DNA from: Stentor roeselii
Lineage: Eukaryota > Ciliophora > Heterotrichea > Heterotrichida > Stentoridae
DNA: 40,122 bases
Direction: 5' to 3'
Assembly: GCA_006503475.1 (NCBI GenBank)
Contig: RSEH01000346.1
Coordinates: 1-40,122, forward strand
Below the pieces are notes generated by a model. That model was not told where the DNA came from. It was given only the letters and a program-made list of their open reading frames with translations, and did no database searches. The position numbers and the translations under genes are program-made. The stretch's first letter is position 1. Every line of letters begins with the position of its first letter. This document shows positions 1 to 40,122 of the stretch, piece by piece.

Positions 1-87
1 TAACTCGCTTTTGTTAGGTCGCTTTGAAGGTCGGCTTGGATCAGAGAGAAAAGAAATATGAACAACATTTATATGTGTTAGTTAGAA
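1..87. other. left edge, unassigned
   Basis: These 87 bases lie downstream of the inhibitor-2 stop codon. The first 50 or so are richer in G and C than the usual spacers here, so they may be the end or start of a gene that continues outside the window. No open frame long enough to call is visible. Confidence 0.3.
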
Positions 88-387
88 CTAATTTTCACTA
101 TTGTCTTCATCGTCTTCGGAGTTTTCTTGGTGAACTTTGAATCTTTTCATCATTTCGAACTCGTTGTAATGGACCCTACGTTTTTCCTCGAATTCTTGCT
201 TTTTTTTAAATTTTTCTAATTTTGGTATGGCTTCTTCTACATTAACTTCTGCCAGTTCTTCATCTTCATCCTCATTATAATAATTATAAGGAGTTTTCGG
301 TTCAGTGATTTTCATTCTTGTACCTCGAGTTTTATCATGTTCCTGAATGCCATCCTCATCCCACTTAATCCCTTTCCTTTCTTCCAT
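88..387 (-). CDS. protein phosphatase 1 inhibitor-2 (IPP-2) family
   Basis: A 99-residue acidic, intrinsically disordered protein expected to bind and regulate the PP1 catalytic subunit. Three family hallmarks occur in the right order: KGIKWDEDGIQ near residues 5-15, matching the KxQKWDE segment; MKITEPKTPYNYY near residue 25, matching the KIDEPxTPY segment whose Thr is the GSK3 site in animals; and KKKQEFEEKRRVHYNE near residues 60-76, matching the long HYNE helix that lies over the PP1 active site. The tail is Asp/Glu-rich. It is shorter than the animal protein (about 200 residues) because the linkers are short. The ATG sits in the string TATAAATG. It is the last gene of a five-gene minus-strand array and begins 21 bp after the importin stop. 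The stop is TAG. Family assignment is firm; PP1 control is inferred from the family. Confidence 0.85.
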   Translation of the reverse strand: MEERKGIKWDEDGIQEHDKTRGTRMKITEPKTPYNYYNEDEDEELAEVNVEEAIPKLEKFKKKQEFEEKRRVHYNEFEMMKRFKVHQENSEDDEDNSEN

Positions 388-408
388 TTATATTCTTTTG
401 GCCCTTAA

Positions 409-3400
409 TTATCCTAAAATCTTAATCAAGACTTGTTGGTTCTCAGGAGTCAATCCAGCAGAAACACTAGCAAAGACAGGCTGACTTGATGCATTTTTCA
501 GAATCTGAACAACTTTCACAACAGTCTCCTGAGGAATCTTGTACTTATCAGCATCCTGACTCTGAACAACAACTCCTTCAATCAAGATCTTCAAAGACAC
601 TTCAAGGTAGCTCGTCAAATTGACTCCAGACTCAATCAAGTGAACAATAAGCCGAACGATTGTTTTGAATTCATCAAAGTCATCTTTCAGCGGAAGTTTT
701 GAGAAAAGAACGGGTAAGACTGAGTCAAGAGGGACTGCTGCAGAACATGCGAGAATCATTCGAGAAACAGCAGCTACTGCATTATCAATTGTTGCAGGTT
801 CGAAGACTTGTGTGAAAAATGTTTGAATGAGAGACAAGAACTTTGGAAATTCTGAAGCGAGAGCTGGGGCTGCTTCACAGATTATTCCGAGGTAGTACAG
901 GGTGTTACGGTAAAGAGTCACTTCACCTGATGTTAGGTTTTTTTCTACGAGGACTGAGAAACTTGATGCGTATTTTTGGGTTAGACTTGGCATGTGCTTC
1001 AAGGTATCGGCTAAGAGCCCGGTGAATAGGATTCTGTCTCGTAGGTTCCGTTCAGGTCGTGTGAACTTCTCGATTCCTGGTAAAAGCCTTTCAAAACTAG
1101 CAGAAAAGCTATCCTTCCAATCACTTGCCATTTGAATCAGAGTATCACAAAGATCTCCCATCAAAGTCTCATCATGGTCTCCTTCAGTCTCATCTCCCAT
1201 CTTCTGACATTCCGCAGTTTCTTCTAAAAGTTTAATAAACTGGTCAAGTAAAAGTGTCAAATAATTATCCGGAATAAGAGCAGTTCCAACTTTCTTCAAA
1301 AGAGTTTCAAAGCATTCAAGAACGCGAGTCACAACTTCTTTAGACTCATCTTCCACAAGCATTTCAATATACCGATGAATAACTTTTTGGTACCACAAGT
1401 CATGAACAGTTGAAATGCCTCCAAGTTGAATAAGTCCTTCAATTAACTGTTGAGCAGTTGTCACACATTGCATTCTAATATTTTCATGGAAGTAATCAAA
1501 GAGAACATCTAAGTTTTGCTCAATTCTCGTCAGATGAGGATGGACTCTGCTCGGGCAAGCTTGTGACAAGCTTCCAATAGTATGAAGAGCAGCTGTTTTT
1601 TCATCAAGAAAAACAGTTCTTACCTTATAAACCCCTCCAGATTCCATGTCTTCATCACTGTCATCCTCATCTTCGTCAACCTCTTCAATCTTGGTACCTT
1701 CAGAAGCTTCACAGCTTTTAAGCGCCTCAGCAACGACTTGATCAACAAAGAATTCAGACCCTTGCTTCAAAAGTTTCGACAGACTGTAAAAGAATGCGAA
1801 AGCAGCTTCTCTCATTTCAAGGGTGTCAGAAGCTAAGAACTCATAAGCGACTTTAACAGAGTCATTCATGTAAGGAGTGAAAAGTTCGACGGTAGAAGCA
1901 GATGCAAGGGTTCCTAAACATTGAAGGGCAGTGCTTCTTAAATTCAGTTTTTCTTTGTTTTGGTCTTGGAGAATGCCTCCTAAAAGCTGAACGATAGGCA
2001 AAAAGTAAGGAATTACTTTTTGTTCTGCTGATGAAATCGCTGATGTCAGGGCGGAAACTGCCATTTCTTTTACTTTTAAGTCTTCGTCGTAGATGCTTAA
2101 AGATATCAACTTGTTTACAAGAGATGGCAAGTATTGCTCGATGTCGTCGTCGAAGTACTCGCAGAAGATGTCAATTGCGTATAATGCCTTTTGCTTCACT
2201 CGGTTGTTTGAAAAGTCGAGTAGGGTTATTAGTTGGGGAAGAATCAACGCGTGAAGGTCGAGGATCTCGGGCTTCAGGTGCTCTGAACAGTAACCGATGC
2301 TTAGACCTGCTCCTTCTCGCACTGTTACGTCTGGGTCGGAGAGACCGGCTATTAAAATACTGACTACCTGGCTCAGGTCCTGCTTAACAAAATCCGCGCA
2401 ACCTTCCGCAATAACACCCAAAGCCAAAATTCCAACTCTTCTATTCCTAGCCTGAGTGCTATTCCTGAGGTGAGCAGTCATTTCAAGTACATGAGGATAA
2501 ACCGTTTTATTCGGTAAATTAAGCGCAAGGGTATCCAGTAGCCTTAAAGCCATATCAACGGCAGTGTCTTCTTCCGGGTTATCATCAGTTTCCACAGCGA
2601 TCTGAAAGATATACCCCAACAGATACCTGATCATTTCCGGTGAATTAGTAAGAACCTTAGGCTTCAAATCCGAAATCGTCTCCAAGAAGTCCAAAGCGCA
2701 TTCCCTAGTCGACAACTGAAGTCTTTGATTAGCTCCAACTTTTTCAATTCCAATCTTAACAAGAAGTTCCACATTCGAGGTAATATCTTGTCCAGCGTCA
2801 ATAAGTGAGTCAAAAACCTCAAAAGCAAAAACAATCAATTCTTCATCAAGTATTTCAACACATTCCGACAACACCCCTGCGATTTTAGGTATCAAGGTCA
2901 AAATATAAGAGACAGAAGCCTCGTCCTCTGAATGTGCTGCATGATTTCCCAAAGCCTTTAAAGCATATTTCCTGATTTCTCTACTCGAAGCATCTTCCAG
3001 TGACACTGCGAAGAGTTGCATGAGTTTTTCTTGATGAGGTTTAAGAAGTGTGCAAATTTCAGGATTTTCTAAAAGCTCTGCAAGTAAATAAAGTCCTATT
3101 TCTTTAGCTGGGACTGACTGAGACTCAGTGCAAGTCCCAATGAAAGCGAGTAGCTCAGGCCATTCACTTAAAATATGACTTGCCAAAGCCGCTGTAAGAC
3201 TCGCCACATTTTTTCTCACCAGGGACTCAGGCTCATTGGTGATCCTGTCGATTAACGAGCTTTTAACTGCTGATTGGACTTCAACAGTTAAAGATTTCCA
3301 GTGCTTTGCGATTTTTTTCCTCAGCAAGACACTTGCCAGTTGTCGGATGCTATGAGACCCGCTATGAATCATTTGCTGCATTAGATCAGGTACGCTTTGA

Positions 3401-3537
3401 CTCAGTTTCAAGTACCTTTTGAAGTACTTTTCTAGTTCCTGAGAGTTGCGGCCTGAGATGATTTCTCCTAGAAGCAGAGCTAACTGCTCAGCGTTTGGTG
3501 AGGCAGGGTACTCCATTTCCAGGTGATTATTAGCCAT
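409..3537 (-). CDS. importin-4 / Kap123-type karyopherin beta
   Basis: A 1,042-residue, wholly alpha-helical HEAT-repeat protein, close to the size of importin-4, importin-5 and Kap123 (1,080-1,110). The start shows the importin-beta N-terminal pattern, with RQLASVLLRKKIAKHWKSL near residues 65-83. HEAT units follow to the end, for example ILALGVIAEGCADFVKQDL and VREGAGLSIGYCSEHLKPEI near residues 370-415. An acidic loop (EEVDEDEDDSDEDMES, about residue 620) sits where importin-4 and importin-5 carry theirs, followed by an FLDEKTAALHTIG block that matches Kap123/importin-4 better than importin-5. The expected role is nuclear import of histones and ribosomal proteins with RanGTP release. No frame-breaking intron is present. 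The start lacks the TATAAATG context seen at many neighbours. It lies 21 bp from genes on both sides. Confidence 0.85.
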   Translation of the reverse strand: MANNHLEMEYPASPNAEQLALLLGEIISGRNSQELEKYFKRYLKLSQSVPDLMQQMIHSGSHSIRQLASVLLRKKIAKHWKSLTVEVQSAVKSSLIDRITNEPESLVRKNVASLTAALASHILSEWPELLAFIGTCTESQSVPAKEIGLYLLAELLENPEICTLLKPHQEKLMQLFAVSLEDASSREIRKYALKALGNHAAHSEDEASVSYILTLIPKIAGVLSECVEILDEELIVFAFEVFDSLIDAGQDITSNVELLVKIGIEKVGANQRLQLSTRECALDFLETISDLKPKVLTNSPEMIRYLLGYIFQIAVETDDNPEEDTAVDMALRLLDTLALNLPNKTVYPHVLEMTAHLRNSTQARNRRVGILALGVIAEGCADFVKQDLSQVVSILIAGLSDPDVTVREGAGLSIGYCSEHLKPEILDLHALILPQLITLLDFSNNRVKQKALYAIDIFCEYFDDDIEQYLPSLVNKLISLSIYDEDLKVKEMAVSALTSAISSAEQKVIPYFLPIVQLLGGILQDQNKEKLNLRSTALQCLGTLASASTVELFTPYMNDSVKVAYEFLASDTLEMREAAFAFFYSLSKLLKQGSEFFVDQVVAEALKSCEASEGTKIEEVDEDEDDSDEDMESGGVYKVRTVFLDEKTAALHTIGSLSQACPSRVHPHLTRIEQNLDVLFDYFHENIRMQCVTTAQQLIEGLIQLGGISTVHDLWYQKVIHRYIEMLVEDESKEVVTRVLECFETLLKKVGTALIPDNYLTLLLDQFIKLLEETAECQKMGDETEGDHDETLMGDLCDTLIQMASDWKDSFSASFERLLPGIEKFTRPERNLRDRILFTGLLADTLKHMPSLTQKYASSFSVLVEKNLTSGEVTLYRNTLYYLGIICEAAPALASEFPKFLSLIQTFFTQVFEPATIDNAVAAVSRMILACSAAVPLDSVLPVLFSKLPLKDDFDEFKTIVRLIVHLIESGVNLTSYLEVSLKILIEGVVVQSQDADKYKIPQETVVKVVQILKNASSQPVFASVSAGLTPENQQVLIKILG

Positions 3538-3558
3538 GACTTTTACATTAACTACTTC

Positions 3559-4572
3559 TTAAAGCCTCGCATTTGAAGGGTTTAGTTTGATCAAAAGCTT
3601 TCCTTGATTTTTTCCTTCCATCAACCAAATCAACCCTTGAGGAGCCTGTTCAAGGGACTCTAGAACATGTTCTTTAAAAACTATTTTTCCTTCAGCTAGC
3701 CATTTAGATAGAGTTTTCAAAGCAAGAGTGAAAGTAGATCGGAAATCGTTTACCATGAAGCCTATCATCGTTCCTGATAATGAAATCACATTTGGGTAGT
3801 TCTTGATTCCAGGGTTTTTTTCTAGGTTATAACCTGAAATCGCTCCGCAGAGGACTACTCGAGAATATTTGTTGATGTTCGCCAGGACTGCATCAGAAAT
3901 ACTGCCGCCGACGTTGTCGATGTAAACGTCGACGCCTTTATTGCAGATCTGGGAAAGGGTTGATTGGACGTTTTGAGTCTTGTAGTTGATGACTCCGTCA
4001 AGTTTTATTGTTGTTAATAGCCAGTCGCATTTTTTTGAAGAGCCGGTTATGCCCACTACGAAGCAACCTCGCATTTTAGCGATTTGACAGGCGACTGAAC
4101 CTACACTTCCTGCTGCACTTGATACTACTACTACGTCTTTGCTGTTTGGACGAGCCAGCAGCACTACGGCCACGTATGCTGAGAGACCTGGAAGACCGAG
4201 CACTCCAAGATAGATGTTCGCTGGGTGCTCGTTTGGAAGCTTGAATACTCGACGGTGGTCGATCTTGCAAAACTCTTGCCAACCTAGTAAACCGTACACG
4301 TGGGTACCTGGCTTCAAATAACCCACAGTTGACTTAACAACCTCCCCAATGCCATACGCTCTAATTTCATGACCAATAGCAACAGAAGGAAAATGAGTTT
4401 TCCGTCTTCCAGAAATCCAAACTCGTTGAGCCGGGTCAATAGAAGACCACAACACTTTAACAAGCACTTCTCCAGAGGACAAGTTAATTGAAATAGGTTC
4501 AATTTTAATTTCAAAATCATTTAATTTGGGAAGTCCATCAGGCCGTTTGACCAAAATAACCTTTTTGTTCAT
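3559..4572 (-). CDS. MDR-family NAD(P)H-dependent double-bond reductase (prostaglandin reductase-like)
   Basis: A 337-residue zinc-independent medium-chain reductase of the PTGR1 / leukotriene B4 dehydrogenase / plant alkenal reductase type (usual length 329-350). Visible features are the GroES-like N-terminal half with SSIDPAQRVW near residue 43, the AIGHEIRAYGIGEVV segment (about 65-79), the dinucleotide-binding turn AAGSVG at 153-158, and YIDNVGG followed by a VLCGAISGYN strand, all typical of this subgroup. No catalytic-zinc cysteine cluster is seen, which agrees with the zinc-free class. The likely reaction is NADPH reduction of the C=C bond of alpha,beta-unsaturated aldehydes or ketones; the exact substrate cannot be read. 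Directly upstream a minimal ATG-AAA-TAA frame abuts the start codon (4573-4581). It belongs to the minus-strand array. Confidence 0.85.
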   Translation of the reverse strand: MNKKVILVKRPDGLPKLNDFEIKIEPISINLSSGEVLVKVLWSSIDPAQRVWISGRRKTHFPSVAIGHEIRAYGIGEVVKSTVGYLKPGTHVYGLLGWQEFCKIDHRRVFKLPNEHPANIYLGVLGLPGLSAYVAVVLLARPNSKDVVVVSSAAGSVGSVACQIAKMRGCFVVGITGSSKKCDWLLTTIKLDGVINYKTQNVQSTLSQICNKGVDVYIDNVGGSISDAVLANINKYSRVVLCGAISGYNLEKNPGIKNYPNVISLSGTMIGFMVNDFRSTFTLALKTLSKWLAEGKIVFKEHVLESLEQAPQGLIWLMEGKNQGKLLIKLNPSNARL

Positions 4573-4654
4573 TTATTTCATTTATCATTATGACTCATGA
4601 AAAATCTCAGAACCTATTCAACCTTTCCCAAAAAAATTATAAAAAACACTACTT

Positions 4655-5749
4655 TTAACAGAACAAAACTGATTTTTGACTCATTTTCTTCTTAACAGTT
4701 TTCACCAGATGTAAAATTTCTCCTTTAACACTTGTTTCATTTAGAAGCTGCTTCATTTCTTGAGCTTCTAAACGAGCTTCCATCTGGTCCAGGTCTTCAA
4801 AACATGACTGAACCAGGCTCATGTTGTTGGAAAATGAAAACCTTCGAGTTTCGAGTTGTTTTGTCGTGAAACGAGCGATCGCTGATTTTGATTCTAGAGT
4901 TTTTTGTGAATCTTGAAGCCAGTTTTTACGAATCGTGAAATTGTGAAGTTTTTCTTTTAAATTTTTTTCAAGATTAGCTACTTCGAAGGCTAAAGACTGG
5001 TTTTTAGAGGTTTTTGATTCGATTTCTGATAAATGAGATGATATTGATGACCTTGTTGATTGGATTTTTTCTTGAATTGGCCTGTGGGAAGGTAATTCTG
5101 ATCTTTTTCTTGAGATTTCCTGGAAGTTTAAAGAATTACTGGAAAATTGGTTTTTTGTTGAGAGAAATTTTTCCAAAATTTTATCTTTTTGGACTTTTAT
5201 GCTTAAAAACTCTTCTTTTAGCTTTTTTTCGAAGTCTTCGAGTTTTTTGTAAATTTTTATTATTTTCTTTTTTTCTTCAAGGCCTTTTTTTGATTTTTTT
5301 AGTTCTTCGATGTACTCTTTGATAAGCTGCTCATCTTTTTTGTTCTCTGTTTCTTTGTTTTCGACGAGAAACTCTAGGTCTTTGATTTCACTTTCGAGTA
5401 AATCAAGTTCTTGATCTTCTTTTAAGAGGTGAAGACTTTTTTCGGCTTCGTCGACCTGAACTTCTCTACTTTTATCCTTGACAACACTTTTAAGTTGATT
5501 CAAAGTAATCTCTCTCTTAAGTAACTCAATACAAATTTCATTAACCTTCGAAGTTTTTTCATCAACCTTAAAATAAAGTTCCAAGACCTTCTGAAAGCAA
5601 TCCTCGCTACTCTCCAGTTGACTTTCATTCTCAAAAATTTCATTAAATTTATACCTAGAGGCAGCTCTAAGTCCCTCAAAAGAAAAAAAGCTTGCAGTAG
5701 TAGCAGGAGTAACAATTCTATCTCTTGCCTGTTTCCTCTTACTAATCAT
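4655..5749 (-). CDS. coiled-coil protein, unrecognised
   Basis: A 364-residue protein, very rich in Lys, Glu, Leu and Ser. From about residue 55 to the end it is nearly continuous heptad-like sequence, for example ESEIKDLEFLVENKETENKK and KGLEEKKKIIKIYKKLEDF, broken by a Ser/Arg-rich stretch near residues 215-245. The N-terminal 40 residues are basic then hydrophobic/aromatic (TPATTASFFSFEGLRAA) and could be a docking segment. No enzyme motif, signal peptide or membrane segment is visible. Coiled-coil structural proteins of basal bodies and cortex are common in ciliates, but nothing here assigns it to one. It lies between uL22 and the reductase on the same strand, with gaps of 37 and 82 bp. 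Confidence 0.65.
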   Translation of the reverse strand: MISKRKQARDRIVTPATTASFFSFEGLRAASRYKFNEIFENESQLESSEDCFQKVLELYFKVDEKTSKVNEICIELLKREITLNQLKSVVKDKSREVQVDEAEKSLHLLKEDQELDLLESEIKDLEFLVENKETENKKDEQLIKEYIEELKKSKKGLEEKKKIIKIYKKLEDFEKKLKEEFLSIKVQKDKILEKFLSTKNQFSSNSLNFQEISRKRSELPSHRPIQEKIQSTRSSISSHLSEIESKTSKNQSLAFEVANLEKNLKEKLHNFTIRKNWLQDSQKTLESKSAIARFTTKQLETRRFSFSNNMSLVQSCFEDLDQMEARLEAQEMKQLLNETSVKGEILHLVKTVKKKMSQKSVLFC

Positions 5750-5786
5750 AAACTATTACGATATTCCATTGAATGTGCATAACTAA

Positions 5787-6284
5787 CTAAGCCTTAAGCG
5801 CAGTCTTCGGAACAGCTTCTTGTTTTTCAACAGCAACGACTTCCAAATGTGAATTACAGCTCATGTAAGGCTTGATCCCTCCATGCGCCCTGTAAGTCCT
5901 TCTCCGCCCCTTCGCCGCCTGGTTGACTTGGACATGCCAAAGGACGAGGTTGTCGACGTCGAGTCCTTTGCTCTCAGCATTTGCTTCTAAATTCGTAAGA
6001 AGGTCCAAAAAGACTCTACATGATTTTTCAGGCCACCTTCCAAGATTATATCCGTATTGCTTCGCCTGTCCATGTCTACCAATACCTCGAAAATGCTTCT
6101 TGAAAGGAATGATATCTTTATGAGCTACAACATTTTCCAGGTACTCCTGAGCGGCTTTCAGAGACTTTCCGCGAATCGCTGAAGCTACTTCATAAGTGTT
6201 TTTGAAGTGAACTCGCAAATCACTTGCCCTTGCTGAGCATGATTTCGATGAAACAGGGGCTTTTCGTGAGTAGCTCTTCACCAT
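5787..6284 (-). CDS. RPL17: 60S ribosomal protein L17 (uL22)
   Basis: A 165-residue eukaryotic uL22 (human about 184, yeast 184). The alignment is obvious throughout: SDLRVHFKNTYEVASAIRGK near residue 22, RHGQAKQYGYNLGRWPEKS near 69-87, KGLDVDNLVLWHVQVN near 105, and the diagnostic RRRTYRAHGGIKPYMS near 127-142, which forms the loop reaching into the peptide exit tunnel. It assembles into the large subunit around the tunnel. The ATG follows AAATAA, the ATAAATG context shared with other genes here. It is the first gene of the minus-strand array and lies head-to-head with the SAXO gene across 105 bp, which must contain both promoters. Confidence 0.95.
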   Translation of the reverse strand: MVKSYSRKAPVSSKSCSARASDLRVHFKNTYEVASAIRGKSLKAAQEYLENVVAHKDIIPFKKHFRGIGRHGQAKQYGYNLGRWPEKSCRVFLDLLTNLEANAESKGLDVDNLVLWHVQVNQAAKGRRRTYRAHGGIKPYMSCNSHLEVVAVEKQEAVPKTALKA

Positions 6285-6389
6285 TTATTTAGTTTAGAGC
6301 TGGTGACGGAAGAATCGAGGTTGAAGAAGGTTAAATTTTATGATTAAATTAAAGGACTGGGTGTTAAGTTCAATGTCATTATGTAAAGT

Positions 6390-7133
6390 ATGAGTGTTTG
6401 TTTTTTAGATAATGATTACCTCGACTTCGTGACTGAAATCGACCATATCTTGAAATACTGCTACTGCTTTAAATGCACCTGCGGAAAACACCTTTGTCCT
6501 CGTCAGTCTCCTAAAGGTTACCCCAAATCAACCTTCAAGTCTTACTACCAACAGAACTTCAAAAAACATGAAATTTGCCGAAGACCAGCGACCTCTTCAA
6601 GTCCCTACCGAAAAAACCAGTTCAAACTCGATTCAGAAACGACTCAATCCAGAGACTACCAGGCCTGGACACCTGAGAAGGTGTTAAAGGTCTCAACAGC
6701 GACATCGACCCCAACTACTTCAAAGTACAAGTTATCAACAAACACGACTTACAAGCAAGACTTCTCAAACTGGGGGACTATTAAAACAGAGCCGATCATT
6801 CACAAAGGGACCCCGATGAACTTATCGTTGAAGTTCAGTGGCGTGTCGACTTATTCATACGTTTTTCAGAAAACTGAAGCGAGTCCTTCGAAACTAGTGA
6901 AACCTCATAAAAACACTAATATCTTGTGTAAGACCTCGGCGAAGACTCCTGCTTCGACTATGAAGACCAGCTTTAGAAGATGTAGTCCGGTACCGACTCA
7001 AGCGATTAAACATGAGGACCATTCACAGATAGTCCCTTCTCACCCGAGTCAGTTTAAAACGATGAATCGAGTGAGTTATAATGAAAAAGCTTTATCTTCG
7101 ATGATACGTAGGGCGCATCGGTCGAGTGATTAA
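6390..7133 (+). CDS. SAXO/MAP6-type stabiliser of axonemal microtubules
   Basis: A 247-residue basic protein of the SAXO (FAM154/STOP-related) family. The N-terminus carries the family's Cys motif, CYCFKCTCGKHLC at about residues 24-36. Degenerate Mn-type modules follow at roughly regular spacing, such as STFKSYYQQNFKKHE, TTQSRDYQAW and NTTYKQDFSNWGTIK. The rest is Ser/Thr/Lys-rich and disordered. Family knowledge places these proteins on the inner or outer wall of axonemal and centriolar doublets, where the Mn modules bind and stabilise tubulin. A ciliary or cortical microtubule role is therefore inferred. Its 3' end lies 4 bp from the stop of the convergent acetyltransferase gene. A short ATG frame at 6373-6393 overlaps the start, but its presence in the mRNA is unknown. 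Confidence 0.75.
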   Translation: MSVCFLDNDYLDFVTEIDHILKYCYCFKCTCGKHLCPRQSPKGYPKSTFKSYYQQNFKKHEICRRPATSSSPYRKNQFKLDSETTQSRDYQAWTPEKVLKVSTATSTPTTSKYKLSTNTTYKQDFSNWGTIKTEPIIHKGTPMNLSLKFSGVSTYSYVFQKTEASPSKLVKPHKNTNILCKTSAKTPASTMKTSFRRCSPVPTQAIKHEDHSQIVPSHPSQFKTMNRVSYNEKALSSMIRRAHRSSD

Positions 7134-7137
7134 TACA

Positions 7138-7872
7138 TTAAGAATCTTTAAAAAACTTAAAAGTCTTAAAACACTTGCAAAGTGATAACAACTGCTGAGT
7201 TGACTCAGAAAAGTTCTTCCAGGTCATTATTGGTCGTTTACAGTGAGGCAGGTAGTAAATGTAAAGAAAAGCGGTGAAGTTCTCATCGTGTATCAGGTAA
7301 TGATTTTCTAGTTTTTCTGATAATTCAAAGCCGAAAGTCTCGTAAAATGGAATCGCTTCGTCGTTGTACTCGGCGACGTGGAGAGAGATGTAAAGAGGGT
7401 AAGGAGAAGTTAATGAGGAGTACTCCAGGCAGTAGTTTAAAAGGCGCTTCGCTATTCCTCGGCCTCGAAGAATCGTGATTACTCCGATTGTTAATATATA
7501 AGTTGAGTATGTCGATGAAAACATGTAAGACCATCGCAAGTTTGACGTGCTTGTATTTTCTTGAATTCGAAATAAAATCGCTCCTACCAACATTGGGAAC
7601 TCTCCTAAATTGTAAGAAGGATGAGACAAGAAACACCCTAATGATACTATTTTTGTACCGATTTCGTTGTATAGAGAATCTGAGTAATTTATTGGGAATA
7701 ACTCACGTTGAAGAAGCTTTAACTCACTGATGTCTGATGGTGAAATCGCTTCGTAGGTAAAGTTTAAATGCTTTTCTTCCAGGATTGAAGGGTTTTCCAG
7801 TAGGAATCTGTGAGATGTTGAAAAGACTAGAGGGTTGTGTCCTGGTGGGAAAGAACCTGATGTTGTCTCCAT
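7138..7872 (-). CDS. GNAT N-acetyltransferase, NAA60-like
   Basis: A 244-residue protein with one GNAT fold at about residues 38-215. The acetyl-CoA loop is RGRGIA at 136-141, preceded by the strand YILTIGVI. An ISLHVAEYNDEAIPFYETFGFE stretch corresponds to the strand-turn-helix where NAA60 has LHVxxxNxxAxxFYExxxF. The N-terminal LQRELFPINYSDSLYNEI aligns with the FPIxYPDSWYxxI substrate-pocket segment of NAA60/NAA50. Animal NAA60 (242 residues) acetylates the N-termini of membrane proteins at the Golgi and is anchored by C-terminal amphipathic helices. The last 40 residues here, ending in a Cys/Lys/Phe-rich helix, could do the same, but that is inference. It is convergent with the SAXO gene (4 bp) and divergent from the next gene (212 bp). 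Confidence 0.75.
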   Translation of the reverse strand: METTSGSFPPGHNPLVFSTSHRFLLENPSILEEKHLNFTYEAISPSDISELKLLQRELFPINYSDSLYNEIGTKIVSLGCFLSHPSYNLGEFPMLVGAILFRIQENTSTSNLRWSYMFSSTYSTYILTIGVITILRGRGIAKRLLNYCLEYSSLTSPYPLYISLHVAEYNDEAIPFYETFGFELSEKLENHYLIHDENFTAFLYIYYLPHCKRPIMTWKNFSESTQQLLSLCKCFKTFKFFKDS

Positions 7873-8084
7873 TGTTTATTATGGTGGGTGTTTTTTTTCT
7901 TGATGTTGAGAAATTTTAGAGGTTTTTAGATAGTTTGGGTTTTTAGAAATTTTTAGAGTTTTTTAGATGCTTTATGGATTTTTAGGATTTTTTATTGTTT
8001 CAGGAATGAGGATCGAGATTTTTGTTGTTCTCATTTTTTTTCTTTGATAATTCAATTATATCTGGAATTTCGAGTTATTAGAAT
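7873..8084. promoter_or_regulatory. divergent spacer with T-rich degenerate repeats
   Basis: This 212-bp spacer separates the divergent NAA60-like and coiled-coil genes and must hold both promoters. It consists largely of short degenerate repeats of the type TTTTTAGAxxTTTTTAGA between about 7900 and 8000. These resemble, in word content, the repeats at 27340-27650. No discrete factor site can be named. Confidence 0.35.
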
Positions 8085-9083
8085 ATGAAAAAATATCGAT
8101 CGATCTCTATTCCGGAAAAACTTCCTTCTCTTAAGAAATACAAATATTCATCTAGGAATGAATCTAGTCGACTTAGGGTGAGCTCTATTCGGGCTTCGTA
8201 TCAGAATATGCAAGAAATTCAGAATTTACAGCGTGAAAATCAAGACTTGCGTGGTCGGTTAAAGGATATTAGTCAAAAGCTTTCAGAAATTATTGAATCT
8301 TCTAAATCTGAGTCAAAGCAAAGAGCAACTCCAGACCCACGTCCAGAGGTAAACCAAGAAATCATAAAAAAAAACTTGTTCTACTACGAGTAATACCTAG
8401 CCAGAAACGAGTGCAAAAGACTAGAAACGCGTCAAAAGCAGCTAAGCGATCCAAAATATGAATCAGACCTAAAGCAAGAAATCGATCGTCTACAAAAAAC
8501 ACTCACAAGTCACGAAGACAAAATAAAAAAAGGCGAAGCGAACCAAAAACTCCGCGAAAAAACTCTAAACACAGTCCTAGAAACCGGCGAACTTGAACTT
8601 CTTCATACCCAGTTCACCGAGCTCAGTAAAGAACTTGAGCTCTATTCAAAAAAACACGATAAACTCAAAAAACTGAACCTTCAGACTCTTCAGAGTTACA
8701 AAGACATCTGTTCAAAAACCAAAGAATTCGAAAAAACTTTCAAAAAACTTCAGAAAAATGCTCCAGACCTGGAAAATGAACATTCCAAGTCTTTAAAGGA
8801 AAATTGTGGAAAACTTAGGAAAAAGTTTGGAATTGTTTATGCTGGAATGGACAGTAAGTTGAAATTAATGATGAATCTTGCGAGAAAGTTGCAGGAAGAA
8901 CTGGAAATTTCTAGTGGAGTTGAAGATCAGCTGCAGAGGAGGCTTGATAAGATGGAAGAGGAAAGTTTTAGACTGGTTGGAACTTTGAATGGAATTGTTA
9001 TGGGAAGTGTTGAAGGACAGAAAAAAGTTTTTTCTCAGGACTTTGATGAGGATTTTATGTATGTGACTGAAAAAATTGATTAG
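8085..9083 (+). CDS. coiled-coil protein with one 15-nt intron
   Basis: A spliced gene encoding 327 residues, joined as 8085-8389 and 8405-9083. Without splicing the frame stops at TAA 8391-8393. Removing the 15-nt GT...AG segment 8390-8404 joins YYE to NECKRLE in the same frame and opens it to TAG at 9081-9083. The product is basic at the N-terminus (KKYRSISIPEKLPSLKKY) and then almost entirely coiled coil: NLQRENQDLRGRLKDISQKL before the intron, and ELELYSKKHDKLKKL and LARKLQEELEISSG after it. No domain is recognised; a cytoskeletal or basal-body role is only a guess. The base composition changes from A/C-rich to G/T-rich on the plus strand near 8800, within the gene. Confidence 0.7.
8390..8404 (+). 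other. 15-nt spliceosomal intron
   Basis: The sequence is GTAATACCTAGCCAG. It has GT and AG ends, A at position 10, and an in-frame TAA that splicing removes; reading continues in the same frame for over 220 codons. An internal TAG gives an 11-nt alternative that would break the frame, so the 15-nt form is preferred. Confidence 0.75.
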
Positions 9084-9508
9084 GTAGATATTGGATTATA
9101 ATTATGGCTAAGGGACTTGTTTGTGCTAGGTTTTGTCTTTTTTTCTCAGTTTTTGCTTGTGTCGGACTTGTAAAGGTAAATAGATTGCTCTTGCTATTGC
9201 TTTGATTAAAGATTATAAATATTTGAAGATAGAACATAAACATCGATCAGGATTGACCTGTTTTTATTCTGCTGCGATATATGTTGGCATCGGTGCGATA
9301 TGTCTCATTTATATTAAAAAGGCGCCTCGCACTCACCTTAAAATCCCAAACGATTCATTTTGACTGTGAAATAAGTTTAATGCTAATCCTAGAATATCTT
9401 CCCAATAATCTCTCTATTAATCTCCAACAACCCCTAACTTCAAATCCTAATCCACAAAAATCCCAGTCCTCACCCTCAAAAATCCAATCCTAAAAAATAT
9501 AATAAACA
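9084..9508. other. intergenic, no gene seen
   Basis: This 425-bp stretch lies between two same-strand genes. The first half is G/T-rich and the second half A/C-rich. A 70-codon frame at 9281-9493 has low-complexity Pro/Ser/Asn content and no recognisable feature, so I do not call it. The kinase promoter must lie here. Confidence 0.4.
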
Positions 9509-10522
9509 ATGGGAAGTGCTTGTTCAAACAAATCCTCCCAAATAATCCAACATCCAGAAGTAGGCGAAATCCTTCGATCCAAAAGCCTAAAACTAAAAGA
9601 CGAGCAACTGCGAATCCGTCGAACTCTTATTTTCAACACTTCAGTCTCAGAAGACTCATTTTTAGACCTGAGCACTCCAAGATCAGGAGTGGCTATTAAA
9701 TGGAAAAGAGGCGATTTAATAGGCCGAGGCGCTTACGCCGAGGTTTTTCAATGCATGAACCTAAAGACTGGAGAATTGATGGCCGTGAAGCACTTCACAG
9801 TAACGTCCACTTAGCTGACAGACGACCCGATAAAAATAGAGAAAGTTTATCTGAACATGACAAAAGAAGTTTCCTTGCTTCGGCTTTTGTCTCATCAAAA
9901 CATCGTCAAGTACTACCAGTCAGACCTATCAGAAGACATGAGGTCAATCGACGTGCTTTTAGAATACGTTCCAGGAGGTTCATTAAGAAGCATCTTAGAA
10001 AAATACGGAGCTCTTGAACTTTCAGTTATAAAGAACTACTCTTGTCAACTGTTGAAAGGTCTAAAATATCTTCATGATCATAAAATTATTCATCGTGATT
10101 TGAAGTCTGGGAATATTTTAATCACTTCAGATGGAGTTCTTAAGGTCAGTGACCTTGGGTCTTCTAAGAAGTTTGAAGAGTTTGATGAAGGGATCACCAA
10201 GTCACTTAAGGGAAGTCCTTACTGGATGGCGCCTGAGGTTATAAAAAGGCAGGGACATGGAATAAGTGCTGATATCTGGTCTTTAGGATGTGTTTTGATT
10301 GAAATGGTCACTGGAAGACCGCCTTGGTCTAATTATACTAATGATACTCATAAGGTCTTGATGATGATTGCTAAGGATGAGAGCTACCCTGATATCCCAC
10401 AGACTAATGATTTGTTGTTGGAGGTCATTTATAAGTGCTTGAAGAGAGAACCTACACTTAGACCCACTTGTGATGAACTTTTAACTATGGATTTTTTTAA
10501 TTGGGAAATCGATTTTATGTAA
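9509..10522 (+). CDS. MAP3K-like Ser/Thr protein kinase with one 15-nt intron
   Basis: A spliced gene (9509-9799 plus 9815-10522) encoding 332 residues. The kinase domain spans about 64-330: Gly-rich loop IGRGAYAEV (71-79), catalytic Lys94 in MAVKHF, alpha-C Glu115, HRDLKSGN with catalytic Asp192, SDLG at 209-212, GSPYWMAPEV, DIWSLGC, and the final Arg in EPTLRPTCDELL. GSPYWMAPEV and HRDLKSGNIL point to the STE11/MAP3K (ANP/NPK1-like) branch. The usual DFG is DLG, yet the metal-binding Asp remains, so activity is expected. The protein begins MGSACS, a good N-myristoylation signal with an adjacent Cys for palmitoylation, suggesting membrane anchoring. Splicing is required: the unspliced frame stops at 9812-9814, between the N-lobe Lys and the alpha-C helix. 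Confidence 0.88.
9800..9814 (+). other. 15-nt spliceosomal intron
   Basis: The sequence is GTAACGTCCACTTAG, with A at position 10 and an in-frame TAG at its 3' end. Removal joins AVKHFT to LTDDPIKIEK. This restores the kinase N-lobe with a normal distance between the catalytic Lys and the alpha-C Glu, making this one of the best-supported introns in the window. Confidence 0.93.
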
Positions 10523-11445
10523 TATTCTTTTTTTAATTTTTGGATTTTATTGCAGAGGTGAGGGTTTATATTTGGATTTTTAGAGTTCAATGATTGGAAG
10601 AGTCAGGTTTAGAAATTTAATAATAATTTCTTCATAATTTCTATGTATAATTGATTTAAATCACTCATTCACAATATTTCAATATTTATGTTAGAGTATG
10701 ATGAATATTAGATTATTTTAAATATTTGTATAGATTTATTATGTTTAGATGGCTAGTGTCAGTAAATAATTTTTAATAAAGAACCAGTTAAAAACAATAT
10801 TAAAATTTTTAACATAGATATAAGCAACATGAAATAATTCAGATTATATTCTAGTATGAAACATTCATCTGTATATTATATAAAACATAGATATTTATAA
10901 GCAAAATCCGAGATTCAAGAAAGGTAAAACAATAAAAAAATTATCAAAATTAATTCAATAGTCTTCAAGATAATTTCTTTAAGGATTTTCTCAGAACTAT
11001 TTATTCTTCATTTATCAGAAGTCTATCCTGAAGTCTAAAAATAAATTTTGATTCCTTACAATCAACAAATAATTTAATATATGCCAGGAATAATTAAACT
11101 CTAAACTTAACTCAGGATTCCATAAGGTATCAATTGATTAAATTTTATTATATCATCATTATATCATAAGTATTAAATAGAAAATCAATAAAAGCCATTT
11201 TAGAAGGTTCTTCAACAAACTTTTGGAAAATTGATACTTTTTTCATTCAGAAATATTAATTTCTATCTGCTAAATAATATTTTATTTTTAATTATGAAAT
11301 TCATCACACTTATTCAACCTAAAAGAATAAATCCTTCATACTTCAAAGAATTTCCTAAATTTATATTCAAGGTTTATATTCTTGATTTTGAACCAAAATA
11401 ATATAATAAAAAAATCCTAGATATACAAACAACTCTACTAAATCC
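10523..11445. other. AT-rich convergent spacer, no gene seen
   Basis: This 923-bp, very AT-rich spacer separates the converging kinase and OSCA-like genes. All frames are densely interrupted and no tRNA-like or repeat structure stands out. It is unusually long for this gene-dense window, where most convergent spacers are under 20 bp, so it could hide a decayed gene or an RNA gene that I cannot recognise. Confidence 0.4.
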
Positions 11446-13872
11446 TTAATTAATTCTTTCTGATTTATCAGTTTCTCCATCATCTTCTTTTACCACCTTA
11501 CCCTCCACTGCACCTTTTCTTAATTTTTCAATCAATTCATGAGAAAACTGTTTAAAATTAATACTTTTCCTCAAGTCATCCAAATTCCCAGACATTCTAT
11601 TTTTGATATAATCCCTGACTTCTCCCAAAGAATTTTCCTTAAACTCCTCAACAGTCTGATCAACAACAAAAGAGTCCTGGCTATTTCCATACTTTTCCTT
11701 CAACCTCTTAATCCATTTTTCCCATCCAAGAGCTGAAATAATAGGATTTGCTCTTTCATAATCATTTTCAAGTCTTTCAAAGTTATCATCAAAGTCATCA
11801 TCTTTATCTTCAATCAAGACTTCATTTTGATTAGGTAACAAAAAGACCTTCGATGCGATTCTAGTAAAAGGAATCAATACAAACAAAGCGACAAGAAAAA
11901 CTGAAATAGAAGGAGCAACGATATAACTTGAGTCATTCCCATGTGACACAATTTGCAGAACAAGACAAGAAATCTAAATAAAAATTACAGCATAACTGAT
12001 CAAACTCACCGTAAGCCATGAAAACATCGCATAATTCAACCCTGCCCCGATATGAAAAGACCTCGAGTATCTTCTAAGCAGAAGGTACTTATCAATCGAG
12101 TACTTAATCAGAAACGACGCGAATCCAATAGGCAAGGCAAGAGGAAAAAGTGGTGAAAACAACAAGCAAACTAAAAAAGTCGTCACATATTTTGCAGATC
12201 TTTTCGCAAGTTCCATCTCAGGATTAGTCCAAATCTTATTCGCTTCTTCTTGAGTCACTTGAAGCTTTCCAGAAGAGACTCGAGTTCGAAGAAACAATCG
12301 AATCAAGTACTTATCATCAAGAATCAACAGCAAGGGCATGAAAAAAGCATCAACTAGTAAAAAGTTGCACACGTCACTTGTTAATCCGTAGTTTGTAGAG
12401 AACCAGTTAAGGTCGACACCGTCTTTTCCTGTGTAGCCACTTTGAACGTTGTAAGAATTAACGAGAATAAGCATGAAGACAGTGTTTACTGTCGTTGCTC
12501 CGACGAACTTGTGGAAAACTGCGACGTTGTATTGAGTTAGAGTTGCAGGTTTTTCTAAGAGGGAAAAATATTTGATTGACTTGGAAATGATGAAGTTTAG
12601 GACGATGATTGTTATTGAGAGAAGTAAAGAGATTGATTTTAGTTTCATGCTTTCGTTGTTGGAGATCGTTCCGGAGTCTTCGTAGGTGTTGTATTGGTAA
12701 ATTTTTATTGATAGCAGGATGTAGAAGGAACATAAAAGAAGGATTATTGTGATTAAAGCGGTTGTTATTCTTTTTTTTACCTTGGTCCAGGTACTTACTG
12801 TTGTGTTTTCCCATAAAATGTCAGAAGGCTCAGGAGCTTTTTCGATCGTGATCGGGTAACCATTGTAGGTTCTTTTATTGTAAATGAACTTATGAAAGCA
12901 CTTTTTGATAACTCTAGATAAAGTTTTTAACTCATCTTCATGCCAGTCTTTTATAACTTCTTTACAGTCACTTTGTTTCTGAAAAGTGACAAAAACCCAA
13001 TTTCCTTGAAATTGTTTCAAGTTTGTTTCCAATTTGAAATTTTTTTTCCATTCTTTTATTTCACAAGTCTTTCTATCTAATTCTTCCTTTGTCGGAATTT
13101 TTCTTCTCCACCAGGAGTTTCTCGGGTTTTTCTTATGATTAAATCGATACTTTTCAATAGAAAGACTTTTTTTCTTGATTTCTAACAATTCCTTTTCTTT
13201 TTTCACCCAAGTATCCATGTTATAAGTAGGACTAATCGCGACGATCTCACTAATTTCTTTGCTATTTTTCCCAGATTCCCTTAAAAACGCTTTAAGTTCA
13301 ATCAAGTCAGTCTGAGGTGGAAGTCCTTTAACAATAGCTGTGAAGTCTGAAGGTGTGACATTATTTTCATCGATTTCCACAACTTTTTTCTTGACAAACA
13401 GCTTCAAGTATATTAAGAAAATGATGAGAATTACAGAGTAAAACAACTGAAGAAACCCTTGCCAAATAGGGTCTTTTCCTCGATGTAAAGATGAGTCAGA
13501 AGACCAGTTGGAAGGTTTGTCTTTTAAAGAAGTTTGGGCGTTGATCAGGTTGTTTAGAGAGCAAGGCAGTCCTACGAGAACACTTCCAATCAACATGATC
13601 AGGCAGAATGCTTTCCCGGTGTAGAAAAATAAAGGGTACCCGACTCCGAGGTAACTTAGGTGGTCTTCAAATGAGTTTAAAGGAAATTCGGGAGTTGACT
13701 AATTGATTTTTACTCCTGGGTATCCACAACATCTACATATTTGTTCTTTTGATATGTCGGGACTTGGCTGACGGATTCGAGAGGCTTCCTGAGTAGGAGT
13801 TACTAAGTGAAGAATCGCTTTTCCAATGTCTGCTGGCTCGAATGATTCGGGTGAGTTTGATGAATTAGACAT
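11446..13872 (-). CDS. OSCA/TMEM63-like mechanosensitive cation channel, two 15-nt introns
   Basis: A spliced gene with exons 13714-13872, 11989-13698 and 11446-11973, giving 798 residues. The first transmembrane helix follows NSFEDHLSYLGVGYPLFFY at about residue 60 and continues through FCLIMLIGSVLVGLPCSL. The second helix is near residue 135. A long cytosolic insert follows, with LPPQTDLIELKAFL and WVFVTFQKQSDC, like the RRM-like loop of OSCA. PEPSDILWEN then leads into the channel core, a strong signature of the family. Several more helices follow, including LLFSPLFPLALPIGFASFLI. The tail is hydrophilic and acidic. Family members are stretch- or osmosensitive, calcium-permeable channels; that role here is inferred. 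A CRCCGYPG motif near residue 46 is unexplained. A first impression of a frameshift near 13635 proved to be a misreading. Confidence 0.78.
11974..11988 (-). other. 15-nt spliceosomal intron
   Basis: On the minus strand the sequence is GTAATTTTTATTTAG, with A at position 10 and TAG in frame. Removal joins LISYA to ISCLVLQIVSHGN inside the last transmembrane region. The identical 15-mer is an intron of the unrelated Cys-rich gene at 33141-33155. Confidence 0.88.
13699..13713 (-). other. 15-nt spliceosomal intron
   Basis: On the minus strand the sequence is GTAAAAATCAATTAG, with A at position 10. It lies after codon 53 in phase 0, and its in-frame TAG would truncate the protein. Removal joins CCGYPG to STPEFPLNSFEDH and extends the channel to a natural ATG at 13870-13872. 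Confidence 0.88.
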
Positions 13873-14536
13873 TATTAACGTAAGAGTCTTTGTAGAAGGC
13901 TTATGTTGGAGGATTTATGTTTTTATGTTGGATTGAAAGTTTTTATTTATTGATAAAGGTTTTTATTTAGTGATTCTGGAATTTTGGAATATTGAAGAAA
14001 AGATTTTGGATAGAGTGAAATGTGTATGTTAATGTATTTGATTATTTATCCTCTAATTATTTTAACTAAACTAATTATCAATCTTTATCTTTCTCTTTAT
14101 GAGTGAACTGAATAATAAATTTAATTTTCTAATTCTCTTGAATGAAATAATAATGAAAATCAGCACTGTAGCTATGATGTGTCTGAAAATTCAATTGAAG
14201 AATGCTCGAAGTACTATTCCCTTACTTGGAATTTTCAGTTATTTTCTAATATAAATGCAAACCGTTTGTTTAATGATAAAACAATTGCAAGACATTATTA
14301 AGTTTCATTTAGCTATGAAGTTTATATCTTTCAGATTCGAACAAGATTCTAAATATTAATACTTAAATTAATAATAAAACATTAAATCTATTCAAATATA
14401 TCTAATTAAGTAAAAAAAACGATAAAAATTATGAGAATTCCAGCATCACCAAATCATATTCTAAATATCCAAATCAATATTCCACTACAAAATCCATGAT
14501 CCCACTACACAAACTCCAAATTAAAAAACTTACACT
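13873..14536. other. AT-rich spacer upstream of the channel gene
   Basis: This 664-bp spacer lies between the channel start and the 3' end of the next minus-strand gene, so it contains the channel promoter. It is very AT-rich with frequent stops. A 33-codon frame at 14153-14254 is hydrophobic but too short to support. Confidence 0.4.
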
Positions 14537-15430
14537 TCACACATCTCTCCAAATACTACTGGTACTTAAATTTAAAAAACTCATACTAGTCCTCTCCTGA
14601 GCTTCTTTGATTTTCTTGACATAATTTAAAGTAGGTAAAGAACTCGACAAGTTTATCCCTTGTTTTTGAAAGCGACTTAAAAAATTGCTGGCGATTTTAT
14701 ATTCCTTCAAGTTCAAAAGGTAGACTTTTCCAGTCACATCTTGAATCCAGTTGCACCTTAACTGAGAAATTTTGATATTATACTCTTTAATGAAGTACTT
14801 CTCAATAAGATACACGAGATAAACGATTTTATGATCAACTGAACTGACCGAAACAGGGACTTTTTCATAGTTATCCGAATTAACCAACAGAAACTTAGTC
14901 CTTCCTAAATTTTTCTTCAATAAAGCAGTTTTAGACTGTGTTTTACTCACTTTTTTCCTTGCAATAAACGTTTTCACCTTAGAATTCAAAGAATACTCAG
15001 ATTTTATCACAGAAATCGTCGGCGCTCTAATAAATCTTTGAATAATCTGAGAAGTTCCTTTTGTCTGACTAAAATTCCAGTTAAATGAGCACTCTTCATA
15101 AGTATAAAGCACTCTACATCGATCACGAAAAGTAGAACTTTCCGAGACTTTCCACAAAGCAATAGGAACACCTTCATTAGAACTAGCAGCGAAAAGTTCA
15201 AAACAAGCATTAATAGCTTCAGTCGTCAAATTTTCCTTAACAATGATTTCTCCTGATCGATAATCACTACAAATCAAAGTAGGACTTTCAAATCCGAAAC
15301 CAAGTACAACCATTTCAGGAACATTTAAATAAACCTTGGTGAATTTCGAGATTTTGAAAAGGACTTTGAAAAATTTCAGCTCGAATCTAAAAAGTTTGTT
15401 TAAATCAACAGTTTTGACCTCTTGACTCAT
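14537..15430 (-). CDS. hypothetical protein, unrecognised
   Basis: A 297-residue protein that I do not recognise. The N-terminal 75 residues look like a beta-rich folded segment (VPEMVVLGFGFESPTLICSD). The middle (about 95-150) has Cys and aromatic residues (YTYEECSFNWNF) and QRFIRAPTISVIKSEYS. A basic linker follows (TFIARKKVSKTQSKTALLKK). Residues 200-260 contain VDHKIVYLVYLIEKYF and CNWIQDVTGKVYLLNLKEY, which resembles the 'W-Q-D-G-K-Y-hydrophobic' ends of several alveolate proteins. No signal peptide or membrane helix is present. The open frame and its divergent arrangement with the next gene, only 19 bp between start codons, support a real gene. No function is claimed. Confidence 0.6.
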   Translation of the reverse strand: MSQEVKTVDLNKLFRFELKFFKVLFKISKFTKVYLNVPEMVVLGFGFESPTLICSDYRSGEIIVKENLTTEAINACFELFAASSNEGVPIALWKVSESSTFRDRCRVLYTYEECSFNWNFSQTKGTSQIIQRFIRAPTISVIKSEYSLNSKVKTFIARKKVSKTQSKTALLKKNLGRTKFLLVNSDNYEKVPVSVSSVDHKIVYLVYLIEKYFIKEYNIKISQLRCNWIQDVTGKVYLLNLKEYKIASNFLSRFQKQGINLSSSLPTLNYVKKIKEAQERTSMSFLNLSTSSIWRDV

Positions 15431-15449
15431 AAAATATAACTTTTAATAA
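15431..15449. promoter_or_regulatory. 19-bp divergent intergenic region
   Basis: Only AAAATATAACTTTTAATAA lies between the start codons of two divergent genes. It is pure AT apart from one C and contains TATA-like strings on both strands. Any other promoter sequence, and probably nucleosome-free DNA, must fall inside the two coding regions. The plus-strand gene has the ATAAATG start context. Confidence 0.6.
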
Positions 15450-16928
15450 ATGACCTTCAAAATTTCAGTTAACCAAGTCGAAGGCTACGAAATTCAATCT
15501 CAGAACACAGGGTGTTACTTGAGTGTTGATGGGGACTTCATCGACGTCATCACGCCGATATCATTGAACTCGAAAGGGTATCTCACTGACCTGCCCAGTT
15601 CCGGTCTGCTTAAACTCATCTTGAAGAACATGAGAAGTGGAGAAGTCATCGGAAGTCTTTCTATTTTTATTGAAAAAATCGTTATTGGAACTCAATGGCT
15701 TCCACTATTTGATGATCTTCATGATGACCTGGTCCAATCTCCACCTTCTCAGGTAGACCCTCCTCGTCTTGAAGTCACTTTTGTTTGTGATGACCAGTCA
15801 CCTTTAGTGACACTTTCAACTGAAAAAATCGACTACAGGTTCTTTAAACTGCAAGAAGAATACGAAGCTTCTTTGAAACGCGCTGAAGATCGTGACTTGC
15901 AGAACTTGAAAAAAATTCAAGAATTAACTGAAGCGCAATTAGAACTTCAAGCTCAAGTCGCTAGAATGACTGTGACAGTCTCTGAGAAAGACCACGAAAT
16001 CGCTCATCTCAATGAAAAAATAAGGAAAATGGCTGTTGAGAACTGGGAAAATGAGTACCTTGCTCTTAAACAGTCCTCGGAATCGTATCAAGAAGACCTT
16101 TTGACTTATAAGTCGCAGATTTCGAGACTTAAGGAAGACTTGCAAGAGTCAAATGAAATCGCATTGTCGCTTACTTCGATTAACTTAAACAATTGTCCTG
16201 CTCATGAAAGTGAAATTCAAAGGCTTAATACTCATGTTTTTGCATTGAAACAAAATATTTTAGAACTTCAGAGAAATCAAGCGAAAAAAATGTCGGATAA
16301 ATTGGAAGCTGAACTTATTAAGCAGATTAAGGAACTTGATGAAAAATTGGAAGAGGCGGAAATTGCGAAAAGTGATTTAATTGCTGAGGCTAATGACTTG
16401 AGACAGGAACTTGCTGTGCAGGAAAGACTTATTCATGAAATGAAAGGGTTTATTGAAGGGAGTAAAACTGAGAGATTATCTTTTAGGGATAATAGAGCTA
16501 GAAGTCCTTCTGGGTCAAGAAGAAAGGACAGCATCGACAGAAGTTTAGAAGAATACCATTCCGGCCAAGGCATCAAGAACAACTTCGTAAAACTCGGCAG
16601 AGGTCTCTACGAGTTCGGTAATCGTAAAGTAAACGTTTCAATGAAAAACGGTACAATCATCTGTCGAGTAGGCGGGGGTTACGTCCAAATCGACGATTTT
16701 CTAAGCATTTACGCTGCAAGTCTAACCGGGTCTCCAAGAAAGACCTATTCTCGAGGAAATTCAACAAGTCCAGCAAGAATAGCGAAGAATTCTTTCCCAT
16801 TTTTAGAAAGTAATTCAGGAAAGCAGACTCCATCAGTTTTTGACAGTGTTTTTGACAATGAAAGCTTGTTAAACTACAGTTGTGACAGTGAAGATAGCAG
16901 GACCAGGTCTGTGCACAAGATGCAGTAA
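15450..16928 (+). CDS. C2-like / coiled-coil / GAR-like (GAS2-related) protein
   Basis: A 492-residue protein in three parts. Residues 1-115 look like a C2-type beta-sandwich (LLKLILKNMRSGEVIGSLSI, then RLEVTFVCD). Residues 130-345 form a long coiled coil. Residues 376-420 hold LYEFGNRKVNVSMKNG, then ICRVGGGYVQIDDFL. The string RVGGG-aromatic-x-x-hydrophobic-D-x-FL is the signature of the GAR domain of GAS2 and spectraplakins, which binds microtubules. The C-terminal 70 residues are rich in Ser-Pro and Thr-Pro (TGSPRKTYSRGNSTSPAR), like the microtubule-binding tails that follow GAR domains. A microtubule-linking role is inferred. The CH (actin) domain of animal GAS2 is absent and a C2-like domain takes its place. 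It starts 19 bp from the divergent neighbour and ends 18 bp before the TMEM43-like gene. Confidence 0.7.
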   Translation: MTFKISVNQVEGYEIQSQNTGCYLSVDGDFIDVITPISLNSKGYLTDLPSSGLLKLILKNMRSGEVIGSLSIFIEKIVIGTQWLPLFDDLHDDLVQSPPSQVDPPRLEVTFVCDDQSPLVTLSTEKIDYRFFKLQEEYEASLKRAEDRDLQNLKKIQELTEAQLELQAQVARMTVTVSEKDHEIAHLNEKIRKMAVENWENEYLALKQSSESYQEDLLTYKSQISRLKEDLQESNEIALSLTSINLNNCPAHESEIQRLNTHVFALKQNILELQRNQAKKMSDKLEAELIKQIKELDEKLEEAEIAKSDLIAEANDLRQELAVQERLIHEMKGFIEGSKTERLSFRDNRARSPSGSRRKDSIDRSLEEYHSGQGIKNNFVKLGRGLYEFGNRKVNVSMKNGTIICRVGGGYVQIDDFLSIYAASLTGSPRKTYSRGNSTSPARIAKNSFPFLESNSGKQTPSVFDSVFDNESLLNYSCDSEDSRTRSVHKMQ

Positions 16929-16946
16929 GTAAATGTAAACGTTATA

Positions 16947-17789
16947 ATGATTAATGAGGAGGGATTTAGTGTCAATTTAGGGTATTTTTTATCGGCTTTT
17001 GTTGGGTTTTATTGGACTTTTCGAGAAATTCAGTATTTGAACTCCTGTGAAAAAATCGATTTGATGAGGAAGAAGATTAGGAATAATGAAAAAGATTCGG
17101 ATTTGGTTTATGTTAAAGGATCTCTTTGGGCTGTTGGTAATTGTGTTGATGATGAACTTTTTTATACCTCTGAGTGCTTGAAAATTAGAAGGAAAGTTGA
17201 GATGTACTTAAATTATAAGGAAAAGGATAGATATGATGCTAGATGGTTTAAAAAAGATTTTGATTGTTCGAAGTTTAAAAGAAGGTTTAAGAACCCTGAA
17301 TGGAAACTCAAGAATATTGAAAAGGTCTACAAAGGAAGTTTAATGATAAATGATATGGTACTACCTGATACAGTTCTCAATTCAATAAATGAATGGAAAG
17401 ATATACTCGGAACATACAAAGGAAAAGATTTCAAGCAACTCGAACAAAACGGTAAAAAAATCCTATACCAAAGCAAAAAATTCACCCTTCCAAAAGTAGG
17501 TGACTACCGAGTGACTCACCAATACATCCCCAACGGACTCCTCATTTCCATCCTCGGCCAAAGATGCGGTAAACATCTTCTGCCATTCAACAATCTCCTT
17601 CTTCTAAAGCCAGGTAGCCATTCCCCAGAAGCCCTAATCCTTTCCTACGAATCCGATCAAAACCGCCATCAATTAATCCTGCGACTATTCTGCCTCCTCA
17701 GCATATTTTCATCAATCACCTTCCTAAACAATCCTATTCTACTAAAATCTAATCTAACTACTCATCATTATATCTGTTCTGAGTCTTGA
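16947..17789 (+). CDS. TMEM43 (LUMA)-like membrane protein
   Basis: A 280-residue protein resembling TMEM43, an inner-nuclear-membrane/ER protein that contacts emerin and lamins in animals. Matching blocks, in order: an N-terminal hydrophobic segment (LGYFLSAFVGFYWTF); SDLVYVKGSL near residue 50; ECLKIRRKVEMYLNYKE near 77, where TMEM43 has AVKLRRxVEMYQW; KFKRRFKNPEW; KVGDYRVTHQYIPNG; and ILGQRCGKHLLPF, matching the RQxGxxLxPF block. A terminal hydrophobic region lies near residues 238-265. Animal TMEM43 is about 400 residues with four helices, so this is shorter. Its last 10 codons overlap antisense the last codons of the phosphatase gene. The plus-strand composition swings from strongly G-rich to strongly C-rich within the gene. 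Confidence 0.72.
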   Translation: MINEEGFSVNLGYFLSAFVGFYWTFREIQYLNSCEKIDLMRKKIRNNEKDSDLVYVKGSLWAVGNCVDDELFYTSECLKIRRKVEMYLNYKEKDRYDARWFKKDFDCSKFKRRFKNPEWKLKNIEKVYKGSLMINDMVLPDTVLNSINEWKDILGTYKGKDFKQLEQNGKKILYQSKKFTLPKVGDYRVTHQYIPNGLLISILGQRCGKHLLPFNNLLLLKPGSHSPEALILSYESDQNRHQLILRLFCLLSIFSSITFLNNPILLKSNLTTHHYICSES

Positions 17790-19077
17790 CAATCCAGACA
17801 TAGTCGATCAAATCGAGTTCAACAGCACTGAACTGTTCATAATAAAGATGAGTATTGTTATAAACGACGAGTCTTCCATATCCATAATCATTAGACCAGT
17901 ACTGAGCCCAGTCCTGTGGCGTAGGACTAGTCGGGTCGTTATGTCCTTCATAGTTCCCCGCGTTTCCATTGGTGATATAAACCGGAGCCTTGGGCCCGAC
18001 ATGCACATGAAACGAGTCACTCTGACTGGGAACTGAAAAATTTTTATAAATGGCGACGTCCCTTTCATAATTATGAACATGAGCCTGGACGTACAGGTCG
18101 ACTCCATTCTCGTAAAAAACGTCTTCTAACTCACTCTGAAGCATCAAAGAACTCACACCACAGTCCGTGTTGCCCTTCAGCAAAGGAATGCGCCAGTTGA
18201 CTGAACAGTACAAAGGATGATGACTCAGAACTACAAGCCAAGGCCTCAACTCACGGTTTTTGTTCGCTTTTTCAAAGTCGTTTAAAAGCCAGTTCATCTG
18301 AGTTATCCTCGTCGCGTTTGTACTGTCGAAATAAGCTTCTGTGTTCATCATCACGAAATGTGCAGGGCCCATGTCGAATGAGTAGAAGTAGTTTGTACCG
18401 TTGTTTGCATCGTTCAACGGCATGTAAAACCTTTCTTTGTAATGGGTGAAGTTCGCGTGGCCTTCGTGGTTACCTGGAAGAGTCATGTAGGCGTAGTTCG
18501 CTGATACTGGCTCGATTATTCTTAGCCACTCGTCTCCTACTGTCCCGTTGTTCGTGTGAAGGTTGTAGGCGAAGTCGCCGATGTGAAGTACACCGTCAAA
18601 GTTACGGATTTTACTTTGCTGGCTTAGCAGGTGACGTGTGAATTGCCCGTTCGGTCCTGTTCCCCAGTCTCCAAGAACAATTAAATCTATCTCACGAGTA
18701 TCGAAAGGGGCTTCATAATCTGGCGTCCTTCCAGAGAATAAAAAGATATCAGACCAGAAGATCCCGTTTCCGACTTTGTACTCATAAAAGCAGTCACTTC
18801 TAAGTCCAGTCATTATCCCTGTATGAATGTACTGGATAATTTCAACAATACCTCCCTCATTAAATGCCTTAGAATCCCCTTCAACAAACTCCCAAGACGT
18901 AGGCGAAGTTATATCCGAGCACAGTATAGTTCTAAAAGCAATTCTAGAAATGACAGGCCAAAAAGTAACCCAAGTCGCCCTCATTTCATTTTCGTTTTCA
19001 GTCCAGGAAAGCCTAATCTGTTCGGGATAGAGATACCCAGCATAAGTCCCAACAACAATCAAGCAAAAAACAATCAT
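17758..19077 (-). CDS. purple acid phosphatase (metallophosphoesterase), secreted
   Basis: A 439-residue secreted or lysosomal enzyme. A signal peptide is visible (MIVFCLIVVGTYAG), followed by a fibronectin-III-like N-domain (RLSWTENENEMRATWVTF) and the catalytic domain. All five metallophosphoesterase blocks are present: GDWG (Asp137), GDFAY (Asp168 and Tyr171, the tyrosine giving the purple Fe(III) complex), GNHE (Asn203), LSHHPLYC (His286/287), and AHVHNYER (His333 and His335, where AHxH replaces the plant GHxH). Multiple N-glycosylation sequons occur. The layout resembles animal/plant high-molecular-weight PAP (ACP7-like). It hydrolyses phosphomonoesters at acid pH. It is convergent with and overlaps the TMEM43-like gene by 32 bp, and is divergent from SEC24 across 121 bp. 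Confidence 0.93.
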   Translation of the reverse strand: MIVFCLIVVGTYAGYLYPEQIRLSWTENENEMRATWVTFWPVISRIAFRTILCSDITSPTSWEFVEGDSKAFNEGGIVEIIQYIHTGIMTGLRSDCFYEYKVGNGIFWSDIFLFSGRTPDYEAPFDTREIDLIVLGDWGTGPNGQFTRHLLSQQSKIRNFDGVLHIGDFAYNLHTNNGTVGDEWLRIIEPVSANYAYMTLPGNHEGHANFTHYKERFYMPLNDANNGTNYFYSFDMGPAHFVMMNTEAYFDSTNATRITQMNWLLNDFEKANKNRELRPWLVVLSHHPLYCSVNWRIPLLKGNTDCGVSSLMLQSELEDVFYENGVDLYVQAHVHNYERDVAIYKNFSVPSQSDSFHVHVGPKAPVYITNGNAGNYEGHNDPTSPTPQDWAQYWSNDYGYGRLVVYNNTHLYYEQFSAVELDLIDYVWIVKTQNRYNDE

Positions 19078-19198
19078 AATTATAAAAACACAAACCCATT
19101 AATCAGTTTCATTGAATATTCACCATTTCTTATAAAAAGGTTTTTTTCGTTTCTCTAAATTTTTTATTCCATGTTTGCCATTTCGAGCAACTTCATAA

Positions 19199-21592
19199 AT
19201 GTCTGAGCCTGGACGACTTCCGCATTTGCAACGACCTTTATATCAGAACCCGGAACCTTCTGCGGGCCAAACAGCACAAGCTGCCCCCCGCCCTGTTCCG
19301 AGAGAACAAAAAATACAAACCGAGAGTCTTCCACGGCCTTCGATGAGGTTTGATGAACGTGAGCCTACTTTTACGAGCACTGGAATATTACCACCTCCTG
19401 TTGACTCGATCTTCAATGTGCATGAACAAGGGGTTTCTAATCCCCGTTTTTTACGTTTCACTCAGAATGTTATTCCTCTAGATTCTTCTTCTTTGCAGAA
19501 TTGTGGACTACCTTTGTGTGCTCTTTGGCAACCTTTAGCGGATCTTCCTGATGATGATGAACAGGTGATTCGTTCAGACTCACTTCCATTCCGCTGCAGC
19601 AGATGTGGAGCCTACATAAACTTTTTCTTTAAATTCGTGGAATCAGGAAGAAAACTCGTATGCAACATCTGCGGGATGGTTTTGGACACTCCCGAGTTTT
19701 ACCAGTCAGACAGAGCAAACAAGTCCGAGCTTCACAACGGTACCTACGAGTTCAAAGCGCCATCCGAATACTCAAACCGTCCATCACATCCTCCATTGTT
19801 TTTATTCATCGTTGACATCAGCACCAGCGGTGTAGAGCTTGGCTTAATGGCGCAGGTGGTTTCTTCAATTCAAGCAATTTTAGACTACCTTCCCCATCCT
19901 GAAAGAACCAACATCGGAGTGATGGCCTTCGACATAGGAATCCATTTGTTTAGAGTCAACTCTTCAGGGGAGTTGATTGAAGTCATTGTTAACGACATTG
20001 AAGACCCTTTCATTCCTGACTCGCCTCAAAGTGTTTGCTTGAATGTGAAGAATAATCGAGAGGAACTTGATTTAATGCTTGCAAAACTTGTTAGTACGGA
20101 ATTTAAAGGAACTTCTAAACTTTGCCTTTCACCCGCTGGAGTTGTTTTTGCTGTCAAGCAGTATTTGTTGAAGGCTCGCGGAGGGAAAGTTTTGATTTTT
20201 GCTTCACAGGCAGGGGGAAGTGGAAAAATGGCACTGGCGTCGAAGGTGGATACTAAGTTCATTAATACAGAAAAGGATAAAGGGTATCTTCCTGCTGAGA
20301 ACTTTATCAACTTGGCACATGAATGTTCTGCTGAAGATGTTTCTGTAGATGTTTTTGCTTGTGCTCACCAGCCAATAAACGCTTCCAGTTATGCTGCACT
20401 CTGTTCCTTAACAGGAGGCGATTTTTACCATTTCCCAGCATACCGTCCAGAAGCCGACGGAGAAAAAGTTTACTATTTAATAACCCGTATCCTAACCCGT
20501 GTTCAAGGCACCCAAGTAATGATGCGAGCAAGATGTTCCAACGGTTTATCAGTCGACTACTACATCGGGAAGTTCAAAAGAAGAGGACCAGTCGAAATGG
20601 AAATTGCATCAATCGACGCTGATAAGACTTTGGCAGTGGTCATCAAGTATGATGAAAAACTAAACGAGTCAAACGATTATTACGTCCAATGCGCGATGCT
20701 TTACACTGACTTCCATGGAAACCGAGTGATTCGAATTTGCAATGGAAAAATCATGGCTTCTAAAAATTCAACTCTTGTTTTAAAGTCTGCAGATGTCGAT
20801 GCTTGCAATGCTGCATTTTTAAAAATCAGTGCAAATAAAGTCTTTGAATCCAGTTTAAATGAAATCAGGGATAATTGGCATTCAAGTATAATTAAAGTCC
20901 TTATTACTCATAGGACTAATCTTGGGGATCAGGACTTTTCGAAGATACTAGTTCCAGAAACATTGAGACTTTTACCTTTGAATTGTAATTGCTCGTTAAA
21001 ACTTCCTGGACTTACAGTTCAACATGTTCCAACAGATATTCGGTTAAGTTCAATTCACCAAATCCTCGGCCTTCCCCTTTACCAAACAAAACTTCTGTGT
21101 TACCCAAAGCTTTACTCCCTTCACGACCTAGAAGACCAGACTCAAATGCCAGGTACTTTAAACAATGAAAATTTAGTAATTCTTCCAAAGCTTATAGGAT
21201 CTTCTTTAGAATTTCTGAAGTCCTCAGGAGTTTACCTTCTAAACAACGGAGAATTTTTAATGCTTTTTATAGGAAAAGAAGTAAGTCCTAATTTTATTCA
21301 ACAAGTTTGGGGAATCGAGTCTTTTGAAGACCTTTTTGAAGCGCCGGACTATTGGCCTCTTGGTGATCAAGGAAATAAATTAAGTCAGAGGGTGTTAGCA
21401 GTTGTTGAAGAAGTTAGAAGACGGAATCCTGGGAGTTACTCGCCTCTTCACTTTTTCTTTGAAGGACATTCAGATTCTGCGTTGATTAAGAAGTTCTTGT
21501 TGGAAGATAACAACTCTGCTGAACTCGCTTATGGAGACTTCTTGATGAGGCTGCATAAGGTCGTCGTTAATAAAATGCGGAAAGACTCTTAA
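19199..21592 (+). CDS. SEC24: COPII coat cargo adaptor Sec24
   Basis: A 797-residue Sec24. The N-terminal 60 residues are Pro/Gln/Arg-rich and disordered, as usual. NPRFLRFTQNVIP near residue 81 leads into the zinc finger with Cys133, Cys136, Cys155 and Cys158 (CSRC...CNIC). The trunk (von Willebrand-like) domain follows from about 195 with LFLFIVDISTSGVELG and VLIFASQAGGSGKM. The beta-sandwich begins near MRARCSNGLSVDYYIGKF. The helical domain and a C-terminal gelsolin-like domain close the protein (SSGVYLLNNGEFLMLFIG near 670-690). It is shorter than many Sec24 proteins (about 900-1,100) because the disordered N-terminus is short. It pairs with Sec23 to select cargo at ER exit sites. The start has the ATAAATG context; the stop lies 14 bp from the convergent pyruvate kinase stop. 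Confidence 0.95.
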   Translation: MSEPGRLPHLQRPLYQNPEPSAGQTAQAAPRPVPREQKIQTESLPRPSMRFDEREPTFTSTGILPPPVDSIFNVHEQGVSNPRFLRFTQNVIPLDSSSLQNCGLPLCALWQPLADLPDDDEQVIRSDSLPFRCSRCGAYINFFFKFVESGRKLVCNICGMVLDTPEFYQSDRANKSELHNGTYEFKAPSEYSNRPSHPPLFLFIVDISTSGVELGLMAQVVSSIQAILDYLPHPERTNIGVMAFDIGIHLFRVNSSGELIEVIVNDIEDPFIPDSPQSVCLNVKNNREELDLMLAKLVSTEFKGTSKLCLSPAGVVFAVKQYLLKARGGKVLIFASQAGGSGKMALASKVDTKFINTEKDKGYLPAENFINLAHECSAEDVSVDVFACAHQPINASSYAALCSLTGGDFYHFPAYRPEADGEKVYYLITRILTRVQGTQVMMRARCSNGLSVDYYIGKFKRRGPVEMEIASIDADKTLAVVIKYDEKLNESNDYYVQCAMLYTDFHGNRVIRICNGKIMASKNSTLVLKSADVDACNAAFLKISANKVFESSLNEIRDNWHSSIIKVLITHRTNLGDQDFSKILVPETLRLLPLNCNCSLKLPGLTVQHVPTDIRLSSIHQILGLPLYQTKLLCYPKLYSLHDLEDQTQMPGTLNNENLVILPKLIGSSLEFLKSSGVYLLNNGEFLMLFIGKEVSPNFIQQVWGIESFEDLFEAPDYWPLGDQGNKLSQRVLAVVEEVRRRNPGSYSPLHFFFEGHSDSALIKKFLLEDNNSAELAYGDFLMRLHKVVVNKMRKDS

Positions 21593-21606
21593 GCTTTTCT
21601 AATTAA

Positions 21607-23118
21607 CTAGTCCTCTGCTTCGTCTACTACTAGGATCTTCATTATGTTCGCCTTGTTGAAGTCAGTCTCTGACTTACCGTGAAGTGCGATGCAGACGTCT
21701 CCTGATTTTACTAGTCCTCGATTTTTAGCAACTTCGATCGCGTATCGGAGAAGGTTCTCGGTACCTTCGTATGATGGAACTTTTAGACTGAGTCCTCCTC
21801 TAACCAAAGTAGTCTGATTAATAGTAGACTGACTCATACTAACACAAAGAATCGGCATAGGTGGTACAAACTTAGAAACCTGCAAAGGAGTAAGTCCAGT
21901 ATCAGTGATAACAACAACCAGTTTCGCCTTAAGTTCCAGAGCAGTCTGAACACAAGCCGCAGCAACCGCTTCCGTCGTACTAAGTTCCCAAGGAATAGAA
22001 TCCCTAACCTTATAAAACTCCTGAGTATAATCAACACATCTCTCCGCTTCACAGCAAATCCTGGCCATAATTTCCAAAGCATTAAGTGGAAACTTTCCAT
22101 TAGCAGTTTCTCCACTAAGCATAACAGCATCAGTTCCATCTAAGACCGCATTCGCAACATCAGTAGCTTCAGCCCTAGTCGGTCTTGGATTATTAATCAT
22201 ACTTTCAAGCATCTGTGTTGCAGTGATAACCGGTTTTCCATACATTTTACAGACCTGAATCATCATTTTCTGTGCCAAGAAGACCTTTTCAGGAGGAATT
22301 TCCATTCCTAGGTCGCCTCTGGCGACCATAACTCCATCAGTAGCTTTAACAATTTCTTCAAAGTTTTCAAGTCCTTCGCCATTTTCAATTTTACTGATTA
22401 TCTTGATATGTGCGCCTCTTGGTCCTAAAATATCTCGAATTGTTTCAACGTCGTTTGCCTTTCTCACGAAACTAGCAGCGATGAAGTCGACGTTGTACTT
22501 TAAGGCAAAGTTCTCTAAATCGTCCTCGTCTTTTTCAGTGACTGTTGGAAGGTCGACGTAACATCCAGGAAGACACATGTTTTTTTTCTCTCCGAGGACT
22601 GCAGAGTTTTTTACTTGCACTTTAATCCAAGTGTCGCCGATTTCAGTGACGTAGGTTTGGATGTTACCGTCGGCGATTAGAACTGAACCTCCTACTTTTA
22701 CTGTTGTTGGAAGAGATGGGTAACTACAAGCAATTTGCTCGGAATTACCGTGGAAGGAGTAGTCTGTTGTTATTGTTAGGATCTGGTCGGCTACTAGGTT
22801 CACGTTTGCGTGGTTTTCTAGAAGACCTGTTCGGATTTCAGGACCTTTTGTGTCTAGCATTATTGCACAGGATTTCTCTGGACGTTGCTTGTTTGCTTCT
22901 CTTATCATTTTTACGGCTTCGCCGTGACTTGCGTGGTCGCCGTGCGAGAAGTTGAGACGGGCAATGTTCATCCCAAGATCAAGCATCTTAACAATCGTCT
23001 CAACTTTCAAGCAACTAGGTCCCATGGTGCAGACGATTTTAGACTTTCGACTATTAACATCAATATCTCCGATCCAGTCTTGTAATTGAAGTACTTTCCT
23101 CCTGTACCTTCGATCCAT
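21607..23118 (-). CDS. pyruvate kinase
   Basis: A 503-residue glycolytic enzyme converting phosphoenolpyruvate and ADP to pyruvate and ATP, full length for the family (470-530). Visible parts: SKIVCTMGPS and NIARLNFSHGDH near residues 26-60; LDTKGPEIRTG (about 93-103), where Asp and Thr are K+ ligands and the Glu marks K+-dependent enzymes; the B-domain cap (VLIADGNIQTYV); KIISKIENGEG (about 238-248) with the catalytic Lys and metal-binding Glu; MVARGDLGMEIP (about 263-274) with the second metal ligand; ATQMLESM and NPRPTRAEATDVANAV; and the C-domain ending GDVCIALHGKSETDFNKANIM. The start codon lies in TATAAATG, in a 187-bp divergent spacer. Confidence 0.97.
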   Translation of the reverse strand: MDRRYRRKVLQLQDWIGDIDVNSRKSKIVCTMGPSCLKVETIVKMLDLGMNIARLNFSHGDHASHGEAVKMIREANKQRPEKSCAIMLDTKGPEIRTGLLENHANVNLVADQILTITTDYSFHGNSEQIACSYPSLPTTVKVGGSVLIADGNIQTYVTEIGDTWIKVQVKNSAVLGEKKNMCLPGCYVDLPTVTEKDEDDLENFALKYNVDFIAASFVRKANDVETIRDILGPRGAHIKIISKIENGEGLENFEEIVKATDGVMVARGDLGMEIPPEKVFLAQKMMIQVCKMYGKPVITATQMLESMINNPRPTRAEATDVANAVLDGTDAVMLSGETANGKFPLNALEIMARICCEAERCVDYTQEFYKVRDSIPWELSTTEAVAAACVQTALELKAKLVVVITDTGLTPLQVSKFVPPMPILCVSMSQSTINQTTLVRGGLSLKVPSYEGTENLLRYAIEVAKNRGLVKSGDVCIALHGKSETDFNKANIMKILVVDEAED

Positions 23119-23305
23119 TTATATTGGCTGTAGGTTGAGAGAAAAAAACAACCGAAATGATTGGCCGAAACAATTAATTTAAATAAAATCCAAAAATCTT
23201 TAATCTTCCTCTTCATTATCCCAAATCTCCAAGTCACTTCAAACCCTTCTCAAGCCATCCTTAAAAACTCCCTCAAATCATCTTCCTTATTATTTAACCT
23301 AATTT

Positions 23306-25402
23306 ATGTTAAACTCAAAAGACAAGACCCTTCAAAGCCTCCCTACTTCGCCTCTTTCAACTCAAGGTCTTTCCTTCAAATTCAAAAAAGGTTCAAAAAA
23401 CAAGTCTTCATTTCAAGAACTCTTCTCAATCGAACCTCAAGAGCCGAAAGATTTAGCTTGTCTTGTGATTCACAGTCTTAAAAGCAAGACTCAAGTAAGT
23501 TCTCCAAAGTTTTTCAGTCTTTTGAACTCTGGATTCAATTCACAAGCGCCTCTTGAACTAGAAACTTTTCAATTTGAACTTTACAAAAAATGCTCTGAAG
23601 AAAAAATCAGAAAACTTGAGAAGGACTTGGACAACAAGTCGAAAAGACTGAAAATTTTAGAGTCGAAAGTTGAAGAAAACTTTAAAAAAAGTACGGGAAA
23701 GGCTTTTGAAGTGAAAATGGCGAAAGTTTTAGAAATGATTGAAAAATTAAAAGAAGATAAAAAAGGTCTTTATGATCTTGTGGTGAAAAGCTGCTCAATG
23801 GTTCATATGATAAAAGAGAATTTATTAGAAATCTTAAAAAATAACGAATCTTGCAAATTTAACAGGAAAATTTCAGGGGTTGATGGAAATGAACGAAGGT
23901 CTCTTAGTTTCAACTTTTTAGATAAAAAAACAAGTTTTGTCTTTTTCAATGCTCAGACCTCGAAACTAGAAGAACAGATCATGAGCAGCTTAAAAGATAT
24001 TCAAAACTTTTATAAGGAAAAAATGAAAAATGAACAAGCGAAATACTCCCAAATCTTAGCAGAACTTAAACTTGACCTCCTTGAAAAAGAAGAAAAAATC
24101 GAAAAATTCGGAAAAATCGTAGAAAACTACGAAGAAAAGCAAAAAAGACTTGAAAGACAAAACTTTGAACTCAATCAAGAAATCGACTCTCTTTGTATAG
24201 AAAACTCGAAAATAATGAAGGAATTGCTTAGACTTCTCAAAGAACAGAAAAATTCTGAAAAAAAACTTGATAGTCTTTCAGATTTTCAGTCAGTGCTAAA
24301 AAAAAATGAAAAAAACGAAAAAATTCAAGAAAACCGGGAAAATCTTGAAAACCTGGAAAAAAAAAACCAAGAACTTCAAAGAATAATAAAAAAACTTACG
24401 AAAAACTCTGGATTCACTGAACTCCAGCAAGAAAACCTTGAACTAAAAAACCAACTCGACATTTTAAGAGAAAAATGTTCATCAAAAGAGAAAGACCTGT
24501 CAAGTTACACTTTAAAAATCACGCAACTCGAAAACAACATAAAAACTTTAAATGAATTCATTTCAAAAAGCAAAGAAAAGTACTTCAAACTCAACTCAGA
24601 GCTAAAAAAAATTAAAGACCAAGAAAAAAACCGTTCAATTCTTTACACAAGATCCGAAAAACTATCAAATCTCGCAGATTTTCCTGTAAACCTCTCAGAA
24701 TTCAAATCAATGCTTCCAAAATTCGATAGTTTAAGCAAATATCTCGAGTCAATTTTGATATTTCGTAAGAATTTAATGAAAACTTTCACTTTTCCTGATG
24801 AGTTGTTAGTCTTTCGAGAAGTTCCTTTGAAGTTCCTGGAAAAATCCTTGTATTACTTCGAAGTCCTAAAGAAAGTAACAAAATATTTCCTATCAAAAGA
24901 AGACTCTAAAGACTTTCACGTTGCTTACATCAAAGACCTGGAACTTCTCATTTTTCACTTAAAAGAGCAAAACGAAAGCGACAGGTTAAAAACTCAAAAT
25001 TTCTTCATCGAGCAAGAATCTCTTCTTCTAAACGAAATCGAATCCTTACAAACTTCTTTAAACTACTCAAAAGCACTTCTTCGCACAATGAAGCCAAACA
25101 AAGCGAATTTAAACGGGTTCAGCCCAGTCCCTTCAAAAAGTGAACAAGAGTCATTAACAGCTTTAACAGACCTTACAAGTCAATCAAGTCCAGGAAAATC
25201 AAGTCTTAAAGCTGAAAAACCTTCAAGTTTATCAGAGACTCCTTCAAAGTCCGAGTCTTTTCTTGAAAGTCGCGTCGTTGAACTGAGTCTTTCTGTATCT
25301 AAATATAAAGCAAAAAGCAAAATATTGAAACAAGAGAAAAAAGACTTGATTGAAGAACTGAAAGACTTGCAGTTTAAAGAGAAAACAACTAGTTATATAT
25401 AA
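23306..25402 (+). CDS. long coiled-coil protein, unrecognised
   Basis: A 698-residue protein. The first 80 residues are Ser/Phe/Lys-rich with no clear fold (LSFKFKKGSKNKSSFQELF). Residues 90-430 and 560-600 are dense heptads (ILESKVEENFKKSTGK, NQELQRIIKKLTKN), and a less charged segment near 470-545 (LPKFDSLSKYLESILIFRK) may be globular. A Ser/Thr-rich linker at about 605-660 precedes a last coil. No motor, SMC ATPase or other domain is visible. Candidate roles are centriolar, cortical or Golgi scaffolds, but none is supported by a specific motif. Its TAA is immediately followed by the ATG of the NF-YC gene, with no spacer. The coding sequence is strongly A-rich. Confidence 0.65.
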   Translation: MLNSKDKTLQSLPTSPLSTQGLSFKFKKGSKNKSSFQELFSIEPQEPKDLACLVIHSLKSKTQVSSPKFFSLLNSGFNSQAPLELETFQFELYKKCSEEKIRKLEKDLDNKSKRLKILESKVEENFKKSTGKAFEVKMAKVLEMIEKLKEDKKGLYDLVVKSCSMVHMIKENLLEILKNNESCKFNRKISGVDGNERRSLSFNFLDKKTSFVFFNAQTSKLEEQIMSSLKDIQNFYKEKMKNEQAKYSQILAELKLDLLEKEEKIEKFGKIVENYEEKQKRLERQNFELNQEIDSLCIENSKIMKELLRLLKEQKNSEKKLDSLSDFQSVLKKNEKNEKIQENRENLENLEKKNQELQRIIKKLTKNSGFTELQQENLELKNQLDILREKCSSKEKDLSSYTLKITQLENNIKTLNEFISKSKEKYFKLNSELKKIKDQEKNRSILYTRSEKLSNLADFPVNLSEFKSMLPKFDSLSKYLESILIFRKNLMKTFTFPDELLVFREVPLKFLEKSLYYFEVLKKVTKYFLSKEDSKDFHVAYIKDLELLIFHLKEQNESDRLKTQNFFIEQESLLLNEIESLQTSLNYSKALLRTMKPNKANLNGFSPVPSKSEQESLTALTDLTSQSSPGKSSLKAEKPSSLSETPSKSESFLESRVVELSLSVSKYKAKSKILKQEKKDLIEELKDLQFKEKTTSYI

Positions 25403-25405
25403 ATG
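25392..25405 (+). promoter_or_regulatory. TATATATAAATG start-codon element of NF-YC
   Basis: The sequence TATATATAAATG spans the end of the upstream coding region and the start of NF-YC. It is the longest example of the TATAAATG string seen at several start codons in this window. Since there is no spacer, any NF-YC core promoter must lie within the upstream gene. Whether it acts as a TATA element, an initiator or a translation context cannot be told from sequence. Confidence 0.45.
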
Positions 25406-25777
25406 GAAGAGTTTGATGAGAAAAAAGACTTTTGGACATTTAATGAAGAACTGGAACAGGCACTTGATGGACTTGTTCACTTGCAAAAAGAAGAAATCAA
25501 AAGATTGGCCCCTGGTGAGTTCAAAAATCATCAACTTCCTTTAGCTAGAGTCAAGAAAATCATGAAAACTGATGAAGATGTTAAAATGATCTCTTCTGAA
25601 ACACCTGCACTTTTCGCAAAAGCTTGTGAATTGTTTATTATTGAAATCACTAGAAGGGCATGGGTTCATACTGATGAGAATAAAAGAAGGACTCTGCAGA
25701 AATCTGATGTCGCTGATTCCATTCATAATACTTTGATTTTTGATTTCTTGGTTGATGTGATCAACCCTGGCAATTAG
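25403..25777 (+). CDS. CCAAT-binding factor subunit NF-YC (HAP5), histone fold
   Basis: A 124-residue minimal NF-YC. After a short acidic leader containing FWTFNEELEQALDG (NF-YC: FWxxxxEEI), the histone fold runs from about residue 44 to 120: QLPLARVKKIMKTDEDVKMI, then SETPALFAKACELFI, then RRAWVHTDENKRRTLQKSDV and FDFLVDVI. These match NF-YC far better than the DRAP1, POLE3 or CHRAC relatives. It dimerises with NF-YB, then recruits NF-YA to bind CCAAT. Its start codon follows the neighbour's stop directly. That could mean a shared transcript, or a promoter inside the preceding gene. The stop is TAG, followed by the 67-bp repeat array. Confidence 0.93.
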   Translation: MEEFDEKKDFWTFNEELEQALDGLVHLQKEEIKRLAPGEFKNHQLPLARVKKIMKTDEDVKMISSETPALFAKACELFIIEITRRAWVHTDENKRRTLQKSDVADSIHNTLIFDFLVDVINPGN

Positions 25778-25879
25778 AATGGGTTGAGAAGTTTAGTACT
25801 TTAAGAACTTAATCGAGATGAATAGTTAGGGGTTATTGGAGAAACAGTTAAGATATCTTTTACAAGCTCGTAGATGAAA

Positions 25880-26250
25880 CAAATTTATTCTTAAAGTCTT
25901 TCGGAAATCATAAATTTTTGCTTTTTTTTGAAGAGTTAAGTTATTATAAAACATGCATTCTTAAATTTTCAGAAATCATAATTTTTGCTTTTATTTGAAG
26001 AGTTAAGTTATTATAAAACATGCATTCTGAAATTTTTCATAAATCTTAAATTTTCTGCTTTTATGAAGAGTTAAGTTATTATAAAAACATGTTATAAACA
26101 TACATTTTTAAATTTTTCAGAAATCCTAATTTTCTGCTTTTATTTGAAGAGTTAAGTTATTCTAAAACATGCATTCTTAAATTTTTCAGAAATCCTAAAT
26201 TTTCTGCTTTTATTCGAAAATCAAGTTATTCTAAAAAAATCTCTGAAATT
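25880..26250. repeat. tandem minisatellite, about 67-bp unit, five copies
   Basis: Five head-to-tail copies share a core GAAGAGTTAAGTTATTATAA followed by AACATGCATTCTTAAATTTT and AGAAATCATAA. Core starts are at about 25930, 25997, 26065, 26146 and 26216, so periods are 67, 68, 81 and 70 bp; the 81-bp unit carries a small internal duplication and the last unit is degenerate. It fills most of the convergent spacer between NF-YC and the HYLS1-like gene. It is not coding on either strand. Confidence 0.9.
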
Positions 26251-26270
26251 CAATTAAATAATTCTCTTAA

Positions 26271-26972
26271 TTATTGAACATCTGAAGCACTCATCATTTT
26301 GACCCTAGTCGAGAATCTAACATCATCCCTTCTCTTTTCATGAGGAGCAGTATAATCATTCCTAATAAACTCATGCACATCTTTCTTCTTATTAAGTTCA
26401 AAAGTCTTCTGATGATAACTCGGGTTAAGATTCAATTTTCTTCCTTCTCTAGTATTCAAATTATTCGCCTTTAAAAAAGAATTCGACTTCCATTCTCTTT
26501 GTCTCTGCTGATAAAGAGCGACAGGGTCATTTCTCTTCTTTTTGCCGAAAGGAGTTTGAATATAACTAGGAATGACTTTTGCAGTAGTCGGGCGACTTAA
26601 AGGTCGAACAGGTTTATTCGGCGGGGTCGAGTCGGAAGAAGACGAGTCTTCTTTCACCCGCACTGGAGGTCCCAGGTTATTTCTTTTATTTTTCAATTCA
26701 TCCAGTCGTTTTTTCAGTCTTTCCTTCGCCTTTTCTTCGACATCTGAAGACTCTTCTTCACTTTCCTGAACAATTTGAAATTTTTCATCTTTTTCCGGCA
26801 ATTTTTCCTTTTTCGGCTCTTTATACCGAGATTCAATCACGAAGTCGTCATCATCTTCATCGTTTTCTAAGGTTTTACTGTAAAGATTTTGCTTGTTTTC
26901 ACGATATTGCAAGTTTTCTTCTCTCATTTTCTGAAGAAGTCTTTCGATGTCTTCGATTCTTTTGCTGTCCAT
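26271..26972 (-). CDS. HYLS1-like centriolar/ciliary protein
   Basis: A 233-residue, highly charged protein. It begins with a short coil (IEDIERLLQKMREENLQYR), then an acidic stretch (NDEDDDDFVIES), a Glu/Lys coil, and a Ser/Pro-rich linker. A conserved-looking C-terminal block near residues 150-185 reads FGKKKRNDPVALYQQRQREW followed by KSNSFLK. The pattern K(x)nDPVAxYQxxxxxW is what I know from the C-terminal domain of HYLS1 (hydrolethalus syndrome protein 1), a centriole protein needed for cilium formation. The block after W differs (LNTREGRKLNLNP), so the match is partial and the name is tentative. The alternative is a ciliate-specific basal-body protein. The start lies in TATAAATG. Confidence 0.5.
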   Translation of the reverse strand: MDSKRIEDIERLLQKMREENLQYRENKQNLYSKTLENDEDDDDFVIESRYKEPKKEKLPEKDEKFQIVQESEEESSDVEEKAKERLKKRLDELKNKRNNLGPPVRVKEDSSSSDSTPPNKPVRPLSRPTTAKVIPSYIQTPFGKKKRNDPVALYQQRQREWKSNSFLKANNLNTREGRKLNLNPSYHQKTFELNKKKDVHEFIRNDYTAPHEKRRDDVRFSTRVKMMSASDVQ

Positions 26973-27027
26973 TTATAATTAATTTAAACATGATTAGGTC
27001 CAGTTGGGTTTAAAGGCTTTGAAGGTT

Positions 27028-27306
27028 TCAGTGAATTAAACATTGATGACAGGCTTGAGAAGAGTTTTTTTCTGAGTTTTTAATGATTTTTGATTGCTTT
27101 TTAGAGAGGATGTGATTGTAAACGTCTTCTTTTGAGGTTATGATGACTGTGGCTGAAGAGTCGTGCTCCCAACTTTCCATTAGTCCTCCTTCGAATTCAC
27201 CGTGTTGGCCGAGTTCGCCGAAGTACTCTACTGTCGGCTTGCTGTCCACTTTTGAAGTCTGAAGAGATGTCATTTCGCAGTCTTGGCTTTTGAGAGGTTT
27301 GTCCAT
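27028..27306 (-). CDS. small hypothetical protein
   Basis: A 92-residue frame that I do not recognise. It is hydrophilic, with a central Gly/Glu/aromatic patch (VEYFGELGQHGEFEGGLMES) and a C-terminal Lys-rich helix ending in CHQC. The first two thirds have the moderate GC typical of coding DNA here and contrast sharply with the AT-rich repeats upstream, which is the main reason for calling it. It lies 55 bp from the HYLS1-like gene, in the same orientation. The stop is TGA. It could be the conserved part of a longer gene with an unrecognised intron near its 3' end. Confidence 0.45.
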   Translation of the reverse strand: MDKPLKSQDCEMTSLQTSKVDSKPTVEYFGELGQHGEFEGGLMESWEHDSSATVIITSKEDVYNHILSKKQSKIIKNSEKNSSQACHQCLIH

Positions 27307-27339
27307 GTCTAAGTAATAAATATTTCTCCTGTTGATGGT

Positions 27340-27650
27340 TTTAATTATTTATTGTTTTTAAGGTTTTAGGTGATTTTTTTAGAGTTTTTGGTGATTTTTT
27401 AGAGGTTTAGGGGATTATTCAGGGTTTTTTAGTTATTATTGAGAGTTTTTAGTGATTATTTAGAGAATTTAGGGATTATACAGAGATATTTAGTGATTAC
27501 TCAGAGATTTTAGGGATTAAGAGATTTTTTCAGTGATTATTCAGAGATTTTAAGTTATTATTGAAATTTTTTATTGATTATTCAGAGATTTTTATTTATT
27601 ATTCAGAGATTTATGTATTATTCAGAGTTTTCATCATAGTTCAAGGATTA
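27340..27650. repeat. degenerate short tandem repeat, about 18-bp unit
   Basis: About 300 bp of imperfect repeats built on GATTATTCAGAGATTTTTAG. Clear units occur around 27475-27610, becoming more degenerate and G/T-rich toward 27340. The array lies between the small hypothetical gene and the next same-strand gene. No frame is open across it. Confidence 0.75.
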
Positions 27651-27671
27651 AAAGCTTAACTACTTACATTT

Positions 27672-29234
27672 CTAAAGAATATCAGTGAATTCCAGCTGAC
27701 ATCTCGAGTATAGTTTAAAAGACGTGATTGCATGTTTTTTTAATTCTTGTTGTCTTGCATGATTCTGTATAATTACTTTTAATTTAGAAATCGTCAGATT
27801 TCTCTTATTTGCATTTTGCATCCATTTCAACAAACCCACATTCTGAAGGTTTATTCTAGTCTGATGAGCTTGAATTAATTGAATTACAACAACCCTTAAC
27901 TTCTCATTTTTGCTATAAGGCAGTTTAAACTCTTCCAAGTCAAGAGTATCATCTCCAAAAATAACAACTCTGATATTTTTCCTCCAAATTTTCCAATAAT
28001 TCCTCAACTTCCTCATTAAAATATGACTTAAATTTCTAGCCAAAGTTTTATTCACTTTATTATCCTCGTAAAAGTCAAGTAAAACCAGAGGTTTATTCAT
28101 GATACTGAAACCAACCCGTTCTTTACTCACAGTGATGACAGTTTCTTGATACTCGTATTCAATTTGAAGATTTTTCCATTTTTTCACAGCGTTTTTAAGA
28201 GTTTTTCGCAGAGAATGGCCGAGGTTTCTCAAATGAGGTTTTAATGATAAAAGTCTGAACTGTATCTGATAGTAAAGCGAAACCTGATGTGCATTTTCTT
28301 TAATTAATGCAAAAGACGGCGCTAAGTGTTTATAAATAAATTTTTTCAGTCCTTGGAATTTTTTTTTTAGTTTTTTCTTGAACTGGTATTTTATCAAGGA
28401 CTTACTACTGCATCTGTAAGAGTTTTCAGGAGATGTGCTTAATAATGACTGTAAATTTAAAGAAATCAAAGACTTCCACTGGTCAAATTTTTCTTTTAAT
28501 AAGTGAAAGTACCTTAAATTTGAGTTAAGCGCCAAGACTCGCAGTAAGTTGCTGTCTTCTTGAAGACTGCTCACTTTTCCATTCTTTGTTTCTTCTAAAA
28601 CTATTGACCAGGTCCAAAAAGCTCTTTGTTCTAAATTCACTCGGCCTTTTAAAATCATTTCTCGAATTGATGATAATTGCAACTTTTTTATTTGGATTGT
28701 CGTCTTAAATCTTCTTGTTCGAAAATGAGTTTTTCGCATCAGACGACTGAAGATTTCGTTGTAGGTTATGTAAATTCGAGACATTAGGATTCGGATCATG
28801 CTCGACATTGGACGGGTTAGTTTTAAGTATGTCTGGAAGCTCATTGGAATTGTTTCTGAGAGAACTTGAAGACTGAGCTTTTTAAATGTTAACTGAATTT
28901 GACGCATTGCTAGGAATTGTAAATTACTGAACAACAAAATTCCTCCTCTTGCGAAGTTATAATGGTTTTTAGCTGGTGTTGTGAACAAGTCCAGGTCCGT
29001 TGGAGGCTCTGGCATTTTTCCTTGAAGTAAACTCTGAGCGAATTTAATATATTCTTGAAGATGATGACGAGGGTAAATCTCAGAGATTTCCTTCGAGTTC
29101 AGGATGATTATCGCTTTTATTAGGTCTTCATCTGAAGCATTGTAAAACCAGTCGTTTATGGCTTTACGATGAGGACTCGATATTAATTTAACGAGGTTTG
29201 CAAAGGTTTCAATTGACTTCAATATTATCCTCAT
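27672..29234 (-). CDS. Trp-repeat, possibly Sfi1/centrin-binding-like protein
   Basis: A 520-residue, very basic, helical protein. From about residue 205 onward, short helices ending in a Trp pair or single Trp recur at irregular spacing: RAFWTWSIVLEE, KFDQWKSLISL, AVKKWKNLQIEY, KLRNYWKIWRKN and GLLKWMQNAN. This resembles the degenerate Sfi1 repeat (hydrophobic-x7-L-x-x-F/L/W-x-x-W), which binds centrin. The spacing is not strict, so the family is only suggested. The N-terminal 130 residues contain a folded-looking part (NDWFYNASDEDLIKAIIILN). No membrane segment is evident. Heterotrichs have centrin-based contractile fibres, which makes a centrin-binding role worth considering, but it is not shown. 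The start lies in TATAAATG. Confidence 0.5.
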   Translation of the reverse strand: MRIILKSIETFANLVKLISSPHRKAINDWFYNASDEDLIKAIIILNSKEISEIYPRHHLQEYIKFAQSLLQGKMPEPPTDLDLFTTPAKNHYNFARGGILLFSNLQFLAMRQIQLTFKKLSLQVLSETIPMSFQTYLKLTRPMSSMIRILMSRIYITYNEIFSRLMRKTHFRTRRFKTTIQIKKLQLSSIREMILKGRVNLEQRAFWTWSIVLEETKNGKVSSLQEDSNLLRVLALNSNLRYFHLLKEKFDQWKSLISLNLQSLLSTSPENSYRCSSKSLIKYQFKKKLKKKFQGLKKFIYKHLAPSFALIKENAHQVSLYYQIQFRLLSLKPHLRNLGHSLRKTLKNAVKKWKNLQIEYEYQETVITVSKERVGFSIMNKPLVLLDFYEDNKVNKTLARNLSHILMRKLRNYWKIWRKNIRVVIFGDDTLDLEEFKLPYSKNEKLRVVVIQLIQAHQTRINLQNVGLLKWMQNANKRNLTISKLKVIIQNHARQQELKKHAITSFKLYSRCQLEFTDIL

Positions 29235-29637
29235 TTATAAATTTTAAATGAAGTGATTTCTATAACGATAGAGGAAGAAAATTAGCCTTTTTCCTTGTGC
29301 AGGTACTAAAAGCTAATGTATTCTAGAAGGTTAGTATGCCCTTTAATTATGCTTATTTTATTATAAAATCTTTAGAATTTTTATTTCAGATAAATTATTG
29401 GAAACGTGTTTTGCCTTCGTCATAAAACTTAAGGTTTGTTGATTTTTCTCACTCTTTTTTTGGTGTTGGGAAATTTACCATCCATAGAAAATTAATTATT
29501 TGATGTTTAAAATAATTCTTTACTTTTTAATCATAAAACTTAAGGTTTGTTTATTTTTCTCACGTTTTTGAAGTTGGGAAATTTACAACCAAAGATTCCC
29601 TAAACATCAAAATCTAATCCTTTTGTTACTTATCTAA
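29235..29637. repeat. spacer with a 58-bp direct repeat
   Basis: This 403-bp spacer carries two copies of a block starting CATAAAACTTAAGGTTTGTT and ending GTTGGGAAATTTAC. The copies lie at about 29421-29478 and 29532-29587, some 110 bp apart, and differ by a few bases and a small indel. The second copy ends close to the 3' end of the secreted-protein gene. No gene is seen. Confidence 0.75.
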
Positions 29638-29988
29638 TTAAGAAACGTAAAGAATAAAGGCAAGGGTCGCAAGAGGTTCTCCGCTATGAGCATTTCCAAC
29701 TCTTGTTTCAGTTAAAAAGAAAGAATAAGTCTCTCCAGATTGGCATGATCTCTTGCAAGCCACATGGAAAAACTGATACCCATCAGCAATTGAGTTACCA
29801 ACATCAATGAATAACAAATCCGGGTCATTTGAATCCGCTTGCCAGGGATGCCCATCCTTTATTTTCATTTTGAACCAAGTACTACTACCTCTTGGTAGTA
29901 TTAGAGGCTCCTCGTTGATATCAATGGCACTAGAGGGGTTACCATTGACAACTAGACAAATCAAGAATAGAGCAAGAATAGCTTTCAT
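29638..29988 (-). CDS. small secreted protein, unrecognised
   Basis: A 116-residue protein with a textbook signal peptide (MKAILALFLICLVVNG, cleavage probably before residue 20). The mature part is about 95 residues, mostly beta-like, with a single Cys pair (HVACKRSCQSGE) that could form a small disulphide loop. Its overall plan of alternating strands ending in an ATLAFILYV strand recalls small beta-sandwich inhibitors of the chagasin type, but the NPTTGY and RPW loops of that family are absent, so I do not assign it. It is probably secreted or vesicular. Spacers of 403 and 627 bp isolate it on both sides, which is unusual here. Confidence 0.65.
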   Translation of the reverse strand: MKAILALFLICLVVNGNPSSAIDINEEPLILPRGSSTWFKMKIKDGHPWQADSNDPDLLFIDVGNSIADGYQFFHVACKRSCQSGETYSFFLTETRVGNAHSGEPLATLAFILYVS

Positions 29989-30615
29989 TTTTATATCAGA
30001 ATAACCTAAACAGAAAAAATTTTTTTATGAGTCTCTTTGGAATCGATTATTTTGTGAAGGTAAAGTTTTCAATTTTTTAGGGAATTTTAGAATTTATCTT
30101 GGAATTTGATTTTTTTTAGATTACTTTGACTTATTCATCAGGAATAGAGGAAGAATTTTTATTCGAGTTAGAAATTATTTAAATTATTTTGAATATTTTT
30201 AGGATTACTTAAATTTAGGGAGTAATGAGAGTCCTAACTATTCCATCAATCCAAAACCAGCTTACTAAAATATTAAGAAATAAGCACAAATCTGAAATTC
30301 TCATTATGCCACAGTTTTCATATTCTTATTTCAGTTAAAAGATCGTATAAATCTATTGATATCACAAAATTATTCTATAAGTTATTTTAAATAATAATAA
30401 TTTCCAAATAATCCTCCAATATAATTGAAAACAAATCAAAGAGATTAAATCATCAAAAAGCATCCAATAATATTTAATCTTTCCTTTAACAACCACTCAA
30501 TTCTTAAATAATTAAAAATTAAAACCTTCCCTCTAACTTTTAGATAAATTCTAAATGATTCTACTTAACCCTAAACAAAAACTTTATAAAGCTTCTCTAT
30601 ATCTTTATTTATTCA
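29989..30615. other. AT-rich divergent spacer
   Basis: This 627-bp spacer lies between the divergent secreted-protein and DHHC genes and contains both promoters. It is T-rich on the left and A-rich on the right, with no open frame and no repeat array. No specific site can be named. Confidence 0.4.
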
Positions 30616-32268
30616 ATGGAAGATGTAGCAGAAGTTAAAGCCAACTTAATTATCGCAATTCAAACGAACGACCTGATAACATTTTCGAGTACCCTCGAGA
30701 AGCTAAAAATTCCTTTAAATGAAGTGTTTGATTCTCAAGGCTACACAATTTTCCATGATTTAAGTCCTTGCATGATTCCTGAATCAGACCTTTTGGGTTT
30801 TTTCACTGTTCTAGAAAATTACAAGTTTTGTGATTCTGAGGCACTTAGACAGTATTTGAACATGCAAACATTTACTGACAGACAAACAGCTCTTCATGTT
30901 GCTGTCAAGTATAATAGAAGAGTAAGGGTTAAGTAGAGACTTGTTAGAGAGTTTGTTAGAATTGGGGTAGATATTCGACTGAAAGATAAAAATAGTCACT
31001 CGGCTTTTCATGTTGCTGCAATGACTGGCAAGGTTGCATTGATGGTTTACTTAAAAAACTGCGGACTTCCCTTCGACGAGCAAGACGAAGCAGGTAGGAC
31101 CCCTCTCCATCTTTCCATATTAGAAGGAGAGACCTCTTCAGCCCTTTGTCTAACAGCGTGGACCTCAGACATAAACCTAAAAGACAAAGAAGGCCGAACC
31201 GCTTTGCACTACTCAGCAATGAGCGACAGTTACCGAGTATCCCGTCACTTACTCTTAAAAGGAGCCGACAAGTCCTTAAAAGACAATCAAGGCCAAACAG
31301 CAGAAGACCTCTCAAACCTAAAAGGCAGTTCAGATATCAAAGCCCTTCTAGTAACACCCACTTAGAACTCAGAAAAGATTTGTTTAACACCCTGTAAACA
31401 TCGAGTCCTTTCAACAGAAAACTCTAACAAACACATAATCGCTTACATTATTTTATTCCTCGGAAGGTCAGGCCTGATTGTTTTAGTCCTTTGGCCTGAG
31501 CTTGGCCTGGCCTTGATCTTCACAAGTCTTGCTTTTTTAATCCTCGGGGCTTTTCTCTTCGTCCTCGTCAGCGTCAAGGACCCGGGGTACCTGAAAGGCG
31601 AAGAGGGTGACGATCTGTATGAAACTTACCGGCCTGAGTACATCTGTCACTACTGCAAAGTCATTCAAAGGAAAGACGTGAGACACTGTCACTCTTGTCA
31701 TCGATGTGTAAAGGTATCAGGTACTTAGGACTTTGACCATCACTGTCCTTGGATACATAATTGTGTTGGAGAAAATAATCATTCATGGTTTATTCTTTTT
31801 CTTACTGTTTGCTTGGGTGACTTTTTGTATCATTTTCTTGTTGGAGTTCTTGATTTTTCTAAAGCTTTGAAACAGGATAGGGTTATTGATAGGATCGATT
31901 TGAATAGACCTGCTTCGAGTCTTGTCTTGGCTCTTTTTTGTCTTTTTGGGGTTTTTTTTGTATTGCCTTTGTGGTTTCTGCAGATTTCGAATCTTGTTCA
32001 GAATACAACGACTAGCAGGAGATTCGCTTTTGAAGTGAAGATGGGAGAACAGTGCTCTGAGATTTTAAATGAAAGGATCATGATGTTACCGGAATCTGAT
32101 GGGTGGATTAGTAGAAAAGTTAGTCATGAATTGAGTTATAGGATTGAAGGGAAAGAGGACTCGTGTTGTATTAGGAAAAAAGAAAGGGGTAGGGTTGATA
32201 TTAATAATACTAGTATTGCCTATTTGGGGTTAGATTTAGGTTTTAGGGATTTTTTATGGGATTTATAA
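30616..32268 (+). CDS. ankyrin-repeat DHHC palmitoyltransferase, three 15-nt introns
   Basis: A spliced gene: 30616-30921, 30937-31350, 31366-31713 and 31729-32268, encoding 535 residues. Ankyrin repeats occupy about 85-235 ([42 protein letters not shown]). Two transmembrane helices follow ([30 protein letters not shown]). The zinc-binding Cys-rich domain is [20 protein letters not shown], ending [18 protein letters not shown], with the catalytic Cys of DHHC intact. Two more helices follow. This is the zDHHC13/17 (HIP14), Akr1 layout, although the tail lacks the usual TTxE motif (NTTTS instead). It S-palmitoylates membrane-associated proteins, usually at the Golgi. All introns carry in-frame stops and the third lies just before DHHC. 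A decayed copy lies at 38000-38960. Confidence 0.92.
30922..30936 (+). other. 15-nt spliceosomal intron
   Basis: The sequence is GTAAGGGTTAAGTAG, with A at position 10 and an in-frame TAG. Removal joins KYNRR to [10 protein letters not shown] and completes an ankyrin repeat. Confidence 0.92.
31351..31365 (+). other. 15-nt spliceosomal intron
   Basis: The sequence is GTAACACCCACTTAG, with A at position 10. Removal joins SDIKALL to [10 protein letters not shown] between the ankyrin block and the first transmembrane helix. In the pseudogene copy the equivalent string (GGAAAAGCCACTCAT) has lost both splice ends. Confidence 0.92.
31714..31728 (+). other. 15-nt spliceosomal intron
   Basis: The sequence is GTATCAGGTACTTAG, with A at position 10. 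Removal joins HRCVK to DFDHHCPW, so splicing is needed to make the catalytic motif. The pseudogene keeps a spliceable-looking counterpart at 38484-38498. Confidence 0.95.
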
Positions 32269-32579
32269 GAATTGTTTGGTTTATGAAATTTTGTGAATTT
32301 AAGAAGATTTATGTGTTTACTTAAAGAGTTTTAGTAAATTTAGAGGAACTTTGACTCTTTTTTATAAAGATTTTTTATTACAAGCGATAATATTTAGGGT
32401 AAGCTACATGATAGATTATTTAGTTAGTTCTGTTTGAATTCAGTTATTAAAAGATTGAATTTTTAATCATAGATCATAATCGTCTAGTTAGATACTAAGT
32501 TGCTTATCCAATAAATATCCTTCCTTAGAGATTTGAGACTTTATAAAAACTATTTAATAACTAATCCTATCTAATAATA
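32269..32579. other. convergent spacer, no gene seen
   Basis: This 311-bp AT-rich spacer lies between the DHHC and Cys-rich genes. Its last 80 bp (from about 32515) align with the 80 bp before the paralogue stop at 39613, showing that the duplicated segment includes the 3' flank. Confidence 0.5.
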
Positions 32580-35500
32580 TTATTTTATCCCAACTTTCGT
32601 AATATCTCGGATTCTTTTAGATTTTTTATTGCAAGCTTTCCTAATAAGATCTTTCAGTGATTTCATCATAATGATAAAAGAAAAGAAATAATTCGAACCA
32701 AAGCAAGACACTAAAGCAAAAATAAAGATATCGTTGAATGTATCTTCACTCAAAATATTAGGACTCAAAAACATGACTAACATTAAAATGAAAATGCACA
32801 TAATAACCCCTTCTGTAATAATATTGGATATCAATATAATTCTATCTTTAAAAGGTCTTACAATAAGTAAATACAAAAACATTATCGTTGAGCATGATAA
32901 ATTTATTGACCTTTGAAGTAATGGATAACCATTCAAGTGCACTTGAGAAAATGCAAAGGCAAGTCGATACAAAGTATATAAAGGATAATAAAGCATGAAT
33001 TTGAATCCTCTGTCCTGATGAAATTCTGTTATAAGTGATGAAAATCTACCCACAAACAATTCATCTCTTGACAAGTGAATTCTATCATAATTGATGAACG
33101 GCAAACCAGTAATAATCAAAGGTGTAACTAAAAAGAAAATCTAAATAAAAATTACAAGATAAAGCTCAGCGATGTACTTTGAAACAAAATAACCTTGCCC
33201 TCCATCATTCGAATCCTTTCTAGAAATTACAGAACGGTTGCTAATAAGAGCATAAACTCCAAAGCTCAAGTATGATTCAATCCAAAACCTGATAAAAACA
33301 TCATATCTATACTCATGAAGCTTTTCTTTTAATTTCAAACTGATTTTTCCAATCTTCAGTAAAGATATAAGATGTATGAAAGGAGCTAAGAACAATATTC
33401 CAATAAATATTGTAATTTCTACTCCAATATTCAATAAAAACACTGAAGATTCTATTCCTATTCTCTTTGCTTGGCGAGAAGGAAGAGATGAAATGTTCTT
33501 GTCGATGAATTTTTCAAATAAATTAGGTACCAAGTTGAATGAGGTTATTGCATTGCAGTATTCAGTCATGGTAGGGGTAAGAGTATCATTCGCTAGAGGA
33601 AGGTATGAAACAAACTGAATAGTATTGATCAGAGCCCAAGCTGCTGATGGGTTAGAAATGATAGACATTGATATGGAAGTTGAACCTGCTGACTGACTTG
33701 CACCTTTCGTTTTTGATATCACTTTCTTCATTTCTGGTTTTATATAGATGTTCTCCATCAGTTTTATTTCGTATTCTAAGCTAGAAAGTGTTTCATTTGA
33801 CACACTATGTAGGTTTCTGGTGAATTGAAGAAAAAGAATTGTACCTTCTTCAACATACTCTTTAAATTTTAAGGATATAACATATTCTGATTCTGAAACA
33901 TTTTTGAAATCAAATGAGTATTTTTTCAAGGACATAACCAATTTTATATCTGATAAGGCTAGGGTCGTATTGAGAGGTGATTCGAAATTTAAAAATAGTT
34001 TATTATTTGAATTGACTTTAATATTCAAGTCGAAATAAGAGAGAATGCATATGCTACCTTTCAAAGTATAACCATAATCACATACACATATCTTTCCATT
34101 TAATATTTGATGCTCTATACATGATAGACAATATATCTCATAATCATTTTTCTTATCTTCAATACAATTTTTACAGTTTTCAGGGCATTTTTCACAATTT
34201 AAATTTTTTGTCATATAGTATCCTTGTATGCATACACATTTTCCATCATTTAATACTGAATTATTAATTGCACATTCTTTGCAAACTTCTAATGATGTAC
34301 AATCTTTACAGTGATACGGACATTTTAGACAATGATGGCCATTTTCAAGGTTACCATAAAATCCCTTTGAGCATCTACATCTTCCTGTATCATCCAAGTA
34401 AGAATTCCTACTTTTGCATGAAGTACAATTTTTTGGATTGTCACACTTCATACATTCATCTAAGCATTTCACGCATCCTGTTTTGTCTGAGTAAAATTCA
34501 AATTCGATCGGGTCATTTAAAAAGTAACCATCAATACAATAACATCGATTCTCTTCTGGTAATTCATTTCCTAAGCATTTTGTACAAATTTCCCCAGAAG
34601 TGCACTCAGAACACTCAATTGGGCAAGGTTTGCATGAGTTGAGTAGGACTGGATTGTTCTCTGCATAATATCCTTGTTTGCATACGCATCTTTGTGTTAA
34701 ATCAGGTGCAGCCAGAGGGTCTTCACACGAAGTGCATGAATTACCATACAAGCACGCTTCACACTCATCTAGGCATTTCGTGCAATGAATATATATATTA
34801 AAATAAATAACATCATTAAAATAGCCTTTCTTGCAAGTGCATAGGTTGTTTTTATAAAGAGAATTAATATCATAGCAACTTGAACATTTTCCACTATTTG
34901 TACAAGAACATCCTGATGCACAACAACCACTTCCTGACTCTAGACACTCAAGAGGTGCCTTCAAAAAAATGTTCTTATTATATTCAATACAATAAGCAGA
35001 GCCACTCAAATCACTCAAATCACTCAAATCAATAGAGCAGGAATTTGAAGGACATAAACAGGTAGTATGTTGATTTATATCTGTTGTTGTCGTCGAAACG
35101 CAGCCTATTCCAAGTTCATCAAGTTTCATTGCGGGTTCACAGTTGCAAATTCCAACATAACAAGAGCTAGAAAGTCCAGAATCTATATAATTCAAATATT
35201 GGTCTGACCCTGTAACTATTACGAAATACCACATGTAAAAATTTATTGCTTGATACACAAAGTATCCTATGTTAGAATTGATGCATGGACTGCTGAAATT
35301 TAATGAGGATGGTAATGCACTTGTATGTTTAGTAATCAAATTTTCTCTGAAAATAAAATTGAGACTATTTATTTCATATGAGATTAGAGTCCATTGATCT
35401 AAATAATTCTTACTAATAGGAATCGCATCGGTTGTGATCGAAAACAAAGATTGTCCATGCATTAACCAAAGATGATAACGGTTTGGATTGTCTCTGTGAA

Positions 35501-35840
35501 TACCTATATTATAGGAAGAAGTAATCGAAGAAATATGAACAAAAATCTGTCCGACCATATTTTCCATGCTTATCCAAAAAAGTATAGTGAAAGTACTTGG
35601 AAGGGTATAGGAAGTAGAAATTTCATTAGGAGGGAGTGTAATCGTGTTTTGGGGATTCATATAAAGACCTCTGTCTGTAATCACTGTATCTCTTGTTGAA
35701 TCAGCAATAGAAACTCCATTTACCCCATGCCTGCCATTCAGTGAATAATCAAATATCACCTGTCCAAAGTTTTTCCAAAATTTATACTCGACTAGCTTTT
35801 GCCCTAAACAAGCAGCTATCAAGAATAAAACAACAGCCAT
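32580..35840 (-). CDS. LamG-like / Cys-rich repeat / multi-TM surface protein, one 15-nt intron
   Basis: A spliced gene (33156-35840 plus 32580-33140) encoding 1,081 residues. A signal peptide (MAVVLFLIAACLG) precedes a LamG/concanavalin-like domain at about 20-220 (FTILFWISM). Residues 227-600 are Cys-rich, with about six furin/GFR-type units of the form CxxCxxxCxxC...CxxC...CxCxxGY, for example CLDECMKCDNPKNCTSC and CRCSKGFY. An extracellular beta-rich stretch (600-710) leads to a C-terminal membrane region with several helices (near 800-830, 852-868, 888-912 and onward to 1,060), including MFLYLLIVRPFKDR. The tail is Lys/Arg-rich and cytosolic. Its function is unknown; the layout recalls alveolate cysteine repeat modular proteins and the large Cys-rich membrane families of ciliates. 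A partial paralogue begins at 39613. Confidence 0.8.
33141..33155 (-). other. 15-nt spliceosomal intron
   Basis: On the minus strand the sequence is GTAATTTTTATTTAG, with A at position 10 and an in-frame TAG. Removal joins AELYL to IFFLVTPLIITG in a transmembrane helix and adds 186 conserved residues that the paralogue also keeps. It is identical to the intron at 11974-11988. Confidence 0.92.
35005..35036. repeat. 9-bp tandem repeat inside the Cys-rich gene
   Basis: Three copies of a 9-mer (plus strand CACTCAAAT) encode DLS-DLS-DLS at about residue 272 of the Cys-rich protein. The repeat is in frame, so unit number can vary without breaking the gene. Confidence 0.75.
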
Positions 35841-37999
35841 TTATTATTTAAACTTTATAGACATATTTGTATACCTAAGAATTTTTTTCAATAGATAAAC
35901 TCTAATAAAGAATAACAAAAATTGATTATTGCAGTTTTCTGTTTTGTATTTTTGTTGATATTTTTGGAAAGACAAATATTTTATCTTCAAAAACCTTTAG
36001 AGATACCACTGAAGAAGAATAAAAGCTGCAGGACATCTTATCTGGCCTAATATATGTTGCTATTCAAAGTTTGAATATAGTAAATCTGTATTTAATATTA
36101 TAGACAATTAAAGTTTCAGAAAATGGTCTTCGGTTACTAATCTTATCATATCATGGAACACCTATTTTAACTAAGCTTTAACTAAATTCATCATCTACTT
36201 AAACGATTTTTAATTTGGAATGGGAATTAGATAGAGTAAAGCGCTCTTCTTTAAAGAGGTCTAGAAACATTCAGGATTATGCAGATACAAATCTAGAGAT
36301 TTTACTTCTTTGATCATATTTCACCTAGGTTTTCAATTTATTTAGTTCTTTTCGCTTGATTGCTTTAGTTTTCTTTGTTTTCAGATGATCAAGAACCTGT
36401 CTTCTTTGAATGAATTTAAATTCTAGATGTATTATCAAAGAGATAATTGCTCAGCGATAATCAAGAGCATCTAAAAACATGATTCTGAATGTATTGGTAT
36501 TGTCTTCTCGCTTTTCTCTGGTTTATAACCTTTTTTATGAAATTTCCTTAGTTTTTTAAATTGTCTACAGGTTCTTCTTTTGAGAAATTCAAAAATCTTA
36601 ATGAAATAGAGTCAATCTTCATCGAGACTATTTAACTACACTAATTAAAAACATCTATAAATCACCAAGTTTCTCCTGAAGTCAATATTTATGATTATAT
36701 AGAGTGGAATAGTTCTACAACTAACTTTATTAGAAAATGAGCTCAGTTTTAGCTTTCTTACTCTCAATTTCATAATAAAACTTCGGAAATGCTTTTATTT
36801 ACCATAGCTTCAGCATTTTGAATTAGTTGAGTTAAGTATAAGTAATGTAAAAATGGTTTATCTAATGATATAATAATCTGTTTGAATATAATCTAATTCT
36901 TGAGTTTTCGACTTTATTTTACAACCTTGGGGAAAATTAGGGTTATATTATAAAGAGATAGGATATAATATTATATTTTACATGAGTAAAGTTGAATGTA
37001 AATAGTTTGACGGTAGTCTTTATAGATTATTAATGATTAGCTTCATCGTTTCTTTCAAAATTAATATTGATTGATTTTTATTTACTTAGAATATTTCTGA
37101 TAGCGATTATTCATTTTTTTTGAAGACCAGAGAACTTCATTTCAACGAAAACACCTTTCTTGAATCAGAATTAAAGTATTGAATGTAAATTTTACAATAA
37201 TAATTTTGATTAGGTCTTAGAATTTACTCAAATAATCCAAAAACTTATCTAAAAATATTGAAATACACTAGAGCAAATTTTAGGCAAATTAATCACAAAT
37301 CATATTTAAAGAAGCTACATCGAATCTTCATTTAAACTTTAGAAGCTTATCGAAATTGAGCATCTATTCATTTATGGTCAAACAATATCAGAACTTATTT
37401 CAGAATAACTTTAGCTCATAAGATTTTCTCCAATAAACTTTGATTGAAACCAAGTTATTTCCTGATGAGAGTCCAATCTGATCTTATCATTAACAAACTA
37501 TCTAGTTACTTTTCTATAGAATAATATTTAAGGTTGAACTCAGTAATCTTCTGTTCAGAATATGATCAAACGGCCTTTGGAAAGTCAAAATAGAGGTTCC
37601 ATGATGACACTTATATAAAAAGTACTTGTGTGAAGACAAATGTGTCTAGGGATGCACTTTGTTGGGGATTCTGCATGTTTGTAAGAGTCTGGCTTTTAAA
37701 ATTAGTAGACTTTAACTTGTACTGTAATTAAAATAGTTCTTATAATTCTTGGATTTAGATTAAAAGTTAATTTCTATCTGAAATGAACTGATTGCTATAA
37801 GAAGTTCAAGTAAAATTACTTGAAATTTGATTTTAGATTCTATCTCTTAAGAAATGTTGATTTTCTCTTTGTCCCACTCGATTTATTATTATATTAAGAT
37901 CTGCATGCACTGTGATATTCAGGGATGCACTCAAAGTTAAAGCTTAAAAATCTAATATAAAGTTTAGTAAGATTATAACTCAAATCTAAAAATTTTCAT
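35841..37999. other. 2.2-kb gene-free AT-rich region
   Basis: This is the longest stretch without a callable gene. Frames are short on both strands. It separates the Cys-rich gene start from the DHHC pseudogene and probably includes the lost 5' part of that pseudogene (expected at about 37,370-38,000) and the Cys-rich promoter. An 11-mer (AGGGATGCACT) occurs at 37648 and 37921. No tRNA, transposase or tandem array is seen. Other decayed genes cannot be excluded. Confidence 0.5.
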
Positions 38000-38960
38000 A
38001 AAAATCCAGCTAAAAATAAACACTTTATCGATAATAATTCAGTTACAACAATAAAATTTACTTCCCCAAAGCATTATTTTTAAAAGCATAAAATCGAGTT
38101 CGAAATCTTCAAACCTGGTGCAATAAAAGGCAGTTAAATGATTAAGACCTGCTAGGAAAAGCCACTCATAAACGAAAATTCTTAAAAGCGTGTAAATGTT
38201 AATACGTTTAACTTAAATACAAACAATCATATAATTGTTTACATCTTTTTTTTATAGGTAGATCAAGTCTGATCATTTTTATCTTTTCTGAAATCGGTCT
38301 CACCTTAATCCTGACAATTCGAATTTCCATTTTTAAATTTTTTTATGTGCTAGTAAGCATTAAAATGTACTTTTAGGCAATTAACATGTGCTCATGACTT
38401 ACGGCCTAATAAAATCTCTCATTACTGAAAAGTGAATAGAGGAAAGATATTGGAATTGCCGTACTTTTCATGGATGATTAAAGGTATCAACTATGCAGGA
38501 CTTTAGCCATCACTATTCAGATAAAAAAATTAATTAATTAAGGCATCATTCCTGGTATCTCACTTTTGCATATACAAACTTTTGTTTCATTTTTTTCAAA
38601 GGGCTTGATTTTCCAAAAGTTTATCAATGAATGTCGATTAACAGCCTTGGATTGAATCGGCATGTTTTAAGATTGGTTCTGTCTCTTTGTTGTCAGGTCT
38701 TTTGTTTGCCATTCTCTCTGATTTCTACAGATCTCGAATGGTATTCAAAATAATAATACTCGCAAGTTATTCGTTTTTGAAGTAAAGATAGGAGATTCTG
38801 TTCTGATATTTTAAATGAAAGGAGCTTGATGCTGATGGAATTTTACAGATGGGTTAGTCGCAATGTAAGTAATGATTGAGTTATAGACTTGAATGTTAGA
38901 GGCCTATTGCTGTGTAAGAAGGTTTATTATAAGTAATAAGAGCCTTCTGTGTTAAGAATT
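38000..38960 (+). pseudogene. decayed copy of the ankyrin-DHHC palmitoyltransferase gene
   Basis: This segment aligns by eye, over almost its whole length, with about 31230-32200 of the intact DHHC gene. It includes the last ankyrin repeat (AAAGGCAG at about 38126), the two transmembrane helices (38230-38350), the Cys-rich domain (38397-38483) and the C-terminal part (38680-38930). Inactivating changes are plain: a zinc-binding Cys codon TGC has become TGA in ATTACTGAAAAG, the DHHC string reads like SHHY, the middle intron has lost its GT and AG ends, and indels follow DHHC. One 15-nt intron still looks spliceable. The 5' half is not recognisable. It has no long open frame, so it is a pseudogene rather than a divergent paralogue. 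Confidence 0.88.
38484..38498 (+). other. relic 15-nt intron in the DHHC pseudogene
   Basis: The sequence GTATCAACTATGCAG corresponds to the third intron of the intact gene (GTATCAGGTACTTAG). Length, GT, AG and A at position 10 are kept, while five other positions differ. It sits directly before the GACTTT codons, as in the intact copy. Confidence 0.8.
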
Positions 38961-39612
38961 TCATTTTAAAATTCTTCATGTGTTTAGAGTAAAGTCATTA
39001 TTAAAATTGAAGAGATTTCTGCATTTTAATTAGATGAATAATGATGATATTGTTGATGTGTCTTTGAATTTTATGTTTAACCAAAGAATTTTTTATCAAT
39101 AACGATTTCATTTGATCTGGTAGATCATTTGTTAAGTTCCATTTTAATACACTTAATTTTATATTTAATTTTTCAATCTGATAATGAGCATTCCTGGTTC
39201 GATACTATGCCTAGTTATTTTTTAAAGTTAAATTATTTATTGATCTTGAAAAATAATCGGCATTAATTAGATGATAGGATTATATTTATAATTATAATCT
39301 TAATCTTATTTCAAGTACGAAATCCTCATTTCAGAATAATATTTCTTGGTTTTGGTTAACATAATATAAAAAGAATACTTTTAAAGTAAAATTAAATAAA
39401 ATTATGTATTAATACCATAAATTTTAATCGTCATAAGTTAAATCCTATCTTATATTCATATCTTATCTAAACCATAAATTTCATTAAAATACAAAAATTA
39501 AAAATTCTAGCCATAGACCAAATAATTTGAAAGCCACTCACTGAATGAATGCCCTTTCTTAGTTACTAGACTTTTTATGAAATATTAAAATAACTATTCC
39601 TAACTAATAATA
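38961..39612. other. AT-rich spacer between pseudogene and paralogue
   Basis: This 652-bp spacer is the counterpart of the 311-bp spacer at 32269-32579 and about twice as long. Only its last 80 bp align clearly with the first copy (ending TAATAATATTATTTTAT). No gene or repeat array is visible. Confidence 0.45.
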
Positions 39613-40122
39613 TTATTTTATACTAACTTTCGAAATATCTTGTACTTTATTGGATTTTTTATTGCAAGCTTTCCTAATAAGATCTTTCAATGATCTCATC
39701 ATTATCATAAAAGAAAACAAATAATTTGTACCAAAGCAAGACATTAAAGTATAAATAAAAATATTGTTGAATGTATCCTCACTCAAAATACCAGGTCTCA
39801 AAAACATGACCAGTATCAAAACGAAAATACTCATAATAACCCCTTCATTAATAATATTTGATATCAATATTATCCTATCTTTAAAAGGTCTTACAATAAG
39901 TAAATACAAAAACATTATTATTGAGCATGATAAATTTATTGACCTTTGAACAACCGGAAAACCATTCAAGTGCACTTGAGAAAATGCAAAGATAAGTCGA
40001 TTTAAGGTAAACAAAGGATAATAAAGCATAAATTTGAATCCTCTGTCCTGATGAAATTCTGTTATAAGTGATGAAAATCTACCCACAAACAATTCATCTC
40101 TTGACAAGTGAATTCTATCATA
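39613..40122 (-). CDS. paralogue of the Cys-rich multi-TM surface protein, C-terminal part
   Basis: The gene is cut by the window end; at least 170 codons of its 3' exon are present and open. The frame runs from the last base (YDRIHLSRDELFVGRF) to TAA at 39613 and matches the C-terminus of the first copy residue for residue without gaps, with about 27 changes in 164, most of them conservative. The four hydrophobic helices, the VRPFKDR motif and the basic tail (KDLIRKACNKKS) are all kept. Absence of stops or indels, beside a heavily decayed DHHC copy, suggests that selection has maintained this gene. Its ectodomain lies beyond the window. Confidence 0.85.
   Translation of the reverse strand, partial: YDRIHLSRDELFVGRFSSLITEFHQDRGFKFMLYYPLFTLNRLIFAFSQVHLNGFPVVQRSINLSCSIIMFLYLLIVRPFKDRIILISNIINEGVIMSIFVLILVMFLRPGILSEDTFNNIFIYTLMSCFGTNYLFSFMIMMRSLKDLIRKACNKKSNKVQDISKVSIK

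Follow-up and report, generated by a model that had tools for sequence, protein, structure and literature searches.

A tandemly duplicated DHHC-receptor block in Stentor roeselii: a decayed palmitoyltransferase copy without its ankyrin half beside the readable end of a Cys-rich receptor-like gene

A partial tandem duplication that cuts a neighbouring gene leaves a truncated, decaying copy of that gene beside the intact one. One of the two genes concerned here encodes an ankyrin-DHHC palmitoyltransferase; such proteins, which we take to be of the HIP14/Akr1 type, have ankyrin repeats before the DHHC domain. The other encodes a Cys-rich multi-TM protein, which we compared with the surface antigens of Paramecium. 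According to PMC9788069, the Paramecium genes encode Cys-periodic proteins and include recent intrachromosomal duplicates, some members at chromosome ends, and a pseudogene where an alternative chromosome end may lie. The family described below, likened by description, resembles them in its duplicates, chromosome-end location and dead chromosome-end piece, and by eye perhaps in Cys periodicity. The Paramecium antigens are mostly GPI-anchored while the receptor studied here has several hydrophobic C-terminal stretches, and only the Paramecium members with TM domains, of unknown function, form a comparable group. For Stentor coeruleus, PMC9505925 gives the standard genetic code and introns of 15 nt in 92.8%, with a GUA start and a branch A at position 10. 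For Blepharisma, PMC9942806 gives CCCTAACA telomeres, 15-16-b introns and UGA read as Trp.

The window, that is the whole stretch of DNA analysed here, is all of contig C283 (40,122 b), and the genome searched was the 44.39-Mb assembly of 522 contigs. The putative introns of the window are 15-mers with a GTA start, an A at position 10 and a TAG end, and 15-mers of this type were found in 20 of the 26 sampled loci of the receptor family. The search of the assembly for CCCTAACA telomere repeats gave 660 matches to paired units and none for the reversed control, and among the matches listed all places were at contig ends. Introns of 15 nt together with CCCTAACA telomeres fit a heterotrich ciliate, with patterns as in PMC9505925 and PMC9942806. 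There was no in-frame TGA in 25 TM regions of the receptor family, which argues against the Blepharisma code, and the genome is likely that of a Stentor-like heterotrich using the standard code. Positions 1-30100 of the contig are densely packed with ordinary genes, as follows.

412-3558, importin-beta-like
5790-6284, ribosomal L22p/L17e
7141-7875, GNAT acetyltransferase
11977-13698, PHM7/anoctamin-like channel
17761-19098, purple acid phosphatase
19199-21589, Sec23/24
21610-23118, pyruvate kinase
25403-25774, histone-fold protein

A small minus-strand frame with a hydrophobic start (29641-30024) matched no Pfam family at E <= 0.001; it may resemble chagasin-type inhibitors.

The first-pass annotation had described the DHHC-receptor block as tandemly duplicated 7.03 kb apart, and the measured offset between the receptor copies was 7,033-7,034 b. 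Comparison of 30,600-33,100 with 37,300-40,122, which it had proposed as a check, gave significant alignments for both genes: 39544-40122 matched 32510-33089 with 88.1% identity over 581 columns (receptor), and 38124-39207 matched 31319-32497 with 62.9% identity and an E value of 2e-78 (DHHC). The features of the block are the following.

30616-32268, plus strand, copy 1 ankyrin-DHHC palmitoyltransferase gene (Pfam DHHC and Ank_2), open without three 15-nt introns
30922-30936, plus strand, putative 15-nt intron 1 of the copy 1 DHHC gene
31351-31365, plus strand, putative 15-nt intron 2 of the same gene
31714-31728, plus strand, putative 15-nt intron 3 of the same gene, directly before the DHHC motif
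32580-35840, minus strand, receptor-like gene of copy 1, Cys-rich and multi-TM, encoding 1,081 aa
33141-33155, minus strand, putative 15-nt intron of the copy 1 receptor, with an in-frame TAG at the end of the 15-mer
34215-34693, minus strand, Cys-rich stretch of the copy 1 receptor, isolated on C98 and C186 and present twice in the C522 gene
35841-36179, no strand, 5' flank of the copy 1 receptor, with 80% identity to C356 at a chromosome end, telomere beyond
38080-39035, plus strand, copy 2 DHHC relic, counterpart of 31276-32308, ankyrin half missing
39544-39612, no strand, sequence flanking the copy 2 receptor on its 3' side, matching 32510-32579 at 80% identity
39613-40122, minus strand, C-terminal coding end of the copy 2 receptor (169 codons plus stop), truncated where the contig ends
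40031-40122, no strand, final 92 b of the contig, without a difference from 32998-33089

The copy 1 DHHC gene encodes a member of the palmitoyltransferase family and a predicted enzyme. It matched PF01529 with an E value of 1.6e-20 (73.9 bits, cut-off 28.7), its catalytic Cys is present, the DHHCPW motif lies in frame after intron 3, and ankyrin repeats (Ank_2, E 4.1e-16) lie ahead of the DHHC domain, likewise as in HIP14/Akr1-type enzymes. Its three in-frame TAGs are the 3' ends of GTA...TAG 15-mers with an A at position 10, and removal of these 15-mers left an open frame whose 1,602 b are a multiple of 3. Removal of the single 15-mer of the copy 1 receptor likewise gave the open frame of 1,081 aa, and the in-frame stops of both genes fit putative 15-nt introns. 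The closest other DHHC proteins among the matches listed were 32-39% identical to copy 1, so there is no further close copy among them.

The copy 2 DHHC gene had been described as carrying stops, indels and a ruined active site, and all of this was found. The best protein match of the relic contains 6 stops (3 TGA and 3 TAA), its active site reads SHHY where copy 1 has DHHC, and it has no open frame with the catalytic Cys. The alignment with copy 1 scored 211.5 (best of 200 shuffles, 26.5) with 69.5% identity over 940 aligned columns and 40 gaps, and two other scorings gave 38 gaps and 69-71% identity. The relic keeps GTA, A10 and AG at the site of intron 3 of copy 1. Its mismatch was 0.29, 0.24 and 0.37 at the three codon positions, which is the mix expected for one free and one constrained copy. 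Unlike HIP14/Akr1-type enzymes, copy 2 has neither the ankyrin part nor the catalytic Cys.

Homology between copy 1 and the relic begins at 31276 and 38080, respectively. Alignment of the ankyrin half (30619-31275) with 36181-38090 scored 16.0, when the shuffled mean was 15.7 and 90 of 200 shuffles scored at least as high as the real sequence. Planted ankyrin halves given the decay of the relic reached 92.5 or higher in all 200 simulations, and a harsher simulation (40% mismatch, 1.5x indels) gave a median of 50 and a minimum of 17; the simulation was slightly mild, simulated relics averaging 252 versus 211.5 for the real one. Searches of the opposite strand and with 29001-30618 gave no match of the ankyrin half or of the upstream region near copy 2. 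By simulation, a decayed ankyrin half would have been detected if present, and the duplication probably starts inside the DHHC gene. With no ankyrin half and no visible start, the second DHHC copy was probably dead on arrival. The first-pass reading that the enzyme died and the receptor lived thus holds for a dead DHHC copy and a readable receptor end, but an unequal fate of two whole genes is not supported, the DHHC copy having probably never been whole. The spacer between relic and receptor (39036-39543) is about 300 b longer than that of copy 1 (508 b vs 201 b) and is hardly alignable to it (weak similarity of 37.5 vs a shuffled maximum of 28.5).

The receptor ends were 84% identical in protein over 169 aa without a gap, close to the earlier estimate by eye of about 83% over 164 residues. 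The frame of copy 2, announced as intact, is readable over its last 169 codons, but these are only 169 of the 1,081 residues (about 16%) since the contig terminates at 40122, inside copy 2. Counting the stop codon, 57 of the 71 alignment columns of the 3' flank were identical. Complete identity of the last 92 b has a chance of 0.00065 assuming evenly spread mismatches, in a stretch that is also under protein constraint and lies at the contig end, the likeliest site of assembly error. A search with 30616-33100 gave 8 DNA matches in the assembly, and the receptor end was touched only by C283 itself and by C222 (67%). Joining copy 2 to another contig was tried and rejected: 33100-38300 gave 13 DNA matches, none a continuation.

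The term surface receptor is a guess from the hydrophobic start, the Cys repeats and the hydrophobic stretches of the translation. A Cys periodicity, perhaps regular, was seen by eye, and the family-average hydropathy peaks several times within the final 280 residues, which suggests TM anchoring. For family comparisons 26 loci were taken, 25 of which yielded more than 350 aa (L039 was shorter), and the alignment had 24 members; L032, with an in-frame TAA, was left out, as were the loci overlapping sampled genes (L016-L018, L022, L027 and the DNA loci). Exon 2 of copies 1 and 2 matched the C-terminal part of PF06011 (TRP), which we take to be the fungal TRP family of Flc/Pkd2 type, with E values of 1.3e-5 and 1.7e-5, but the scores (24.7 and 24.2 bits, and 18.2 for the longer region) are all below the cut-off of 28.5. 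Among the 24 members, 4 matched this profile at E <= 0.1 (best 2.6e-7) and 20 did not; a rescan of 7 TM regions at E <= 2 gave no match to it, and a profile search of PDB chains with the receptor TM region gave none at E <= 1. The family is perhaps distantly TRP-like. Exon 1 of the window receptor matched no Pfam family at E <= 0.5, and the ectodomain names Laminin_G_3 (0.016, one relative) and cEGF (0.019, another) were rejected, all being below cut-off. An NCBIfam scan of the family gave no convincing match, and a search of titles and abstracts found no publication describing it.

The last exon of the receptor was found at at least 150 places on at least 104 contigs, and all counts for this family are lower bounds. 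Sixty-two of these places lie within 10 kb of another, when 500 random placements on equal contigs gave a mean of 9.2 and a maximum of 25, and 27 of 35 neighbouring pairs are on the same strand. The family thus often sits in tandem, which fits the growth that had been proposed, but the accompanying habit of leaving relics of its neighbour is not supported: only 4 of 80 DHHC places (81 rows, the second row of the relic being dropped) have a receptor match within 10 kb, two of them the window pair, and about 5 are expected by chance from simple arithmetic. DHHC-receptor as a conserved pair was accordingly rejected. Eighteen of 30 receptor loci lie within 10 kb of a contig end (expected 23.5%, p = 2e-5), which may be a mere effect of assembly breaks.

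Pieces of the receptor were also found dispersed. A chromosome end on C356 (C356:185881-187109; L046:1501-2729) carries a broken N-terminal part, codons 1-268, with its 5' flank; telomere repeats follow some 350 b 5' of the start, the TGTTAGGG repeats beginning directly where homology to window position 36180 ends. Isolated, frame-broken fragments with the roughly 480-b Cys-exon stretch lie on C186 (C186:208477-208954; L047:1493-1970) and C98 (C98:2921-3399; L048:1500-1978), with sharp shared ends and unrelated flanks. These two fragments are 92.5% identical to each other, 82% to the window and 88-89% to the C522 gene (L032:1-835), which has the stretch twice in tandem. The receptor on C522:1-2478 (G000) is a mosaic, its Cys stretch having 79-81% DNA identity to the window and its last exon 28% protein identity, and members of the family look mosaic by such comparisons. 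The dead pieces on C356, C98 and C186 show that receptors die too.

Pairwise dN/dS was calculated by the Nei-Gojobori method (NG86, own script). The receptor pair had a dS of 0.223, a dN of 0.082 and a dN/dS of 0.37 (bootstrap 95% 0.21-0.69), and its changes at the three codon positions were 16, 10 and 26, a third-position excess (26/52, p = 0.009). It follows that the pair as a whole is constrained, which does not thereby show that copy 2 is alive. The first-pass annotation had named dN/dS of the receptor exon as a check, but this measure does not tell living from dead copies. Frame-broken fragments had values of 0.43 (C356; 2 frameshifts and 1 stop), 0.36 (C98; 4 and 3) and 0.53 (C186; 16 and 5), the readable C522 stretch had 0.38, C222 had 0.34, and intact tandem pairs on C345 (1,008 codons) and C216 (701 codons) had 0.48 and 0.35, respectively. 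The ranges of broken and intact pieces (0.36-0.53 and 0.35-0.48) overlap 0.37, and dN/dS was rejected as proof of life.

Two other results favour a living receptor copy. There was no indel in 507 b of copy 2, where about 10 were expected at the relic rate scaled by divergence (P ~4e-5), and amino-acid changes, assigned with C222 as outgroup, were 6 on the copy 2 side and 9 on the copy 1 side (12 unassigned), with no excess in copy 2. However, the broken C356 piece, compared with the copy 1 receptor (dS 0.21), has only 2 gaps in 803 columns and no excess of changes (9 vs 8), and at its gap rate 507 b without a gap are unsurprising (P ~0.3, simple arithmetic).

Comparison of the two genes showed that the third positions of the relic have diverged about twice as far as those of the receptor (108/289 vs 26/169, p = 4.4e-7; 25/138 and p = 5.2e-5 when the identical stretch is removed), although the gapped alignment of a decayed relic leaves its divergence uncertain. 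A single event for both genes, as first supposed, does not fit this difference, which implies either that the receptors were homogenised later or that there was a second event. The receptor 3' flank, 80% identical, is nearer to the receptor dS than to the relic (flank vs relic, p = 0.06). On C356 the 5' flank is 79.6% identical over 343 columns, in agreement with a dS of 0.21, and synonymous and non-coding rates are therefore alike there.

We lean, by a little, towards a tandem duplication of about 6.8 kb that cut the DHHC gene and was followed by exchange between the receptors. The head-to-tail unit would have held the whole receptor but no more of the convergent DHHC gene than its 3' part, with a left breakpoint near 31276 and the junction near 38080. 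The complete DHHC gene would have stayed in the left copy, and the right copy would have received a useless piece without start and ankyrin half that decayed immediately. The receptor, lying inside the unit, would have begun whole in its new copy. Later exchange, by gene conversion or unequal crossing-over, would have run leftwards, starting at the contig end and reaching into the spacer, and made the receptors look younger than the relic. The missing ankyrin half, of which the search found no trace and which the simulation could have detected, points to a breakpoint, and the identical last 92 b, the third-position difference, the 80% identical 3' flank and the mosaic members of the family were counted for exchange. 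Had the ankyrin half been deleted later, the picture would be the same as after a breakpoint, and we infer a breakpoint, as we do conversion in preference to a second duplication. The other 84% of the copy 2 receptor presumably exists; 36180-38080 and 33100-34200 have no high-identity copies elsewhere in the assembly, so the rest of the predicted copy is unseen, which counts against this account, as does the weak similarity left in the spacer.

Two separate events, in which a younger receptor copy came to lie beside a DHHC relic that was already old, would also explain the twofold difference in divergence as well as the longer, barely alignable spacer, and receptor pieces with a dS of about 0.2 do occur elsewhere (C356). 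We consider this unlikely, as relic and receptor repeat the order and convergent orientation of copy 1 and independent events must reproduce both. It is quite unlikely that the duplication took in the pair as a whole and that the DHHC copy later died while selection kept the receptor copy. The receptor end without indel or stop, its third-position excess, its dN/dS and its rate of change, no faster than in copy 1, all agree with such a history, but the ankyrin half is missing from copy 2, the two halves differ twofold in divergence, frame-broken fragments have equal dN/dS, and the broken C356 piece also has few gaps and no excess changes. An assembly origin of copy 2, as a divergent allele or a collapsed repeat put at the contig end, is highly improbable: the contig does stop within a repeat, in 92 b of identity, and the family does lie near contig ends, but coding divergence of about 10%, along with a 30% diverged relic on one and the same contig, exceeds what an allele of a gene that is still intact would show.

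The duplication and exchange that we favour would be ordinary in kind. Compared with truncated flanking pseudogenes in general, no departure was found in the window, where the right boundary is hidden by the contig end. Finding a relic next to an intact copy does not have to mean that selection chose between two genes, since a breakpoint within one of them looks alike, and pairwise dN/dS of young copies fails to show which one lives, dead fragments having given equal values. We hold it very doubtful, though worth stating, that the Cys-rich family is a recombining surface repertoire whose members swap stretches, with the dead pieces on C356, C98 and C186 as donors; dead pieces serve as donors in the antigen systems of parasites, and here the same idea would apply to a free-living cell. 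With its at least 150 matches, its tandem clusters and its telomere-capped and dispersed pieces, the family is a candidate for a variable surface repertoire in a giant cell that lives freely, and would merit study as such.
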